The notes under the pieces: model-generated | Told to the model about the DNA's origin: nothing | Database searches by the model: none | What the model saw: the letters and a program-made list of their open reading frames with translations, nothing else | In this document: positions 1 to 64,000 of the stretch, in pieces | Position numbering within the stretch: the first letter of the stretch is position 1 | How the letters are laid out: each line of letters begins with the position of its first letter | Translations under genes and position numbers: made by a program | Assembly (NCBI RefSeq): GCF_001742225.1 | Contig: NZ_CP017078.1 | Span: 62,001-126,000 of the forward strand | Source of the DNA: Novosphingobium resinovorum | GTDB taxonomy: Bacteria > Pseudomonadota > Alphaproteobacteria > Sphingomonadales > Sphingomonadaceae | Direction of reading: 5' to 3' | Length of the DNA: 64,000 bases

Positions 1-1
1 C

Positions 2-1579
2 GTCTCCAATCGGCCTGATGGTGAGGATGCGGGCCAACCTTCGGCAGCAGAGATGGCGGCTCTTGCAGCCCAATATGGGCTGGGCTTCGCGCATGTGCCC
101 GCCACGTCCGGCGCAGTGACAGCGGCCGATGCCGATCGCATGCGAGACGCCCTTGCACAGCTGGATTCACCTGTTCTTGGCTTTTGCCGCAGCGGCATGC
201 GGTCGGCGACTTTATGGGCCATGCTCGAGGCGCGATCGTCGAGAGCGGAAACAGCTCTGCAAGTGACTGGCGCCGCGGGCTATGATCTGTCGCCCCTCAG
301 GGCGACCCTTGGCAGCATGGAGGGCAACAGCCTCGCCGGAGGAAAAACCTATGATGTGGTGATCGTCGGTGGCGGCGCCGCAGGGATCGCGACGGCCGCG
401 AGTCTTCTGAAGCGCAACGGGAACCTCGTCATCGCGGTTGTCGATCCTGCCGAATATCATTTCTATCAGCCGGGCTGGACGATGGTCGGCGCCGGCGTCT
501 TCACGCCCGAACAGACCCGCCATACGGAGGCGGAGGTCATGCCTGACAAGGTTGATTGGCTCCGCGTCGCAGCCACGGCGTTCAATCCCGACCAGAACAG
601 CGTGGAGCTGGCTGACGGCCGATCGATTACTTATCGGGTCCTTGTGGCTGCGCCGGGGATCAAGCTCGCTTGGGATGCCATTCCGGGCCTGAGCGAGGCG
701 CTAGGCAAGAATGGGGTTACATCAAACTACCGCTACGATCTGGCACCCTACACGCGCGATCTTGTCAAGCAGCTGAAAGGCGGCCGCGCGCTGTTCTCGC
801 AGCCTCCCATGCCGATCAAATGTGCCGGTGCGCCGCAAAAGGCGATGTACCTGTCATGCGATATCTGGCGCGAGGCGGGTGTGCTGAGCGACATCGATGT
901 CGAATTCCACAATGCCGGTGCCGTCTTGTTCGGCGTGGCCACGTACGTGCCGGCATTGATGGACTATATTCGCAAATACGGCATCGATCTTCAGCTCGAA
1001 TCCAAGCTGGTCGCTGTCGATGGGCCCAACCAGGTGGCGACGTTTGAGCGCAAGGCGATGGACGGCTCAATCGAGCGGATCGAGCGCCCGTTTGATTTCC
1101 TTCATGCCGTGCCGCCGCAGGTGGCACCGGATTTCGTCGCCAAAAGCCCGCTTGCAGCCGACTCCGGCTTTATCGATGTCGATCCTGCGACCCTGCGGCA
1201 TGTCCGCTATCCCAACGTCTTCGCACTTGGCGATGCTGCCAACACCAGCAATGCCAAGACGGCTGCCGCTGCGCGCAAGCAGGCACCGGTCGTGGCCGTG
1301 AACGTGTTGGCGGCGTTGGAAGGAAAAGAGCCAGTCGCCGATTACGACGGATATGGCTCCTGTCCGCTCACTGTCGAGCGCGGGAAAATTGTCCTTGCCG
1401 AGTTCGGCTATGGCGGCAAGCTCCTGCCCAGCTTCCCGAGCTGGCTGCTCGACGGGACCAAGCCCTCGCGAGCGGCGTGGTTCCTCAAGGAGCGCATGCT
1501 TCCACCGATCTATTGGCAAGCGATGCTCAAGGGGCGTGAGTGGATGGTGCATCCACATATGATCGGTAAAGCAGCATGA
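2..1579 (+). CDS. sqr: DUF442 sulfurtransferase-like domain fused to type II sulfide:quinone oxidoreductase (5' partial)
   Basis: The frame is open from the first bases of the window and already reads as DUF442 (NRPDGED, then GQPSAAE), so the true start lies upstream and the ATG at 53 is internal. Residues 1 to about 110 form the DUF442/TIGR01244 domain with its phosphatase-like loop CRSGMRS. From about residue 117 comes a flavoprotein with the FAD motif VIVGGGAAG. The KCAGAPQK segment and the DGYGSCPL tail match human-type SQOR, which oxidises sulfide and reduces quinone. One catalytic cysteine (KCAGAPQK, near 830) is present. The second, normally in a GDC-type segment, is replaced (GDAANTSNAKT, near 1230). 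The gene overlaps the next by ATGA. Family and fusion are clear; the exact sulfur acceptor is inference. Confidence 0.9.
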   Translation, partial: VSNRPDGEDAGQPSAAEMAALAAQYGLGFAHVPATSGAVTAADADRMRDALAQLDSPVLGFCRSGMRSATLWAMLEARSSRAETALQVTGAAGYDLSPLRATLGSMEGNSLAGGKTYDVVIVGGGAAGIATAASLLKRNGNLVIAVVDPAEYHFYQPGWTMVGAGVFTPEQTRHTEAEVMPDKVDWLRVAATAFNPDQNSVELADGRSITYRVLVAAPGIKLAWDAIPGLSEALGKNGVTSNYRYDLAPYTRDLVKQLKGGRALFSQPPMPIKCAGAPQKAMYLSCDIWREAGVLSDIDVEFHNAGAVLFGVATYVPALMDYIRKYGIDLQLESKLVAVDGPNQVATFERKAMDGSIERIERPFDFLHAVPPQVAPDFVAKSPLAADSGFIDVDPATLRHVRYPNVFALGDAANTSNAKTAAAARKQAPVVAVNVLAALEGKEPVADYDGYGSCPLTVERGKIVLAEFGYGGKLLPSFPSWLLDGTKPSRAAWFLKERMLPPIYWQAMLKGREWMVHPHMIGKAA

Positions 1580-2358
1580 CGCTGGAACCGATCCAGTATG
1601 TGCTGGGCGTCTTATCTGGCGGTCTCGTCGGGTTTACGCTGGGCCTGGTGGGCGGCGGTGGTTCAATCCTGGCGGTTCCGCTGATGGTCTATCTGGTGCG
1701 CGTACCCAACGCGCATGTCGCCATCGGTACCAGTGCCCTTGCCGTGGCCGCCAATGCCGCAACAGGTCTTATCGGGCATGCACGCGCGCATACGGTGAAG
1801 TGGCGCTGCGGCGGCATGTATGCCAGCGCCGGGATCGTCGGTGCCCTGATAGGTTCGACCGCCGGCAAGGCGGTCGACGGGCAAAAGCTTCTTTTCCTGT
1901 TCGCACTTGTGATGGTGATCGTTGGCATCGCGATGCTGAGGGGGCGTGGCAATCTCGGAAACCCCGGGGCTGAATGCAATCGTGAGAAAGCCCCCAAGGT
2001 TGTGGGCTATGGCCTGGGGACCGGGCTGTTCTCGGGCTTCTTCGGCATCGGTGGTGGTTTCCTGATTGTCCCGGGGCTGATCGGTTCCACCGGTATGCCG
2101 ATTCTCAATGCGGTGGGAACGTCGCTCATTGCCGTGGCGGCCTTCGGCCTGACCACTGCCGTCAACTATGCATTCTCCGGTCTGGTCGACTGGCCTCTGG
2201 CTTTCGTGTTCATCTTCGGCGGCATCCTTGGCGGACTGCTCGGGACGCAAGTTGCCAAGCGCCTTGCGGGCACCCAAGGCACCCTGACCACGGTCTTTGC
2301 CGTGCTCATTTTCGTGGTCGCGGGCTACATGCTTTGGAAAAGCGCTTTGGCGCTCTGA
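1576..2358 (+). CDS. TauE/SafE-family sulfite/sulfur-anion exporter
   Basis: A 260-residue integral membrane protein with about eight hydrophobic segments and the duplicated glycine-rich TauE/SafE signature (GLVGGGGSILAVP near residue 25, GIGGGFLIVPG near residue 155). Members export sulfite, sulfoacetate or related anions across the inner membrane. The ATG overlaps the stop of the SQR gene (ATGA), so the two are translationally coupled. The likely job is disposal of sulfite or thiosulfate made from sulfide. The family is well supported by the repeated motifs; the substrate is inferred from context only. Confidence 0.88.
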   Translation: MTLEPIQYVLGVLSGGLVGFTLGLVGGGGSILAVPLMVYLVRVPNAHVAIGTSALAVAANAATGLIGHARAHTVKWRCGGMYASAGIVGALIGSTAGKAVDGQKLLFLFALVMVIVGIAMLRGRGNLGNPGAECNREKAPKVVGYGLGTGLFSGFFGIGGGFLIVPGLIGSTGMPILNAVGTSLIAVAAFGLTTAVNYAFSGLVDWPLAFVFIFGGILGGLLGTQVAKRLAGTQGTLTTVFAVLIFVVAGYMLWKSALAL

Positions 2359-2359
2359 C

Positions 2360-3172
2360 ATGACAGGTGTGCTCGCGATAGGACCGTTCATGGTCCCTGT
2401 GGACCGCCTTGCGGCCGTGCTGGCTGTGGTCGTCTTCCTGGCGCTGTATGGTATCGGTACGCGGCGAACCGGATCGACTGCGGCGAACGTCGCTTCACTG
2501 GCTGTGATCGTTGGCATCGTGGCGGCGCGAGCCGCATATGTCGCGGCCCATTTCAGCAGCTTTCGGGCGGATATTTCCGCAATTTTCGCGATCTGGCAGG
2601 GCGGCTTCGCTCCCTGGGCCGGTATCATTGCGGCGGCTGTCACCTTGATGCTGTTACTTAGGCGGACGCCGAGCCTTGTGCCGGCGCTGACCTCACTCGC
2701 GATCGCTGCGGCACTTTGGGCAGGCACGGCGCATTTTAATACGAACGGGACGCCGACGCCTCTGCCGACAGGTCTCGTGGCCCACGACCTCGCCGGCAAA
2801 GCGGTTCGACTGGATAGCTTGCGCGGCAAACCCTTCGTCATCAATCTCTGGGCGACCTGGTGCGGGCCATGCCAAAGGGAAATGCCGATGCTCGTGCAAG
2901 CTGCAAAGGAACGGCCCGACGTGCCTGTCCTTTTCCTCGACCAAGGCGAGGACACGCGCACGATACAGGCGTTTCTGGCGGACAAGATGCTGAAGCCAGC
3001 CAATGTCCTGCTCGACCCTAAAATGGACAGCGGCCGAGCGCTTGGTGCTGCAGCGCTACCTACAACTATTTTCGTCGCCAGCGATGGCACCATTCGAACC
3101 CGTCATCTGGGAGAAATCTCTCGTGCCGCCCTGGACGCAGGCATGGATGACCTTCGGGAGTTCACTCGATGA
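2360..3172 (+). CDS. TlpA-type thioredoxin with polytopic membrane N-terminus
   Basis: I chose the ATG at 2360, two bases after the TauE stop; an upstream GTG or ATG would overlap the previous gene for no gain. The 270-residue product has roughly four membrane segments in its first 120 residues, where the pattern resembles the prolipoprotein diacylglyceryl transferase-like membrane part seen in some TlpA proteins. A periplasmic thioredoxin domain follows with the active site WATWCGPC. It probably keeps periplasmic thiols or persulfides reduced. The gene overlaps the following DsbA-like gene by four bases, which pairs a reductase with an oxidase/isomerase-type protein. Confidence 0.85.
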   Translation: MTGVLAIGPFMVPVDRLAAVLAVVVFLALYGIGTRRTGSTAANVASLAVIVGIVAARAAYVAAHFSSFRADISAIFAIWQGGFAPWAGIIAAAVTLMLLLRRTPSLVPALTSLAIAAALWAGTAHFNTNGTPTPLPTGLVAHDLAGKAVRLDSLRGKPFVINLWATWCGPCQREMPMLVQAAKERPDVPVLFLDQGEDTRTIQAFLADKMLKPANVLLDPKMDSGRALGAAALPTTIFVASDGTIRTRHLGEISRAALDAGMDDLREFTR

Positions 3173-3822
3173 AACGCTTCATTCCCCTCGCTTTGCTTGC
3201 CGCCGTTTTGGGCATCGTCGGCTTCGCGGCCTTGCGCCCCGGCTCCGTAACGACGCAGGCCTCCGCGCAGACATTCACGAGAGAGGCGATTACAGACGAT
3301 CCCATCGCGCCCAAATTCGCGCCCAAAGGCTATGACGTCACGATCGTCGAGTTTGCGGACTACAACTGCCCCTATTGCCGGCGCATGCACCCGACCATTG
3401 CCGCGCTCCTTGCATCGGATCCCAAGATCAGGATCGTTTATCGCGACTGGCCGATTTTTGGCGGTGCCTCCGTTGAAGCGGCACGAGCGGCCATCGCAAG
3501 CCAGTGGCAAGGCAAGCATGAAGCCTTCAACGCCGCTCTCTACGAGGGCGGGGGCCGGATCGATTCCGCCGCTATCCGTGCCGCTGCAAAAAGGGCCGGC
3601 GTCGACTGGACAAGGCTTCAGAAGGATCTTGTGACGCACAAGGCGGATATTGACGGCCTGCTCGCCCGTACGAACGTCCAGGCACCAGCGTTGGGGCTAC
3701 AGGGCACGCCGGCATTTCTTGTTGGGCCATATCTTCTGCCCGGCGCGTTCGATCTTCCCAACCTGCGCAAGGCGGTCGCGAAGGCGCGGGCCCACCCCAA
3801 CGGTCCGCCCAAGGCACCGTGA
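3169..3822 (+). CDS. DsbA-family periplasmic thiol:disulfide protein
   Basis: 217 residues starting with an N-terminal signal or anchor segment (about residues 1-30), then a DsbA fold with the active site YNCPYCRRMHP and the cis-proline region GTPAFLVG near residue 180. This is the Com1/DsbG/ScsC type of thioredoxin-like protein rather than canonical DsbA. Start ATG overlaps the TlpA stop. With its neighbour it forms a periplasmic thiol redox pair, possibly for c-type cytochrome or sulfur-carrier thiols. Its precise redox direction cannot be read from sequence. Confidence 0.88.
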   Translation: MKRFIPLALLAAVLGIVGFAALRPGSVTTQASAQTFTREAITDDPIAPKFAPKGYDVTIVEFADYNCPYCRRMHPTIAALLASDPKIRIVYRDWPIFGGASVEAARAAIASQWQGKHEAFNAALYEGGGRIDSAAIRAAAKRAGVDWTRLQKDLVTHKADIDGLLARTNVQAPALGLQGTPAFLVGPYLLPGAFDLPNLRKAVAKARAHPNGPPKAP

Positions 3823-3932
3823 CGTATGGCGGCCGACCAACAAAACATGCGGAGCGGCGCTCCCGATAGAACCAATGCGCGTTATCTCGCGCAAGGTGAT
3901 GACGATCGCGCAAAGCCTCGCTGGAGACAGTC

Positions 3933-5375
3933 ATGACGCAACTTACCTTTCTGCAGATCAATGATCTCCACGGCTACGCGTTGCCCCATCACGAGATGGT
4001 CCGTGACGAAGGCGGTGCCTGGACCTTTGCCGAGCTTGGCGGGATTGCGAGAATTGCAGGGCTGTTCGCATCCGTCAGGGACGAGCGGCCCGGCGGGGTT
4101 ATCGCTCTGGACAATGGCGATACGTTTCATGGCACGCATCTGGCCGTCGCCAGCAGGGGCCGCGCGTTGGTTCCGGCGATGAATGCTCTCGCGCTCGACG
4201 CCATGGCCGTTCACTGGGAGTTTGCCTACGGCCCGGAGGGTGTCTGCGATCTTGCCAAGCTGCTCGATTGCCCGGTGCTGGCCATCAATTGCCATCGTCA
4301 GGCAGATGATCAGCTGCTCTTCCCACCCTATCGGATCGTCGAGCGATCAGGCCTGCGCGTAGCGATCATCGGCCTTGCCTGTCCGATCGTCGACAAGACG
4401 ATGCCGGCCTCGTTCAGCGCGGGGGTCTATTTTACGATCGGCAACCGCGAACTGCCGCGCTGGATCGCGCATGTGCGACAGGAGGAAAAAGCAGATCTCG
4501 TCGTCGTCCTGTCGCATTTGGGGTTTCCCCAGGATGTGAAGCTGGCCGGCGAGGTCGATGGTGTGGACGTGCTCGTAAGCGGCCACACCCATAATCGCAT
4601 GGACGAGGCAATCGTTGTCAACGGCACCGTCATATTCCAGTCGGGTTGCCACGGGTCTTTCGTTGGGCGCCTCGACGTTGAAATCAAGGAGGGCAAGGTT
4701 GCGAGCCATCGCCACCAGCTGATCCCGGTTGATGCGAGCTTGGCCGAGCAGCCAGAGGTTGTAGACCTCATCGATAGCGCGATCCGGAATGAACCAACGG
4801 ATTTGAGCCAGACAGTCGGCCAGATAACCGCCGCCCTGCACCGCTACGCGATGCTGAGCTCAACCATGGATGACGTGCTGCTTGAGGCAATTGCGGAAGC
4901 CGCAGGCACCCGGATCGCCTTCTCGAATGGTTGGCGCTACGGCGCTCCCATTCCTCCAGGGCCGGTCACGGTCAATGATTTGTGGAACATCATTCCGACA
5001 AACCCGCCCGTCTCGGTCGTCGAACTCACCGGTGCGGAGATCGTCGAAATGCTCGAAGCCAATCTCGAGCGAACCTTTGCCGCCGATCCGTATGAACAGA
5101 TGGGCGGCTACGTGAAGCGGATGCGCGGCGTCAAAATGTACTTCAAGGCTGAAAATCCCCCAGGGCATCGGATCGATCGTCTGTTCGTGGAGGGCGAACG
5201 TGTCGATCCTTTGAAATCCTATGTGGCGGCCTTCGTGACAGCACAGGGCGTGCCTGCGAAATTTGGCCATAACCGGCGCAATTTGGAGATCCGCGCGGTC
5301 GACGCGCTGCGTGGCCTTTTCGAACGCCGCCGCACGGTGACGCCGGACCCCACACCAACGGTATTTGAGATCTGA
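3933..5375 (+). CDS. SoxB-like / 5'-nucleotidase-family metallophosphoesterase
   Basis: 480 residues with the two-domain UshA/SoxB layout. Metal-site motifs: NDLHGY (residues 9-14), DNGDTFHGTH (near 63), VHWEFAYG (near 90), SHLG (near 193) and SGHTHNR (near 215); the C-terminal nucleotidase-like domain follows. Ordinary 5'-nucleotidases have GNHEFDYG at the third motif. The HWEF form is typical of SoxB, the thiosulfohydrolase of the Sox pathway, which fits the sulfur context. Unlike SoxB and its operon neighbours it shows no signal peptide: the protein starts MTQLTF directly in the catalytic fold. No soxXAYZ genes are present. A sulfur role is inferred; a nucleotidase role remains possible. 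Confidence 0.78.
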   Translation: MTQLTFLQINDLHGYALPHHEMVRDEGGAWTFAELGGIARIAGLFASVRDERPGGVIALDNGDTFHGTHLAVASRGRALVPAMNALALDAMAVHWEFAYGPEGVCDLAKLLDCPVLAINCHRQADDQLLFPPYRIVERSGLRVAIIGLACPIVDKTMPASFSAGVYFTIGNRELPRWIAHVRQEEKADLVVVLSHLGFPQDVKLAGEVDGVDVLVSGHTHNRMDEAIVVNGTVIFQSGCHGSFVGRLDVEIKEGKVASHRHQLIPVDASLAEQPEVVDLIDSAIRNEPTDLSQTVGQITAALHRYAMLSSTMDDVLLEAIAEAAGTRIAFSNGWRYGAPIPPGPVTVNDLWNIIPTNPPVSVVELTGAEIVEMLEANLERTFAADPYEQMGGYVKRMRGVKMYFKAENPPGHRIDRLFVEGERVDPLKSYVAAFVTAQGVPAKFGHNRRNLEIRAVDALRGLFERRRTVTPDPTPTVFEI

Positions 5376-5409
5376 TGCCAGACGCTCTCACACCTGAAAG
5401 GACGAGAAC

Positions 5410-6192
5410 ATGCGCGTGATTTTAATCACCTTATTCGGCGCATTGAGCCTCGCCAGCACCGCTAACGCCGAACCGGTTCACGTCTTCGGCCCCGGCGGCC
5501 CCGCACCTGCGATGAAGGAAGCGGCTGCGGTGTACTCCCGTCAGCAGGGGGTGGAAGTCGATGTTGTCGCAGGCCCCACGCCTCAATGGATCGATCAGGC
5601 CCGCAGCAATGCAGACATCATTTTCAGCGGCTCCGAAACCATGATGACCGACCTGCAGAATGCGATGGGTGGTCATATCGATCCCGGAACCATCACCCCG
5701 CTCTATCTTCGCGTTTCGAGCATTCTGGTTCGGCCAGGAAATCCCCGGCACATCGGCGGTCTTTCCGACCTGTTCAAGCCCGGTCATCGCATCGTTGTGG
5801 TCAACGGGGCCGGTCAGAATGGCCTTTGGGAAGATATGGCAGGCAGGACGGGCGACCTTCGCAAAGTCGCCGGCCTGCGCGGCAATATCGTACGCTATGC
5901 CAAGACCAGCGCTGAAGCGAAATCGGCATGGACCGAAGACCCCTCGCTCGACGCCTGGATCATCTGGGGCATCTGGCAGCGCGCGAACCCTACGCTTGCC
6001 GACGCGATAGCTGTCGAGCCGGAATATCGCATTTACCGGGATATGGGCGCCGGCCTCACGCGCAAAGGTATCGCAAACAAGGACGCACAGGGCTTCGTTC
6101 GGTGGCTATCGACGCCAGAAGCCGGGAAGATATTTGTCAAATGGGGCTGGGTTGATCCTGCTGGCCCGAAGCCAGCGACGGGAGGCCGTTGA
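5410..6192 (+). CDS. AcfC-like periplasmic substrate-binding protein
   Basis: 260 residues with a clear Sec signal peptide (cleavage after about residue 20, STANA-E). The mature part begins with VFGPGGPAPAMKEAA and carries AGPTPQW and IIFSGSE, the signature of the AcfC group, related to molybdate/sulfate-type binding proteins of ABC importers. No ABC permease or ATPase gene is adjacent, so it may act as an anion scavenger or sensor, or be an orphan component. The gene abuts the oxidase gene, sharing the GGAGG at 6181 as that gene's ribosome site. Confidence 0.8.
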   Translation: MRVILITLFGALSLASTANAEPVHVFGPGGPAPAMKEAAAVYSRQQGVEVDVVAGPTPQWIDQARSNADIIFSGSETMMTDLQNAMGGHIDPGTITPLYLRVSSILVRPGNPRHIGGLSDLFKPGHRIVVVNGAGQNGLWEDMAGRTGDLRKVAGLRGNIVRYAKTSAEAKSAWTEDPSLDAWIIWGIWQRANPTLADAIAVEPEYRIYRDMGAGLTRKGIANKDAQGFVRWLSTPEAGKIFVKWGWVDPAGPKPATGGR

Positions 6193-6194
6193 TT

Positions 6195-7607
6195 ATGTTC
6201 GACGGGCTGGACCCGGTGATCCTGGCCCGTGCGCAATTTGCGTTCACGGTCAGTTTCCACTTCATTTTTCCGAGCTTCTCGATCGGCCTCGCCAGCTATC
6301 TGGCGGTCCTGGAGGGCCTGTGGCTGCGTACCGGCAAACAGGTCTATCTCGACCTCTTCCAATACTGGCTCAAAATCTTCGCGATCGCGTTTGGCATGGG
6401 CGTCGTGTCAGGCATCGTAATGTCCTACGAGTTCGGCACGAACTGGTCGGTGTTCTCGACGAAGGCCGGGCCGGTGATTGGCCCGCTCATGGCCTATGAG
6501 GTTCTTACGGCGTTCTTCCTTGAAGCTGGATTCCTTGGCGTGATGCTCTTCGGACGCTCCAAGGTCGGCCCCCGCCTGCATTATGTCGCGACATGCATGG
6601 TGGCGCTTGGCACGCTGATCTCCGCGACCTGGATCATCAGCGTCAACAGCTGGATGCAAACGCCCACCGGGTTCGCGATAAATGCCAAGGGTCAGTTTGT
6701 CCCGGCAGGATCGTGGCTGACAATCATCTTCAATCCCAGCTTCCCCTTCCGGCTCGTCCATACCGTGATTGCGTCCTATCTGACGACCTCGCTTGTCGTA
6801 GGGGCAGTGGGCGCCTGGCATTTGCTGCGCAAACGTGAAGATCTCCACGCCCGAAAGATGTTCTCGATGGCGATGTGGATGGCCGCCATCGTCGCGCCGA
6901 TCCAAATTTTCGCCGGAGATATGCATGGGCTCAATACGCTCGAGCACCAGACCCCGAAGGTTCTGGCGATGGAGGGGCATTATGAAGCCAGCCCGAAAGG
7001 GGCGCCGCTCATTCTGTTCGGCTTTCCCAGCAATGCCGAGGGCCGCGTGAATTACAAGGTGGAGGTCCCCAAGCTCAGCTCCCTCATCCTTCGTCACGAT
7101 CTAAACGCGCCGCTGCCGGGCCTGAAGGACTATCCCCGTGATCGCTGGCCACCGGTACCCATCGTTTTCTGGTCGTTCCGGATCATGGTCGGTTTGGGTT
7201 TCGCCATGCTTGGCCTTGGCTTGGTCAGCCTTTTGGCAAGGGTTCGCAAACGTCTCTACGACTGGACCTTGCTGCATCGGTTTGCCATCGTGATGGGACC
7301 TACGGGGTTCGTCGCGGTCATCGCCGGTTGGGTCACGACCGAAGTCGGCCGTCAACCTTACACCGTTTACGGCCATTTGCTGACCGCACAATCGCACTCA
7401 CCGCTTGCGGCACCCGCAGTGGCTGCCTCACTTCTCGCGTTCATCCTGGTCTATTTTTTCGTATTTGGCGCGGGGGTATTTTACATTTTCAGGCTGATGG
7501 CCCGCACCCCGGTAGTGGGCGAGAGCGAGCCTACCCACGACCCGGCGCGCGCGGCCGGCATTACGCCAGCCCCGGCGATCGATGCTGAAAGCGGAGGTAG
7601 AGGCTGA
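6195..7607 (+). CDS. cioA: Cytochrome bd-type quinol oxidase subunit I, CioA type
   Basis: 470 residues, the short-Q-loop length of cyanide-insensitive oxidases. Haem b595 ligand region SFHFIFPSFSIG at the N-terminus, the haem b558 ligand in LVHTVIASYL, and the quinol-site Lys and Glu in TPKVLAMEGHYE; GWVTTEVGRQPYTVYG is typical of subunit I. Start chosen at ATG 6195, nine bases after GGAGG (6181-6185). A TTG at 6189 is in frame but too close. It takes electrons from quinol, here supplied by SQR, to oxygen. bd oxidases resist sulfide and cyanide, which explains its place in this operon. Confidence 0.93.
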   Translation: MFDGLDPVILARAQFAFTVSFHFIFPSFSIGLASYLAVLEGLWLRTGKQVYLDLFQYWLKIFAIAFGMGVVSGIVMSYEFGTNWSVFSTKAGPVIGPLMAYEVLTAFFLEAGFLGVMLFGRSKVGPRLHYVATCMVALGTLISATWIISVNSWMQTPTGFAINAKGQFVPAGSWLTIIFNPSFPFRLVHTVIASYLTTSLVVGAVGAWHLLRKREDLHARKMFSMAMWMAAIVAPIQIFAGDMHGLNTLEHQTPKVLAMEGHYEASPKGAPLILFGFPSNAEGRVNYKVEVPKLSSLILRHDLNAPLPGLKDYPRDRWPPVPIVFWSFRIMVGLGFAMLGLGLVSLLARVRKRLYDWTLLHRFAIVMGPTGFVAVIAGWVTTEVGRQPYTVYGHLLTAQSHSPLAAPAVAASLLAFILVYFFVFGAGVFYIFRLMARTPVVGESEPTHDPARAAGITPAPAIDAESGGRG

Positions 7608-8614
7608 TGTGGTTCGATCCCGATCTTACAATCATCTGGGCCGCGATCATTGCCTTTGCGATCTTCGCTTATGTCGTGATGGATGGCTTCGACCTCGGCA
7701 TCGGCATTCTTTTCCCTTTCTTCGATGTTGGCGAAGAGCGGGATCAGGCGATGAACTCGATCGCGCCGGTCTGGGATGGCAACGAAACCTGGCTGGTATT
7801 GGGAGGGGGCGGCCTTCTGGCGGCTTTTCCCGTCGCATATGGCATCATCTTGCCTGCCACCTATCCGCTGATGATCGCCATGCTTCTCGGCCTCGTGTTC
7901 CGCGGGGTCGCATTCGAGTTCCGTTGGCGCGATCCGAGCCATCGACCATTGTGGGACGCGGCATTCACAATGGGCTCGCTGGTAGCGACGTTAGCGCAGG
8001 GCATCACTCTGGGCGCGCTGCTGCAGGGGATCGAGGTTTCTAACGACGCGTATGCAGGGGGCTGGCTGGACTGGCTTTCGCCGTTCAGTCTTCTGACCGG
8101 CGTGTCGCTCATCATCGGCTACGCTTTGCTTGGTGCAACATGGCTTATCTGGAAGACCGAAGGCCGCGCGCAGGAGCATGCGTTTCGGCTATCCTTCAGG
8201 TTTGGGATCGCCATGCTCGTGGCCGTCGCGGCGGTAAGTGCCGCAACACCCTTTCTGCACTACCAATATTGGCGCAGCTGGTTCGCTCTGCCTGGCGTCT
8301 TCCTGACAGCTCAAGTGCCGCTGCTGGTACTGATCAGCGCGTTTCTTTTCTTCCGCTGCCTGCGGCGACGCGCTGAGCGTGCGCCATTTCTGTTGGCGCT
8401 AATGCTCTTCCTGCTGGGCTTCGCGGGGCTTGCGATTAGCATGTATCCCTATGTCGTTCCTGACCAGATCACGATCTGGGACGCCGCTGCGCCGCACGAC
8501 AGCCAGCTATTCATGCTCGTGGGAACCGCTGTGATCATCCCAGTGATCATCGCCTACACTGTCTGGGCATATTGGGTGTTCCGCGGAAAAGTCGGCACGC
8601 ATGGATACCATTGA
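7607..8614 (+). CDS. cioB: Cytochrome bd-type quinol oxidase subunit II, CioB type
   Basis: 335 residues, about nine membrane segments, opening with the subunit II signature YVVMDGFDLGIGILFPF and containing WDGNETWLVLGGGGLLAAFP and FRGVAFEFRWR. It is the structural partner of subunit I in the bd oxidase. The ATG overlaps the previous stop by one base (TGATG), giving tight coupling, and its own stop overlaps the start of the small DUF2474 gene in the same way. No truncation or missing core motif was seen. Confidence 0.93.
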   Translation: MWFDPDLTIIWAAIIAFAIFAYVVMDGFDLGIGILFPFFDVGEERDQAMNSIAPVWDGNETWLVLGGGGLLAAFPVAYGIILPATYPLMIAMLLGLVFRGVAFEFRWRDPSHRPLWDAAFTMGSLVATLAQGITLGALLQGIEVSNDAYAGGWLDWLSPFSLLTGVSLIIGYALLGATWLIWKTEGRAQEHAFRLSFRFGIAMLVAVAAVSAATPFLHYQYWRSWFALPGVFLTAQVPLLVLISAFLFFRCLRRRAERAPFLLALMLFLLGFAGLAISMYPYVVPDQITIWDAAAPHDSQLFMLVGTAVIIPVIIAYTVWAYWVFRGKVGTHGYH

Positions 8615-8733
8615 TGAAGAAGCAATCGACGCTTCTGTCGCGCTTGGCCTGGATGGGCGGAATCTGGGCCGCGAGCGTAGCAGCACTTGGCGTGGTCGCG
8701 TGGCTTTTGCGAGCTTGGATCTTGGGCCTGTGA
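8614..8733 (+). CDS. DUF2474 small subunit-like peptide of CIO oxidase
   Basis: A 39-codon gene starting at ATG 8614, overlapping the cioB stop by one base. The peptide begins MKKQSTLLSRLAWMGGIW, has one membrane segment (about residues 15-36), and ends at TGA 8731. Short single-pass proteins of the DUF2474 family sit right behind cioAB genes and are analogous in place to CydX of bd oxidases. Likely role: assembly or stability of the oxidase. Identification rests on position, size and the W-G-x-W-A membrane pattern. Confidence 0.72.
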   Translation: MKKQSTLLSRLAWMGGIWAASVAALGVVAWLLRAWILGL

Positions 8734-8810
8734 GGCCGCGTTCATCTCGATATGGCGATCGCCCACAGCGGGGCGTGGATTTCCCAAGATCAGCAAAGTG
8801 AGGTGTGCTT

Positions 8811-9419
8811 ATGATCATTCGCCCCATCAAGTCCGAGGGACTTGCCCATCTCTCCTACCTCATTGGTGACGGCAGCAAGGCGGCGGTGATCGATCCGAGG
8901 CGCGATTGCAGCTGTTATCTGGAGATGGCCCGTGCTGCGGGTATGGAGATTACGCACATCTTCGAAACGCATCGCAACGAGGATTTGATATCGGGCGCCC
9001 CCATCCTCGCCGGCCTGACCGGAGCCAGGGTTCTGCACGGACCTAACCCCGCTCGGCCCGTTCAATATGCGCAGACCGCGCGCGACGGGGACTGCTTCGC
9101 GATCGGAGGAGACCTGACGATCACGGCCATGGAAACGCCCGGGCATACCGATGACCATCTGGCCTATGTCATCCACGACAAGGGCTATCCTGATGGAGCC
9201 GTCGGCGTTTTCACAGGCGACGCGCTCTTTGTCGGCGACGTGGGGCGAACCGATTTCTATCCCGAAAGGGCTGAGGAAGTTGCAGGATTGCTATTCGACA
9301 GCCTCGGCAAATTGCTGGCGCTGGGCGACCAGGCCATCGTCTACCCGGCCCACGGCGCAGGATCAGTCTGCGGGTCGGGGATGGGGTCGGTACATAGAAC
9401 GGACCCAGATATACGCTAA
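8811..9419 (+). pseudogene. Persulfide dioxygenase-like MBL hydrolase, 3' truncated
   Basis: The reading frame starts at ATG 8811 (GAGG at 8800-8803). It shows the ETHE1/persulfide dioxygenase hallmarks ETHRNED, TPGHTDDHL, FTGDALFVGDVGRTDFYP and YPAHGAGSVCG; iron ligands in such enzymes include these His and Asp residues. Homologues continue well beyond GAGSVCG into a C-terminal segment, often with rhodanese domains. Here the last native residues are at about 9382, where a 38-bp Tn3-type terminal repeat begins and supplies the final codons and stop. The metal site is intact, so partial activity cannot be excluded, but the gene is broken. It would oxidise the glutathione persulfide made by SQR. 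Confidence 0.82.
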
Positions 9420-9420
9420 G
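9383..9420. repeat. Solo Tn3-family 38-bp terminal inverted repeat
   Basis: The 38 bases start GGGGTC and end ACGCTAAG, the exact length and ends of Tn3/Tn21-family terminal repeats. It lies inside the persulfide dioxygenase gene, so it marks the outer end of an insertion. No matching inverted copy, tnpA or tnpR was found in the window. The following 278 bases (9421-9698) hold no recognised gene; an open stretch at 9499-9756 (frame +1, containing GANLVECGQTGF) looks protein-like but I could not name it. It probably is a leftover of the transposon cargo. Confidence 0.7.
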
Positions 9421-9698
9421 CGCCGGCAGGCCAGCTCAGGCGGCGTAAATCACCCGTTTGTCGTGCATCCAGGATGGCGACAGGGTTTTCCGCCGTAATC
9501 TACGCCTTCTGGGACAAGGGCGTCGTCCCGGCACGGTCTGCCGAACGACAGCTACTGCCAGATCCGGCCGCTCGTGGGCGATGTCCCGTCCTACTATGGC
9601 GCAAATCTGGTAGAGTGCGGTCAGACAGGTTTCAGGAAGGAGATGGCGATCGCGGGCGGTCCCAAAAAGGATGGCGTTTTGAGAATGCCGATGCGTAC

Positions 9699-10576
9699 CT
9701 ACCGCCGCTGCAACCCGATCACGTCCAACAGCGCATCCGCGGCTTTCGTGCGATAGCGTTCCTTATGCCGCAGCCCGAAGAAGGGGCGAGGAGCGAATGT
9801 GATCGGTGCGACGTGCAACAGACCTGCCTTGATGGCCGGGTCGACCACTAGCGCCGACAGGACAGCAACGTCCGCCCCAGCCTCCACGGCCGTTCGGTCG
9901 CTTTCATTAGACGGCATCGTCAGCGCCACGTCGAGGGCAGCCGGATCGACTCCCAAGCTGCGCAACTCGCTATTCAACGTCGATCGCGTGCCTGATCCAG
10001 GCTCCCGTTGCCCCCAGCGTGCTCGTCGCAGCCATGTCACGTCGATGTCGGCGTCGCCGAAAGGCTGTGCTCCGACGAGCGACAGCCGGTCTTCGCCGAT
10101 CGGCCAATGCGCCAACGCCGGGTTGTCGATCTCGCCCTCGACAATACCCAGATCGGCCTTGCCGTCATAGACGCGTGCCGCGGCCTGCCCGGTGTTGCCG
10201 ATCGACAGTTCGATACTAATCGCCGGATAGCGCTCATGGAAAGCCGCAAGGATGGGCGGCAACCAGTAGGCGGCGATGGTCTGGCTGGCGACGAGGCGCA
10301 GCGTGCCCCGCTTCAGCCCGCCAAGCTCCTCCAGCACCGTCTCGGCCGCGTCGGCCCGCGCAAGAACTCCGCGAGCCTCGGTCAGGAACAGCCGTCCGGC
10401 CTCTGTCAGAGCGATGCCGCGCCCGACGCGGTGGAAGAGCTTGGTTGCGTGTCGCTCCTCAAGCGAGGCGATGGCTGCGGAAGCCTCTGACTGCGTGACG
10501 TTTAAGGCCGCGCCGCGACGGTCATATGCTTGCGCTCGGCCACGCCGACGAAGATGCGCAGTTGCTCCAGTGTCAC
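9699..10576 (-). pseudogene. YeiE-like LysR regulator, frameshifted in the HTH
   Basis: Read from GTG 10576 the protein starts VTLEQLRIFVGVAER and reaches HMTVAARP then a stop. In the other frame it continues ALNVTQSEASAAIASLEE and the complete substrate domain to 9699. Restoring one G in the run near 10508-10512 (CGGCC to CGGGCC) joins the two halves as AARALNVTQS, the normal LysR helix. So it is a single-base deletion inside the DNA-binding helix: either a broken gene or a sequencing error. It is homologous along its length to the intact LysR at 18513-19385 and divergent from yeiH, the arrangement of YeiE/YeiH. Confidence 0.85.
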
Positions 10577-10595
10577 ACCGCACCTGATATAGAAA

Positions 10596-10616
10596 CCGAT
10601 CACGATTGACGATCGG
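10596..10616. promoter_or_regulatory. LysR-type dyad in the lysR-yeiH intergenic region
   Basis: CCGATC and GATCGG face each other across 9 bases, between the LysR gene and yeiH. A second GATCGG copy lies at about 10643. Dyads of this kind in a divergent promoter are the usual site for an autoregulating LysR protein. No experimental support; found by eye. Confidence 0.45.
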
Positions 10617-10686
10617 AATGACAACAAGGCTAAGTTGGAGCGATCGGTAGGCAGGGTTTAGATCGTGCGACGGAAGGAACACCGCC

Positions 10687-11778
10687 GTGGCCAGTTTTGC
10701 CTATCCCGATCGTATATTCCCTACCGTCCAGACTAGCAGATTGCCCGCGCTGCTGCCCGGCGTCGGCCTCTGCCTCGCCGTCACCGGCTCGGCCTACGCG
10801 CTGGAGGCGGGCGAGCGCGCACTGGCCGGCAAGGCGTGGCTGGAGGCGCTGGTGCTCGCCATCCTGATCGGCACCGCCGTGCGCAGCCTGTGGACCCCGG
10901 ATGAAAGGTGGCACGAAGGCATCGCATTCAGCGCCAAATACTTACTGGAGGTGGCGGTCGTCCTGCTCGGTGCTTCGGTCAGTGCCGCGACCATCTTGGC
11001 GGCCGGGCTGCCGCTCCTCGCCGGTATCGCCGGCGTGGTCGTGAGCGCAATCCTGCTCAGCTTTGGGATCGGCCGATTGCTCGGCTTGCCGACGCGGATG
11101 GCGCTGCTGGTGGCTTGCGGCAATTCAATCTGCGGCAACTCCGCCATCGCGGCCGTGGCACCGGTAATCGGCGCCGACAGCGACGACGTAGCTGCCTCGA
11201 TCGCGTTCACGGCGGTACTGGGTGTGGTGGTAGTGCTTGGCCTGCCACTGCTCGGGATTGCGCTCGGCATGGGCGGGCTCGCCTTCGGGGCGCTCGCCGG
11301 GCTCACTGTCTATGCCGTGCCGCAGGTGATCGCAGCCGCCTCGCCGTTGGGCGCCACCGCCGTGCAGATGGGTACGCTCGTCAAGCTGGTGCGCGTGCTG
11401 ATGCTCGGGCCGGTGTGCCTTGTTCTGTCGCTGGTGGCGCCTCGTCTCGCGCCGCAGTCGGTTCCCGAAGGCGAGTTCATCGCCGGTGCGCCTACGGCCA
11501 AGCGGATGGACCTCGCCCACCTCGTGCCCTGGTTCATCATCGGCTTCCTCGCACTGGTCGCCTGCCGCTCGCTGGGTCTGGTGCCGACCGTCGCCATCGC
11601 GCCGATCGGCCGGAGCGCCACGCTGCTGACCGTCGTTTCCATGGCGGCGCTCGGGCTCGGCGTGGACGTCCGCACCGTCGCCAAGGCCGGGGGCCGCGTG
11701 ACCATGGCCGTCGTGTTGTCGTTGCTCGGCTTGGCCGCGATCAGCCTGACGCTGCTGGCCGCGCTGCACATCGCATGA
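10687..11778 (+). CDS. yeiH: YeiH/UPF0324-family putative sulfite/sulfate-type exporter
   Basis: 363 residues, about ten membrane segments, with the UPF0324 core VACGNSICGNSAIAAVAPVI (near residue 140) and IAFTAVLGVVVVLGLPLLG. YeiH proteins are annotated as putative sulfate/sulfite-related exporters and commonly neighbour a YeiE LysR regulator, as here. The stop overlaps the start of the sulfite oxidase gene (ATGA), tying it to sulfite metabolism. The ATG at 10687 follows CCGTGG with a weak ribosome site. Transport substrate is inferred. Confidence 0.87.
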   Translation: MASFAYPDRIFPTVQTSRLPALLPGVGLCLAVTGSAYALEAGERALAGKAWLEALVLAILIGTAVRSLWTPDERWHEGIAFSAKYLLEVAVVLLGASVSAATILAAGLPLLAGIAGVVVSAILLSFGIGRLLGLPTRMALLVACGNSICGNSAIAAVAPVIGADSDDVAASIAFTAVLGVVVVLGLPLLGIALGMGGLAFGALAGLTVYAVPQVIAAASPLGATAVQMGTLVKLVRVLMLGPVCLVLSLVAPRLAPQSVPEGEFIAGAPTAKRMDLAHLVPWFIIGFLALVACRSLGLVPTVAIAPIGRSATLLTVVSMAALGLGVDVRTVAKAGGRVTMAVVLSLLGLAAISLTLLAALHIA

Positions 11779-12908
11779 TCGGGCAAGATAGTGAGGATGA
11801 GGCCGAGGCCAAACCGATTGTCAGGCGTTACAATAGCATGAGCGAGCTGATGATAGAGCGGAACCCCGAGCCCTACAACGCCGAGCCGGTGCCCGGCGCC
11901 TTGATCGAGCGGTTCTTGACGCCACAGAACCTGTTCTATGTGCGCAGCCATGGGCCCGTGCCGGACCTGCCGGCCGATCACCGGATTGAGGTGGGCGGGA
12001 TCAGTGTGGGCGAGTGCTCCATCTCGATTGCGGAGTTGAAGGCGCGCTTTCCGGTCCGGACTGTCACGGCTGTGCTTCAGTGCGCCGGCAACCGCCGGAC
12101 CGATCTCCAACAGGTGGGCAAGACTTCAGGCGATCCGTGGGACATAGGCGCGATCGGCAATGCCGAGTGGACGGGCGTGCGGCTCGCAGACCTGTTGGAT
12201 GCAGTTGGAGCATCGGACGCGTCCAACCTGTTCGTCTGCTTCACCGGCGCTGACGAGGTGGATGTGGAAGGCGAGGTGGCACCGTTCGGCGTCTCGATCG
12301 CTATGACCAAGGCGCGGGCGCCCGACGTGCTGCTCGCCTGGGCGATGAACGGCGAACCGCTGGCATCCGAGCACGGTGCGCCGTTGCGTCTGGTCGTGCC
12401 AGGCTATGCTGGCGTGCGTAGCGCCAAGTGGCTGACCCGGATCGAGGTCAAGGACACGCCCTCCGAGGCGCCGATCCAGGCGCACGATTACAAGCTTTTT
12501 CCGGCCGACGTGACCAGCGAGACGGCGGACTGGACGCAAGGGCTGACGATCAACGCCATGCCGCTCAACGCCGCGATCTGCTCGCCTGGTTCGGGCGAGA
12601 GTCTGCCCGCGGGCAAGGTCCGGATCGAGGGCTATGCCGTCGCCTATGAGCGCGACGTGTCGCGGGTAGAGGTGTCGCTGAACGGCGGTCGAGACTGGCG
12701 GCAGGCCGATTTCTCCGACGATCCGGACGGGCAGTGGAGCTGGCAGCGCTGGTCGCTCGATGCGGAACTGCCCAAGGGGCGCCAGCACCTTGTGGTGCGC
12801 GCGTTCGACGATGCGGGCCAGGGTCAGCCCGAACTACCCGATACGATGTGGAACTTCGCCGGATACCTCTGCACGGCCTGGCACCACGTCCACGTGCTGG
12901 TCGAGTGA
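11775..12908 (+). CDS. Cytoplasmic sulfite oxidase (molybdopterin, eukaryote-type)
   Basis: Although the frame is open far upstream, the start is ATG 11775, overlapping the yeiH stop; upstream codons are only the shadow of yeiH. The 377-residue product has the molybdopterin domain with the molybdenum-ligand cysteine in LQCAGNRR (near residue 103), the segment IGNAEWTGVRLADLL, a SAKWLTRIEV turn, and the C-terminal dimerisation domain (GYAVAYERDVSRVEVSLNGG). No signal peptide and no haem domain. It converts sulfite to sulfate; the electron acceptor is unknown. It forms an operon with yeiH and the MgtC-family gene. Confidence 0.9.
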   Translation: MIGQDSEDEAEAKPIVRRYNSMSELMIERNPEPYNAEPVPGALIERFLTPQNLFYVRSHGPVPDLPADHRIEVGGISVGECSISIAELKARFPVRTVTAVLQCAGNRRTDLQQVGKTSGDPWDIGAIGNAEWTGVRLADLLDAVGASDASNLFVCFTGADEVDVEGEVAPFGVSIAMTKARAPDVLLAWAMNGEPLASEHGAPLRLVVPGYAGVRSAKWLTRIEVKDTPSEAPIQAHDYKLFPADVTSETADWTQGLTINAMPLNAAICSPGSGESLPAGKVRIEGYAVAYERDVSRVEVSLNGGRDWRQADFSDDPDGQWSWQRWSLDAELPKGRQHLVVRAFDDAGQGQPELPDTMWNFAGYLCTAWHHVHVLVE

Positions 12909-13417
12909 ATCCGCCGCCTTTGTCGGTCGATCTCGCCTTCTGGGTCGACGCGATCGGCAGGATGATCGTGGCGACGGCGGCCGGCATGACGCTCGGCTGG
13001 GAACGGTCACGCGAGAACCGACAGATCATGGGTCTGCGGACGCTGGGGCTGGTCGGGCTCGCGAGTTGCATCGCCGTCCAGGCGATCGTCCACAGCGGCT
13101 TGCCGAACGTGAACGCCGATGCAGCAGGTCGAGTGATGCAGGGCATCCTATCCGGCGTCGGCTTCATCGGCGCGGGCGCGGTCCTGCGCGTTGGCAGCGG
13201 GCAGGAGGTGCACGGGCTAGCAACGGCGGCGTGCATCTGGGTGTCAGCGACGCTCGGAGCGGCAGCGGGATTGGCGGTGTGGCCACTACTTGTGGGCGGT
13301 CTGCTGCTGGCGATGCTAGTGTTGTTCGTCGGCGCACCGCTCGAACGCCGTATCCGCGAACGCGCTCGGCAGACCCCGGCCGAAGCGGACCGGCGGGACG
13401 CCGAGCAGAAACCCTGA
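12905..13417 (+). CDS. MgtC/SapB-family membrane protein
   Basis: 170 residues from GTG 12905, which overlaps the sulfite oxidase stop (GTGA). It has about five membrane segments and the MgtC signatures AAGMTLGWERSRENR (residues 21-35), GLRTLGLVGLASC and GVGFIGAGAVLR. MgtC-like proteins act in magnesium homeostasis and acid or phosphate stress. Its role next to sulfite oxidase is not obvious. It lacks the longer C-terminal soluble ACT-like domain of Salmonella MgtC. Confidence 0.85.
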   Translation: MNPPPLSVDLAFWVDAIGRMIVATAAGMTLGWERSRENRQIMGLRTLGLVGLASCIAVQAIVHSGLPNVNADAAGRVMQGILSGVGFIGAGAVLRVGSGQEVHGLATAACIWVSATLGAAAGLAVWPLLVGGLLLAMLVLFVGAPLERRIRERARQTPAEADRRDAEQKP

Positions 13418-13469
13418 ATAATCCTTGGCGCGAAACGGTGTACCAGTAGTTTTGCAGACGGAGGACTTC

Positions 13470-13595
13470 ATGAGCGATATCGACAAGAAGAAGCCCACCA
13501 CGCAAGAATCGGCCGAGATTCTGGAGCTGGAGGAGTCGGTCCGCGCCAAAGACAAGGCGAAGGTTGACAACGTCAAGGAAGATGATCGCTCCTGA
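13470..13595 (+). CDS. Small charged hypothetical protein (41 aa)
   Basis: ATG 13470 is preceded by GGAGG at 13460-13464 with good spacing. The 41-residue product (MSDIDKKKPTTQESAEILEL...) is very rich in Lys, Glu and Asp, predicted helical and soluble, with no cysteine. Nothing recognised. It sits alone between the MgtC gene and the oppositely oriented crcB remnant, and the strong ribosome site is the main reason to accept it. Confidence 0.5.
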   Translation: MSDIDKKKPTTQESAEILELEESVRAKDKAKVDNVKEDDRS

Positions 13596-13609
13596 GCCGG
13601 TTGGCGCCG

Positions 13610-13993
13610 CTAAGCCGGGCTGAAGGAGCGAACGAGAGCGAGGCCGCCGAACAGCGCGAGCACGCCCAGCCCAACCGATCCGACAACATAAAGGGCGGCT
13701 TGCCCGACTTCGGCTCTCTCCTAAAGCAAGGCCGCTTCCAGCGAGAAGGTCGAGAAGGTCGTGACGCCGCCCAGCCCGCCGGTGGTGAGGAACAATCGCC
13801 ATCCCCGGCTCGATCCGCTCCGCAACAGGAACCAGCCGTCCAGCAGACCCATAAGGAATGAGCCGAGCACGTTGATGATGGGCGTTCCGATCGGCAGGTC
13901 GGGGCCGAACAGGCGCAGGCTGAGGCCGTTCAGCCCATACCGCAGCATGCCGTCGGAACCAGTCCCGGCGAACATAATCAGGTATGGCCCCAT
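13610..13993 (-). pseudogene. crcB: crcB/fluc fluoride channel gene with in-frame amber codon
   Basis: Starting at ATG 13993 the frame shows the Fluc/CrcB signatures GSDGMLRYGL, GTPIINVLGSFLMGLL and GGLGGVTTFSTFSLEAALL. It then meets TAG at 13721-13723. The same frame continues directly with ERAEVGQAALYVVGSVGLG to a normal end at 13610, giving the usual length of about 127 codons. So one nonsense change removes the last membrane helix of a fluoride channel. It lies in a string of damaged genes (DUF190, clc/arsC). The functional fluoride system is the CLC-F locus at 31557. Confidence 0.85.
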
Positions 13994-13996
13994 GCC

Positions 13997-14412
13997 TCAG
14001 CCAGCCAGCTCGGCCGTATCCGCATCTTCCTGGCGCAAGCCCGCCGGGCTGACCGTCCAATGCTCCAGGTGCTTGTAGACGATGACCTTGTTCGCAAGCA
14101 GGTCGCCGTGCGCCCGGCAGAAGCCTTCGAGCTGCTCGCGCTGGCCGATCAGTTCGACACACATGGTGAGGTGCGGATCGGCGATCTCGGCGCCGTTCTC
14201 ACGCACCGGGCCGTGGTTGCTGTAGCCGTAGTGGGTATGGTGGGCGACAGCGTTCATGATTCCGTCCGCCTTGGCCTGCGCGACGAGCGTTCGGTCGAGC
14301 GGCTTGGCAGCCCAGCGTGAGCGCGTGCCCGGCTTTACCGCCTTGTCGGCTGGCTTCATGTAGATGCGGACCAGCCGATCTCGGTCTGCGACACGTGGTG
14401 GGCGTCGGACAT
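13997..14412 (-). pseudogene. DUF190 gene, frameshifted after 13 codons
   Basis: From ATG 14412 the protein reads [13 protein letters not shown] and then shifts. The remainder (KPADKAV..., DGIMNAVAHHTHYGYSNHGP, VYKHLEHW) is in another frame to 13997. The intact copy at 32951-33334 reads TPSEIGMIRIYMKPSD across this point, so one C is missing near 14375 (GGCTGG for GGCCTGG). DUF190 proteins resemble PII-like regulators and often stand beside fluoride exporters. With the base restored, this frame is continuous with the upstream CLC remnant, so the two may once have been one fused protein. Confidence 0.82.
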
Positions 14413-14848
14413 GGATAAGCCTTCCGTGGGGTGAGGAGCGAACAGGTCTGAAAGGTCGGGCACGGGACGGAGCGCGCGCGCATCGCGCAGCGTCAGGTCC
14501 GGCGGCAGGGTGCTGCCCGCCCGCTTCGGCACCGCCACCCGTTGCGACAGGTAGATGCCGTTATGCCCGGAGCAGGCGTAAGCGACGAAACAGGCGACCG
14601 CGACCGGCACTGCGGTCTCGGCGCCGAACAGCTCGACGCCCATGATCGTGCAGGCCAGCGGCGTATTGGCCGCGCCCGCGGGGCGTTATGCCGGCGCGGT
14701 CGATCAGCTCGACCAGCAGCGCGCGCGAGGGCGGAGTTTTCAGATATTCGACCACGTGCGGTTCGATGCCGGCATTGCGGATCAGGCCGAGCGTGTTGCG
14801 CGACGTGCCGCACACGGGGTTGTGATAGATCACGATATCGACGGCCAC
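14413..14848 (-). pseudogene. arsC'::'clc fusion remnant
   Basis: From GTG 14848 the sequence is the N-terminal half of a glutaredoxin-type arsenate reductase (IVIYHNPVCGTSRNTLGLIR ... [11 protein letters not shown]). At about 14677-14680 it switches abruptly, at a GC-rich CGCG-type microhomology, into the C-terminal part of a CLC channel in a different frame ([36 protein letters not shown]). The intact paralogues at 34657 and 31557 show what is missing: the rest of arsC and nearly all of clc. This is a deletion fossil of an ars-fluoride operon. Confidence 0.82.
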
Positions 14849-14858
14849 GGGCGTCCTT

Positions 14859-15191
14859 TCAGCAGCAGGGGGTGAGTTCGGCGATCAGCGGGGCGCACAG
14901 CTCCGCGTTGCCGGCGCAGCAATCCTTGACGAGGAAGAGCGTTAGCGCGCGCAGGCCGTCGAGATCGGCACGATAGATGATCGAGCGGCTATGACGTTCG
15001 GATCGCACCAGCCCGCCACGGGCGAGGATGCCGAGGTGTGCGGACATTGTGTTTTGCGGTACGTCGAGCTGACGGGCGATTTTGCCCGCAGCCAAGCCAT
15101 GCGGTTCGTGCCGCACCAACAGGCGGAACACGTCGAGGCGTGTTCCTTGTGCGAGCGCGCCGAGCGCTGAAATTGCCGTGTTGTTTTCCAT
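14859..15191 (-). CDS. arsR: ArsR-family metalloregulator
   Basis: 110 residues with winged-helix DNA-binding motif (KIARQLDVPQNTMSAHLGIL) and cysteine pairs (KDCCAGNAELC, TPCC-end) of the type that senses As(III) in this ArsR subgroup, where the metal-binding cysteines are C-terminal. It resembles the regulator at 33799-34128. It heads the decayed leftward operon and its ATG lies in a dyad, so it may still repress itself and can possibly cross-talk with the intact ars locus. Confidence 0.88.
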   Translation of the reverse strand: MENNTAISALGALAQGTRLDVFRLLVRHEPHGLAAGKIARQLDVPQNTMSAHLGILARGGLVRSERHSRSIIYRADLDGLRALTLFLVKDCCAGNAELCAPLIAELTPCC

Positions 15192-15215
15192 ATATCCAGA
15201 ATAGCAGCTATATGG
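15188..15215. promoter_or_regulatory. Dyad over the arsR start (candidate operator)
   Basis: CCATATA and TATATGG are perfect inverted half-sites separated by 14 bases; the first includes the arsR start codon. Placement right at the leftward promoter/start region fits ArsR autorepression. Short and AT-rich, so chance occurrence cannot be ruled out. Confidence 0.4.
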
Positions 15216-15522
15216 TTCCGGTACAGACGTTTATAGCACCAAGTAGGCAGGCAGTCGGCACCCTACGCTCTTTTCCGAAGTCCCCAACGAGTGGGGCGGG
15301 ACCCCGCGGGCACGGCTCTATCGGCCCGCTGGGCGTGCCGACCGAGCCATCGTGCCGGCGTCTCGGCCCTGCCGGGTGACGATTATCGCGTAAGGTGTGC
15401 CACGTGGCGCACCTGCGAACGCGCAGGCGCGAGCAGTGTTTCGATTGGCGTCGACGCCCTCCCCCAGAGGCCACACCGCACAGCACTTCGCGCGCAGAAC
15501 CGCGTGTCGTGAGTTGATGGGC
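15216..15522. other. Intergenic, no gene seen
   Basis: Between arsR and sorB (opposite-end junction) I see no supportable coding frame, no hairpin with a T-run and no repeat ends. The GC content stays high. It probably holds the leftward arsR promoter at its left edge and the 3' untranslated part of sorB at its right edge. Confidence 0.5.
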
Positions 15523-15999
15523 TTAGCCTGATCCCCCCGATACGTCGGGCGCAGCCTTCGGATCGGGGTCTTGCGCCTTGCCCTTCGCGGCGCCCGGCTG
15601 CTTTGCGCTCATGGCGGTCAGATAAGCGACGATCGCCGGCACGTCGGCTGCGGCGACGGGGGCTTTGTAGACCTCGCGCATCTTGGTGACCTCCGCGGTC
15701 CACTGGTCGGCGGAGAGTGGCGGCTGGTTCAGCGCCATGCTCGCCGAATGACACGAGGTGCAGTTCGCATTGATGACGTCGGCATGCGGGCCGGCGGGAT
15801 ATTGCCCTTCGTCGGTTGGGAGATCGACCGAAGTGGACGCCAGCGAGAAGCCGCGCGCCGAGACGCTTGGCGGCGGTGGTGCGGTCGGGGCGGCAGGCGG
15901 CGGGGCGACGCGGCTGTTCGGGGCACCAATCGCGAGCAGAAGAACGACGGTCGCGCCGACGAACCCGAACGACAGCGTGCCGATGGAAGGCGTTTTCAT
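15523..15999 (-). CDS. sorB: c-type cytochrome, SorB-like subunit of sulfite dehydrogenase
   Basis: 158 residues: N-terminal signal/anchor (about residues 8-27), a proline/alanine-rich linker (residues 32-46), then a single haem c site CTSCH (near residue 80) and a distal methionine candidate in the VTKMREVYKAPV segment. It ends with a charged, low-complexity tail. It starts 13 bases after the SorA-like gene and would accept electrons from it at the periplasmic face. The pairing with a Tat-exported molybdoenzyme is characteristic of the SorAB sulfite dehydrogenase. Confidence 0.85.
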   Translation of the reverse strand: MKTPSIGTLSFGFVGATVVLLLAIGAPNSRVAPPPAAPTAPPPPSVSARGFSLASTSVDLPTDEGQYPAGPHADVINANCTSCHSASMALNQPPLSADQWTAEVTKMREVYKAPVAAADVPAIVAYLTAMSAKQPGAAKGKAQDPDPKAAPDVSGGSG

Positions 16000-16012
16000 G
16001 GGGGAGCGCTCC

Positions 16013-17257
16013 TCAGCCGACGACGATGTTGGTGGTTTCGATGTTGCCGCGCATGAACCCGCCCGGGTTCCAGATCGGCGTCATCGGCTGCGCGATGCCG
16101 GCGGTGTTCCAGCAGCGCGACATCAGCCTGGTCGGGCCCGCATGCGTGAGCGGCACCTGCGCGTCCCAGCGGCGGAAACTGTATTTGCCGTGATCGGGGC
16201 CGAGCACTGTCTTGTACCAGGTCTTGCCGTTGTCGGTCGACACATCGACCTTGGCGACGCCGCAATCGCCCCCCATCGCAATGCCGCCCAGCGGGATTGA
16301 CCGGTCGAACGCGATTGCCTGCCCTTCGTCGAGGCTCGTGACCCAGCTGCGCGGGATCATCTTGTTGATGGGCACGGCCGGGAAATCCTTCTGGCCAGGC
16401 CGCACGTTCGCGCCTGGAGTGTCAGGGATCTTGTACGCCTTGGCCATCCAGTAACCGTCGTCGGGTGCGGCGAGCACCTCGATGTCGTTCAGCATCTTGA
16501 CCCAATAGGTCGAATACCAGCCGGGTACGATCAGCCGGACCGGGAAGCCGTTGAGGAGCGGCATCTGTTCGCCGTTCATCCCGAAGGCGAGCATCACTTC
16601 GCCGTCGCGTGCGTGGTCGATCGACAGCGACTTGGCGAAATCCGGTCCACCCGCGACCACCGGTTGGTCGAGCGCACCGAACCGCACCGCAACCGCGCCC
16701 GGCTTCACGCCGGCGATGTCGAGCACGTCGCGCAGGCGCACGCCGAGCCATTTGGCGTTGCCCATGGCCCCGTGACGCCACTGCGCACCGGCAACGGGCG
16801 GCTGGAACAGCGCACGCGAATTGCCCGAGCATTGGTTGATCGCCGCCAGCTCGACGCGTGGCAACTTCAGCAGTTGCGCGAGCGAGATCGACAGCGGCCG
16901 CGTGACCGCGCCGTGCACCTTGATCCGGAACGCCTCGACATCGATCGCGGTCGGAATGTCAGCCCAGTGCCAGCGGACGAAGAACTGGTCGTTTGGCGTG
17001 AAGACGTCGCCATTGAACACGCTCATCGGCGTTTCCAGCAAAGGCGGGTGGATACGCTGGAGGATCATGTTGCCCTTGCCGGGGAACGCACTGGTCATCG
17101 GCCGTTCCGACGGACCGCCCGGCAGGTGCAGATCGACCATGCTCTGCGCCAGCGCGGGTGCGGCGATCAGCGCGCCGCTGCCGATCGCGGCCTCTGCGAG
17201 AAAGCGACGGCGGTTCGTCGCCTGCGCCAGTTTCATATCCAGGCTGTCCACCAACAT
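16013..17257 (-). CDS. sorA: Tat-exported molybdopterin sulfite dehydrogenase, SorA-like
   Basis: About 414 residues with a twin-arginine signal (NRRRFLAEAAIGSGALIAAP), then the sulfite-oxidase fold: molybdenum-ligand Cys in INQCSGNSRALF, MGNAKWLGVRLRDVLD, and GWYSTYWVKMLNDIEV. It oxidises sulfite to sulfate in the periplasm and passes electrons to SorB. Start: ATG 17257 is only 1-2 bases after GGGAGA, so an in-frame GTG at 17251 or ATG 17236 may be used instead. Part of a leftward operon lysR, tdt, sorA, sorB. Confidence 0.88.
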   Translation of the reverse strand: MLVDSLDMKLAQATNRRRFLAEAAIGSGALIAAPALAQSMVDLHLPGGPSERPMTSAFPGKGNMILQRIHPPLLETPMSVFNGDVFTPNDQFFVRWHWADIPTAIDVEAFRIKVHGAVTRPLSISLAQLLKLPRVELAAINQCSGNSRALFQPPVAGAQWRHGAMGNAKWLGVRLRDVLDIAGVKPGAVAVRFGALDQPVVAGGPDFAKSLSIDHARDGEVMLAFGMNGEQMPLLNGFPVRLIVPGWYSTYWVKMLNDIEVLAAPDDGYWMAKAYKIPDTPGANVRPGQKDFPAVPINKMIPRSWVTSLDEGQAIAFDRSIPLGGIAMGGDCGVAKVDVSTDNGKTWYKTVLGPDHGKYSFRRWDAQVPLTHAGPTRLMSRCWNTAGIAQPMTPIWNPGGFMRGNIETTNIVVG

Positions 17258-17364
17258 TCTCCCGTTTCTGTCATGTTCTGTATGCGCGACCCGTCCGCCT
17301 GTCTGCCCGGTACGGGTCGATCAGATTCGCCGGTTCGATCCGGCAGGACGATCGGTTTGGCCCA

Positions 17365-18516
17365 TCAATTGGCTTGGGCAATGCAGGGCGACACGAACAG
17401 GTTGCCGCGCCAGCCGCCCGCGACCGTCTTAGCGCCGACCAGCAGCCACATTGCTGCGAGCGCCACTGTGAGGACAGTGCCGACGATCCCGAAAAAGCCG
17501 AGCTGAAGCGTCGTGCCGAGCTTGAAGGTGGCGACCGTGGAGACGCCAAGCGGGAAGGTATAGCCCCACCAGCCGAGGTTGAACGGAATGCCCGCGCGCC
17601 AGTAGCGGATCGTGATCAGCGTCGCGAGCGCCAGCCACCACAGACCGAAACCCCAGAGCAGCAGCCCGGCAATCGTGCCAATCCCCTGCGCTACCGCGCC
17701 GATCTGCCCCAGGCCGTTGGCGGCGAGGATCGCGGGCGCGTTGCTGCCGAGCACCAGCATCCCAAGCGCGCCGGTGCCAATCGGACCGAGCGCGAGCCAG
17801 CTCGAGGCGGCCATGCTCTCGTGCGGCAGCTTGTGCAGTGCCATCCGCAGGATCAGGATCGCGAGGATGCCGAACGCGACCGGCACTGAATAAGCCCAGA
17901 GCACATACGACGTTGCGAGCACGACGAACTGGTGATGCGCGTCCGCCAGATGCGGGGCGAGCAGGCCGCCGCTCGCACCTGCGACCTCCGCCGCGACCAC
18001 CGGCAGCAGCCACACCGCGGTCATGCCGTCGAGCGAATGTTCGTGCCGAGTAAACATGAGGTAGGGGATCGCTACACCGCAGGCGAGCGACATCGCGACG
18101 TCGATCCACCACAATGTCTCGGCGATCGGGATCACGCCAGCGCCGAACCGCGGCAGGCCGAACGCCAGGAACCCGTTGATGATCGTCGCCAGCCCCATCG
18201 GGATCGTGCCGATGAACATCGACACGGTGTTGTGCCCGAAGATCCGCCGCGCCTCGTGTCCGAACATCGTCCAGCGCGCGGTGTAGAGCCCGGCGAACAG
18301 CGTGAAGAGCGCGATGTTGAAGTACCACAGCGCCTCGCCGACCGGGTGCAGCGATGCGCCGACGCCCGGCACCTGCGGCAAGGCGAGCGCGAGAATGCCG
18401 GTGCCCATCGTAGCGGCGAACCAGTTGGGGGTGAACTGCCGGATCATCTCGCGCGGGGAGTCGAGCCGGCTGAGGGGCTTCAGGCCATCGAGAACGGGTT
18501 TCAGATCGGCGGTCAC
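17365..18516 (-). CDS. TDT/TehA-SLAC1-family transporter, probable sulfite efflux
   Basis: 383 residues, ten predicted membrane helices, with the TDT family opening FTPNWFAATMGTGILALALP (residues 29-48). Characterised relatives include TehA and the yeast sulfite pump Ssu1. Between a LysR gene and sorAB, sulfite export to the periplasmic dehydrogenase is the natural reading. ATG 18516 overlaps the LysR stop, so regulator and transporter are co-translated. The substrate is inferred. Confidence 0.83.
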   Translation of the reverse strand: MTADLKPVLDGLKPLSRLDSPREMIRQFTPNWFAATMGTGILALALPQVPGVGASLHPVGEALWYFNIALFTLFAGLYTARWTMFGHEARRIFGHNTVSMFIGTIPMGLATIINGFLAFGLPRFGAGVIPIAETLWWIDVAMSLACGVAIPYLMFTRHEHSLDGMTAVWLLPVVAAEVAGASGGLLAPHLADAHHQFVVLATSYVLWAYSVPVAFGILAILILRMALHKLPHESMAASSWLALGPIGTGALGMLVLGSNAPAILAANGLGQIGAVAQGIGTIAGLLLWGFGLWWLALATLITIRYWRAGIPFNLGWWGYTFPLGVSTVATFKLGTTLQLGFFGIVGTVLTVALAAMWLLVGAKTVAGGWRGNLFVSPCIAQAN

Positions 18517-19385
18517 TTGCCAGTCTCCTTGATGAGATCGGTCAGCGCATCGGCCGCCCGCGTTCGATACCGCTCTTTATGGCGCAGCGCGTAGAACGGA
18601 CGCCGCGGCAGACCGAGCGGCAGATCGTGCAACGTGCCGGCCGCGATTGCAGGTGCGACGACATGCTGCGACAGCACCGCGACGCCCGCCCCGGCCTCGA
18701 CCGCGCTACGTACCGCCTCGTTCGATGGTAGCATCAGCGCCACGGTGAGGTCCGACGGATCGACGCCGCGCTGGCGCAGCACCTCCTCGAACGACGAGCG
18801 CGTGCCCGATCCCTGCTCGCGGACGATCCAGCGTGCGGCGCGGATCCAGTCCTCGTCGATCGTGTCGGCTGCGCGGTCGCTTACCAGCACCATGCGGTCG
18901 TTCGCGACCGTCCAATGCGCGAGCGCGGGCTCGTCGATCACACCCTCGACGAAGCCGAGCTCGACCGCACCGTCGAGCACGCGCGCCGCGGCCCCCTCGG
19001 TGTTGTCGATCGCCAGTTCGATTGAGATCGCGGGGTAGCGCGCATGGAACGCGGCCAGCTGGCGGGGCAGCCAATAGCCCGCGATCGTCTGGCTTGCGAC
19101 TAGCCGCAGAGTGCCGCGCTCCAGTCCTGCATATTCGGCCAGTGCAAGTTCCGCGCTGGCGGCACGGCCAAGCACTGCGCGTGCGTCGACCAGAAACATG
19201 CGGCCCGCTTCGGACAGTTCGATCCCACGGCCGACCCGGTGGAACAGCGGCACGCCGTGCCGGGCTTCCAGCGCGGCGATGGCAGCGCTTGCGGCTGACT
19301 GCGTCACATTGAGCGCTTCGGCCGCGCGCGTCATGTGCTCGCGCTCAGCGACACCGACGAAAATCCTGAGTTGTTCCAGGGTCAT
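18513..19385 (-). CDS. YeiE-like LysR regulator (intact)
   Basis: 290 residues: winged HTH at residues 1-60 (LEQLRIFVGVAEREHMTRAA then EALNVTQSAASAAIAALEAR), then a substrate-binding domain with LRLVASQTIAGYWLP and AIDNTEGAAARVLDG. It is a clear paralogue of the frameshifted gene at 9699-10576, with matching C-terminal RHKERYRTRAADAL. As first gene of the operon with the TDT transporter and sorAB it probably senses sulfite, as described for YeiE. Upstream lies a dyad overlapping its ribosome site. Confidence 0.88.
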   Translation of the reverse strand: MTLEQLRIFVGVAEREHMTRAAEALNVTQSAASAAIAALEARHGVPLFHRVGRGIELSEAGRMFLVDARAVLGRAASAELALAEYAGLERGTLRLVASQTIAGYWLPRQLAAFHARYPAISIELAIDNTEGAAARVLDGAVELGFVEGVIDEPALAHWTVANDRMVLVSDRAADTIDEDWIRAARWIVREQGSGTRSSFEEVLRQRGVDPSDLTVALMLPSNEAVRSAVEAGAGVAVLSQHVVAPAIAAGTLHDLPLGLPRRPFYALRHKERYRTRAADALTDLIKETGK

Positions 19386-19389
19386 GCCC

Positions 19390-19423
19390 GATCTCCTTGC
19401 CCCAATGATAGGGAAAGGAGATC
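19390..19423 (-). promoter_or_regulatory. Dyad masking the lysR ribosome-binding site
   Basis: GATCTCCTT (19390-19398) and AAGGAGATC (19415-19423) are perfect 9-base inverted repeats. On the leftward transcript the copy nearest the ATG is AAGGAGATC, i.e. the Shine-Dalgarno itself, and the other can pair with it across a 16-base loop. It could be a LysR operator or an RNA hairpin limiting translation. Confidence 0.45.
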
Positions 19424-19473
19424 AATCGCACCAACCAAAGATTACGGTCATTCCAATCAGATATACCGGTCGT

Positions 19474-20457
19474 TCATTTCAGAATGTCGATAACCGCCTC
19501 ACGTTCTTCGACCAGTTCGGCAATCGTGCGATCGAGCATCGTTCGCTGGAATGGATCGAGGATCAGTCCTTCGATACGCGCATACCCACCGCTTTTGCAG
19601 TGCACCGGCACGCCGCACACCAGCCCTTGCGGGATACCGTAGGAGCCATCTGACACCACGCCCATCGACACCCAATTGTCGCCTGCGCCGTGCACCCAGT
19701 CGCGTAGATGATCGATCGCCGCATTTGCGGCCGATGCGGCCGAGGACGCACCCCGTGCTTCGATGATCGCGGTTCCGCGCTGCGCAACGGTGGGGATCAA
19801 CGTTTCGCGGTACCAAGCCTCGTCTCCAATACGGTCGGCGAGCTTTTGGCCATCGAGTTCGGCATTTCCCCAGTCGGCAAACATCGTCGGCGAATGGTTT
19901 CCCCAGACGACGAGCTTTGTAATCGCATCGACACCGACACCCGCTTTGGCCGCAAGCTGTCCCTGCGCGCGGTTGTGATCGAGGCGGATCATCGACGTGA
20001 TGTTTTCGGCAGGGAAACCCGGCGCGCTTTGCGCAAGGATCCAGGCATTTGTGTTGGCGGGATTGCCGACGACCAGGATCTTGGCGTCGCGTTTGGCCAC
20101 TGCGTCCAGCGCTGCGCCCTGCGTCTTGAAGATCGCTGCGTTGGCAGCGAGCAAATCACGGCGCTCCATGCCCTTCGAGCGGGGACGAGACCCGACCAGC
20201 ATGGCCGCATCGATGTCCTTGAAAGCCACCATCGGATCATCAGTAATGATCACATCTGCCAGCAGCGGGAACGCGCAATCCTCCAGTTCCATGACCACGC
20301 CGCGTACTGCGTCCATCGCCTGCGGCACGTCGAGCAGTTGAAGGATAACGGGCTGGTCCGGTCCGAACACATCACCCTGCGCGACCCGGAAGAGCAGCGA
20401 ATAGCAAATTTGTCCTGCGGCACCGCTGATCACGATCCTGACGGGGGGCTTGGTCAT
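19474..20457 (-). CDS. mdh: Malate dehydrogenase
   Basis: 327 residues from ATG 20457; the frame is open further upstream but the N-terminal Rossmann motif [20 protein letters not shown] starts right after this ATG. Catalytic and substrate motifs are in place: [32 protein letters not shown] and the His of WGNHSPTMF. It oxidises malate to oxaloacetate with NAD in the cytoplasm. A central-metabolism gene among resistance cargo is unusual; it may be a second, laterally carried copy. Family is certain, its being extra is a guess. Confidence 0.93.
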
Positions 20458-20503
20458 TTTGGAAAGGGCTTTCGTTGGGAGATTACAGACGGTGTAAGAC
20501 CGA

Positions 20504-20987
20504 TCAACGCGCCGCCAGGGCAAGCGCTGCATCGCGCCCGGATGGCACTAGATTGGCGAGACCTTTTCCTGATCTTACGGCACCAGGAACGTAGATCAGG
20601 CTTTGCACATCCGTACTGATCGGGATCGTCGACGCGGTGGTGTACGTCAGCGTGTCGATCCCAGCGACCTTGTTGGTTCCGGCCAGGCTGGCATAGATCC
20701 TCGTACCATCGCCCGACGGCCAAACCGCGGTCGGAGCCGCTTGTAGCGGGATGGTTGTCACAGCCTCCAGGCTGTCGGTTCTATAGACCTTGATTGCAGG
20801 TTGATCGCCGCCAACGCTGACATAGGCAAAGGAATCGTCCGCGCGCTGAGCGAAGTTGACCGCGCCCGTTGCTGGACCAGTGTTTATCACTTCGCGTACC
20901 GCAAACGGCGGTTTGGCAGCAAAGACCGTGGTCGTGCCGCTCTCGCGGCGTGTTGCCCAGATCTGTTTGCCATCTGGCGAGACCGCG
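20504..20987 (-). pseudogene. YVTN/beta-propeller protein, 3' fragment cut by IS21 element
   Basis: Reading leftward from the IS end at 20988, the native frame starts at HAVSPDGKQIWATRRES and runs through several propeller blades (KVYRTDSLEAVTTIPLQ, RIYASLAGTNKVAGID) to the stop at 20504. The 5' part, with signal peptide and first blades, is absent, and it is not found on the other side of the IS at 23489 onwards. So the insertion was accompanied by a deletion. Such proteins are exported repeat proteins of unknown ligand. Confidence 0.75.
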
Positions 20988-21092
20988 TGAGAACGGCGGA
21001 GCAATATTCGGCCACGCTAGCGGCGGGATAGTCCTGCTGCGGGCGGCGTAAAAGTCGTCCACCTTGAAGCCTTTCTGCCAAGTCAGGGAGGT

Positions 21093-22601
21093 GTGGGGAT
21101 CTACAGCGTGGAACTTTATCTTCAGGTCCGTTTGGCTTGCGCGGATGGCATGAGCCAACGGGCGGCGGCGAAGCGTTTCAATGTGTCGCGCGATACGGTG
21201 CGCAAGATGCTGTCGTTTTCATCGCCGCCGGGTTACCGGCGTCAGTCTGCACCGCAGCGCCCGAAGCTGGACGGGTTTGTGGGGATCATCGATGGATGGC
21301 TTGAGGGGGATCGCGGTGTCCCGCGCAAGCAGCGCCATACGGCGAAGCGGGTATTCGACCGTTTGCGCACCGAACATGGTTTTACCGGCGGCTATACGAT
21401 CATCAAGGATTACATCCGGGAGCGCGAGCAACGCAGCCGGGAGATGTTCGTGCCGCTGGCGCACCCGGCGGGAGATGCGCAGGCCGATTTCGGGGAAGCG
21501 CTGGTGGAGATCGGCGGGGTGGAGCAAAAGGCTTACTTCTTCGCGCTCGATCTGCCGCACAGTGATGCCTGCTATGTGCGAGCCTATCCGGCGGCGGTGG
21601 CGGAGGCCTGGGTGGACGGACATGTCCATGCCTTCGCGTTCTTCGGCGCGGTGCCGCGCTCGATCGTCTATGACAACGATCGCTGCCTGGTGGCGAAGAT
21701 CCTGCCAGACGGCACGCGCAAGCGTGCCACGCTGTTCAGCGCTTTCCTGTCGCATTACGTGATCCGCGACCGCTATGCCCGCCCGGGCAAGGGGAACGAG
21801 AAAGGCAATGTGGAAGGGCTGGTTGGTTACTGCCGCCGCAATTTCATGGTGCCGATCCCGAAGTTCCCGACCTGGGAGGCGTTCAACCTGTGGCTGGAGG
21901 AGCAATGCCGCAGGCGCCAGCAGGACAAGGTGCGCGGGGAGAGCGAGACGATCGGTGAGCGCTTGCAGCGCGATTTGGCGGCGATGCAGCCTCTGCCCGC
22001 TACACCCTTCGAGGCCTGCGATCAGACCGGGGGGCGGGTCTCCTCGCAATCCCTGGTGCGCTACAGGACCAACGATTATTCGGTTCCGGTGGCCTGGGGC
22101 CATCAGGAAGTCTGGATCAGGGCCTATGTCGATGCGGTGGTGATCGGATGCCGCAGCGAGGTCATCGCCCGTCACCCGCGTTGCCATGCCCGCGAGGAGG
22201 TTATCTTCGACCCGCTCCATTATCTCCCGCTGATTGAGCAGAAGATCAACGCATTCGACCAGGCGGCCCCTTTGCAGGGCTGGGACCTGCCCGAAGCGTT
22301 CGGGACGCTCCAGCGGTTGATGGAAGGGCGCATGCACAAACATGGCAGGCGCGAATATGTACAGGTGCTGCGCCTGCTGGAAACGTTCACCATCGCCGAT
22401 CTCCAGGCGGCGGTGGAACAGGCCATCGACCTTGGCGCCATCGGCTTCGATGCCGTCAGGCACCTGGTCCTGTGCCGGGTCGAACGCGTGCCGCCCAGGC
22501 TGGACCTGGACGTCTATCCCTTCCTGCCACGCACGACGGTCGAGAAGACCTTTGCCAGAGCCTATATGAGCCTGCTGTCCGACAGGCAGGAGGCCGCATG
22601 A
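21093..22601 (+). CDS. istA: IS21-family transposase IstA
   Basis: 502 residues from GTG 21093. N-terminal HTH (GMSQRAAAKRFNVSRDTVRKM), then a DDE integrase core: ADFGEALVEIGG (first Asp), VYDNDRCLVAK (second Asp), PGKGNEKGNVEGLVGYCRRN (Glu), followed by the Mu-type C-terminal beta domain. It catalyses cut-and-paste or copy-paste movement of the element with IstB. The start overlaps no other gene; GGGAGG at 21087-21092 is the ribosome site but very close. No frameshift seen, so it may be active. Confidence 0.93.
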   Translation: MGIYSVELYLQVRLACADGMSQRAAAKRFNVSRDTVRKMLSFSSPPGYRRQSAPQRPKLDGFVGIIDGWLEGDRGVPRKQRHTAKRVFDRLRTEHGFTGGYTIIKDYIREREQRSREMFVPLAHPAGDAQADFGEALVEIGGVEQKAYFFALDLPHSDACYVRAYPAAVAEAWVDGHVHAFAFFGAVPRSIVYDNDRCLVAKILPDGTRKRATLFSAFLSHYVIRDRYARPGKGNEKGNVEGLVGYCRRNFMVPIPKFPTWEAFNLWLEEQCRRRQQDKVRGESETIGERLQRDLAAMQPLPATPFEACDQTGGRVSSQSLVRYRTNDYSVPVAWGHQEVWIRAYVDAVVIGCRSEVIARHPRCHAREEVIFDPLHYLPLIEQKINAFDQAAPLQGWDLPEAFGTLQRLMEGRMHKHGRREYVQVLRLLETFTIADLQAAVEQAIDLGAIGFDAVRHLVLCRVERVPPRLDLDVYPFLPRTTVEKTFARAYMSLLSDRQEAA

Positions 22602-23365
22602 GCGATCAGGCACCGGAGATTCTTCTCGCTCACCATCTCAAGGCACTCAAGCTGCCTACGTGCCTGCGAGAGCATCACAAGCTCGCCCGGCAATGTGCCG
22701 CTGAAGGCGTCGATCATATCCGCTTCCTCGCCCGTCTCGTCGAGATGGAGATGATCGACAGGGAGCGTCGTATGGTCGAGCGGCGCATCAAGGCCGCGCG
22801 CTTCCCCGCCGTCAAAAGCCTCGACAGCTTCGACTTCGCCGCTATCCCCAGGCTCAACAAGATGCAGGTGCTCGAGATGGCGCGCTGCGAGTGGATCGAG
22901 CGGCGTGAGAACGCCATCGCTCTGGGGCCATCGGGCACCGGCAAGACGCACGTAGCTTTGGGGCTCGGGCTGGCAGCATGCCAGAAAGGACTGTCGGTGG
23001 GCTTCACCACTGCGGCGGCGCTGGTCAGCGAGATGATGGAGGCGCGCGACGAGCGGCGTCTCCTGCGCTTCCAGAAGCAGATGGCCGGATACAAGCTGCT
23101 CATCATTGACGAACTGGGCTTCGTACCGCTCTCCAAGACCGGTGCCGAACTGTTGTTCGAGCTGATCTCCCAGCGCTATGAGCGCGGCTCCACCTTGATC
23201 ACCAGCAACCTGCCCTTCGACGAATGGACTGAAACCTTCGGATCCGAGCGCCTCACAGGCGCGCTCCTCGATCGTCTGACCCATCACGTCAGCATCCTCG
23301 AGATGAACGGCGAAAGCTATCGCCTCGCTCACAGCCGGGCCCGAAAGGCCAAAACCAGACCCTGA
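22598..23365 (+). CDS. istB: IS21-family helper ATPase IstB
   Basis: 255 residues from ATG 22598, overlapping the istA stop (ATGA) as is standard in IS21. AAA+ fold with Walker A LGPSGTGKTH (near residue 108), Walker B LLIIDELGF, and GSTLITSNLPFDEW. It selects and loads target DNA for IstA. The N-terminal helical part (LAHHLKALKLPTCLREH) is complete. A strong inverted repeat follows at 23377-23429. Confidence 0.93.
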   Translation: MSDQAPEILLAHHLKALKLPTCLREHHKLARQCAAEGVDHIRFLARLVEMEMIDRERRMVERRIKAARFPAVKSLDSFDFAAIPRLNKMQVLEMARCEWIERRENAIALGPSGTGKTHVALGLGLAACQKGLSVGFTTAAALVSEMMEARDERRLLRFQKQMAGYKLLIIDELGFVPLSKTGAELLFELISQRYERGSTLITSNLPFDEWTETFGSERLTGALLDRLTHHVSILEMNGESYRLAHSRARKAKTRP

Positions 23366-23376
23366 AAATCAAGCCA

Positions 23377-23429
23377 ATGCCGGGGGGAGTGGCCTTCGGG
23401 CTACGCCCTCACGCCACTCCCCCCGGCAT
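23377..23429. repeat. 17-bp perfect hairpin behind istB
   Basis: Arms ATGCCGGGGGGAGTGGC (23377-23393) and its exact complement (23413-23429) flank a 19-base loop. It sits 12 bases after the istB stop and inside the IS. There is no T-run, so it is not a standard intrinsic terminator; it may block outward transcription or mark the IS end. Confidence 0.75.
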
Positions 23430-23488
23430 GTAACACCGTGGCCTGGTTTTACGCCGCCGAATGGCCGACTTTTGCTCCGCCGTTGACA

Positions 23489-23881
23489 CTAGCGACCGCT
23501 GGCGTCGGCAACACCTGTTTTCTGTGCACTCGCGGCAGACTGCCTTTGGCCGGTAGGCGAATGTCGGGTTCAGAGAGCAGAAAGTGGGATAGCTGCCGCT
23601 CACACCCCGGCAGCAGCCGACCACGTCCGGCCATTTCGGCCTAATTCGAGGAACGGCCTATTTGGACGTAAGCAGCCATTCAGCAATCATAAACGATCAA
23701 AATGAGGCGCAATGTTGCGCTGCGGCAAACTTCTGGCTAAGGAAGCGGCAATCGCATGGACCCGGTGCAATTCCGGGTGGCTATTCCGGCCGCCGATCCG
23801 CCGGACAACGCACTTCGCACTCCAATATCACGCCGCTCTTCGAAAACGGCGCTGCTGCGATCTTTGCGGAATATCACATTG
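23489..23881. other. Intergenic between IS21 right end and SulP gene
   Basis: No convincing gene. Contains a GCGCAA-TG-TTGCGC palindrome at 23707-23720. The SulP frame is open back to 23756, so part of this stretch could code if an upstream start is used, but that N-terminal extension looks non-native. The right end probably holds the SulP promoter. Confidence 0.5.
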
Positions 23882-25363
23882 ATGAACATCACACCCTTTG
23901 CCCGGTATCGTGCTGAATGGTGCAACGGTGCCGGTAGCGTGCGCCGCGATGTGCTTGCCGGTATGGTTGGCACTTTCGCGCTCATTCCCGAGGTTATTGC
24001 CTTTTCCTTTGTCGCCGGCATTGATCCCGAAGTCGGCCTTTTCGCATCTTTCGTGATCGGGATCGTCATCGCTATTGCCGGCGGCCGACCGGCGATGATC
24101 TCCGGCGCAGCTGGCTCGGTCGCACTCGTCGTAGCAGCTCTGGTTCACAGCCATGGCCTTCAGTACCTGCTTGCCGCGACGATCTTGGCTGGCATCCTTC
24201 AGATCGTCTTTGGCCTGCTCAAGCTGGACGTCCTGCTGCGGTTCGTGTCGCGGTCCGTCCGGACTGGCTTCGTGAACGCTTTGGCGATCCTGATCTTCTC
24301 GGCGCAAGTGCCGCAGATGCTGGGCGTAACCTGGCACACCTATGCGATGATCGCTGGCGGTCTCGGGATAATCTACCTGTGGCCCCGCCTGACGACGGCC
24401 ATTCCGTCGCCGCTCATCTGCATCGTAATCTTGACGCTGATCAGCGTCGCTTTCCCGATGCCGGTTCACACCGTCGCTGACCTAGGTCGTTTGCCTGCGT
24501 CGCTTCCTTCGTTCCATATTCCCGACTTCCCGCTCACCCTGGAGGCGTTTCGGATTGTGGCGCCCTACGCTTTCGCGATGGCGGCAGTTGGCCTGCTGGA
24601 ATCGATGATGACCGCGAGCGTGGTCGATGAGCTCACTGAAACGACCAGTTCAAAGGCGCGGGAATGTACGGGTCTTGGCCTCGCTAACGTAGCTGCCGGC
24701 CTCTTCGGCGGCATCGCGGGCTGCGGCATGATCGGTCAAACCGTCGGCAATGTGCGGTACGGTGGCCGAGGGCGCCTCTCGACCCTTGTTGCAGGCGTCT
24801 TCCTGCTGATCGTCATGGTTCCGCTGCGTCCTTGGATCGCCCAGGTGCCGGTTGCCGCGCTCGTCGCGATCATGATCATGGTGTCGATCAGCACATTCTC
24901 TTGGGGATCGCTGTCGGATCTTGCGCGACATCCCAAGGTCTCAGGGGTCGTCATGCTGGCCACGGTGGCGGTGACGGTCGCGACGCACGACCTCTCTGCC
25001 GGCGTGGCGGTCGGCGTGGTTCTCAGCGGCGTGTTCTTCGCCTTCAAAGTGACCAAGCTCATGCGCATCGAAGAAGACTTTGATCCTCTGACCGACACGC
25101 GGACCTATATCGTCTCCGGCCAGATTTTCTTCGCCAGCGCCGAGATTTTCGCGGACCAGTTCGACCTGCGCGACACGGCGCGAAACGTCCGGATCGATCT
25201 GACAGCGGCACATCTCTGGGATATCACGGCCGTGGGTGCGTTGGAGGACATCGTCACGAAGATGCGACGACATGATATACGGGTGGAATTGATCGGCCTC
25301 AACCAGGCCAGTGCGATCCTCGTCGATAGGCACGCACCAATTGTCCGCCAATCCACGGGCTGA
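23882..25363 (+). CDS. SulP-family anion transporter with STAS domain
   Basis: 493 residues from ATG 23882, chosen because MNITPFARYRAEWCN leads directly into the first helix; ATG 23756 would add 42 unlike residues. SulP core motifs: RRDVLAGMVGTFALIPEVIA, SGAAGSVALVVAAL, LLESMMTASVVDELTETTSS and GGIAGCGMIGQT. The C-terminal STAS domain (about residues 395-485) has HLWDITAVGALEDIV. Such proteins import or exchange sulfate, bicarbonate or similar anions. Relevance to the sulfite genes is plausible but unproven. Confidence 0.9.
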   Translation: MNITPFARYRAEWCNGAGSVRRDVLAGMVGTFALIPEVIAFSFVAGIDPEVGLFASFVIGIVIAIAGGRPAMISGAAGSVALVVAALVHSHGLQYLLAATILAGILQIVFGLLKLDVLLRFVSRSVRTGFVNALAILIFSAQVPQMLGVTWHTYAMIAGGLGIIYLWPRLTTAIPSPLICIVILTLISVAFPMPVHTVADLGRLPASLPSFHIPDFPLTLEAFRIVAPYAFAMAAVGLLESMMTASVVDELTETTSSKARECTGLGLANVAAGLFGGIAGCGMIGQTVGNVRYGGRGRLSTLVAGVFLLIVMVPLRPWIAQVPVAALVAIMIMVSISTFSWGSLSDLARHPKVSGVVMLATVAVTVATHDLSAGVAVGVVLSGVFFAFKVTKLMRIEEDFDPLTDTRTYIVSGQIFFASAEIFADQFDLRDTARNVRIDLTAAHLWDITAVGALEDIVTKMRRHDIRVELIGLNQASAILVDRHAPIVRQSTG

Positions 25364-25548
25364 TGGTCTGCTTATGCCTATTATGATCGTCTGAGTTTCT
25401 GCAGCCGGAGCGCTTCAAATTCAGGTCGCTGCCGGGGCTTGCTCACCCCATTGAAACGCATGACGCGATCAGCGTTAGGAAAGATAAGCATTGGTTTGAT
25501 GCCGGGTGAATCGATCAGCCCGTATCGTCGGAACGGCGCTATCTCGCC

Positions 25549-26418
25549 TCATTCGCGCTGGTTCGTTTCGCTCGCCGGCCAGACACCGAGCAAATCGCCT
25601 GTCTTGGAATTCTCGACGCGCAAGTCCGCGAAGTCGCCGATGATCATGCACTGCGGTCGTTCATGCAGCCCGGCCCGCTGGAAACATCGCACTGGTCCAC
25701 CCGCCTCGGCTGATTGGAGGCGGCCAGTGATCCGCAAGGCAAATCCGCGTACGGCATCAAAATCGTCCGGCGCCATCCGCTTGACGATGTCGAGCCTGCG
25801 CGCGCTCTTGCCCGCATCGTCTCCAATAAGGCGGGCAATCGCCAATTCGCCCTGGGCCTGACCAGACGGATCGGTGTTGATCCCGCCGGAAAGTGGGGTG
25901 GCAGGGCACTCTGGGGCCGTCGACCAAGGCCTGGCGATCCAGAAGCCCTCAAACGCGGCCTTGCCTTCCCCGGTCTTGGTGATTCCCCATAGTGCGCGTT
26001 CCCACCGCACGGGGTTGATCCACACGCGCAAAGTCGACTTTGCTTCGTCATACCGCCATCCGAACGGCGCAGTGCGTTCGCCCTCGACCGGTCCCTCGCA
26101 GCCGAACGGTAGCATGAGATCGAAGCGCCGGCCCGCCGCTGCCTGCACCGCTTCCGGCAAGGGACGTGAAGCACTCGCCGCGTCGATCGCATCGGCGACT
26201 AGGTCGAGCAGTCCGGCCCGATCCAGAGTGGGGGGCGGCGCAATGGCGGTTGGCGCAGGCGGCGCTTCGCCTTGAGGCGTCAGAGCGGCCGCCACTGGAG
26301 GCGCAGGTTCGGGAGCCGTGGCGCGACCGATCAGGAAGCCGCCGCCACCCACCAGCAGCACCGCGGCAAGCCCGCCGGCCATGGCCAATCGACTGGAATG
26401 GGGGGTCGGCTCTTGCAT
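25549..26418 (-). CDS. Single-pass membrane hypothetical protein
   Basis: 289 residues. An N-terminal membrane helix (about residues 12-30, AMAGGLAAVLLVGGGGFLIG) is followed by an Ala/Pro-rich spacer (residues 32-62) and a periplasmic domain of about 220 residues with several Trp and two or three Cys (FGCEGPVEGE, APECPATP, GPVRCFQRAG, PQCMIIGDF). The four cysteines suggest two disulfides. No family recognised. It stands alone, divergent from the SLC13 gene. Confidence 0.75.
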   Translation of the reverse strand: MQEPTPHSSRLAMAGGLAAVLLVGGGGFLIGRATAPEPAPPVAAALTPQGEAPPAPTAIAPPPTLDRAGLLDLVADAIDAASASRPLPEAVQAAAGRRFDLMLPFGCEGPVEGERTAPFGWRYDEAKSTLRVWINPVRWERALWGITKTGEGKAAFEGFWIARPWSTAPECPATPLSGGINTDPSGQAQGELAIARLIGDDAGKSARRLDIVKRMAPDDFDAVRGFALRITGRLQSAEAGGPVRCFQRAGLHERPQCMIIGDFADLRVENSKTGDLLGVWPASETNQRE

Positions 26419-26517
26419 AAGCCCCTCCTAGCAAAGCATCTTCCGCTCTCCCACCCCGAAGACCATTGGTGCGTCTTTCGTTGACAGACGGCGGCCATGA
26501 ACCGAGGCAGGGAAGCC

Positions 26518-27822
26518 ATGACGCTCGATCAACTTCTTACCCTCCTGGTTCTGGCGACGGTCGTCGCCGCGCTTGTCTGGGACAAGGTGCGAGCCGATGT
26601 GGCGGCGCTGAGCGGTGCAGCGTTCCTGCTAATCACGGGCGTGGTCAGACCGGTCGAGGTGCAGAGCGCCTTTGCCAGCCCCGCAATCATGGCGCTCGCA
26701 TCGCTGTTCGTCATCGCCTACGCGCTGGAATTGAGCGGACTGCTGGACCGCGCGATTGTGTTGGGTGTCAACCTGTGCAAGCGCATGGGATCGAAAGGGA
26801 TCTGGCTGCTCCTCACCATGATCGGCTGTGCCTCCTGCTTTCTCAACTCGACCCCCATCGTCGTGCTGGGTGCCCCCGTAATCCGTGACATCGCGCAGTC
26901 GCTGGGCCAGTCGCCCAAGCGATATCTGATGCCGCTTTCCTACATCACCGTGCTGACTGGCTGCTGCACGCTCATCGGCACCTCAACCAACCTGCTTGTC
27001 GACGACATGGCGCGCGTCGCGGGACAACCCCGCTTCGGCTTCTTCGAGATCACGCCCGTGGGTCTGCCCGTCGCGATCGTCGGCGGCCTCTACCTTCTGC
27101 TGGTGAGCGGGCATATGCTAGGTCGGCCCGAGGAGAAGACACAATCGCATCCCAAGGCGATCGACCCGCACGCGATTCACAGCGCTCAGGTCGGCGACGC
27201 CACGCTGTTCGCCAAGCCGCGCATCCTGCATCCGCGCAAGGCCGCACTGGCCGCCGGAATATTCGTGGGCGTCATCACGCTTGCCGCGTTGAACGTTGCG
27301 CCGATCGCCGCGACCGCGCTGACCGGGGCCGTCCTGCTCATTCTTCTGCGCGTGATCAGCCCGGACGAGGCCTATGCCGGCCTAAAGCCCGAAATCCTTA
27401 TCCTGATCGCCGGGATGGTCGTGATCGGCATCGCCATGGACCAGAGCGGGCTGGCGTCGCAGGCGTCGGAACTGCTCATCGCCAGTGTGGAAGGGCTCAG
27501 TCCACTCGTCGCACTCATCGTGCTCTACGGCGTCACCATGGTCCTGACCGAACTTCTCTCCAACGCCACGGTCGCGGTATTAGTGACGCCTGTCGCCGTC
27601 GCGCTGGCCGATAGTCTAGGGGTCAGCCCGCGTCCCTTCCTAATCGCCGTCATGATGGCGGCCAGCGCGGCTTTCGCCACCCCGTTTGGTTATCAAACCA
27701 ACGTCATCGTCTACCAGATGGCAGGCTACCGCTACATGGATTTTGTGCGCGTCGGGCTTCCGCTCAACCTGATCACTTTTGCCGTGGCCATCGTCGCGAT
27801 CCAGTCGGCCTTTCCTTTCTAG
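26518..27822 (+). CDS. SLC13/DASS-family permease
   Basis: 434 residues from ATG 26518, which has AGGGAAG at the right distance; ATG 26497 is in frame but lacks one. About eleven helices with the duplicated SLC13 signatures: CFLNSTPIVVLGAPVI and LIGTSTNLLVDD in the first half, LSNATVAVLVTPVAVALA and TPFGYQTNVIVYQ in the second. These bind sodium and an anion. No cytoplasmic TrkA-C insert, so the protein is the short form. Substrate (sulfate, dicarboxylate or other) cannot be told from sequence. Confidence 0.88.
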   Translation: MTLDQLLTLLVLATVVAALVWDKVRADVAALSGAAFLLITGVVRPVEVQSAFASPAIMALASLFVIAYALELSGLLDRAIVLGVNLCKRMGSKGIWLLLTMIGCASCFLNSTPIVVLGAPVIRDIAQSLGQSPKRYLMPLSYITVLTGCCTLIGTSTNLLVDDMARVAGQPRFGFFEITPVGLPVAIVGGLYLLLVSGHMLGRPEEKTQSHPKAIDPHAIHSAQVGDATLFAKPRILHPRKAALAAGIFVGVITLAALNVAPIAATALTGAVLLILLRVISPDEAYAGLKPEILILIAGMVVIGIAMDQSGLASQASELLIASVEGLSPLVALIVLYGVTMVLTELLSNATVAVLVTPVAVALADSLGVSPRPFLIAVMMAASAAFATPFGYQTNVIVYQMAGYRYMDFVRVGLPLNLITFAVAIVAIQSAFPF

Positions 27823-27953
27823 AGCCGATTTATCTGACGTTCTTGCCGAAAAATTAGAAAGCGCCAACAGCAATGAGCAGCGCGAAAGTGAGCGCAGCCG
27901 ATGCTCCAGACGAAACCGGATTCCAACTGTCGCTTCATAATCGTTCTTCAAAT

Positions 27954-29078
27954 TCAGACAGCGAACGATCCAGTGCCATTCAGGCGCGATCCGCCTACGT
28001 TCTCACGGTGGATGGCCATCAGGATGCCGAGCAGGATCAGAACCGTCATCATCGCTGAGCCTCCGTAGGACATGAGCGGCAGTGGAATGCCGACGACCGG
28101 CGCCAGCCCCATCACCATGGCAAGGTTGATCGACACATAAAGGAAGATGGTGAAGGCCAGGCCGCAAGCCGTCAGTCGGGTGAAGATCGTGTCACCGGCG
28201 ACACCCAGGCGCCAGCCCCAGCGAATGAGATAACCGTAAGTCAACACGACGAAGAGGCCGCCCATGACGCCCCACTCTTCCGCCATTGTCGCGAAGATGA
28301 AATCGGTGTGCGCTTCAGGCAGATAGGCCAGGTGGCTTTGGGTGCCATCAAGGAAACCCTTGCCGAACAGTCCGCCTGATCCGATCGCTATTTTCGATTG
28401 GGTAATGTGATAGCCCGTGCCCAATGGATCGCCTTCCGGGTCCATGAACACCAGCACCCGGTTTTTCTGATAATCGTGCAGCATGCTCCATGCGACTGGG
28501 AGTGCGGCAAGAAGAGCGGCACCCGCTGTTAAGAACCAGCGTAGGCCGACACCGGCGAGAAAGATGACGAGCACGCTCGCCATGGAAATCATCATGGCGG
28601 TGCCAAGGTCGGGCTGGAGCATGACCAGCGCAGCGGGGACAGCGAAAAGGGCGATCGGCGCAACAAGCACCGATGGCGTGCTGACATAGATCGCCGGTAG
28701 TCGGTGAAAAAACTTGGCGAGGCTAAGCACGACCGCGATCTTCATAAACTCGGACGGCTGCAACCGTATAAAACCGAGGTCGATCCAGCGTTGCGCACCC
28801 ATACCGATTTTGCCGAACAGTTCGACGATCAGCAGCAGTACGAGCGTGACGCCGTATAGCGGATAGGCAATGTCCATCCAGCGGGCCACGGAGATGCGCG
28901 AAAGAGCGAACATCAACCCGGACAGCAGTACAAAGCGAAGGCCCTGGTTGGAAGCCCAGGGCGAAATCGAGCCGCCCGCTGCGGAGTAGAGGGTAGCAAG
29001 ACCGAACAGTACGATCGCGATCAATGTTGCCAGCATCCCCAAGGGAAGGGTGCGGATGGCTGCGGGGACGAGCGACAA
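27954..29078 (-). CDS. rodA: RodA-like SEDS peptidoglycan polymerase
   Basis: About 374 residues, ten helices, with SEDS hallmarks: QRWIDLGFIRLQPSEFMKIA, LQPDLGTAMM, AHTDFIFATMAEEWG and PLMSYGGSAMMTVL. It polymerises glycan strands for cell elongation together with a PBP2. No ATG exists in frame near the N-terminus; TTG 29078 with GGAG ten bases upstream is my best start, and the frame is open back into nhaA. It follows nhaA by 59 bases. A cell-shape gene paired with an antiporter on accessory DNA is odd. Confidence 0.88.
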   Translation of the reverse strand: MSLVPAAIRTLPLGMLATLIAIVLFGLATLYSAAGGSISPWASNQGLRFVLLSGLMFALSRISVARWMDIAYPLYGVTLVLLLIVELFGKIGMGAQRWIDLGFIRLQPSEFMKIAVVLSLAKFFHRLPAIYVSTPSVLVAPIALFAVPAALVMLQPDLGTAMMISMASVLVIFLAGVGLRWFLTAGAALLAALPVAWSMLHDYQKNRVLVFMDPEGDPLGTGYHITQSKIAIGSGGLFGKGFLDGTQSHLAYLPEAHTDFIFATMAEEWGVMGGLFVVLTYGYLIRWGWRLGVAGDTIFTRLTACGLAFTIFLYVSINLAMVMGLAPVVGIPLPLMSYGGSAMMTVLILLGILMAIHRENVGGSRLNGTGSFAV

Positions 29079-29137
29079 CGCGGTAATGCTCCAGATACTG
29101 TCGTGGAGGGCGGCCTGCCGCGCCTCTTCGGGGTCGG

Positions 29138-30322
29138 TCAGGTTGCCGGTTTTGATCGTTCCGGCTGCGCCCAGCGTAAGATGGCGTAGCCGATAATTCC
29201 GGACAGGAATGAACCAGCCAGGATGCCGATCTTGGCTTCCGACTGGAGCAACGCCTCACCGGGAAATGCCAAAAGCGTGATGAACAAGCTCATCGTGAAG
29301 CCGATGCCGCACAGAAAGGCGACGCCAAGCATCTGTAGCCGGCTTGCATGAGCGGGCAGGTCCGCGAACCCAAAACGGATCGCAAGCATGGAAAACCCGA
29401 AGACGCCGATTACCTTACCGATCAGCAAGCCGAGCGCCACGCCCAGCGTGACCGGCGCAGCCAGTGCTTCGGCGGGCAGGCTCAGCACCGGGACGCCCGC
29501 ATTGGCGAGGCCGAAAATCGGCACGATCAGGAAGCCAACCGGCAAATGCAGGAAATGCTCAAGTCGGTGCAGCGGACTTTTCGTTTCACTGTCCGGACGC
29601 GCAGGGGTCCGGTCCATTGGGATAGTCAAAGCCAGGACGACACCAGCCAGCGTCGCGTGAATGCCGGATCGGTAGACCAGCACCCATAGCACGATACCCA
29701 GTAGCAGGTACGGGCTGAGACGACGCACCTTGAACCGATTGAGGGCGATCAGCGCGGCGACCACGCCTCCCGCTGCGGCAAGGTCGATGACCGACAGGTC
29801 AGCCGTGTAGAAAAAAGCAATGATAACTACGGCGCCCAGATCGTCGATAATCGCCAGGGCCGTCAGGAATATCCGGAGCGACGCCGGCACACGGCTGCCA
29901 AGCAGCGAGATAACGCCAAGTGCGAAGGCGATATCAGTGGCTGCCGGAATGGCCCAGCCATGCACCGATGCGCCTTGGTTGAAAGCAACGTAAACAAGGG
30001 CAGGAGCGATCATTCCTCCGGCTGCTGCGATCCCTGGCAGGACACGCCTCGACCAGCTCGAAAGCTGGCCATCGAGCATCTCGCGTTTGATCTCCAGACC
30101 GACAAGCAGGAAAAAGACCGCCATCAGCGCATCGTTGATCCAGTGTCCCAGAGACAACGGCCCGATATAGAGATGAAGCAGTGCTTCATATCCCGGGCCA
30201 AGCGGAGAGTTGGCGATGATAAGGGCTGCCGCTGCCGCGCCCATCAGGACGAGTCCAGCAGAAGATTGCGCATCCAGGAATCGGCGCAAGGCACTGGGAT
30301 GGATGCGGTGATAGTCCGTCAT
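29138..30322 (-). CDS. nhaA: NhaA Na+/H+ antiporter
   Basis: 394 residues with the NhaA fold: [20 protein letters not shown], the ion-binding pair of aspartates in [12 protein letters not shown] and [17 protein letters not shown], and [10 protein letters not shown] near the C-terminus. It exchanges sodium or lithium for protons. It is divergent from the OxyR-like regulator, in the place an NhaR would take. A 170-base promoter region with an ATAG-N7-CTAT site separates them. Confidence 0.94.
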
Positions 30323-30466
30323 GCGGTCGGCCTTGGCTGTGGGTCGTCAGGGTTGAGGGTTGATGGCTGCCCAAAAACACCCGCCAAAGCGAGCGACACA
30401 AACTGCCGAAGCCGCTGATATTCACAAAAGCGAGTGCGAGGGAAATTGGAAGTTTCGTTGCTGCTT

Positions 30467-30481
30467 ATAGCTACAGGCTAT
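30467..30481. promoter_or_regulatory. OxyR-type binding motif ATAG-N7-CTAT
   Basis: Within the perfect dyad CTTATAGC-TACAG-GCTATAAG (30464-30484), eight bases before the regulator ATG, lies ATAG and CTAT spaced by exactly seven bases: the core OxyR/LysR recognition pattern. It could serve both the regulator and divergent nhaA. Confidence 0.6.
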
Positions 30482-30492
30482 AAGGCATACGA

Positions 30493-31407
30493 ATGCCGAC
30501 GTTACAGCAGCTTCGTTACCTGGTCGCAGTCGCCGACACGCTGAGTTTCAGCCGTGCTGCTCAAGCATGTCATGTCACTCAACCGACCCTTAGCCTTCAA
30601 CTCAAGGAGCTGGAAGGCAGACTTAAAGCGCGCCTAGTGGAGCGGACGCGGGCACGGGTGCTCCTGACACCAGCGGGGATCGAGATCGCCCATCGGGCAA
30701 GACGGGTGTTGGCGGATGTCGACGACATAAAGGAAGTTGGCCGGCGCGACGAACAGGGAGGCCTTAAGGGCACGCTTCAAATGGGCGTCGTCCAAACCGT
30801 CGGTGCCTATGTCTTGTCCGTCGCGATGCCATCGCTTCGCGCATGTTACCCGGACATGCGCATTTTCGTCCGCGAGGATCGTCTGGAAAATCTCCCCTCG
30901 AAGCTCTCAGACGGCACGTATGATCTGCTGCTCTTGCCAGAAGCGATCAATCACCCGGATTTCATCAGCACTCCCCTGATCCGGGAGCCGCTCCAATTGG
31001 TCATGCCGACGGATCACCGGCTCGCCCAGCAGGCGGTGATTGATCCCGAAGCCATTGCAGGCGAGACGATATTGGTCATGGAGAGTGGACGTCGGCTCCA
31101 TGATGAGATTGCTGCGCTCTGCAATGATTTTGGCGCGGTCCAGGCTCAGGATTACGCCGGGACGACGCTCGACACTCTTCGCCTCATGGTGACCACCGGA
31201 ATGGGGCTGTCGCTGCTACCTGCGCTCTATGTCCGCTCGGATGTTCTGCGGGAGAAGCTGATTGTCGCACGGCCATTGTCGCGGCGGGCGCCTGTGCGTC
31301 AGGTCACGATGGTATGGCGCAGTTCATCACCGCGCAGCGATGCCTATCACCGCCTCGCTGCCACGATAGTCGCAACCTTGCTGCCGTGGGCGCAGAAGGA
31401 AGCATAA
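30493..31407 (+). CDS. OxyR-like LysR regulator lacking the peroxidatic Cys
   Basis: 304 residues in the OxyR subgroup: HTH (SFSRAAQACHVTQPTLSLQLKEL split over residues 18-40), then LKGTLQMGVVQTVGAYVLS and LLLLPEAI, LDTLRLMVTTGMGLSLLP. In OxyR the sensor loop reads about GHCLRDQAMGFC. Here the same place reads GRRLHDEIAALC: the first (peroxidatic) cysteine is Arg, only the second remains. So it should not sense peroxide by the classical disulfide. It is divergent from nhaA with an OxyR-type site between them. It may respond to another signal. Confidence 0.83.
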   Translation: MPTLQQLRYLVAVADTLSFSRAAQACHVTQPTLSLQLKELEGRLKARLVERTRARVLLTPAGIEIAHRARRVLADVDDIKEVGRRDEQGGLKGTLQMGVVQTVGAYVLSVAMPSLRACYPDMRIFVREDRLENLPSKLSDGTYDLLLLPEAINHPDFISTPLIREPLQLVMPTDHRLAQQAVIDPEAIAGETILVMESGRRLHDEIAALCNDFGAVQAQDYAGTTLDTLRLMVTTGMGLSLLPALYVRSDVLREKLIVARPLSRRAPVRQVTMVWRSSSPRSDAYHRLAATIVATLLPWAQKEA

Positions 31408-31461
31408 GCTCAGGCGCGCGGCGTCCCTTGATCTTTTCCGCTTCGCCCATCATACGGCGTA

Positions 31462-31530
31462 CCACGGTAATGGATTTCTGCCGGACCTTCGGGTCGAACC
31501 GCCCTGACAAGGGACGATGATTCCTACTTG
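31462..31530 (+). ncRNA. Candidate fluoride (crcB-type) riboswitch
   Basis: Just upstream of the CLC-F gene. The 3' half has a CCCTGACAAGGG hairpin (31502-31513) followed by ACGATGATTCCTAC (31514-31527), matching the conserved tail (hairpin, then GAUGAU-CCUAC) of fluoride riboswitches. The 5' half has the GG...AATGG...GCC hairpin (31466-31482) with a GGATT that can pair with ATTCC as the pseudoknot. Position ahead of a fluoride antiporter is exactly where this riboswitch occurs. Judged by eye; a covariance-model search would decide. Confidence 0.68.
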
Positions 31531-31556
31531 GCGCCGCAAGGCAGCAAGGAGGAATC

Positions 31557-32951
31557 GTGCGCGCGACTTTTCGCAACCTGTTCAATATAGTCAATGTGGC
31601 GGCCTTTCTCCGGGATCGACACGATCATGCGATGTCGGTCGTGCGCTGGACGCTGATCCTGGTTCCCCTGGCCGCGCTGATCGGCACGTTGTGTGCCGCA
31701 TTCCTGTGGAGTCTGGGTGGGGCAACACAGGCCCGTTTCGATCATCCCTGGCTTCTCTATCTTTTGCCGGCAGGTGGGGCGGCAATCGCCCTGCTCTACC
31801 ATCGCACGGGTAGGTCGGTCGAAGCGGGCAACAATCTGATCGTCGAGCAAATTCATGAGCCAGGGGGCGGCGTTCCCCTGCGAATGGCGCCGCTGGTCTT
31901 CATCGGTACTATCGCCACACATTTATTCGGCGGATCGGCAGGCCGCGAAGGCACAGCGGTGCAACTCGGCGGCAGCCTTGCAAGCGCTGCCGCCCGACTG
32001 TTCAAACTCGACGCTCCGAGCATCCGCATCGTTTTGATGGCTGGGGTCGCCGCCGGCTTCGGGGCTGTTTTCGGCACGCCGCTAGCCGGCGCTGTGTTCG
32101 CGCTCGAAGTGCTGGCGGTCGGTCGCCTGGAATATAGCGGGATCTTACCATGTCTGCTTGCTGCGCTCGTGGGCGACTGGACGTGTCATGCCTGGGGCAT
32201 CCATCACACGCCCTACCAGATCAGTAGCATTACTGGGGGCGTGGGCGCTCTGATCGTCCAACCGCTGATTCTCGCCAAGGCGGCCGTAGCGGGGGTGGCA
32301 TTCGGTCTGGCAGGACTCCTATTTGCCGAAGCCAATCACGCGCTCGGCGGGTTCCTCAAGGCTCGCATTCCCTATGGCCCTCTGCGGGCGGCCTTTGGCG
32401 GCATATTGGTCATCGCGCTGGTCTGGATTTTTGGCACACGTGCCTATCTTGGGCTTGGTGTCTGGTCCGCCATCCCCGGAGACCCGACCATCGCTGGCTT
32501 CTTCACCGGTCCTGCCGATCGGTGGAGCTGGGCGCTCAAGATGGTCTTCACGGTCGTGACCCTCAGCGCCGGCTTCAAGGGCGGGGAAGTGACGCCGCTA
32601 TTCTTCATCGGGGCAGCACTCGGCAACGCGCTGGGTTGGCTGCTCGGCGCGCCGCTCGACCTTTTCGCCGCCCTTGGGTTCGTCGCCGTCTTTGCCGGCG
32701 CGGCCAATACACCGCTTGCCTGTACGATCATGGGTATCGAGTTGTTCGGGGCTACCCACGCCGTTCCGATCGCGGTGGCCTGTTTCGTGGCTTACATCTG
32801 CTCGGGCCATAACGGTATCTACCTGTCGCAGCGTATCGCCGTTCCGAAGCGGCTGACACGCGGCCATTCTCATGGCGCTACCCTGCGCGAAGCGCGTGCC
32901 TCGCGGCGAACACGCCGGGAGAATAGCTATCCCGACAAGAAGGAACATTGA
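31557..32951 (+). CDS. CLC-F fluoride/proton antiporter
   Basis: 464 residues from GTG 31557, with AGGAGG just upstream. CLC fold with eleven or more hydrophobic segments. Where chloride CLCs have GSGIP at the anion site this protein has GNNLI ([17 protein letters not shown]), the hallmark of the fluoride-specific CLC-F clade. The gating-glutamate motif [10 protein letters not shown] is present. It expels fluoride using the proton gradient. Preceded by a candidate fluoride riboswitch, followed by DUF190 with overlapping stop/start (TGATG). A deleted copy of the same gene is at 14413. Confidence 0.92.
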
Positions 32952-33334
32952 TGTCTCACAAGGTCACGCCCAGCGAGATCGGCATGATCCGCATCTACAT
33001 GAAGCCATCCGATAAAACCGCTAAAGGCGCGGGTTGGGCGCGGTGGTCAGCCAAGCCGCTCTATCGGGAGCTGGTCGCCACAGCGAAGGCCGACGGGATC
33101 ATGAACGCTGTCGCTCACCATACCCACTACGGCTACAGCAATCATGGTCCGGTGCTGGATACCGGATTTGAAACGCCCAACCCGCACCTGACGATGTGTG
33201 TCGAGTTGATCGGACAGCGCGACGAACTGGAACGCTTCTGTCGGCGTCATGGCGATCTGCTTGCCACCAAGGTCGTGGTCTATAAGCATCTCGAACATTG
33301 GATCATTGGCCCAATGAACAGCAATCTGTCCTGA
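32951..33334 (+). CDS. DUF190 PII-like protein
   Basis: 127 residues from ATG 32951, one base overlapping the CLC-F stop. Core: GMIRIYMKPSDK at the N-terminus, DGIMNAVAHHTHYGYSNHGP, HLTMCVELIGQRDELERFC and VYKHLEHW. DUF190 proteins have a PII/CutA-like ferredoxin fold and are commonly next to CrcB or CLC fluoride exporters, suggesting they sense or gate export. The damaged paralogue at 13997-14412 occupies the same operon place. Confidence 0.88.
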   Translation: MSHKVTPSEIGMIRIYMKPSDKTAKGAGWARWSAKPLYRELVATAKADGIMNAVAHHTHYGYSNHGPVLDTGFETPNPHLTMCVELIGQRDELERFCRRHGDLLATKVVVYKHLEHWIIGPMNSNLS

Positions 33335-33378
33335 TGCAAAATGTGTGATTTTTGAATTGTACGTGCCTAAAGGAGCGA

Positions 33379-33702
33379 ATGACAGCGATCGTATATTTGG
33401 CCGCCGCCCTGGCAGAGATTGCTGGGTGCTTTGCCTTCTGGGCTTGGCTCAGACTGGAAAAATCGCCTTTTTGGCTGGTTCCTGGCGCCGCTTCGCTCAT
33501 TGCGTTCGCGTGGCTGCTGACACGAGTGGATAGTGATGCAGCAGGGCGCGCGTATGCCGCATATGGCGGAATCTACATTTGCGCGTCTCTAGCATGGCTG
33601 TGGGCAGTCGAAGGAGTAAGGCCAGATCGCTGGGACATTGGAGGTGCCGCCCTTTGTCTCATTGGCACCTGCGTCATACTGCTGGGGCCGCGATCGGCCT
33701 GA
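33379..33702 (+). CDS. ynfA: YnfA/UPF0060 small membrane protein
   Basis: 107 residues, four membrane helices, from ATG 33379 with AGGAG just upstream. Family signatures: [38 protein letters not shown] and [23 protein letters not shown]0060 proteins resemble small multidrug transporters; their substrate is uncertain. It lies between the fluoride genes and the arsenic operon and is absent from the decayed counterpart. Confidence 0.88.
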
Positions 33703-33730
33703 TATAAAGCTTGATCTTCGATCGTAGTCT

Positions 33731-33770
33731 CGGTCAACATTCATCGGTCAATCACGATGAATGTTGACCG
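33731..33770. promoter_or_regulatory. 16-bp perfect dyad upstream of arsR
   Basis: Arms CGGTCAACATTCATCG (33731-33746) and its exact complement (33755-33770) around an 8-base loop. No T-run follows. It lies 29 bases before arsR, so it is either an operator or a terminator-like barrier behind ynfA. Confidence 0.6.
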
Positions 33771-33779
33771 AACATGATC

Positions 33780-33797
33780 CATCGGATAGTTCCGATG
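33780..33797. promoter_or_regulatory. Candidate ArsR operator
   Basis: CATCGGA-TAGT-TCCGATG, a perfect 7-base dyad ending one base before the arsR ATG. Being so close to the start codon it also contains the region where the ribosome would bind, suggesting a leaderless or nearly leaderless message, or repression of both steps. Confidence 0.5.
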
Positions 33798-33798
33798 T

Positions 33799-34128
33799 AT
33801 GGAAACCGACGCTTCCCTTGCGGTACTAGCCGCCTTGGCACATTCCACCCGCCTCGATGCCTTCCGCCTTCTCGTCAGACACGAACCCGATGGCCTATCC
33901 ACGGGTCAGCTCGTTGAAGCCTCAGGACTGACGCAAAGCACATTTTCGACCCATCTGGCGGTGCTTGTAAAAGCCGGATTGGTTCTGCCTGAGAAGCGCG
34001 GACGCCAGCAAATCCAGCGAGCGAACATAGATGCTCTCAAGGGCCTCATGCTCTTTCTGGCGAAGGACTGCTGTCAGGGGCGTGCCGAACTTTGCGAACC
34101 CCTCGTTGCCGAACTCACCTGCTGCTGA
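33799..34128 (+). CDS. arsR: ArsR-family arsenic-responsive repressor
   Basis: 109 residues, winged helix with recognition helix LVEASGLTQSTFSTHLAVLV and C-terminal metal-site cysteines (KDCCQGRAELC, TCC-end), the same type as the regulator at 14859. It heads the rightward ars operon. A short dyad touches its start codon. It should release DNA on binding arsenite or antimonite. Confidence 0.9.
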   Translation: METDASLAVLAALAHSTRLDAFRLLVRHEPDGLSTGQLVEASGLTQSTFSTHLAVLVKAGLVLPEKRGRQQIQRANIDALKGLMLFLAKDCCQGRAELCEPLVAELTCC

Positions 34129-34138
34129 AGGATTTACC

Positions 34139-34660
34139 GTGACTGATAAGGTCTACAATGTCCTGTTCCTGTGCACCGGGAACAGCGCCCGCTCGGTCTT
34201 GGGCGAGGCGATTATGAACAAGCTTGGGGATGGTCGCTTTCGCGCTTACAGCGCGGGAAGCCAGCCCAAGGGTGAGGTCCACCCTATGGCCCTGTCTGTG
34301 CTGTCCAACCTCGGGTTTGATACAGCAGGGATGCGTTCCAAGAGCTGGGATGAGTTCGCCGCACCGGACGCGCCCAGGTTCGATTTCATTTTCACTGTTT
34401 GTGACAATGCCGCTGGCGAAACCTGCCCGGTTTGGATCGGGCATCCCCTCACCGCGCATTGGGGCATAGAAGACCCGGCAGCAGTCGAAGGTGAGGGTCA
34501 ACGCGATGCCTTCCTACAAGCACTGCGCTACTTGCAGAACCGCATAGCGCTGTTTCTCGCGCTGCCGCTCGCGAGCCTGGATGACATGGCGACACGCCAG
34601 CATCTGAAGGAAATTGGAAAAAGTGAAGGCGCGAGCGCCAAAGCGGGGACGAGCGAATGA
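34139..34660 (+). CDS. arsC: Arsenate reductase, thioredoxin-coupled (low-MW phosphatase) type
   Basis: 173 residues from GTG 34139, chosen because VTDKVYNVLFLCTGNSARS begins the fold at once; the frame is open into arsR but that is non-native. P-loop CTGNSARS (CX5R-type) near residue 14, second-shell Asp and a later cysteine in VCDNAAGETCPVW complete the LMW-phosphatase arsenate reductase. It reduces arsenate to arsenite for export by ArsB. Its stop overlaps the next arsC start. Confidence 0.9.
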   Translation: MTDKVYNVLFLCTGNSARSVLGEAIMNKLGDGRFRAYSAGSQPKGEVHPMALSVLSNLGFDTAGMRSKSWDEFAAPDAPRFDFIFTVCDNAAGETCPVWIGHPLTAHWGIEDPAAVEGEGQRDAFLQALRYLQNRIALFLALPLASLDDMATRQHLKEIGKSEGASAKAGTSE

Positions 34661-35085
34661 CAACCGACATCATCATCTACCACAATCCCGAATGCGGCAC
34701 CTCGCGCAATGCGTTGGCCATGATCCGCAATGCAGGCATCGAACCGCATGTCATCGAATATTTGAAGACTCCGCCATCGCGGGATTTGTTGATCGAGCTG
34801 ATCGGCCGCGCCGGTATCAGCCCGCGCGATCTGTTGCGCGAGAAGGGCACGCCCTTTGCCGATCTGGACCTGGCCGATATCTCGCTTTCGGATGACGCGC
34901 TGGTCGATGCGATGATGGCACATCCAATCCTCATCAATCGGCCGCTGGTGGTTTCGCCATTGGGCGTGAAGCTGTGCCGCCCTTCCGAAGCGGTGCTTGA
35001 TCTGTTGCCTACGGCGCAGCTCGGGGCATTTGCCAAGGAAGATGGCGAGCAAATCGTAGACGCTTCGGGCGAGCGCGTCGTCTGA
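34657..35085 (+). CDS. arsC: Arsenate reductase, glutaredoxin-coupled type
   Basis: 142 residues with the ArsC/Spx fold: catalytic cysteine in [20 protein letters not shown] and the arginine-rich substrate site [20 protein letters not shown]. It uses glutathione and glutaredoxin. Having two unrelated arsenate reductases in tandem is redundant in reaction but differs in electron source. Start and stop overlap with its neighbours by four bases and one base. The decayed arsC remnant at 14413 belongs to this type. Confidence 0.93.
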
Positions 35086-36371
35086 TGCTGCTGGCCGTTG
35101 CAATCTTTGCCGCCACGATCATTCTCGTGATCTGGCAACCAAAGGGCTTGGGCATTGGGTGGAGCGCCATGGGCGGCGCAGCACTGGCGCTGATCCTGGG
35201 CGTGGTGTCGCTGTCAGATGTGCCTGTCGTTTGGGATATTGTCTGGAATGCCACCGGCGCCTTCGTGGCGATCATCATCATCAGCCTGCTGCTCGATGAA
35301 GCCGGGTTTTTCGAGTGGGCGGCGCTGCATGTCGCCCGCTGGGGTAGAGGCAACGGTCGCCTTCTTTTCGCGCTGGTCGTGCTGCTCGGCGCCGCGGTGT
35401 CGTCCCTGTTCGCCAACGATGGCGCGGCATTGATCCTGACGCCTATCGTCATCGCTATGCTGAGGGCCCTGGGATACGGTGACAAAGCAATGCTGGCGTT
35501 CGTCATGGCTGCAGGGTTCATCGCAGATACCGCGAGCTTGCCACTGGTCGTCTCGAACCTCGTCAACATCGTTTCGGCGGACTTCTTCAACATCGGCTTC
35601 GGCGAATATGCGGGTGTGATGGTCCCAGTCGACCTCGTGGCGATCGCCGCGACCTTGGGGATGCTGCTGTTGTTTTTCCGGCGCGACCTTCCCGGTGCCT
35701 ATGACCTCGGCCAACTGCGCGCGCCCCGCGAAGCAATCCGCGATGTCGCCACATTTCGCGCAGGGTGGATCGTCCTGGCTCTGCTATTGGCGGGTTTCTT
35801 CCTGCTCGAACCGTTGGGAGTTCCCGTCAGCGCTGTCGCCGCTGTAGGCGCTAGCCTGTTGCTGGTGATCGCGGGGCGCGGCCATGTGATCCAAACCGGC
35901 AAAGTGCTGCGCGGTGCGCCCTGGCAAGTCGTCATCTTCTCCCTGGGCATGTACCTCGTCGTGTACGGCTTGCGGAATGCCGGGCTGACCGACCATCTGG
36001 CGGCGCTGCTCGATCGCACCGCTCAAGGCGGCGTGTGGGGCGCTGCATTCGGCACCGGTATCATTGCGGCCGTACTGTCCTCGATCATGAACAACATGCC
36101 GACCGTCCTTGTGGGCGCGCTGTCGATCGACGCGACCCACGCCACGGGCGCGGTGAGGGAAGCGATGATCTACGCCAACGTGATCGGGTGTGATCTCGGC
36201 CCAAAGATTACGCCGATCGGCTCGCTGGCGACGCTGCTGTGGCTGCATGTCCTCGGCCAGAAGGGCATCCGCATTGGATGGGGCTACTACTTCAAGGTGG
36301 GAATCACGCTCACCGTACCCATCCTGCTCATAACCCTTGCGGCCCTGGCGCTGCGAATTGGACTTGCCTGA
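35085..36371 (+). CDS. arsB: ArsB arsenite efflux pump
   Basis: 428 residues, about eleven helices, with ArsB signatures [49 protein letters not shown] and [23 protein letters not shown]. It expels arsenite using the proton gradient. No arsA ATPase gene is present, so it works alone. Its ATG overlaps the preceding stop by one base, and its stop touches the arsH start. Confidence 0.95.
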
Positions 36372-37113
36372 TGCCGCTTCTCGATCTGATCAACCCCGAT
36401 CATCTTCCCGCGCTTGATCTCACCTTCGTGCGCGAACGGCCCGCCCTGGGCCTCGGTGCAAGTGATTCCGCTCCCCGCATCCTGCTTCTGTACGGATCGC
36501 TGCGGGAGCGGTCCTTCTCCCGGCTAGCGGTCGAAGAGGCTCGCGGCTCCTGCGCCTGTTCGGAGCTGAGACGCGGATATTCGACCCTTCCACGCTGCCA
36601 CTGCCGGATCAGGTGAAGAATGACGATCATCCGGCCATCCACGAATTGCGTGAGTTGTCGATGTGGTCGGAAGGCCAGGTATGGTGCAGCCCTGAACGGC
36701 ATGGACAGATTACCGGCATCATGAAGGCGCAGATCGACCATCTGCCTCTGGAAATGGCGGGGAGGCGGCCCACGCAAGGCCGCACGCTTGCCGTCATGCA
36801 GGTGTCCGGAGGTTCGCAGTCCTTCAATTCGGTGAACACCTTGCGCCTGCTCGGGCGCTGGATGCGTATGTTCACGATCCCGAACCAATCTTCGGTAGCA
36901 ATGGCCTATAAGGAATTCGATGAGGCGGGGCGTATGAAGCCGTCAGCCTATTACGACCGCATCGTGGACGTTATGGAAGAACTGGTCCGCTTCACGATTC
37001 TGTTGCGTCCCCATGCTGCTCAGCTTGTCGATCGCTACTCGGAACGCAAGCAAGCAGGGGCGCCAATCGACGCTGCCACCGATCACTCAGCGATAGCGAT
37101 CTCCGGCAGGTGA
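36371..37113 (+). pseudogene. arsH: arsH organoarsenical oxidase gene, frameshifted
   Basis: From ATG 36371: [13 protein letters not shown] ... [21 protein letters not shown]. After about 36540 the native frame is lost; it resumes in another phase with FGAETRIFD, then [38 protein letters not shown] and [18 protein letters not shown] to 37113. Restoring one base between GAGGCTCG and CGGCTCCTG joins them. ArsH is an NADPH:FMN oxidoreductase that oxidises trivalent organoarsenicals. The rest of the operon is intact, so this is either the only lesion or a sequencing slip. Confidence 0.87.
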
Positions 37114-37441
37114 ATCGCAGCCCTGGGGTGAGGTTGTCCGTAAACTAAACCACCCCTTAGTTGTCAGGGCACCTTCGAGCGGCTGAGCGTCAGGTTTTAG
37201 AGAGATTCGTCGTTCCTCGTCGTTATCAGAAACGACTGCAATGTCCCAGCCCCGGTCATAAACGGACTGACCGCTCATTGGCAGGCCATTTTCCCACTCG
37301 AACGGCTTGGGTGGGCGCAAGCGTATATCAGTGCCCCTTTCATGTAATGCCCTGAGTCCGAGGCCGAAGCCTCCTCGGGGGCCAGTGCCGAATTGAGGAG
37401 AGGGGGAAGGGGCAGGCGAGCAACCCGAAAGGAGCCGCCCC
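37114..37441. other. Junction between ars island and conjugative element backbone
   Basis: No supported gene. A leftward 120-codon frame (37449-37087) has a plausible middle (SVYDRGWDIAVVSDNDEERR) but no family match and would overlap the start of the ATPase gene. No direct repeats or integrase were found that would define an element end. Ends with an AGGAG ribosome site at 37427 for the ATPase. Confidence 0.5.
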
Positions 37442-38656
37442 ATGTCCAACGTCGTGAAACTGCCGGGACCGCCAGCGCCGCCGCGCTGCGCGGTTCCTAT
37501 CGGCCAAACCGTCTATGGCGCCCTCGAACTGGATCTCGACCGCGTCCTTGCGGGACGCATGCTTGTCCAGGGCGGGTCCGGTGCCGGCAAGAGCCAGACC
37601 ATGCGCCGCATCGTCGAAGAGGCTTTCGACTACGTTCAGACCATGATCGTCGATCCCGAAGGCGAGTTCGGCAATCTCGCCGCGCACATCGGCGCGACGA
37701 CGCTCAAGGCAGCTGAAATCGCGGCCGATGGCCTGACCGCCGCCGCAACGCGCGCGCGTCACCATCGTATCGCCCTTCATCTCGATCTCACCGACCTCGA
37801 CCCCGAACAACGGATCATCAAGGCATCGGCCTTCTTCGCCGGTCTCGTCGGTGCTCCGCGCGAGGACTGGAAGCACACGGTTCTCGTCGCGATCGACGAA
37901 GGACACCTGCTTGCCCCCCATCAAGCCGGTTCCGCCCGCGATGCGGAAACCCGCCGTCTCGGCGTCGCCACGCTCACTGACTTGTGCGCCCGAGGCCGCA
38001 AACGCGGGATCGCGCCCATCATCGCGACCCAGCGCCTTGCCAAGCTCTCCAGCTCCGTCGTCTCCGAGCTTCAGAACTTCCTCATCGGCATCAATGTCTT
38101 CGACCGCGACATCATCCGCGCCGCCGACATTCTGGGCTTCAGCCGCAGCGAAGCCGAAAAGCTGCGTACCTTACGCGCCGGCGAGTTCTACGCCTTCGGC
38201 CCCGCGCTCACCCGCACCCCGATCATGGCCAAGATCGACCAGACCATCACCGAGCATCTCGGCGCCACCCCTCAGCTGCATGGCGCGGCCGACCTCGACC
38301 ACTCCGAGGCTGAGAAACTCCTCGACCTCGAGCATCTTCGCGAAGCGCCCAGCCAGCGCGACGACAGCCTGAAGTCTCGCGGCAGCCGCGCCCTCGATGC
38401 CTTCCTGCTCGATCCTATCGCACCCACGGCCACGGCAATCTGCCTGGCGCTGAAAGGGATTTCGCCCAACGCCACGACGGCCAACGAACTGGCCAAGCAC
38501 CTCGGCATCTCGCGCGAGGCCGTGGATCAGGCGCTGGACGTCCTCTCCGCGCTTTCGGCGGTGGATACCATGCCCCGGGCCGATGATCGCATGGCGCGCC
38601 TCCATACGCGGCTGCGCGCCCGTCTCAGTGATGTGCACCTGGTGGGTCTGTCATGA
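37442..38656 (+). CDS. HerA/DUF87-type ATPase
   Basis: 404 residues. Residues 25-60 contain Walker A QGGSGAGKSQ, followed by IVDPEGEFGNLAAHIGA, a VLVAIDEGHLL Walker B (near residue 140), sensor region ARGRKRGIAPIIATQRLAKL and VFDRDIIRAADILGFS, then a C-terminal winged-helix-like segment (ANELAKHLGISREAVDQALD). This is the FtsK/HerA superfamily of DNA pumps, found in DNA repair, phage defence and plasmid transfer. Its stop overlaps the start of the Myb-repeat gene (ATGA), so they likely work together. Not the conjugation coupling protein, which is at 52146. Confidence 0.85.
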   Translation: MSNVVKLPGPPAPPRCAVPIGQTVYGALELDLDRVLAGRMLVQGGSGAGKSQTMRRIVEEAFDYVQTMIVDPEGEFGNLAAHIGATTLKAAEIAADGLTAAATRARHHRIALHLDLTDLDPEQRIIKASAFFAGLVGAPREDWKHTVLVAIDEGHLLAPHQAGSARDAETRRLGVATLTDLCARGRKRGIAPIIATQRLAKLSSSVVSELQNFLIGINVFDRDIIRAADILGFSRSEAEKLRTLRAGEFYAFGPALTRTPIMAKIDQTITEHLGATPQLHGAADLDHSEAEKLLDLEHLREAPSQRDDSLKSRGSRALDAFLLDPIAPTATAICLALKGISPNATTANELAKHLGISREAVDQALDVLSALSAVDTMPRADDRMARLHTRLRARLSDVHLVGLS

Positions 38657-39897
38657 CCGACGACACCGCACCCATCATCGTCGAGCTTGTTTCAATCGCG
38701 GACCCGTTACCGAAGGCATCTGCGCCGCTGGGGGAGATGCAGTACCGATCCGACAGCTGGACCCCGCAGGAGGTTCGCACCCTGCGCCGGCTGTTCAACG
38801 ATGACACCCCGATGCCGGAAATCGCCGAGGCCCTGGGACGCGGCCTGCATGGTGTCAGGGACAAGGTCTGCACCCTTGGCCTGCGCCGCCATTCGACACG
38901 GCCCTGGAACGAGCTTGAAGACCACGAACTGATCCAGACTTATGGACAGGAGCCTGCAGCCACGATTGCCGCGCGGTTCGGCCGCTCATGTGGCGCGGTC
39001 TATGCCCGTGCCGCGATCCTTGGCCTCAGCGAAGCGGCAGCACCGGCATGGACGCCATGGGAAGATGCGCAGCTGCGCGCTGGCTTTGCCGCCGACATTC
39101 CGACAGCGCAGGTCGCCCTGATAATCGGCAGACCCCATTCGGGTGTCTATAGCCGTGCCGGCAAGCTGGGCATCAGGCATGCCAGCACCCCCAGGGGATG
39201 GACAAACGCCGAGATCGAACGCGCCATCGAACTTGTTGAAGCCGGACACAGCTACGCCGAGATCGGCACGATCCTTGGCACGGAAGGCTTCCCGGCCCGG
39301 ACCAAGCCGTCGCTTCAGGGACTGATGAAGCGAACCGGGCAGGGCAAGGGTTGGGGCCGCGCCTGGATGCCCGAGGAAGATGAACTGCTCATCAAAGCCT
39401 ATCGCGACAACGCCAGCCTGACGCCTCTTCGCAATCGTCTGGGTCGATCGCTCTTCTCGATCCGCTGGCGAGCGGAATATCTGAACCTTCGCGGCACCCA
39501 TGCCCGGTCCAAAGGCTTCCGCCTTGGTCCTGACTGGTCCGAGGCCGACGAAGCTCGGCTTCGCCGCGACTACGGCAAGATCCCGACGCCTGAACTTGCC
39601 TGCCAGATGGGCCGGACGCGCGCGGCCATCTTCACCCGCGCGAATATCCTCGGCCTTGCCAATGAAGGGCGTCAGCGCTGGACGAGCGACCATCTGGCCG
39701 CCCTGCGGATCGCGCATGAGCATGGCATCAGCCTCACAGACCTTGCCGCGGCCCTCGGCCGTGAAGTCGATGCTCTTCACAAATATGCCGCAAAACAGGG
39801 CCTCGCATTCGGCCGTCGCCCCCGCAGGCCAGTGCCTCCGACACTCGCTGACATCCTGAATCTGCCCGAGGCCGCGAAAGGGAAGGGGGAGGGGTGA
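38653..39897 (+). CDS. Multi-repeat Myb/SANT-like DNA-binding protein
   Basis: 414 residues built of about seven repeats of roughly 45-55 residues, each starting with a Trp and acidic residues (WTPQEVRTLRRLF, WNELEDHELIQTY, WTPWEDAQLRAGF, WTNAEIERAIELV, WMPEEDELLIKAY, WSEADEARLRRDY, WTSDHLAALRIAH) and ending with a helix like GRGLHGVRDKVCTLGL. This is the Myb/SANT or GcrA-like HTH pattern. Single copies are common in bacteria; seven in tandem suggest it lies along a long DNA site. Coupled by overlap to the HerA-like ATPase. Function unknown. Confidence 0.8.
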   Translation: MTDDTAPIIVELVSIADPLPKASAPLGEMQYRSDSWTPQEVRTLRRLFNDDTPMPEIAEALGRGLHGVRDKVCTLGLRRHSTRPWNELEDHELIQTYGQEPAATIAARFGRSCGAVYARAAILGLSEAAAPAWTPWEDAQLRAGFAADIPTAQVALIIGRPHSGVYSRAGKLGIRHASTPRGWTNAEIERAIELVEAGHSYAEIGTILGTEGFPARTKPSLQGLMKRTGQGKGWGRAWMPEEDELLIKAYRDNASLTPLRNRLGRSLFSIRWRAEYLNLRGTHARSKGFRLGPDWSEADEARLRRDYGKIPTPELACQMGRTRAAIFTRANILGLANEGRQRWTSDHLAALRIAHEHGISLTDLAAALGREVDALHKYAAKQGLAFGRRPRRPVPPTLADILNLPEAAKGKGEG

Positions 39898-39938
39898 AGG
39901 CGAAGGCAAGGATTTTCCGCGCCAGCAGGAGATGCAGC

Positions 39939-40166
39939 ATGTGCCCCAAAACTCAGCCGACTGCCGCCCCGAACGCCAACGAAGGCATCAAACTCGTCCT
40001 CTGGTCCGACGGAACCTGGTGCTGGCATGACGACTTCCGCGAGGAAGACTGGACCTTCATGTCCGACGATTACGAAGTGATCGACATGGGGGACATGCCG
40101 CGCGTCGAACGGTTTGCCCGCGAGGATGCGCAGCTTTGCGATGATGTTCTCGAAGAACTGCGCTGA
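39939..40166 (+). CDS. Small acidic hypothetical protein
   Basis: 75 residues from ATG 39939 with AGGAG seven bases upstream; the frame is open to 39894 but without a ribosome site. Rich in Asp, Glu and Trp (WSDGTWCWHDDFREEDWTF). No family recognised. It lies between the Myb-repeat gene and the PP-loop gene, 11 bases before the latter, so probably part of that operon. Confidence 0.6.
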   Translation: MCPKTQPTAAPNANEGIKLVLWSDGTWCWHDDFREEDWTFMSDDYEVIDMGDMPRVERFAREDAQLCDDVLEELR

Positions 40167-40176
40167 GAGCGGGAAC

Positions 40177-41130
40177 GTGGGAGGCCGCGTCCCGGACTAT
40201 CTCCTGCCGCCTCGGGCCCCGAACGTCCTCGCCTACGGCGTCGGTGTCGATTCCACCGCACTTCTGGTCGAACTGGAAGCGCGCGGCGAAAAGCCCGACC
40301 TTGTCATCACCGCCGATACGGGCGTCGAGAAACCGGCCACTTACGAGTACCTCGACGTCATCCGGCCATGGATGGCCGCACGAGGCATCCCGTTCGAAAT
40401 CGTGCGCTATCAACCGCGCCGCTTCAAACACTGGCCGCCTTACTACTCTCTGCTCGAAATGGCGCTCACGAACGCTACGCTGCCCAGCAAATCGCTCGGC
40501 GGTTCAAGCTGTTCGCTGAAATATAAGAAATCTCCACAGGACGCCTTCCTGAAGACATGGCAGCCGGCGGTCGACGCATGGGCGAGGGACCAGAAAGTGA
40601 CGCGGCTGATCGGCTTCGATGCCGGCAAGCGCGACACGCTGCGCTACACCCACGCGGTCAAGATTGACGATCCGCTCTACGACTATCGCTACCCGCTGCG
40701 CGAATGGGGCATGGACCGCGAAGCCTGCGAACGGCGGATCGCCGCCGCTGGCCTCCCGGTTCCGCCTAAATCGAGCTGCTGGTTCTGCATCGGAATGACC
40801 CCGCCAGAGGTTCGAGACCTGCCGGTATGGTGCCTTCGCCTGATCGTTCTTGTCGAAGCCCGCGCCGCGCCCCGGCTGCACACGGTCGAAGGTCTCTGGC
40901 GCAAATCCACGCGAGCGAGGCCGGGGCGAATGACGGATTTCATCCGCCACGAACGGCTTTTGCCCGCCGAGGACATCGACCAGATCATCAGCGAAGCCCC
41001 GCTCGACCTGATCCGATTTCAGGACGTCGCCGCATCGATCCCCGTCAACGAGCGCCCGACCATGCGCAGCTGGATCGAGCGCTTCAACGCTGCGGTGCCC
41101 GCATCGCAGCGTCCCCGTCTCGCCGCCTGA
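40177..41130 (+). CDS. PP-loop (PAPS-reductase-like) enzyme
   Basis: About 317 residues. The nucleotide loop is YGVGVDSTALLVEL, the SGGxDS P-P loop with V replacing the second G. DTGVEKPATYEYLDVI follows, as in CysH-type proteins. Two cysteine clusters, GGSSCSLKYKK and KSSCWFCIGMTPPEV, could hold zinc or Fe-S. Related enzymes include PAPS reductases and DndC-type DNA sulfur-modification proteins. Start is unsure: GTG 40177 avoids overlap with the preceding gene, ATG 40141 and 40144 are alternatives. It is not part of an assimilatory sulfate operon, so a modification or defence role is more likely. Confidence 0.78.
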   Translation: MGGRVPDYLLPPRAPNVLAYGVGVDSTALLVELEARGEKPDLVITADTGVEKPATYEYLDVIRPWMAARGIPFEIVRYQPRRFKHWPPYYSLLEMALTNATLPSKSLGGSSCSLKYKKSPQDAFLKTWQPAVDAWARDQKVTRLIGFDAGKRDTLRYTHAVKIDDPLYDYRYPLREWGMDREACERRIAAAGLPVPPKSSCWFCIGMTPPEVRDLPVWCLRLIVLVEARAAPRLHTVEGLWRKSTRARPGRMTDFIRHERLLPAEDIDQIISEAPLDLIRFQDVAASIPVNERPTMRSWIERFNAAVPASQRPRLAA

Positions 41131-41147
41131 CCCACAGGAGAATTGCC

Positions 41148-41516
41148 ATGTCCCTCGCAACTGCCACCGCCGGCATGTCCGAACGGGAAATCATCGCCCG
41201 TCTCAACGATCGCTGCCGCCATGGCCTCGATCGCACCGGACGGATCGTCATTACCCGCACCTGCCTTGGCACCTTCGCCAAGAACACCATGGCCGAGCTT
41301 GTCGCCCAAGCCGAGATCCTCGCCGAAGTCCGCAAGTTCACATATCCCAACGACGACAGGACCGAGCGGGAGCGTGGCCAGATCGAATACCGGGGAACAA
41401 CCGTCTATTTCCAGATCGACGCCTACGACGCCGATCTGAAATGGGGTTCGCCTGACCCCACTGATGCCAGCGTCACGCGCCGCGTCATGACAATCATGGT
41501 GCGCGAAGATCTATAG
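41148..41516 (+). CDS. DUF3768 protein
   Basis: 122 residues from ATG 41148 with AGGAG at 41137. Matches DUF3768: IARLNDRCRHGLDRTGRIVITR at the N-terminus (quoted in two parts in the family as IARLND and the T-R-G core) and the C-terminal FQIDAYDADLKWGSPDP and RVMTIMVRED. Common on alphaproteobacterial plasmids and integrative elements; function unknown. Follows the PP-loop gene closely. Confidence 0.8.
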   Translation: MSLATATAGMSEREIIARLNDRCRHGLDRTGRIVITRTCLGTFAKNTMAELVAQAEILAEVRKFTYPNDDRTERERGQIEYRGTTVYFQIDAYDADLKWGSPDPTDASVTRRVMTIMVREDL

Positions 41517-41553
41517 CTTTCACTACCCACGGGCCGCATATTGTCAGCCAGAG

Positions 41554-41582
41554 TTGACAACACGGGGCCTGTCAACTAGGGT
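41554..41582 (+). promoter_or_regulatory. Promoter and operator of the toxin-antitoxin pair
   Basis: TTGACA (41554-41559), 17-base spacer, TAGGGT (41577-41582), then the toxin ATG at 41589. GTTGAC (41553-41558) and GTCAAC (41571-41576) form a dyad lying over the -35 and spacer: a natural site for autorepression by the antitoxin. Confidence 0.6.
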
Positions 41583-41588
41583 TATCAG

Positions 41589-41885
41589 ATGATCGAGATG
41601 ATCCAGTCTAACACCTTCAACCAATGGTTGGCTGGTTTGCGCGATTCAAATGCGAAAGCCCGGATACAAGTCCGTCTGCGTAGATTGAGCCTTGGAAATG
41701 CAGGCGATGTTAAACCCGTAGGGGACGGAATATCCGAACTTCGTATCGATTATGGGCCGGGCTATCGCGTGTATTATATGAAGCGCGGGCCAATCCTAAT
41801 TGTCCTGCTTTGTGGTGGTGACAAGAGCAGTCAGGCTCGCGACATAGCGCAGGCCAAATCAATTGCGGCCGCATGGAAGGAATGA
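41589..41885 (+). CDS. RelE/ParE-superfamily toxin (HigB-like)
   Basis: 98 residues of the phage-derived Gp49/HigB-like group: FNQWLAGLRDSNAKARIQVR, LGNAGDVKPVGDGISELRID, GPGYRVYYMKRGP and LLCGGDKSSQ, RDIAQAK near the end. Such toxins are mRNA interferases. It precedes the antitoxin by four bases, the reversed order typical of higBA. The promoter carries a dyad. Likely an addiction module stabilising the element. Confidence 0.9.
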   Translation: MIEMIQSNTFNQWLAGLRDSNAKARIQVRLRRLSLGNAGDVKPVGDGISELRIDYGPGYRVYYMKRGPILIVLLCGGDKSSQARDIAQAKSIAAAWKE

Positions 41886-41889
41886 AACC

Positions 41890-42186
41890 ATGGACGTGAC
41901 TTTTAGCCGTTACGATCCCGCCGACTTCCTCAAGACTGAAGAGGACATTGCGGCATATCTGCAAGCCGCTGCGGAAGATGGCGATACCGCTTTGATCGCA
42001 GCAGCTCTTGGGGACGTGGTACGTGCTCGCAATATTAGCAAGCTGTCCCGCGATACCGGGCTTAGTCGGGAGGGTATCTACAAGGCCCTGTCGGGTGAAG
42101 GAAATCCGAGTTTCGCGACTATCGGCAAGATTGCCGGCGCGTTGGGGCTGCGCATCAGTTTCCAACCCAACCAAACGGCGATCTAA
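41890..42186 (+). CDS. HigA-like antitoxin with HTH
   Basis: 98 residues from ATG 41890. N-terminal toxin-binding part (RYDPADFLKTEEDIAAYLQA) and a C-terminal Cro/C1-type HTH (ISKLSRDTGLSREGIYKAL, then PSFATIGKIAGALGL). It neutralises the RelE-type toxin and probably represses the shared promoter at 41554. Note that the upstream open frame starting at 41863 overlaps the toxin and is not used. Confidence 0.9.
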   Translation: MDVTFSRYDPADFLKTEEDIAAYLQAAAEDGDTALIAAALGDVVRARNISKLSRDTGLSREGIYKALSGEGNPSFATIGKIAGALGLRISFQPNQTAI

Positions 42187-42309
42187 TCCGAGAGGCGGTG
42201 CCGGGCGGTCGCGTTTACCCGGCACCTGCCAGCGCCTCTAACACCAATACGGTCTTGTTCAAGTCGCCGGGCTGTTGCTGCGACAAATCGTCATAATCCT
42301 AACGGACTT

Positions 42310-42441
42310 CTACAGATCGATATTGCGCCGCTCGATTTCATCGAGAACGGCCTGTTCAAAATCGGTCAGGTTTTCACCGTCTTCGACTTTGTCCCAGGCA
42401 TCGACCAACTCTTTGTCGGTCATCTGTTCGGGCTCCATCAT
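42310..42441 (-). CDS. Small hypothetical protein (43 aa)
   Basis: ATG 42441 with GGAG eight bases upstream. Product MMEPEQMTDKELVDAWDKVE and so on to ERRNIDL, acidic, helical, 43 residues. No known family. It is the only coding frame with a good ribosome site in the stretch between the antitoxin and the Abi gene, on the opposite strand from the antitoxin. Confidence 0.5.
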   Translation of the reverse strand: MMEPEQMTDKELVDAWDKVEDGENLTDFEQAVLDEIERRNIDL

Positions 42442-42566
42442 CCGCGCTCCTTCGATACTGGAAGCGCGATGATCTCACGCGCCAGCCTTGCGGGCAACAC
42501 CCCGAAACGGCGGCGCGATAATTGGAATTATGTTAAATATCAAAGAGTTGGCGAAACTGCGATCAA

Positions 42567-43421
42567 TCAGTAGCCGACCTCTGGAGGTCGGATTTGGGGA
42601 TAGCCTGCCAACACAGCGCCGACCTCCTGTGTCACTCGCGATGCAATTCCACGGGATTGCAGAAGATGGTCCAGACATTCTAGGACCGCCTTTAACTTCT
42701 GCGGCGCAGCCGTGGGGACCATTGCGTTGCGCAGCCGGGCTGGCTGCTTTTGAAAACTGCGATTAAACAGGCGATCGTGATGGGCACAAATGTTGCGCAA
42801 GTCGACGAGGCATTCCAGCCAGTTCGTGAAAATCGCATCCGATGGCACTCCGAACTGCGTGGCTATCTTCGTCCGTATCGTGCCGTTGAGGCACTGGAAG
42901 AGCCGGCTCGCGGCGCCGAATGTCAGGAATTCCTTCATTGTCCAGATCGGCGGGAGTGCTGGCGCGCTATAGGTTTGGCGATAATGTTTGGCCCGTTGAT
43001 CGCGCGACCTCAGGTAAAGCGCAACGAATGTCTGGACCGCGTCGAGGTTGGCGGCGGCATCTCGAAATGCGCTTAGGTCGTAATATGGATGGCTGCCATG
43101 TGAATCGCTCAACGCTTCTGACATGGCGTTTCGCAGGAGCAACTCGAACTGCCCTACCGCCGCAAAACATACGTCCCGCAGCCGTATATCGCATTCATAT
43201 AAGCCGAGAATATCTCTGTCGCTTACGGCCGGTTCAAAAGGGCGTCCGGGCAACGCGAGTTGGCGACGGCTCAGGAAATAAATGCGTAGCCGTTCGTAGC
43301 CGATCAGATCAATTTCATGGCCAGCAATGTTCGGATCAGCGATGACTAGCCCTCGAGATGAGAGATGCGCTATACGCTGCGCTGCCGTCGCATGGGGCTT
43401 ATTGTAGGGATTAAGAGCCAT
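42567..43421 (-). CDS. Abi-family (HEPN) abortive infection protein
   Basis: 284 residues. N-terminus KPHATAAQRIAHLSSRGLVI followed by IGYERLRIYFL, the Abi-2/AbiD pattern; middle FELLLRNAMSEAL; C-terminal HEPN ribonuclease motif in LRNICAHHDRLFNR (R-N-x-x-x-H). Such proteins act in phage exclusion by RNA cleavage after infection. It stands alone, as is normal for Abi-2 genes. Codon use is a little more AT-rich than its neighbours, fitting a separate origin. Confidence 0.83.
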   Translation of the reverse strand: MALNPYNKPHATAAQRIAHLSSRGLVIADPNIAGHEIDLIGYERLRIYFLSRRQLALPGRPFEPAVSDRDILGLYECDIRLRDVCFAAVGQFELLLRNAMSEALSDSHGSHPYYDLSAFRDAAANLDAVQTFVALYLRSRDQRAKHYRQTYSAPALPPIWTMKEFLTFGAASRLFQCLNGTIRTKIATQFGVPSDAIFTNWLECLVDLRNICAHHDRLFNRSFQKQPARLRNAMVPTAAPQKLKAVLECLDHLLQSRGIASRVTQEVGAVLAGYPQIRPPEVGY

Positions 43422-43895
43422 TCAAAAATGAAGGGCCGCCCTTTTGCACTTTCCAGGAGGAAACGTGTGGCGACCCATGACATGACCTTTTTAGGACCGC
43501 CCCCGCCCTCTTGCAAGCACCTTTTGTGCCGGGGCGAGATATGCCGCAAGGTGCCAAATCCGAGCAGTCCTCCGTTTTCTTCGCTACCATGACCTGGGCT
43601 GATGGAGACAGAAACCTAATCGCGTGTACTTCAGCGATGGGACGAAGCTTGATGTGAGGCCATCAATTCCGACTTCAACCAGAAGCGGGGCCGAAACCGT
43701 AGCAGCGGCTTCGACCCCGTCGATTGAATGAGACCCATGCATTACCGTGGATCGACCAGAGCAACGCCTGAACGTCGACTCCGGCTCCCTCCATAACAGA
43801 TCGCAATGGGTCAATTTGACATGACCGATCCTGCATGGCTCGTTCCCGCACATTTGCGCGCTTCACCCGAAGGACATCACCCGAAGGACAAACCT
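43422..43895. other. Intergenic, no gene seen
   Basis: Between the Abi gene and the small gene at 43896. Several stops in all frames and no convincing ribosome sites until the right edge. The right edge has a perfect 14-base tandem repeat (43863-43890) that duplicates the GAAGGA ribosome site. Confidence 0.5.
43863..43890 (+). repeat. 14-bp tandem repeat doubling a ribosome site
   Basis: TCACCCGAAGGACA occurs twice back to back, immediately before ATG 43896. The second copy gives the working Shine-Dalgarno; the first is a duplicate 14 bases upstream. Confidence 0.8.
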
Positions 43896-44090
43896 ATGAC
43901 TATCACGTCTCTCTCAGCCCGCCGCCGCCATCTCACCTCGTTCGAGAAGTGCTATGCCGTCGCCTGTCAGCTTCGCGACACCACCGGCGCCGACCAGTTC
44001 GTCGTGCGCACCGACAACCCCTTGCAACCCTTTCGCGTCTCGCGGCAACAGCCGACCGAGCGGGAAACCATCCTTGCGCTCGTAGCCTGA
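43896..44090 (+). CDS. Small hypothetical protein (64 aa)
   Basis: From ATG 43896 with GAAGGA upstream: MTITSLSARRRHLTSFEKCY and so on to RETILALVA. Basic N-terminal half, one cysteine (KCYAVAC gives two). The content (YAVACQLRDTTGADQFVVRT) suggests a small folded protein. Not recognised. Its stop lies 4 bases from the end of the convergent gene at 44095. Confidence 0.55.
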   Translation: MTITSLSARRRHLTSFEKCYAVACQLRDTTGADQFVVRTDNPLQPFRVSRQQPTERETILALVA

Positions 44091-44094
44091 GCGC

Positions 44095-44559
44095 TTAATT
44101 CCAAACCTTCTGATCCGCCACGAGTTCGGCGGGTGTCTTGCCGGCGACCAGATTGCGCGCCGAGACATGCAGTACGTCCGCCCCCGATTCACGCACGGCG
44201 CGGGCCATGTAGGCGCGACGGTTCGCCAGGATCGCGAGCCAGCGCATATCCTTCACGGTCTCCTTCAAATCCCGTTCGCACGTCAGGTACCACAGCTTCA
44301 TCTGCAGCGGGTTCTTGTCCTTGAGGATTTCCTCAAAGGCCACATAACCCTCGCCATAGCGCACGCCCTTGCGGACGTCGTTCCACAGGTCGAAATAGGC
44401 ATCGGCCATTTCGCGGGTCGCGAAGTACCCGGCATCCAGGCTCTCACCCATGAGGGCTCCCGCCAGCAGCCGGCGAACAGGTCGAAGTTCGACATCGTTC
44501 ATCGCGTCCATCAGGGGCAGATCGTAGTTGTACCCCTCCAATACGTCCTTCATCTTCAT
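44095..44559 (-). CDS. Hypothetical protein (154 aa)
   Basis: 154 residues from ATG 44559, with GAGGATCACC upstream. Mostly helical and rich in Tyr and Leu (GYNYDLPLMDAMNDVELRPV, EMADAYFDLWNDVRKGVRYG). No membrane helix or known domain. Convergent with the 43896 gene. Not recognised. Confidence 0.6.
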   Translation of the reverse strand: MKMKDVLEGYNYDLPLMDAMNDVELRPVRRLLAGALMGESLDAGYFATREMADAYFDLWNDVRKGVRYGEGYVAFEEILKDKNPLQMKLWYLTCERDLKETVKDMRWLAILANRRAYMARAVRESGADVLHVSARNLVAGKTPAELVADQKVWN

Positions 44560-44719
44560 AGGTGATCCTCCATCGGTGAGACCTATGAACCGTTTAGAAC
44601 ATTAAGTGAACGTCTCGGTCAAGGCTATCACGGGCATCCGATCGGTGGGGCATTTCATTTTCGAGGACTTATCTATCCCGCCAAATTTACCGATCGTTAA
44701 GAATTGTAACTCAAAAGTT

Positions 44720-44947
44720 ATGATTGTGAGCGAGAAGCAGTCTTGTTCCATGCCGGTCTGGCAATCCCCGGCACCCCCTGTTCCCAAATATTTGCCAGAC
44801 CGGCCCCCCGGACCAGTCGACGGCATCAATTGGCGCGGAAGCTTTACGGACCATTGTAATCCCGGTGACGTCGGCCGTCAGTTTCGCGGTGGCAACGGAC
44901 CGTGGCTTGCCTTCGCGACCTACGTTTCGCCGGATCCCGCGACCTGA
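44720..44947 (+). CDS. Doubtful small protein (75 aa)
   Basis: ATG 44720 gives [20 protein letters not shown] and ends [14 protein letters not shown] at 44947. The frame is open back to GTG 44606. The last part ([19 protein letters not shown]) looks protein-like but there is no clear ribosome site, and the 3' end overlaps the IHF-like gene on the other strand by 28 bases. Otherwise the 44560-44919 stretch holds only an AT-rich promoter-like region. Confidence 0.3.
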
Positions 44948-45252
44948 TCGCGAAGGCCCTGGCTTGGCCTGAACGTCACCACGCGCCGTGCTGACACTGG
45001 CGATTCCACGCCCGTCTTCGGGTTGCGCCCGATCCGCTCGCGCTTGTCGTTCAGCAGGAACGTCCCGAAACTGGAGATCTTCACGTTCTCACCTGCGGCC
45101 AACGCATCGCTCATCCGATCAACGATCTGCTCTACCATGTGGAGCGCTTCCGCTCGTGACAAGCCAACAGAACGATGAAGTGCTTCCGCAAGATCTGCGC
45201 GCGTCAATGTCGAGGATTCTCCCAATGCCATCCTAAGTTTGCCACTATCCAT
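44920..45252 (-). CDS. IHF-alpha/HU-family DNA-bending protein
   Basis: 110 residues: [46 protein letters not shown] (the beta-arm and GRNP motif) and [17 protein letters not shown]. The GRNPKTG arm and R-P-S-x-x-L-R end are IHF-alpha-like. Element-borne IHF copies bend oriT, att or replication origin DNA. The nearby hairpin-rich 866-base gap upstream could be such a target. Confidence 0.9.
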
Positions 45253-46118
45253 AGGCCGATGATAGATAATCTAATTCTTTCAGCAAGGTAGTAATCGGCA
45301 AAACATTAAGCCAGCGGTTTTGGTCATCTCGCCTGCGGCGAGACCGGGCTCTAGTCGCCTGCGGCTCCCGGAGCCCCTACGGGTCTCCGCCGTTCCGGTG
45401 ACGATCCCTTGCCCGGGCGCCCTGCCCTCGCCGTCAGCGGGCCTGTAAAGGGCCTGCCCTGCGCCGCGATGAGGCCCCCTTCCCTTCGTCAGCCCTCCAC
45501 GGCGCTCCTGGCCCACGCGCAGCGCCAGTCGCCTGCGGCTGTTGTCGTCCCCTTCGGGGCCGGTTCCCTTGTCTATGCTGGGGACCGGCGAGGGCGCCGA
45601 TCCCCAGCACCAACCCTCGCGCCAGGTCATTCACCACACACTGCGCCACCCCCGCCAGTGTCCCGGCGTCGCACACCGGGTTGCTCAATCAAAAGCTGCC
45701 TCCAACCAAGCTGCGCTAGCCAATTTGCGCTGACTGGCTTCTGTCTGCTTGTCGCAGACAGCCAGCGCGGATCGGCAAGCTCCGCTAGGTCGCAGCGTGA
45801 CGTCTTTTGATCGAGCGATCCCCGGCGTGCCACTTGGGACACAGGCGAAGGTGGCTCCGTGTGCGGTGAATGACAACCGACCCCTTTGCGCTCTGTTGGT
45901 CAGTAATGACGGCCCTTGCGGGCCGACGTTTCTTTGTAATGTCGCTACCGCGCCAACTATTTAGGCTCAGGTTCACCATGTACGGTAAATATCTGTCAAG
46001 AAATCAATGCAGTTAAGTATTTAGAGTTTAGGGAGTAGAATTAGCGTGTCGGAAGGGAAGGGGAGAGGCCCCGGACCAAAGACAAGGGGATAGGCCCCGC
46101 ACTATAGGAGTAATGCTC
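45253..46118. other. Hairpin-rich intergenic region
   Basis: 866 bases without a believable gene (frames over 100 codons exist only because the GC is high). Contains short hairpins such as TCTCGCC-TGC-GGCGAGA (45327-45343), repeated GCCTGCGGC units near 45331, 45357 and 45531, the 185-bp imperfect palindrome at 45658-45842, then an AT-rich stretch (45950-46050). Could be a replication or transfer origin; I saw no iterons. Confidence 0.5.
45658..45842. repeat. 185-bp imperfect palindrome (cruciform-like)
   Basis: Outer arms 45658-45695 (starting GTGTCCC, ending CAATCAAAAG) and 45804-45842 (CTTTTGATCG to GGGACAC) are complementary over most of 38 bases. Inside, GCTGCG-CTAGC (from 45710) pairs with GCTAGGTCGCAGC (to 45796), and around the tip TGTCTGC-TTGTC-GCAGACA. 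The whole block can fold into one long bulged stem. Function unknown: MITE-like, origin, or structured RNA. Confidence 0.6.
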
Positions 46119-46565
46119 ATGAACATCGGTACTTTCGCCCTGAAGAGCGGCCAGCTCATCGGTTCGATCGCAACCCTCACCGTCGACCTTGCCCGCCTTG
46201 GCCTTCGCCCCGTCGAAAGCGATAACGAGAAGGCCCCCGCGTTCGAGATCATGGCGCTTAACGTCGCCCGCAAGTGGGTGCAGGTCGGCGCGCTTTGGGA
46301 AGCGACCAGCAATTCGACCGGCGAGGTTTTCTATCAGGGCAGCCTCGACGATCCCAGCCTGCCCGAGAAGATGGCAATCATGGTCTTTGGTGACGACGAG
46401 GACGGCTATCGCGTCGTCTGGAACCGTCCGGCCCCCATGCGCCAGAACATGGACGGCACCCGCCAGACCCGCCGCCGCCAGCGTGACGACAATTTCGGTG
46501 AAGGCAACGCAACCGAAGATGGCCGCATCGCACAGGGCGAAGAAGATCACGTCCCCGCGTTCTAA
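46119..46565 (+). CDS. DUF736 protein
   Basis: 148 residues from ATG 46119 (AGGAG eight bases before; ATG 46113 is too close). Starts MNIGTFALKSGQLIGSIATL, typical DUF736, with WVQVGALWEATSN and FYQGSLDDPSLPEKMAIMVF. It has a longer acidic and basic C-terminal tail (RQTRRRQRDDNFGEGN). DUF736 genes are markers of alphaproteobacterial conjugative plasmids and integrative elements, often close to tra genes; role unknown. Confidence 0.88.
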   Translation: MNIGTFALKSGQLIGSIATLTVDLARLGLRPVESDNEKAPAFEIMALNVARKWVQVGALWEATSNSTGEVFYQGSLDDPSLPEKMAIMVFGDDEDGYRVVWNRPAPMRQNMDGTRQTRRRQRDDNFGEGNATEDGRIAQGEEDHVPAF

Positions 46566-46639
46566 CCTCCCGACGGGAAGGGAGAGGGTAGCCGCCCTCT
46601 CCCGACCCTTTCGCTATCCCCTGCCAAGGATGAGTTATC

Positions 46640-47788
46640 ATGACCAAGGAAACGAATAACCGCAGCTATAGCAGTTTTGCCGACCTCGCCAAGGCCATCG
46701 GCACCACGCCCGCCGAACTGCGCAAGCAGTATCTGGACAAGGCGATTGCCGACACCATGCGCGGCGAGCAGGAAGCAGGAACCGCAGCCACGCCCGACGA
46801 GCTGGCAGCATTGGCGCGGGAGGCAGAGATTGCCGACATGATCGCGCAAGATTCCGTGCTCGACAGCTTCACCGAGGCATTCGGCGACGTGACCGCGCTT
46901 TCCATCCTCGACATAGGGGGCGAGCGGCAGGAACTGGACATGCCCGAGCCCGCCGAGGCGCAGGCAGAATGTCACGCCATCATCAACACCATCTTTGACC
47001 TTTTCCGCGATACCCGCCTTGAGCCGAGCGCGCAGGCGATTGCGTGGGGCATCGTCAATTCGTTTTACTACGAAGCGGAGAAGCTGGCCCGCGAGGAGGA
47101 CACGCTTTGCCGTGACCTGAAAGACCGGATCGAGCAGGACGACCGCAGCGAAATCTATGCAACAGAGATGGAAGATTTGCAGGTCCGCGCGCAAACCAAG
47201 ATGGAGCAGCGCGCCGCGATCGAATGCATGCGCGACTATGCCGCCAACTGCTACTGTTCGCAGACCGGCCGCCCATGGAGTACCGCGCGCGGATCGAGGG
47301 TTTCGAGCGTCACCACCGCAAGCCAGATCGCATCGGCCGATTTCCTCAAGGCCCGAGCAACCGCCATGCGCGAGAAGCGCAACCCCACCGGCCCGCTTGT
47401 CGTCTTTTCCGGCGGTCAGGAATGGCACGACTACCAGCAGCTTTACGCCCGCCTTGACCAGATCAAGGCCCGCATTCCGAGCATGACCCTTTGCACCACC
47501 GGCCAGCGCAAGGGATGCGACGCCATCGCCGCCGCTTGGGCCGCACAAGCTGGCGTGCCGATTGTCACCTTTGCCCCGAACGCCCAGCGCTTTGGAAAGA
47601 GCGCCGGTTTCAAGCGCAATGACCAGCTTGTCAGCCTCCGGCCCGTCGAAGCCATCATCTGCCAAGGCACCGGCATTCAGTCGCACTTGCTGGACGAACT
47701 GAAGGACGCAGGCGTTCCGGTTCACGCCTTCCGCTACGATGCACAGGCATCCATGCCCGCCGAAGCCAAGCGGCAGAATTGGGGATGA
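46640..47788 (+). CDS. DUF2493/SLOG-domain protein
   Basis: 382 residues. An N-terminal helical region (residues 1-250, rich in Ala, Glu) is followed by a Rossmann-like DUF2493/SLOG domain: LVVFSGGQEWHDYQQLYARL, TTGQRKGCDAIAAAWAAQAG and AIICQGTGIQSHLLDELKDA. SLOG proteins bind nucleotides or their derivatives. Common next to DUF736 genes on such elements. Terminator-like hairpin follows at 47841. Confidence 0.8.
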   Translation: MTKETNNRSYSSFADLAKAIGTTPAELRKQYLDKAIADTMRGEQEAGTAATPDELAALAREAEIADMIAQDSVLDSFTEAFGDVTALSILDIGGERQELDMPEPAEAQAECHAIINTIFDLFRDTRLEPSAQAIAWGIVNSFYYEAEKLAREEDTLCRDLKDRIEQDDRSEIYATEMEDLQVRAQTKMEQRAAIECMRDYAANCYCSQTGRPWSTARGSRVSSVTTASQIASADFLKARATAMREKRNPTGPLVVFSGGQEWHDYQQLYARLDQIKARIPSMTLCTTGQRKGCDAIAAAWAAQAGVPIVTFAPNAQRFGKSAGFKRNDQLVSLRPVEAIICQGTGIQSHLLDELKDAGVPVHAFRYDAQASMPAEAKRQNWG

Positions 47789-48305
47789 CATAACAGGGGC
47801 GGACCAGCGCCGCCCCCAACCTTTCCTTGGCAGGAGCATTGGGCCAGCATCGGGGATTTCCCCGGCGCTGGCCCTTTGTCGTGCCGTTGTGCCAGGTGGG
47901 GGAAACCCTACGGTTCCCCCCACGCGCCGCCGCCAACATCGCCCCCGTCGGGGCTCGTTGGCGACGGCGCGCGGGGCGGCCTTCCCCCCTCCGGTAGGGA
48001 GCTGCCGCAGGCAACACGATCGGCCCCGCGCCGCTCTGACCGGCCACGAGGAATCGAGGGCGGGGGAGCGCGCGCCGGGCATCGAACCCGGCGCGCGCTG
48101 CTGCCGCGAGCATGAACCCGGAACCACGCCAGTCTGCCAGCGCCGCGGCTTACGTTTCGAAACAATCGGGACCGCCCTGCCCTTCCCCTTCGGGTGTCAT
48201 TTCGCCCTTTCACCCATTGCGCCTTTTGGCGTCCCCGATCCGTCGCCGGATAGGCACTGGAGGAGAGAGGGAGCGACGAGGCGAGATTAACGAAGGAAGT
48301 TTCCG
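47789..48305. other. Intergenic with three strong hairpins
   Basis: No gene. Besides the terminator, a GTGGGGGAAACC/GGTTCCCCCCAC hairpin (47896-47923, one mismatch) and a perfect 13-base hairpin AGCGCGCGCCGGG/CCCGGCGCGCGCT (48067-48099) with a 7-base loop. The last, read on the minus strand, has the loop TTCGATG and resembles a tRNA T-arm, but no tRNA surrounds it. Ends with GGAGG-type ribosome site before 48306. Confidence 0.6.
47841..47877 (+). terminator. Two-tier hairpin terminator after the DUF2493 gene
   Basis: GGGCCAGC (47841-47848) pairs with GCTGGCCC (47867-47874), and inside CGGGG pairs with CCCCG around ATTT. TTTG follows. Good stem, short T-run, so moderate confidence. Confidence 0.5.
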
Positions 48306-48884
48306 ATGATCACGTTCCGCATCAAGGATGAGGCCGAACCCGACAACCTGCGCCCCGTCATGATCGACGCTCTGCAGATGGGCGCCCTGCGCGAAACCCT
48401 CGCCGCATACGGCGAGCGCTACGGCCTCGACCTCATCATCCACGACTACGGCTCGCTCGACGATCAGGTCTTTGCGTGGGAGGCCCGCACCGCCATGATG
48501 CCGATCGCCATGATCGCCCGTCACTTCACCTTCGACGTCGACGCAATCGCCCTGATCGAGACAGCCCAATTCCTCGGCCGACGCATCCGCATCGCCCGCC
48601 CCGATGACGAACCCGACATCATGGTGACGCTCTCGACGAACCCCGACGCCGCCCCCGAGATGGAAGTCTCCAATTCGAGCGCCTACGCGATCCTCGATAT
48701 GCTCGGACTCGATACCGATAGCTGCGGCGCAATCAGCATCGACCAGCTGCGCGGCAGCCTTGCCGATCCCGTCATGGCAAGCCGGCTCGATGCCGAGCCC
48801 GGCCTTGCCCGATACCTCCCGGCACTCAACCAGATGGCCGCCATTTCCTCGCCCAGCTGCGCCCTTCGCATGGTCTGGTCTTAG
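48306..48884 (+). CDS. Hypothetical protein (192 aa)
   Basis: 192 residues from ATG 48306 (GAAGGAAG upstream). Contains YGLDLIIHDYGSLDDQVFAW and RRIRIARPDDEPDIMVTLST. Soluble, acidic, no known domain. Typical of orphan plasmid genes. A 40-base repeat sits 38 bases after its stop. Confidence 0.65.
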   Translation: MITFRIKDEAEPDNLRPVMIDALQMGALRETLAAYGERYGLDLIIHDYGSLDDQVFAWEARTAMMPIAMIARHFTFDVDAIALIETAQFLGRRIRIARPDDEPDIMVTLSTNPDAAPEMEVSNSSAYAILDMLGLDTDSCGAISIDQLRGSLADPVMASRLDAEPGLARYLPALNQMAAISSPSCALRMVWS

Positions 48885-49316
48885 CGTCCGGCAATGCCCC
48901 TCACCTGTCGCGCGGTCTCGCCTCGCTCGCCTTGGCCTGAGGGCCAGGGCTACGCATCGCCGACCGCGCCATGCCGATAGGTAAAACCTCCACACAGTCT
49001 TCCCATTCTGTCCTGCGACGCACAGCCGCGTCAAGGACGGCGGGGCCCCATATGTGGACGGCCCCCTGCTTACAAGAGCTGAGAAGAAGACCAATCGGAT
49101 CGCTTGCGCTCATATGTCCGGTCTGATGTCGCGGCCGCATATGACCGCTGCCAAGATGGGTTCCGCGACGCGAGTTCCTAACACCATTTCGACCTTCGAT
49201 GTCTTGGCCAGTGGGGCCCACGGAGTTGCTCGTGTCTTAGATCGATCGATCACGCCATCTGCTATCTTCTCTTGCAAGCAACTGATGTCGGGCCGCCTTT
49301 CCGGCCCAGAATTCGA
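48885..49316. other. Intergenic between hypothetical gene and IS110 3' end
   Basis: No gene. Holds direct-repeat copy 1, then TGTCCTGCGACGC (49009-49021), which is the inverse of 50554-50566 on the other side of the transposase. A GGGCCG/CGGCCC hairpin is near 49291. IS110 right end should be here. Confidence 0.5.
48923..48962 (+). repeat. 40-bp direct repeat, copy 1
   Basis: Starts TCGCTCGCCTTGGCCTG, ends GGCTACGCATCGCCG; same as copy 2 at 50966-51005 except for two bases in a hairpin loop. The unit contains a CCTTGGCC/GGCCAGGG hairpin. Both copies lie shortly after a gene end. Confidence 0.8.
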
Positions 49317-50375
49317 TTACGCCGCTACGAGTTCAGCTGTTATGCCATCCTGCGGTGGGGTAACCCGGTTCCGATCGTAAACCTCACCGCTCACCACGAG
49401 CTTCCACGCTATGCGTGCAGTCTTGTTGGCCAGCGCCACCGCCACAAGCTTGGGCGGCTTGCGCCGCAGCAGTTCAGCCAGCCAGCGCGATTGCAGGCTT
49501 CGTCCCTTTCGAACCTGCTGCAATAGTGCGGTTGCTCCGACGACCAGAACGCTCCGCAGGGCCTCATCGCCAGCTCGGGTGATAACTCCAAGCCGCTGTT
49601 TCCCGGCGGTTGAATGATCCTTTGGTGTAAGTCCCAGCCAAGCGGCGAAGTGGCGCCCTGAGCGGAAAGCTTTGGGATCGGGAACCTTCATCGTCATCAG
49701 CGCAGCGCCGACGACGCCGACACCGGGTATCTGAGCCAGACGCCTGCTCTGCTCGTGACTGCGATGCCAGAGCTGCAGCCTCTTCTCGATGATCGTAAGT
49801 CGATCCTGGAGTTGTGTGTAGTCGCCGCCCAAGTCGGCAAACATTTCCTTCGCAAGGTCTGGCAACGTTTCGTCGGCTGCAATCCGCGCCAGCAATGGCT
49901 CAATTTTGTCGAGTCCGCGCGGTGATACCAAGCCAAACTCTGCGGCATAGGAACGGATCATGTTGCTAAGCTGAGTGCGCCTGCGAATGAGCGCATCGCG
50001 TGTACCCGCAAGCATTAGGCCGGCCTGCTGATCCGCAGTTTTTGCCGGTACAAACCATGTTCGAGGTCGGCTCATCGTCTCACAGATCGCCTCCGCGTCG
50101 GCCGCATCATTTTTGTTGCGGCGAACATAGGGCTTCACATGCTGAGGTGCGATCAGAAGCACCTCATGACCAAGCTCCTCAAGCTTGCGAGACCAATGAT
50201 GCGACGCCCCGCACGCCTCGATGCCGATCTGCGTTGGTGAGAGTTTGCTGAAGAATTCCAGAACTTGGTTGCGACGGAGCTTTTTTCGCAACACGACCTG
50301 ATCGTCGGCGCTGACGCCATGCAGTACGAAGATGCTCTTGGAAGTGTCCATTCCGATGCGGGCGATGCTGCTCAC
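49317..50375 (-). CDS. IS110-family transposase
   Basis: 352 residues from GTG 50375, with AGGAGG upstream; the open frame extends to 50567 but that part is the element's noncoding leader. N-terminal DEDD RuvC-like domain: IARIGMDTSKSIFVLHG (Asp), IGIEACGASHHW (Glu), RRNKNDAADAEAI (Asp pair). C-terminal Tnp20-type domain with IPGVGVVGAALMTMK, AWLGLTPKDHSTAGKQRLG and the conserved serine region. IS110 enzymes recombine DNA guided by a bridge RNA from the element's noncoding end. The frame looks intact. Confidence 0.9.
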   Translation of the reverse strand: MSSIARIGMDTSKSIFVLHGVSADDQVVLRKKLRRNQVLEFFSKLSPTQIGIEACGASHHWSRKLEELGHEVLLIAPQHVKPYVRRNKNDAADAEAICETMSRPRTWFVPAKTADQQAGLMLAGTRDALIRRRTQLSNMIRSYAAEFGLVSPRGLDKIEPLLARIAADETLPDLAKEMFADLGGDYTQLQDRLTIIEKRLQLWHRSHEQSRRLAQIPGVGVVGAALMTMKVPDPKAFRSGRHFAAWLGLTPKDHSTAGKQRLGVITRAGDEALRSVLVVGATALLQQVRKGRSLQSRWLAELLRRKPPKLVAVALANKTARIAWKLVVSGEVYDRNRVTPPQDGITAELVAA

Positions 50376-50510
50376 TGACGGCCTCCTACTGTGATCTAAC
50401 GACCTCATTATGATGTTCGGGGGCCGTCCACCCCAACACCATTTTCTTCGGCGGATCGATTGTAGCGCACCGCTCAATATCGGTGACCGCCGAAGAAAAT
50501 CGTGACCCCC
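50376..50510 (-). ncRNA. Candidate bridge-RNA leader of IS110
   Basis: Immediately upstream of the transposase gene on the minus strand. Contains a perfect 14-base stem (50441-50454 with 50487-50500, ATTTTCTTCGGCGG) enclosing a smaller CACCG/CGGTG hairpin (50468-50485), inside a GGGG/CCCC-rich block. Placement and nested stem-loops resemble IS110 bridge RNA. IS boundaries are not fixed, so this is a hypothesis. Confidence 0.4.
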
Positions 50511-50603
50511 ACCGCCGCTGGCGCGGCCGCTTCGCGGTCCCTGACCCGACTGCGCGTCGCAGGACAAACTGGAACCGTCATTAAGGCATCAGGAGATCGA
50601 AAA

Positions 50604-50879
50604 ATGACCATTTCAACCGCGTCCCACGAAATCGCATTGAACGCTATTGCTGACAGCATCAACGTCGGCGGCGCTGCATATGAAATATGGGCACAGCGCT
50701 TCTCTGAAGCCTGCGATGGCTACTTCGACAGCATCGATTCTGGTCAACGAAGCGCCGCCGTCGAGATCGCGAAGAAACTCGGATACTCCGATCCGAGCGA
50801 TGACGTCGAATACGATCCCAACGTCTGCAGCCGCTCGGGGATCGATAACGCCTACTGCCACTGCGGCTACCACGAATGA
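50604..50879 (+). CDS. Hypothetical protein with C-terminal cysteine cluster
   Basis: 91 residues from ATG 50604 (AGGAG at 50591). Helical body (ALNAIADSINVGGAAYEIWA) and a tail CSRSGIDNAYCHCGYHE, whose three Cys and one His could bind zinc. No known family. Ends before a strong terminator. Confidence 0.7.
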   Translation: MTISTASHEIALNAIADSINVGGAAYEIWAQRFSEACDGYFDSIDSGQRSAAVEIAKKLGYSDPSDDVEYDPNVCSRSGIDNAYCHCGYHE

Positions 50880-50892
50880 CCCATAACATCAC

Positions 50893-50927
50893 GGAGGTTC
50901 CGGTTAGCCGGAACCTCCCTTTTTTTG
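50893..50927 (+). terminator. Strong intrinsic terminator
   Basis: GGAGGTTCCGG (50893-50903), loop TTAG, perfect complement to 50918, followed by CTTTTTTTG. Ends the 50604 transcript. Confidence 0.92.
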
Positions 50928-50965
50928 TCTGATGCCGTCCCGACCGCTGCGCGACCCCACCCGGC

Positions 50966-51005
50966 TCGCTCGCCTTGGCCTGTCGGCCAGGGCTACGCAT
51001 CGCCG
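50966..51005 (+). repeat. 40-bp direct repeat, copy 2
   Basis: Matches 48923-48962 except two bases in the hairpin loop (TGTC in place of TGAG). It lies 39 bases after the terminator. Confidence 0.8.
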
Positions 51006-51088
51006 GGGCCCGCCACAAAAGGAATGGCCGCCCGAATGGGCAAGCCCATTCGCGCGGCCATCGGTCGTTTGTTCGGTGGCGAAACGGC

Positions 51089-51313
51089 TCAGGCTGAAGC
51101 CTGAAGCCGCTTCTCCACTTCATCCACGCCCAGCGTCTTCACCGCCTTCATGATCCGCTCAAGTCGATCATGCTGGAGCTTGAAAAGCCCCGCCTTCTCG
51201 ACCGTCCCGATCGCCGCTTCCCGCACCTTCTGCTGATGCGCCTTGCGACGCTCCACCAGCTTGCGTTCCTCGGCTTCGATCGCGGCCATTTCCGCGTCCA
51301 GTGACTTCGCCAT
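51089..51313 (-). CDS. Small coiled-coil protein, TraC-like
   Basis: 74 residues from ATG 51313. Very helical and charged (LDAEMAAIEAEERKLVERRK), then AIGTVEKAGLFKLQHDRLER. The general make-up (charged coil then G-x-x-x-x-A-G-L) is reminiscent of small TraC-type proteins near oriT in Ti plasmids, but the likeness is weak. It is the leftward neighbour of the proposed oriT region, the typical place for such a gene. Confidence 0.55.
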   Translation of the reverse strand: MAKSLDAEMAAIEAEERKLVERRKAHQQKVREAAIGTVEKAGLFKLQHDRLERIMKAVKTLGVDEVEKRLQASA

Positions 51314-51871
51314 TACTCGTACCTTTCGGTCAGGCTGATCGGCTCTGAACCCGGCCACCATAACCGCTCTCACGCCATGCGAAAACCCGCGACGTACACC
51401 CCTACGACCACCTTTCGAAATTGTCCCTTCACCCACGGAGAAATCATGCGCCATCTGCCCCATTTCACCCGCGCGAAGCGCTCTATTCCCTCCGGCGTTT
51501 CCGCCTCACGGCGGCCCGGTGCCCCCCGGAAACCGGAATCATATCCGCACCAGACGAACGACGGAACAGACCGAGGCTCCAACAACGATATGTCAGCTAC
51601 ATTAGCACACCCTACGCAACGTGGTTGCAGGATTATGGCGTTATTACAATGGGTTGTGGCAATATTTAGTGTAATCCCAATCACTCCTATATGTAATCTC
51701 ATTCACACCCATTGCTATTTATCAAATATATCAGTGGCTTGACTGGGTTTACACGGGATTACATGGACCTTTGGCACCTAAATAAACTTGCTATCCGTAG
51801 GGACCGTGGGTAGTAAATGACCGCTTTCCGCAAAAGCTCACCATCCCCTCATTCGAGAGGGTGGTTTGAAA
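51314..51871. other. Intergenic, candidate oriT region
   Basis: 558 bases without a believable gene. From about 51600 the DNA becomes AT-rich, with TGTAATCCC (51671-51679) and its complement GGGATTACA (51754-51762) as far-spaced inverted repeats and several short direct repeats (TGTAATC, TCATTCACACCCATT). It sits just before the RHH-TraD-relaxase operon, where an origin of transfer is expected. The nick site is not identified. Confidence 0.45.
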
Positions 51872-52156
51872 ATGAGAAGTACCCAGCGATCCGTAAGGTT
51901 CGACAAACACGATCTTGACCGGCTCGACGCGATCGCTGCCGACCAAGACAGATCCTTTGCCGATCTCGTAAGGTTCATCGTCAAGCGTCACCTGGACGGT
52001 GGCGTACTCGATAATGCCAGCCACCTCCGACTAGCGAGAGTGTGTGAGTACACACAGGCTGCCGTCGACACGATCCTGCGCGAAGAACACCCCGATCATC
52101 GAAAACTCGTCCTAGAGGAAACGACCCGTCGCATGGAGCGCTATCATGGCGCGTAA
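51872..52156 (+). CDS. Ribbon-helix-helix oriT-binding accessory protein
   Basis: 94 residues from ATG 51872: STQRSVRFDKHDLDRLDAIA, then DQDRSFADLVRFIVKRHLDG, an RHH fold. Small RHH proteins in this place (like TraY, TrwA) bind oriT and help the relaxase. It overlaps the coupling-protein gene by 11 bases, so translation is coupled. Confidence 0.8.
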   Translation: MRSTQRSVRFDKHDLDRLDAIAADQDRSFADLVRFIVKRHLDGGVLDNASHLRLARVCEYTQAAVDTILREEHPDHRKLVLEETTRRMERYHGA

Positions 52157-54584
52157 GGACGGCAAAAAAGACCGCGAAGACATTCGCGACGACGGTCGGC
52201 CCGTCCCTCTCAAACACCATTCCGCGCGCGGTGACACCCCCCGTAACAACGGCAATTTCGTGCGTGGGAGCCAGTTGCTCAACACCCAAGTCATCATGTG
52301 GCTGCAGGGCGCAAAAATGCCCTTCCTCATGTGGCTCGGAATGTTTGCCCTCTCCTACTTCACGATCCTCTCGTTCACGCTCGACGAGAACAACTTCCAG
52401 CTCATCTGCATGCGCGTGCTGTCGTGGCTTTGGGACTGGTGTGCCCTCGATCCCATGAAGCAGGCTAACCTGCAGCTTCCCGACCATACCGTGCGGCACA
52501 CATTCATGGGATACGTCCCCTATGTGCCCGAAGTAGCTCTCGCCTGGCACAAGGCGATGCGCGGCATTATCGGCTCGGCTCTTATCGCCTCCTTCGCGAC
52601 CATCCCGTCATCCATCTGGTACGTTGATTTCTCCCGTCGCCGGGGCGGCTCTATCATGGAAGAACGCCACGAACGCGGTGCGATGCTGGTGGACCGGGAT
52701 CTGCTCTACAAGGAGATCAGCCAGCACAACCAAACCAAATTCGTCGAAGAAGCCAAAGACCTCTTCCCGGACCTGTCAGCAAAGGGTGTCCTTGCCCTAC
52801 CATTCGCGGCTCGCAAGGCAGCCGGAATACACCATCCCTACCACATCGCTGGCATCCCCTACCCGCATCGGCTCGAGCAATCCCACACCATGCTGCTGGG
52901 CACCACCGGCACCGGCAAAACTACCGTCCTGCGTAAGCACCTGGAACAGATGCGTGAGCGCGAAGACAATGCCGTCGTGTTCGATCTTACCGGCGCTTAC
53001 GTCGAGGCGTTCTATCACCCCGAGAGAGACACGATCCTCAATCCCATGGACGTGCGCTGCCCGGCCTGGTCGATCTTCAACGATTGCCAAACCTACAGCG
53101 AGTTCACGGCCGCAGCCGCCGCGCTGATACCCTCCGATGGCGGCTCGTCGGAACCGTTCTGGGCCCTCGCAGCGCGTACCCTCTTCATCGAAATGTGCAT
53201 GAAGCTGATCGAGAAGGGACAGACCTCCAATCAGGCCCTCGCGGACAACCTGATGACCGCTGACCTCAAGCAGGTCCACCGTCATCTGCAGAAGACGATT
53301 GCGGACCCGCTGACTGCTCCAGAAGCGGCTCGCATGGCGGAATCGATCCGCGCCGTCTTCAACACCAATGCACAGGCGCTGCGCTTCCTTCCCGACGACG
53401 GTAAGCCCTACTCCATCAAGCAGTGGATCACCGGCGACAAGGCCCCCGGATCGATCCTCTTCATCACTTGCACCTACACCGACCTCGAGATGAACAAGGC
53501 GCTCCTGACCTTGTGGTCGAACCTTGCCATCCACTCGCTCATGACGATGAAAAAGACCCGCTCATTGCGGACATGGTTCATGTTCGACGAGCTGGGCGCC
53601 TTGCACCGCCTTCCTGCCATCGAAGACGGCCTTCAGACTGCCCGAAACTTTGGCGGCGCCATGATCCTTGGCCTTCACTCCTTCGACAAGCTGGTGCAGG
53701 TCTACGGCGAAGAAAACGCCCGCAATCTGTCCTCGCTCGCGCGTACCAAGCTGATGCTCGCCGCAGCCGATCTCGACACGGCCGAGCAGTGCGCCCGCTA
53801 TATCGGCAATCGCGAAATTCGCCAGATGGATGAGGGCTATTCTTACGGCTACAATTCCACTCGCGACGCATCGACGCTGACGCCTCGCAAGCAGATCGAA
53901 CCACTCGTCATTCCCGACGACATCATGAACCTGCCCTCGATGCACGGCTTCGTGAAATTCCCTGACGGTTTCCCTGCTGCGCGCGTCCGTCTGCAGTGGC
54001 AGCAATACCCGCAGGTCGCGGAAGGTTTCATTCGGCGTCCACCGAACAAGCCGGACGATCCAGACGGCAAGGTTCGCGGAGGTGGGGGTAAGCCGAAGGG
54101 TGGTGATGACGGTGGGCGTGGTGAATATATCGCGCTTAGCGACGAGGAAATGGCGGCGCGAGATGCGCCGATTGCGCTTGCCGCCAACATCCTTTCGCAA
54201 CCCTCGGAGCAGGATCGCGAAGCACAGGAGGGACGCGATCCCAATGCGCGTGAAGCCCTTGATCGCATGGACCCTGGTGCAAGCCATTCCGCAACCACCA
54301 GAGGCGAGGCGGCCAAGGGGGATGCAGTCGACCATAACGGTCTCGACACACCAGAGCGCTCAGGCATTCGTTCCAACAACGCGGTTTCCATTCGCGATGA
54401 CCAGGAGGTCGCCTCGCGATCATCACACAGGGACGTTGAGGTTGCTCGCGCTTCGAGCAACCCCTTGGAGAAGGATCTTGGCGTGCGCGAAGCGCGCGAC
54501 GCAGGCGTTGGCACCGATGCATCCCAGAGCCATCACCACGATCATCCCGATCTTGGTGATTCCGGCATCGGGATGGGGGACTGA
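52146..54584 (+). CDS. traD: TraD/TrwB-type conjugation coupling protein
   Basis: 812 residues. Two N-terminal membrane helices (about residues 55-80 and 140-165), then a VirD4/TraD ATPase: Walker A LLGTTGTGKTTVLR (near residue 255), LTGAYVEAFYHPERDTILNP, GSSEPFWALAARTLF, Walker B TWFMFDELGALHRLP and QTARNFGGAMILGLHS. The C-terminal 200 residues are charged and disordered. It delivers the relaxase-DNA complex to the secretion channel. Directly followed by the relaxase gene. Confidence 0.93.
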   Translation: MARKDGKKDREDIRDDGRPVPLKHHSARGDTPRNNGNFVRGSQLLNTQVIMWLQGAKMPFLMWLGMFALSYFTILSFTLDENNFQLICMRVLSWLWDWCALDPMKQANLQLPDHTVRHTFMGYVPYVPEVALAWHKAMRGIIGSALIASFATIPSSIWYVDFSRRRGGSIMEERHERGAMLVDRDLLYKEISQHNQTKFVEEAKDLFPDLSAKGVLALPFAARKAAGIHHPYHIAGIPYPHRLEQSHTMLLGTTGTGKTTVLRKHLEQMREREDNAVVFDLTGAYVEAFYHPERDTILNPMDVRCPAWSIFNDCQTYSEFTAAAAALIPSDGGSSEPFWALAARTLFIEMCMKLIEKGQTSNQALADNLMTADLKQVHRHLQKTIADPLTAPEAARMAESIRAVFNTNAQALRFLPDDGKPYSIKQWITGDKAPGSILFITCTYTDLEMNKALLTLWSNLAIHSLMTMKKTRSLRTWFMFDELGALHRLPAIEDGLQTARNFGGAMILGLHSFDKLVQVYGEENARNLSSLARTKLMLAAADLDTAEQCARYIGNREIRQMDEGYSYGYNSTRDASTLTPRKQIEPLVIPDDIMNLPSMHGFVKFPDGFPAARVRLQWQQYPQVAEGFIRRPPNKPDDPDGKVRGGGGKPKGGDDGGRGEYIALSDEEMAARDAPIALAANILSQPSEQDREAQEGRDPNAREALDRMDPGASHSATTRGEAAKGDAVDHNGLDTPERSGIRSNNAVSIRDDQEVASRSSHRDVEVARASSNPLEKDLGVREARDAGVGTDASQSHHHDHPDLGDSGIGMGD

Positions 54585-54586
54585 CG

Positions 54587-57500
54587 ATGCACTCCATCGC
54601 AGCAGTTCGTTCCGCTGGTGGTGCCGCCAAATACTTTACCAACGACGATTTCGTTGCCGGGGATTACTACACCAACGAGCAGGCAGGAGAGGTAAGTCAA
54701 TGGGGTGGTGAAGGCCTTGCCGGCAGCGCGATCGCCGATGGCTCCGCTGTTACCCGCGAAGCGTTCGAGAAGGTTCTTTTGGGTGAGACGCCCACTGGCG
54801 AACAGATTGAGGCGAAGGAGAACCGTAGACCGGGCTACGACCTGACCTTCTCGGCGCCAAAATCTGTGTCGATCATGGCCTACATTGCCGGTGACAAGCG
54901 GCTCGTGGAAGCGTTCGCATTATCCGTCAAGGATACCATGGCCTGGGTCGAACGGAACCTCGCCGAAGGTCGCAAGACGGTCGACGGCAAGACCACCGCC
55001 GTTGCGACTGGAAACCTGGTATATGCCATGTTCCAGCACGACACGAGCCGGGCGCTCGATCCCCAGCTCCATTACCATTCGATCGTCGCCAACATGACAC
55101 GCATGCCAGACGGCAAATGGCAGGCGCTCCACGCCGACAAAATCTGGTCTAACAACACCGTCATCGGCTCGGTCCAGCATTCCTACCTTCGCGGTAGGGT
55201 GGAGGAATTGGGCTATAAGGTTCGCCTCGACGGCAAGCACGGAACTTTCGAGATTGTCGATGTGCCCAAGGAGGTGATCGACGCCTTCAGCACCCGCCGC
55301 GAAGAGATCCTATTGAAGTCCGAGCAGCTCGGGATCGTGTCCCCCAAGGGCCGCGACAGCGTCACCGTTAATACGCGCGACCCCAAGCTGAACGTCGAAG
55401 ACCGTGAAAGCATGGTCAAAGGGTGGGTCGATCGAGCAGAAACTTTCGGCTTCGACGGTAAGGACGTCCTTGCCACCGCTTTGCGCGCCTCTCGCGATCA
55501 ACCGGAAAACCTCGCCGTCCGTGGCTACAAGGCCATGCTCGAGGTGGTGAACACCGCGCGCGAATTTGTCTCCGGCTTTCTGCGGTCCCCTGAACCACTG
55601 GTCGATGCCGGCATTGCGCGTCTGGCCCGCTCGCCTGGCGATGCCCGTGCCCAGCTCGCCGTTGCCTCGGCCGTTCGCATTCTCAGCCAGCGTGAGGCCG
55701 CTTTTCAGGTCCATCAGGTTTCCAAGACGGCTCTCGATCTTGGCCTCAAGGGCGTCACGATCGATAACGTCGAAGCGCGGATCGATCGGCTGATCAAGAA
55801 TGGCGATCTCGTTTCAGGTCAGATCCAACACAAGGGCCAGATGGTTGACGCTGTCACTACGTCCGAAGCGTTGAAGATCGAGCAATCGATCCTTGATCAC
55901 GTCGATGCCGGCAAAGGTAAAGGCACCTCGATCGTTGACGCTGCCAGTGCGACGTCCCGGCTTCAGGAAGCCGCCTCGCCCCGGGAACTGAATCAGGGGC
56001 AACTCGTGGCCGCGACCATGATCGTTTCCAGCGAGGATCGCTACGTCGTCGTCCAGGGCGTCGCCGGTGCCGGCAAGTCTACCATGCTGCAGACCGTTGC
56101 CGCCGTTGCTCGCGATGAGGGCAAGCAAGTCCTCGGTCTCGCGTTCCAGAACAAGATGGTCGGCGACATGCGCGAGGGCATGGTGCCCAAGCACCTCACG
56201 GCCGACGACATGGAAAAGGCCGGGGTTTCGGCTCAGACGATCGCCTCGTTCATCTGGCAGAACGAGAAATTCCTCAGCGACCCGAGCAGTCCGGGGGCGC
56301 AGCAGCGGCGGGACGAACTGGCCGGCACGATCGTCGTCGTCGACGAAACTTCCATGGTTTCCAGCGAGGATATGCTCAAGCTGATGCGCATCACCGAAGC
56401 TCTCGGCATCGAGAAGGTCGCCTTCGTCGGCGACCGCCAACAGCTATCCTCGATCGACGCGGGCAAATCCTTTGCCATGGTACAGGCCGGCGGGATCACC
56501 ATGGCGCGCATGGATCAGAACGTGCGTATCAATCCAGACAACAAGCAACTCCTGACCGTAGCGGCGCTTGCCAACACTGGCCGGGCCGGTGCTGCACTGA
56601 AAGTGCTGGGCGATAATGTCAGTGAACATTCCGAACCGGCGAAACAGGCGGCCGAGACATGGTTAGCCCTCTCTGCAGAGGAACGGGCTATTACGGCTGT
56701 CTTCGTTTCGGGGCGAGAGGGACGTTCCGAGATCAATACCGAAATTCAGGAAGGATTGCGTCAGGAAGGCACTCTGAAGGGAGATGGCCTGGACGTCACT
56801 GTCCATGACCGGGTCAGCAAAGAGCGTGAGCAGTTACGCTATGCCCATCACTATACTGTCGGCCAGACCCTGACGGTGACGGGGCAAATCCGAGAAGTCG
56901 GGCTAGGGCGCGGGCAGTATCAGGTCAGCCGCATCTTCGACAACGGCAAGATCCAACTCACAGGCCCCAATGGTCGCAACTTGCGCTTCGATCCACAGAA
57001 AATCGATCCCAGCATCACCCGTAGCCGTCTCGAACTCTCCAACCTCGAAACGCTCAGAATTTATGAAGGCGATACAATCCGCTGGACCACCAACGACAAG
57101 GATCGCGGTCTGGACAATGCCGCACTGGCAAAGATCGTCTCCATCGAGGGGGGAAGCGTCACCGTCGAAACCGCGAATAACGAGCGCCTGACACTGGAGC
57201 GCGGTGATCCCATGCTCAGTAGGATCGGCCTCGCCTACGCCCTCAATATGCACATGGCTCAAGGTGTCACGGCCGATAGGGGGATCGGCGTGATGCTCTC
57301 CTATGAGCATAACCTCTCGAACCAGCGCCTTTTCAACGTCCTCGTTACTCGTGTCCGCGATGGCCTCACCATGATCGTCGACGATCGCGAGAAGCTGGAA
57401 TGGCGACTGAACTCCAATCCCGGCGACAAGACCTCCTCTCTGGAAAGCACCGGGCAGCTGGACATCGATGGTGTCGATGCCAAGCAGGAAGCGGCAGACG

Positions 57501-58018
57501 CTGCACTTACCGCCGCTTTCGATGCGCTTGACGCAGAGAGCGGTGCCGTTGGCATGCCAAACGGCCCTGGCAGCGAAGCCATTGCTGATTTGGGCGACCT
57601 GCCCCCAATGCCCGCAGCCGATTCACACGACGGCTGCGCTGGCACTGGCAGCGATGGCAACGAGAACCCGGCCGCAGGGCGCAGTGACGTTGAGACGAGC
57701 CAGGACGGCATGTCCGATCCCGGTTCAATGGATCTGGATGACCTGCCCCCGATGGGACAATCGGAAACTGACTATTCCACCTTCGATACAAGTGCCGATC
57801 AGATCTACGACCCCGGCGCTGATGAGCCCCCTGCCCCCGCGCAGGACAAGAAAGACGCCGATCCGCTCCGGCAAGCACTGCTGGATCACCTCGAGGGGGA
57901 TGGGCTCGGCATCGTCGACACCACCATTGATGACCTCACCGGCATTCCGCCGATGCCTGGCCGTGATGACGGCCAAATTCCGGGCCTGCCCGAAAAGAAC
58001 CTGGGACTCGATCTATGA
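54587..58018 (+). CDS. MOB-F relaxase-helicase (TraI/TrwC type)
   Basis: 1143 residues. N-terminal relaxase (about 1-300): GGAAKYFTNDDFVAGDYYTN (catalytic Tyr), GYDLTFSAPKSVSIMA, and the metal site DPQLHYHSIVANM. TraI-type helicase follows: Walker A VQGVAGAGKSTML, VVVDETSMVSSEDMLKLM, VGDRQQLSSIDAG and AYALNMHMAQGVTADRGIGV. The acidic C-tail repeats D-L-P-P-M (57596, 57740) and G-I-P-P-M (57941). It nicks oriT and unwinds the strand to be moved. No vir/trb mating genes are in the window. Confidence 0.95.
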   Translation: MHSIAAVRSAGGAAKYFTNDDFVAGDYYTNEQAGEVSQWGGEGLAGSAIADGSAVTREAFEKVLLGETPTGEQIEAKENRRPGYDLTFSAPKSVSIMAYIAGDKRLVEAFALSVKDTMAWVERNLAEGRKTVDGKTTAVATGNLVYAMFQHDTSRALDPQLHYHSIVANMTRMPDGKWQALHADKIWSNNTVIGSVQHSYLRGRVEELGYKVRLDGKHGTFEIVDVPKEVIDAFSTRREEILLKSEQLGIVSPKGRDSVTVNTRDPKLNVEDRESMVKGWVDRAETFGFDGKDVLATALRASRDQPENLAVRGYKAMLEVVNTAREFVSGFLRSPEPLVDAGIARLARSPGDARAQLAVASAVRILSQREAAFQVHQVSKTALDLGLKGVTIDNVEARIDRLIKNGDLVSGQIQHKGQMVDAVTTSEALKIEQSILDHVDAGKGKGTSIVDAASATSRLQEAASPRELNQGQLVAATMIVSSEDRYVVVQGVAGAGKSTMLQTVAAVARDEGKQVLGLAFQNKMVGDMREGMVPKHLTADDMEKAGVSAQTIASFIWQNEKFLSDPSSPGAQQRRDELAGTIVVVDETSMVSSEDMLKLMRITEALGIEKVAFVGDRQQLSSIDAGKSFAMVQAGGITMARMDQNVRINPDNKQLLTVAALANTGRAGAALKVLGDNVSEHSEPAKQAAETWLALSAEERAITAVFVSGREGRSEINTEIQEGLRQEGTLKGDGLDVTVHDRVSKEREQLRYAHHYTVGQTLTVTGQIREVGLGRGQYQVSRIFDNGKIQLTGPNGRNLRFDPQKIDPSITRSRLELSNLETLRIYEGDTIRWTTNDKDRGLDNAALAKIVSIEGGSVTVETANNERLTLERGDPMLSRIGLAYALNMHMAQGVTADRGIGVMLSYEHNLSNQRLFNVLVTRVRDGLTMIVDDREKLEWRLNSNPGDKTSSLESTGQLDIDGVDAKQEAADAALTAAFDALDAESGAVGMPNGPGSEAIADLGDLPPMPAADSHDGCAGTGSDGNENPAAGRSDVETSQDGMSDPGSMDLDDLPPMGQSETDYSTFDTSADQIYDPGADEPPAPAQDKKDADPLRQALLDHLEGDGLGIVDTTIDDLTGIPPMPGRDDGQIPGLPEKNLGLDL

Positions 58019-58081
58019 CCAAAATCATCCCCTTTGACCGCTGTGCCTCCCTACCCTCCGCACCCAAGGGGCTGATTGATC

Positions 58082-58594
58082 ATGGATGAAACCAAAATCG
58101 GAATGCTCATCCTGCTGGTGGTGGGATTAGGGCTACTGAAGGCTTTGGCTGGCCTCAACACAGCGCCGAAGCCTGTCTCGAAACCCTTCCTGACCAAACG
58201 TGAGGCTGCGATGCTGATCGCTTTGGAACGGGCCCTGCCACATTGCCGCATTCACGCCCAGGTGGCGATGGGTGCTTTGCTCAAGGCCCCTACAAACCCA
58301 TTGCGAAAATCCCGTCACTCCGATCGCAATGCGTTCTCGCAGAAAATCGTTGATTTCGTCGCGCAGGATCGGGTGTCTGGCGCGATCCTCGCGCTGATCG
58401 AAGTCGATGATTACAGCCACAATGCGGCTCGCGATCGCGCTCGCGATGCCATGACTAGCCATGCTGGTTATCAAACAGTCCGCATTGGCCGATCTGTGCA
58501 ACCCCGCTTCGAGGAGGTGCATCAGGCAGTGTCGTCGCTGCTGATGCCTCCCTTTTCAGCCAACAGCAAGGGCGGCCACAATGGGAATCGATGA
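58082..58594 (+). CDS. DUF2726 nuclease-like protein
   Basis: 170 residues from ATG 58082; one N-terminal hydrophobic helix (GMLILLVVGLGLLKALAG). Then the DUF2726 core: LTKREAAMLIALERALPHCR, FSQKIVDFVAQDR, ALIEVDDYSHN and DAMTSHAGYQTVRI. DUF2726 is a restriction-endonuclease-like fold. Found in several plasmids beside MOB-F relaxases. Its stop overlaps the next start by 14 bases. Confidence 0.82.
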   Translation: MDETKIGMLILLVVGLGLLKALAGLNTAPKPVSKPFLTKREAAMLIALERALPHCRIHAQVAMGALLKAPTNPLRKSRHSDRNAFSQKIVDFVAQDRVSGAILALIEVDDYSHNAARDRARDAMTSHAGYQTVRIGRSVQPRFEEVHQAVSSLLMPPFSANSKGGHNGNR

Positions 58595-59264
58595 CCGCGA
58601 CTATATGCGCGACCGCTACCGAAAGCGCAGAGGGCTAGGTGGCACCCGTTGGAATGACAAGAAGGGCCGCAGCGAACATGACGGCCTCTGGTTCTCTGAG
58701 AAGAACCAAGGATTTGACTATCAGAAGAATCGTTGGAGGCCGAAATCCAGTGGTGCGCCGAGATGGCGCAGCGCTGTCGCAAGCCTCATACCTATCCTTT
58801 GCCTTCTAACTTACGTCATTCCCATGTGGCGCGACATGAAGCGCAGCGCATGGATTCCTGACACTAACGTCGAGATCCCATTTCCTGAAAGCGGCAGCGT
58901 CACGGTCAATCGTTCCATAGATCCGCGATCGGCGACCTCGAGCCTGAAGATCGTGACGGACATGGGGAATGCCGTCATCCAACTCTATGATCCTGCGACC
59001 GACACCCATGTCATTTCCGTCTACGTTCGTCGTGGCGACGAAGTCACGATCCCTGTCCCGCCGGGCACATACCGAATGCAGGTCATCGAAGGTGACAAGT
59101 GGCACGGCCCTGAAAAATACTTTGGCAGCACAACCACGTTCGAGACCGTCAGCCGAAAAATGACATTCAGCGACGAGCATGGAAGCGGGATCGATCTTCA
59201 CCGCTCGCGCGCCGGCAATCTCCACACGCGAGCCCATCTCTCAGCGCCGCAACCCTTGAAATAG
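58581..59264 (+). CDS. Single-pass membrane protein of conjugative region
   Basis: 227 residues. Very basic N-terminal 70 residues (RKRRGLGGTRWNDKKGRSEH), a membrane helix at about 66-82 (AVASLIPILCLLTYVIPMW) and a periplasmic part with beta-rich PGTYRMQVIEGDKWHGPEKY. No family known. Overlaps DUF2726 by 14 bases and ends the operon. Confidence 0.65.
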   Translation: MGIDDRDYMRDRYRKRRGLGGTRWNDKKGRSEHDGLWFSEKNQGFDYQKNRWRPKSSGAPRWRSAVASLIPILCLLTYVIPMWRDMKRSAWIPDTNVEIPFPESGSVTVNRSIDPRSATSSLKIVTDMGNAVIQLYDPATDTHVISVYVRRGDEVTIPVPPGTYRMQVIEGDKWHGPEKYFGSTTTFETVSRKMTFSDEHGSGIDLHRSRAGNLHTRAHLSAPQPLK

Positions 59265-59724
59265 AGAAATATCCGATGGGTCACCTTATTCTTGTAGTCG
59301 GGCTTGTCGGCCCAACTACCACACTACCTTATGCTCAAAAATTAGGCAGGGCGGCACTGGCATCAATGAGTCGTCGCAGGTGACAGTCGCACGCCGCCCT
59401 ATTATGATGAATGGCAAGCAGGTGACCAGCGACGGCCGACCCATGTTGCACTTCCCGCGAGAATGCCTTTACCTGTCCAAGGACACACTTGTTGAGCAGA
59501 TTTCCATTGTGAATACCGAATGCCCAATCAGCACATCACCATAACCCGCTCTATCGAAATAGCCGCTCGTGGCTCCATGCTGAAGAGCGCTGATGGCACG
59601 TGGACCTTTACTGGTCGAGGACACGATAGAACGCTGGTTCGATGGCGATCGGGATGCGTCGACGCTGCACCGCCTCGGCTGAGCGGCTGCAGATATGTTC
59701 GCCGAGCTCTCTACAGGGTCAACT
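59265..59724. other. Intergenic with two doubtful small ORFs
   Basis: Two short frames could code: 59277-59384 (35 residues, starts MGHLILVVGLVG) and 59404-59544 (46 residues, starts MMNGKQVTSDGRPMLHFPRE). Neither has a strong ribosome site or match. After 59544 nothing is visible. The right part may belong to the rearranged nitrilase remnant. Confidence 0.35.
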
Positions 59725-60345
59725 TCATCCTATCCGGTCATATAAAGTGCTAAGCTCATCTGGATTGTCATTGGCGATACCTGTCGGTGAAGCCAGTAGC
59801 TCGGGCCACTGTTCTGACCAGTGACAGAAAGGAAGAACTGCGCCGCCCTGGCGCCATTTTACGACCTGGCGAAGATCAACATCGGCCATCAGCCACTGGG
59901 CCTGATGGGCCCGTCCAATGGCGAAAACGCCATTGTCGGGCGTGATGCAGTCAGGCGGCCCATAAACTGCCGCGGCGCCGTAATTTTCATCGAGCGAGGG
60001 GAGCCAGGGCGCGAGACCAACTGTGGGCGCCTGCACCACATAACATTGATTTTCAAGCGCACGCGCCTGCGCGCCGATCCGCACCCGCCAATAACCCTGC
60101 ATATTGTCGGTTGCTGAGGGCACGAGGATGATCCTTGCTCCCGCTTCTGCCTGACGACGTGCAATCAGAGGAAATTCGGCGTCATAGCAGATGGATATGC
60201 CAACCGGGCCAAAGGGCGTGTCCAATGCTTTTATCTGCGTACCCCCTGTTATGCCCCAGATTTCCCGTTCGAAGCGGGTCATCACAATCTTGTCCTGCCA
60301 ACCGACACTGCCATCGGGACAGAAGAGCCGCGCCCGGACCGTCTC
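59725..60345 (-). pseudogene. Nitrilase-superfamily hydrolase, 5' truncated
   Basis: Read leftward from about 60345: LFCPDGSVGWQDKIVMTRFE with the catalytic lysine, then VGISICYDAEFP with the catalytic cysteine, LVPSATDNMQGYWRVRIGAQ and the C-terminal MADVDLRQVVKW to 59725. The N-terminal third, with the catalytic glutamate, is missing. Upstream of the break the DNA belongs to a different gene (lytic transglycosylase fragment), so a deletion joined the two. Confidence 0.82.
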
Positions 60346-60854
60346 AGCTCGGTGCCTGCATCGAGAAACCCGGCAGGTTGATAGCCATACGCGGGACAGC
60401 GAGTCGAAATGCGTCGGGGGGCCGTTGCAAATGCCGTCCCCCCGTTCATCCATGGAGGGATGGCAATCGGAGCAGCCGACAAACCGGAATCGGTCGGGAT
60501 CGTGGCGACGCCGACATGCGCGAATGGGTCTGAATACCTTGCCTCGGTCGCGACCGGCAACGCGGACGCAGCAAAGCTGTTGGCCATTTCAAAGGCTACC
60601 CAGCGTCGGCTCAGATCATGCGTTTTAAACGCGGGAGGAAACGGTGCAGAAGCCTCCGCCTGGACGAGCTCGCCGCCATCCGGGTCTGTCCGGGTCGTCA
60701 GCGGGATCCCGCCTTGGCCGTCGGTAGGCGCCGCCTCCGTCGACATCACGATGACTTGGGCCGTTCTCGAGGATTTTTCGGTTGGACGCGCACCGGCTTC
60801 CGTCGCGCATGTTCCGCTGATCAGGGCAGCGCTTATTAGCAGTATCGCTCTCAT
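60282..60854 (-). pseudogene. Lytic transglycosylase-like protein, 3' truncated
   Basis: ATG 60854: signal peptide MRAILLISAALISGTCATEA, a variable linker and then YGYQPAGFLDAGTELRR. That last segment precedes the catalytic domain of sphingomonad VirB1-like transglycosylases, but the catalytic part is missing: after about 60346 the frame runs into the nitrilase remnant and stops at 60282. In conjugative elements such enzymes open the cell wall for the pilus. Identity of the family is a moderate-strength guess from the N-terminal part. Confidence 0.5.
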
Positions 60855-60950
60855 AACGACCTCCGATTGACCAATCACGGAAGTGGAGATCGAACCGTTT
60901 CTAGTTGTCAACCGAGCCGAGCTGGGAAAGCATTTATCGACTATGCTTCG

Positions 60951-62258
60951 ATGGGCACCATCATGTGGTTGATTGACCGACACAGCAGCGGGCTCGGTGG
61001 CGCCCGTATTCCCTTGCCCCCAACGCTTCAATCCGCGCTGATCCGCTGGTATGTCGGCGAAGGCTCACGCCAGGATGAGGATGCTGGAATCACCTTGGTG
61101 CAGCAGGCGCGCATCGGCGGCAAATGGCTTGCCTGCGACTGTCTCGGTGTCGATTGCACTCCGCCTGTTCTTACGCCGGCATTTCTATCGGAGGCTGAGA
61201 CCTATTATCTGCGTCGCCTCACCAGCGCCAAACGACCGGAGCACGTCGCCATTTGCCCCTTCTTCCGTGACCAAGTCACCAACCGTATCACCCAGACCCG
61301 CAATCCGCTGACGCCGGCCGATCCCCCGGTCGGCTATTTTGAGGTGCTCCGCCCTGCGCCGGAGAAGCTGGCACAGCGCCCCGATAACGACGCGAGTGAC
61401 GACCGCACGCGCAACGCGTCCATACCGCGGCTGGCAAGACTGCTCTGGCGCTTGATGAACAACGCTAGCCTGCACTTGGTGGCGCCATATTCGGAGGATA
61501 CCGCCGAGCGGACGATCGGCGAGGAATTCAGGGCGCTTACGCGCGCGGCGGCAAAGATCGAGGTGGCGCCAGGCATCGAGCTGGGACGAGTGCTCTGGAC
61601 ACATGGGGATGCCCTGCACAGCAGAAGGGCCCTTGCCGGCATTCGCGAACTCGGCCGTCGATGGCCACGCGGACACGCTCCGCAAGGGTTTCTGGCCCTC
61701 TTTGCCAAGGCATTTCAGGGCTCGACGATCTTCCCGGCCGGTTCGGAGCCGATCGACGTTGCGAACCGCGTCCAGTCGCCCTCGGTGCGCGACAATTCGA
61801 TCCAGGGGCCGTATCTCGTCATTGTTGTAATAGGACAATATCCAGAAGCTCACGGCTATGCGCCCCTGCGTGCCTATGCCCAACCCATCTATTCAGGCGT
61901 GCGGTTCATACCGGTCGAGAGCAATTTCGAGCGGGCAGTGCTGCAAGCGCTTCTCCGCTCAAGGCGCGTTCTCGCACGCGAGGGCGTCGATCTGGCTCTT
62001 GAGAAGCCGATCTTCGATCGTCTGACCCCGCTTGGGGCCTGTCGGCCGAATTTTCTTGTAGAAGCGCGCTCGCAGGCGACGGGTGAAATCCGACAGCTTG
62101 TGATCCAAGCAATGCCTCTTAACACTGGCATCGGATCGACGCCGGCTACGCAGCGGGCACTCGAGCAGATTGCCCCCGCCCTTCCGATCACCTTGAGGGA
62201 TGTTGAGGATGATCAGGTTGCGCGGCTCATCGCCGAAGCGCTGCACCGACTTAACTAA
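60951..62258 (+). CDS. Hypothetical protein, possible DUF1173-like with nuclease-like C-terminus
   Basis: 435 residues from ATG 60951; the frame is open to 60867 but ATG 60951 is preceded by the region expected for the promoter. N-terminal part has a cysteine pattern KWLACDCLGVDCTPPVL and EHVAICPFFRDQVTNRI, likely zinc binding. The C-terminal part (ALEKPIFDRLTPLG, ACRPNFLVEARSQATGE, RQLVIQAM) follows the pattern of restriction-like nucleases but lacks a clear catalytic E-x-K. Unknown function. Confidence 0.65.
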   Translation: MGTIMWLIDRHSSGLGGARIPLPPTLQSALIRWYVGEGSRQDEDAGITLVQQARIGGKWLACDCLGVDCTPPVLTPAFLSEAETYYLRRLTSAKRPEHVAICPFFRDQVTNRITQTRNPLTPADPPVGYFEVLRPAPEKLAQRPDNDASDDRTRNASIPRLARLLWRLMNNASLHLVAPYSEDTAERTIGEEFRALTRAAAKIEVAPGIELGRVLWTHGDALHSRRALAGIRELGRRWPRGHAPQGFLALFAKAFQGSTIFPAGSEPIDVANRVQSPSVRDNSIQGPYLVIVVIGQYPEAHGYAPLRAYAQPIYSGVRFIPVESNFERAVLQALLRSRRVLAREGVDLALEKPIFDRLTPLGACRPNFLVEARSQATGEIRQLVIQAMPLNTGIGSTPATQRALEQIAPALPITLRDVEDDQVARLIAEALHRLN

Positions 62259-62270
62259 GACTGCATGGCT

Positions 62271-62609
62271 CTACGTCCACGACAATGTCGTGGCGAAGGC
62301 GCCCACAATTCCAAGCGTTACCGGGGTCGAAAGCAGGTAGAGCTTCTGCCATCGCCACCAGGTACTAGGAATGAAAAGGAGAAGGCCGCGCCCTGTAGTG
62401 AGCGTTGCCCACGCCTGCTCGCGGTAAAGTTGGACGAGAATGAGCCCCAGGGACATGATCATCGCGAGCGCGCAGCAGACCCCTGCCGCCGCATAGAGCG
62501 CGATCCAGTTGTGAAGTTCCACGGCCGAAAGATGTGCCACGATCCACAAATCTCCACCCGCTTTGCTGGTAACAATCGACGGAAAGGTCTCGTTCCCACC
62601 ATCTTCCAT
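62271..62609 (-). CDS. Small membrane hypothetical protein
   Basis: 112 residues from ATG 62609. Two or three hydrophobic stretches (ALYAAAGVCCALAMIMSLGL, LLSTPVTLGIVGAFATTL). No family recognised. Its stop is 13 bases from the end of the 60951 gene, i.e. convergent. Confidence 0.55.
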   Translation of the reverse strand: MEDGGNETFPSIVTSKAGGDLWIVAHLSAVELHNWIALYAAAGVCCALAMIMSLGLILVQLYREQAWATLTTGRGLLLFIPSTWWRWQKLYLLSTPVTLGIVGAFATTLSWT

Positions 62610-62771
62610 CGCTCACAATCACCCTTCCCTTCACGAGGGGAAGCGACCGATGATGCAGCATCGCTCCAAATTGGAGACGATTTTCGGCGATCTCGGCCTG
62701 TACTCGGCCTACCACGGTCAGGAGCCTGAGGACCGTGCCAAGCCGTCGACCACACACATCGTAAAGGTATC

Positions 62772-63032
62772 ATGCAGGTATCAGTGCTCGTTATCCTATT
62801 TCGTGGCCGGGAACGCATCACGATTCACGACGACAGTATCAAGGCATGGTCTGAGCTTGTTCAGTTTGTCGATGCTTCCTGGAGTGACAGTCACGCTACG
62901 GCGCAAATCTGCCCGCCCACCGCAGAGGAAGAGCGCATACAACTATTCTTTTCCGAAACGGGCGCCTCCTACATTCTGGGGGAAGCCGATATTTCAGCGC
63001 TTGCAGCGCGCGTTCTGCCCATGAAAGACTGA
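62772..63032 (+). CDS. Small hypothetical protein (86 aa)
   Basis: 86 residues from ATG 62772. Starts MQVSVLVILFRGRERITIHD and ends ISALAARVLPMKD. Soluble, acidic. Not recognised. The frames starting at 62563 on the same strand overlap it out of phase and are not supported. Confidence 0.5.
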   Translation: MQVSVLVILFRGRERITIHDDSIKAWSELVQFVDASWSDSHATAQICPPTAEEERIQLFFSETGASYILGEADISALAARVLPMKD

Positions 63033-63108
63033 GAGCACTGGCTCGCTTGCACGGTCGATGACGGGCGAGGCCGGTGGCAGTGAAACCGGTCTTTATTGAG
63101 GATGTTCG

Positions 63109-63513
63109 ATGTTCGCGTGCCTTATCATTGGCGATAGCATTGGTGTCGGAATGTCACGGGCGATCAGTGACCGATATGCCGGGCAATGTGATAAGCTGGT
63201 CGAGGAGCGGGCGACGGCCAGCCAGATATTGTCCTGGCGATCCCCGAACAAGTTCTACGGGACCACCCTGCTCGCTGTCGGGTCCAATGATGAGCCGAGC
63301 CGGCTGCTGGCACTCAAACTGACCAAACTTCGCCAAAATATTCCCACCCAACGAGCGATCTGGATCCTGCCATATTCACGGACGCGCGCCTATCTCATAA
63401 ACTCGATCGCGGTGAGGTTTGGCGATGAAACCCTGGACCTTGCGCGCTTCCAATCAAAAGACCGCATCCACCCTGTCGATTATCGCGAGGTTGCGGCGGT
63501 CCTTCTCCCCTAG
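63109..63513 (+). CDS. SGNH/GDSL-like small hydrolase
   Basis: 134 residues. Block I LIIGDSIGVGMS (nucleophile Ser), a block III-like LLAVGSNDE (Asn), and a final KDRIHPVDYREVA with the Asp-His pair of SGNH hydrolases. That is the whole catalytic set in a very short protein. No signal peptide. Could act on acyl or glycan esters. Sits alone. Confidence 0.65.
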   Translation: MFACLIIGDSIGVGMSRAISDRYAGQCDKLVEERATASQILSWRSPNKFYGTTLLAVGSNDEPSRLLALKLTKLRQNIPTQRAIWILPYSRTRAYLINSIAVRFGDETLDLARFQSKDRIHPVDYREVAAVLLP

Positions 63514-63586
63514 CGCTGAGTGACCGGCGGCAAGCATTCCGCAGGCGCGGCAATCGTCTCCGATCCATGATGGAATCATCGGAAGT

Positions 63587-63934
63587 CTAGGTCTTGCCGA
63601 ATACACCGAGCTGTAATCTCCATTGCTCCAGATGTTGCAGCGCCGGCCGCAATCCATGTGCCAACGGCCCCAGTCCGTAAAGTTGATAGGAATCCGGTGG
63701 CGGCGACGTCGTCCTCGAGACCAGACATGCCGCTTCCAGTTCCCTCAGGCGGACGGTAAGCACGTTGGCGCTGATCCTCGGTATCTCTCGGCGAAGGCGC
63801 GTGAAGCGAAGATCGTCTTTGCTCAGTGCTACCAGGATGTGCAGCACCCAACGTGCGCTCAGGGTTTGAAATATCGCGTCGGCTGCAGCGGGGTCTATCG
63901 ATCGATGAACTTGGCTCTGTGACTCGATACCCAT
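63587..63934 (-). CDS. HxlR-family transcriptional regulator
   Basis: 115 residues with the HxlR winged helix: ADAIFQTLSARWVLHILVAL, DDLRFTRLRREIPRISANVL and TVRLRELEAACLVSR. No cysteine at the usual redox position. The gene it controls would lie to the right, outside the window. Members respond to aldehydes, oxidants or drugs. Confidence 0.85.
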   Translation of the reverse strand: MGIESQSQVHRSIDPAAADAIFQTLSARWVLHILVALSKDDLRFTRLRREIPRISANVLTVRLRELEAACLVSRTTSPPPDSYQLYGLGPLAHGLRPALQHLEQWRLQLGVFGKT

Positions 63935-64000
63935 CCAATTGCTCTCTTAACAATCAAGGACGCGGCGGGACTGCGCCAGCTCTTTCGCGGAAGCCGATCC

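Follow-up and report, generated by a model that had tools for sequence, protein, structure and literature searches.

A HerA-like ATPase, an HTH-repeat protein and a PP-loop enzyme in a possible leading-region establishment array of sphingomonad MOBF plasmids

HerA-class ATPases and PP-loop enzymes occur together in Tdp, which comprises TdpA, TdpB (a nuclease) and TdpC. The protection functions known from plasmid leading regions are mostly anti-restriction proteins, anti-CRISPRs and orphan methylases. BREX-related capture (BRC) systems contain HerA/FtsK, GNAT and TGT components (PMC12839542), and anti-defence islands have been described in the leading regions of conjugative plasmids (PMC11541004). 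Here, we describe a five-gene stretch in a 64,000-nucleotide window of Novosphingobium resinovorum DNA (contig NZ_CP017078.1, positions 62,001–126,000; Table 1), in which the gene for a HerA-like ATPase is followed by those for an HTH-repeat protein, a small acidic protein, a PP-loop enzyme and a DUF3768 protein. The locus is not a member of the known Dnd, SIR2–HerA or BREX systems and is probably not one of Tdp.

The locus resembles Tdp in having a HerA-class ATPase and a PP-loop enzyme, but its five genes match no nuclease family above the curated cut-off, as the sequence-only reading had expected, the ATPase has an HTH-repeat partner and its N-terminal HAS barrel is absent. The missing barrel and the partner also separate it from HerA–NurA, SIR2–HerA and DUF4297–HerA: instead of a directly adjacent nuclease or NADase effector, the HTH-repeat gene lies directly 3' of the HerA gene in 24 of 25 non-redundant loci. 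The PP-loop enzyme shares the PAPS-reductase fold and the presence of conserved cysteines with DndC, SspD and BrxP, and its matches to phosphorothioation enzymes are weak (SspD, E = 5e-6, PADLOC HMM); relatives of the locus differ from these systems in their Mom and DpdA neighbours, and none of the Dnd/Ssp partners (DndD/E, SspB/C) was detected among the six window proteins scanned with PADLOC. From the MADS set mad1–mad8, the same six proteins matched only mad8 (the HerA-like ATPase, E = 5e-17) and mad1 (the HTH-repeat protein, E = 0.04). The likeness to BRC lies in a HerA-class translocase with a multi-HTH protein, to which the relatives add a TGT-like DpdA and Mom, which we take to be GNAT-type; the difference is that the present array is located 5' of traD on a plasmid and adds a PP-loop enzyme. 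No match to the BRC components PglZ, BrxC-like ORC/Cdc6, STAND NTPase or DUF4007 was obtained among the genes scanned, and PglZ, DUF6079, STAND and DUF4007 were absent from both the Pfam search (19 window proteins and 20 from relatives) and the PADLOC scan; the matches of TraD and TrwC to nSTAND_NTPase5 fall under the cut-off. Leading-region islands share with the array its place relative to traD and the relaxase gene, its co-orientation with them and, in relatives, orphan methylase, SSB and TA genes, and differ from it in the Mom-, DpdA- and PP-loop-type genes and the HerA–HTH pair found here. No ArdA-type annotation was present in the regions read, and SSB and PRTRC queries gave no match within the window or 12 kb to either side.

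Table 1. Features of the locus and its surroundings (positions are those of the window)
Feature	Position	Strand	Remarks
Left limit of homology to related loci L003 and L004	37350..37365		sequence comparison
HerA/FtsK-class ATPase (DUF87)	37442..38656	+	404 aa, no N-terminal HAS barrel
Predicted seven-unit HTH/Myb-repeat DNA-binding protein	38653..39897	+	414 aa
Small acidic protein	39939..40166	+	75 aa, start ATG 39939; phrog_5116, E = 9e-11
Putative deletion scar	40163..40190		about 0.8 kb lost relative to L003/L018
PP-loop enzyme, PAPS/APS-reductase and Fe-S sulfurtransferase fold	40177..41130	+	four invariant Cys
DUF3768 protein	41148..41516	+	Pfam E = 1.5e-19; usual 3' neighbour of PP-loop gene
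DUF736 gene (context)	46119..46562	+	order as in L003
DUF2493 gene (context)	46640..47788	+	
TraD/TrwB coupling protein (context)	52146..54584	+	
TrwC/MOBF relaxase (context)	54587..58018	+	

The HerA-like ATPase matches Pfam DUF87 over the cut-off (E = 5.5e-9) and has the core of a HerA-type motor, with Walker A and B motifs, a Gln sensor and an arginine finger (motifs GGSGAGKS, IDEGH and ATQR). The top PDB matches of its AF2 model (pLDDT 82) are HerA translocases, and the TdpAB structures 8wet and 8wfd are among the structural matches. The first modelled strand begins at residue 17, and the core, starting at residue 5–18, aligns to target residues 101–157 of the HerA entries, consistent with the missing barrel; the C-terminus is weakly HTH-like. 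As to the possibility that the ATPase serves conjugation only, raised earlier as grounds for abandoning the proposed module, the ATPase is not the coupling protein, because the plasmid encodes its own TraD and TrwC, and its score against TrwB_AAD_bind (16.4 bits) is below the Pfam cut-off (20.5). The NCBI name of the gene, 'type IV secretory system conjugative DNA transfer', is a domain-level label. More distant alphaproteobacterial HerA relatives (∼40% identity; L081, L082 and L084) are followed by a protein that looks HTH-type by eye, after an intervening 87-residue ORF in L082; Pfam HTH_17 is just under the cut-off in two of the three and the third has no match, and the sequence link between these proteins and the window HTH protein is weak (E = 0.009). 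Two unannotated 'phage' records from human faecal samples also contain HerA and are doubtful as evidence for phages.

The overlap of the ATPase and Myb-repeat genes by ATGA, noted in the sequence-only reading, is real (at 38653). Pfam HTH_38 and Myb are both over the cut-off in the HTH-repeat protein, seven HTH/Myb-like units can be counted by eye, and the protein matches PHROG 323 'D5-like' (E = 8e-51); against the sequences of solved structures it gave a single small match (2lvs, E = 3e-4). The small acidic protein and the PP-loop enzyme do follow closely, with revised starts, and the DUF3768 protein encoded after them had not been named in that reading. The PP-loop ORF opens at TTG 40114, and the true start is probably GTG 40177 behind GAGAGCGGG, giving 317 residues. 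A PP-loop fold with a GxDS motif places the enzyme in the PP-loop/PAPS-reductase superfamily; no relative was found by sequence search of the PDB. A search of viral contigs with the PP-loop alignment found six distant loci, five of which were used solely as rows of that alignment.

Comparison with related loci suggests that the window has lost, by deletion, a slot gene encoding 267 residues with a DUF5983 C-terminus, such that the PP-loop ORF would now sit behind the ribosome-binding site of that gene. Arrays in relatives also contain Mom-like, DpdA-like, PAPS-reductase-like and N6-methylase genes. The window array is thus a reduced copy: the slot gene is missing, the source genome has no match to Mom and its DpdA is fragmented and on another contig.

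The HerA and HTH genes are paired in all 22 HerA plasmids (counted from 46 matching records, of which the remaining 24 fall below 60% identity and are mostly a chromosome-type paralogue) and in all five HerA genomes among 149, the source genome included. The HTH gene occurs without HerA in two of its 24 typed records (24 of 30), both partial copies (CP000700 and CP030354). The PP-loop–DUF3768 pair is commoner than HerA–HTH and lies downstream of it in 21 of the 25 non-redundant loci, so that the gene order proposed earlier is conserved elsewhere. Among the best 39 of 126 PP-loop matches (60 listed, 21 weaker or split ones dropped), 22 plasmids have no HerA; a single Dnd-like operon was rejected on this count, and the locus consists of two conserved units, HerA–HTH and PP-loop–DUF3768. 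What also stood of the sequence-only reading is the link to DNA modification, through the Mom, DpdA and N6-methylase neighbours in relatives. A typed PP-loop gene is present in 17 of the 22 HerA plasmids; in the remaining five it is partial or split in three and absent among the matches listed in two. Likewise, 17 of 22 Mom plasmids (22 of 84, identity at least 60%) have a typed PP-loop gene and the other five have partial or split copies. DpdA was counted in 34 of 91 records, from the first 40 of 50 listed, six of these 40 being left out as absent from the PP-loop or Mom lists. Many plasmid records are close kin (e.g. CP009430/CP013345 and CP065669/CP065714), and the 149 genomes may include strains that are also represented in PLSDB, so these counts overstate independence. 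The locus is more than a chance assembly, since tens of plasmids encode conserved versions of its proteins and the two terminator-like sites in 36900–42300 are both on the minus strand; the promoter scan gave no match on the plus strand.

A traD or relaxase match was typed for 33 of the 39 PP-loop plasmids and 14 of the 22 HerA plasmids (traD in 34 of 60 listed from 1941 matches; relaxase in 6 of 60 listed from at least 5000). The PP-loop gene is co-oriented with it in 33 of 33 and lies within 40 kb 5' of it in 30, the corresponding values for HerA being 13 of 14 (the exception is CP033227) and 9 of 14. The order in R388 is oriT–trwA–trwB–trwC; judged by this and by the gene order here, the PP-loop gene lies where a leading region would be expected. 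Plasmid typing scored seven of the 46 HerA-matching records as conjugative and 29 as non-mobilizable, although CP117026 and CP060123 of the latter kind have MobF relaxase matches.

Our best reading, to which we give a probability of about 0.43, is a leading-region establishment or anti-restriction array of sphingomonad MOBF plasmids that combines a sulfur-type DNA-modifying enzyme with a translocase–adaptor pair. We infer the chemistry and the role of the pair as follows. The PP-loop enzyme, with its invariant cysteines perhaps holding an Fe-S cluster, would adenylate and then thiolate or otherwise hypermodify plasmid DNA, on base or backbone, and the modified plasmid could escape host restriction after entry. 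The HerA hexamer would act as a dsDNA translocase, loaded at plasmid-specific sites by the seven-unit HTH protein, and would move along plasmid DNA or present it for modification. An unlikely extension is that a nuclease-free HerA 'capture' machine has been turned from attack to protection, with the HerA hexamer, after HTH-directed loading at plasmid-specific sites, travelling on plasmid DNA that has just entered and delivering the PP-loop modification. Plasmids would then, in the manner of phages, hypermodify their own DNA while becoming established, and in relatives Mom- and DpdA-type modifications would be added.

It is somewhat doubtful that the two units are unrelated establishment functions that share a crowded region with no common pathway. 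The PP-loop plasmids without HerA agree with this, as do the exchangeable slot between the pairs, the PP-loop gene preceding HerA in CP009430 and CP013345 and the identity correlations, which are lower for PP-loop with HerA (0.64) or HTH (0.54) than for HerA with HTH (0.85). Against it, the PP-loop gene is within 4 kb of HerA in all five HerA genomes of the 149, and in five of 21 loci compared, where at least two PP-loop sequences are partial (L047 and L079), it follows the HTH gene by 191–461 bp with no query gene between (partial in L047). The HerA–HTH pair might alternatively be a maintenance machine for partition, dimer resolution or replication termination, similar to FtsK/TcpA motors and with a site-specific binder; this is decidedly unlikely, as the 22 PP-loop plasmids manage without HerA, the HerA match is split in two in CP009430 and CP013345, and HerA also occurs, without the HTH gene, on a Caulobacter MAG contig by D12 methylase and PAPS-reductase genes. 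The earlier notion of a maintenance module fares no better for the PP-loop gene, which is unlikely to be essential for maintenance because insertions disrupt it in several plasmids.

Kinship with phage defence that relies on HerA or on phosphorothioates (Tdp, Dnd, MADS or BREX-related capture), with the nuclease lost or supplied elsewhere, is highly unlikely: no PglZ, DndD/E, SIR2 or DUF4297 was matched among the genes scanned and the array tracks traD and the relaxase gene. Position and neighbours fit anti-restriction or establishment better. The fold family of the PP-loop enzyme also thiolates tRNA, and the tRNA thiolases TtuA and NcsA are among its best Foldseek matches; that the enzyme 2-thiolates tRNA, with the array as a cargo for translation protection, is extremely improbable.

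These arrays join phage-type hypermodification genes (Mom and DpdA), an Fe-S-type PP-loop enzyme and HerA–HTH, mostly in a fixed place relative to traD. Should they modify plasmid DNA, hypermodification of DNA would be a means that conjugative plasmids share with phages, and HerA motors would serve in protection besides attack. The establishment reading offers testable functions for DUF3768, DUF87 and HTH-repeat genes that are at present called hypothetical. We found no literature on the array or on 'DUF3768', an absence that is weak evidence as subscription journals lay mostly outside the search. Nuclease-type genes do lie close by in some relatives, which counts against our best reading: among the ten annotated HerA loci L003–L012, thermonuclease genes are located upstream in four (L005, L008, L010 and L012) and an NYN gene adjoins HerA, just upstream, in L009 only. 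In the window, genes that look arsenic-type by eye, with a Pfam match to FMN_red, precede the left limit of homology, and inverted repeats are located at 50893–51061.

All five genes of the array, encoding a HerA-like ATPase, a seven-unit HTH/Myb-repeat protein, a 75-residue acidic protein, a PP-loop enzyme and a DUF3768 protein, were confirmed in one direction, and the overlap of the first two reported by the sequence-only reading is present as a common ATGA. The window spans bases 62001-126000 of contig C4 (354,886 bases) in the source genome (6.9 Mb, five contigs). The Pfam scan covered 19 of its proteins and the PADLOC scan six. The DUF736 and DUF2493 genes of the window are ordered as in the related locus L003, and L016, a contig labelled Novosphingobium resinovorum, encodes a 100% identical HerA in the layout of the window, also lacking the slot gene (267 residues with a DUF5983 C-terminus, between the HTH and PP-loop genes in relatives).

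Coordinates of the array and transfer genes in the window
Feature	Position	Direction or start	E value
HerA-like ATPase	37442-38656	co-directional with the other four
HTH-repeat gene	38653-39897	co-directional
Acidic protein	39939-40166	co-directional
PP-loop enzyme	40177-41130	co-directional; GTG is the best reading of the start
DUF3768 protein	41148-41516	co-directional
TraD coupling protein	52146-54584		3e-159
TrwC relaxase	54587-58018		2e-79

Arsenic-type genes, recognized by eye, lie immediately upstream of HerA (33799-37357; the last stretch matches the arsH region of locus L004 at 77%), and in L004 such genes (12590-18220) directly follow a truncated PP-loop gene; ars islands therefore seem to have entered the array more than once. 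Behind the array, at 41589-42186 and 42567-43421 (-), lie an addiction pair, Gp49-like (just under the cut-off) and HTH, and a gene for AbiD (Abi_2, E 1e-36).

Among the PLSDB matches listed (HerA, 22 records at at least 64%; HTH, 24 records), the HTH gene accompanies HerA in all 22 HerA plasmids, on the same strand and with a gap of 0-75 bp. HerA occurs in five of 149 family genomes, including the source genome, and the HTH gene is adjacent in the same five (hypergeometric 1.7e-9, for records that are related to each other). Of 25 loci non-redundant at 95% (drawn from 75), 24 have the HTH gene, the exception being L072. A PP-loop sequence follows on the strand of HerA in 21 of the 25, at least two of these sequences being partial (L047 and L079); it is absent from the other four, namely L072 and three with 3.8, 8.4 and 10.0 kb of downstream sequence examined. 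The PP-loop gene precedes HerA in plasmids CP009430 and CP013345. Locus L072 (4535-8994), from a Caulobacter MAG, has this ATPase next to genes for a D12 DNA methylase and a PAPS reductase and to an MT-A70-like gene (by eye), together a phage-like set. A chromosome-type HerA-like ATPase, ∼42% identical over the motor, is found at G000:C1:3421878-3422705 (source genome, L002), L014 7983-9497 and L015 7950-9404; it is flanked by murI and rpsD on S. meliloti pSymB and adjoins ppc on a Sphingobium plasmid.

The slot between the HTH and PP-loop genes is exchangeable. Across 21 loci it holds a GHKL ATPase (nine), an acidic and DUF5983-type pair (three), an N6-methylase (three), Mom alone (one) or none of these (five), with Mom additionally present in three GHKL or methylase loci. 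Homology of the window to L003 skips from L003 10749 to 11570, and the window PP-loop frame is consequently open behind the ribosome-binding site of the slot gene, which was probably lost by deletion.

Modification-type genes are recurrent neighbours of the PP-loop gene. In L005, DpdA (PF23859, E 5e-10) and Mom (PF25680, E 1e-22; phrog_1384 Mom-like) directly follow DUF3768, and 2 kb beyond lies another gene of PAPS-reductase type (17844-18965), which includes a QueC-like stretch; several arrays have such a gene close to DpdA and Mom. Among the matches listed (22 Mom plasmids in PLSDB), 17 plasmids have both Mom and the PP-loop gene; the distance is at most 10 kb in all 17 and at most 2 kb in 13. 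The two are neighbours also where HerA is absent. Of the 149 genomes, 13 have the PP-loop gene; Mom is confined to five of these (five of six copies within 10 kb, the sixth, in G027, on a different contig), and seven of nine DpdA genomes are among the 13. A genome-wide search of the source genome gave no Mom match, and its DpdA-like gene is present only as three fragments (G000:C3:551519-552012). Among ten annotated HerA loci (L003-L012), thermonuclease-family genes lie upstream of HerA in four (L005, 3139-3657; L008; L010; L012) and an NYN-domain gene immediately upstream in one (L009, 6991-7830). L012 (2136-4013) also carries a reverse-transcriptase gene. A homologue on one Pseudomonas aeruginosa plasmid (40% identity over 59%) has a DNA cytosine methylase, SSB and DUF932 in its vicinity.

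Position relative to the transfer genes was analysed for 33 of 39 PP-loop plasmids taken from the matches listed. The PP-loop gene is on the TraD strand in 28 of 28 and within 40 kb 5' of TraD in 26 (∼4.4 expected under random placement; median 18 kb; 11.0 kb in the window); in five further plasmids, placed by relaxase, it is on the same strand in all and within 40 kb in four (0.9 expected). For HerA, 14 of 22 plasmids were tested: 13 are same-strand, nine within 40 kb and 12 within 60 kb, the exception being CP033227, with HerA on the opposite strand and far from the transfer genes. MOB-suite typed the 46 HerA-match records as conjugative (7), mobilizable (10) or non-mobilizable (29), 24 of the 46 being below 60% identity and mostly the chromosome-type paralogue; CP117026 and CP060123 have MobF relaxase matches despite non-mobilizable typing. 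Since the order in R388 is oriT-trwA-trwB-trwC, the array would, if that order applies, be on the predicted leading side. Anti-defence genes, orphan methylases, SSB and toxin-antitoxin genes are described as enriched in leading regions (PMC11541004).

Beyond the observed genes, folds, pairing, neighbours and position of the array, the most likely mechanism is that the PP-loop enzyme would hypermodify plasmid DNA, its putative substrate, by sulfur chemistry, and that HerA, as a predicted hexamer loaded by its HTH partner, would act as a translocase on the same DNA during establishment. The main rival holds that HerA-HTH and PP-loop-DUF3768 serve independent functions and merely share one crowded region. 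Across 19 non-redundant of 45 loci, the correlation between pairwise identities is 0.85 for HerA and HTH, 0.64 for HerA-PP and 0.54 for HTH-PP. Among known systems, Tdp comprises a HerA-class ATPase and a PP-loop enzyme, TdpC (TdpAB structure entries were matched). HerA/FtsK capture and BRC systems are described as combining HerA, multi-HTH proteins and nucleases (PMC10853773, PMC12839542), and BRC also GNAT and TGT (PMC12839542). The locus has the features of the ATPase and PP-loop superfamilies but, within the tests run, lacks the adjacent-effector, HAS-barrel and partner features of those systems.

PP-loop genes in L107 (G000:C3, 1224-16626), L111, L112, L113, L114, L115, L009, L032 and L079 (L009 and L111 being one plasmid) are interrupted at identical codons, Cys110-Ser-Leu. 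The gene seems to be a favoured site of attachment. Both insert ends (left ...TTAGGTC, right GACCTAATGC) are visible in L107, L111, L112 and L114, the right only in L113 and the left only in L009, L032, L079 and L115. Tyrosine recombinases, presumably Tn554-like, are encoded inside the inserts of L107 (∼380/606/602 residues, by eye) and, as annotated, L111, L112, L113 and L115; the L114 insert has no annotated one. The cargo comprises Piwi and SMEK genes and a YhhA/YhhB cyclophane RiPP in L111 (2219-16099), TIR genes in L112 (7534-16376; metal genes just outside), cytochrome P450, rubredoxin and acyl-CoA dehydrogenase between IS21 copies in L113 (1606-15624; ars genes just outside), ars and czc-type metal genes in L114 (1622-12366) and metal-efflux genes in L115 (1503-22325).
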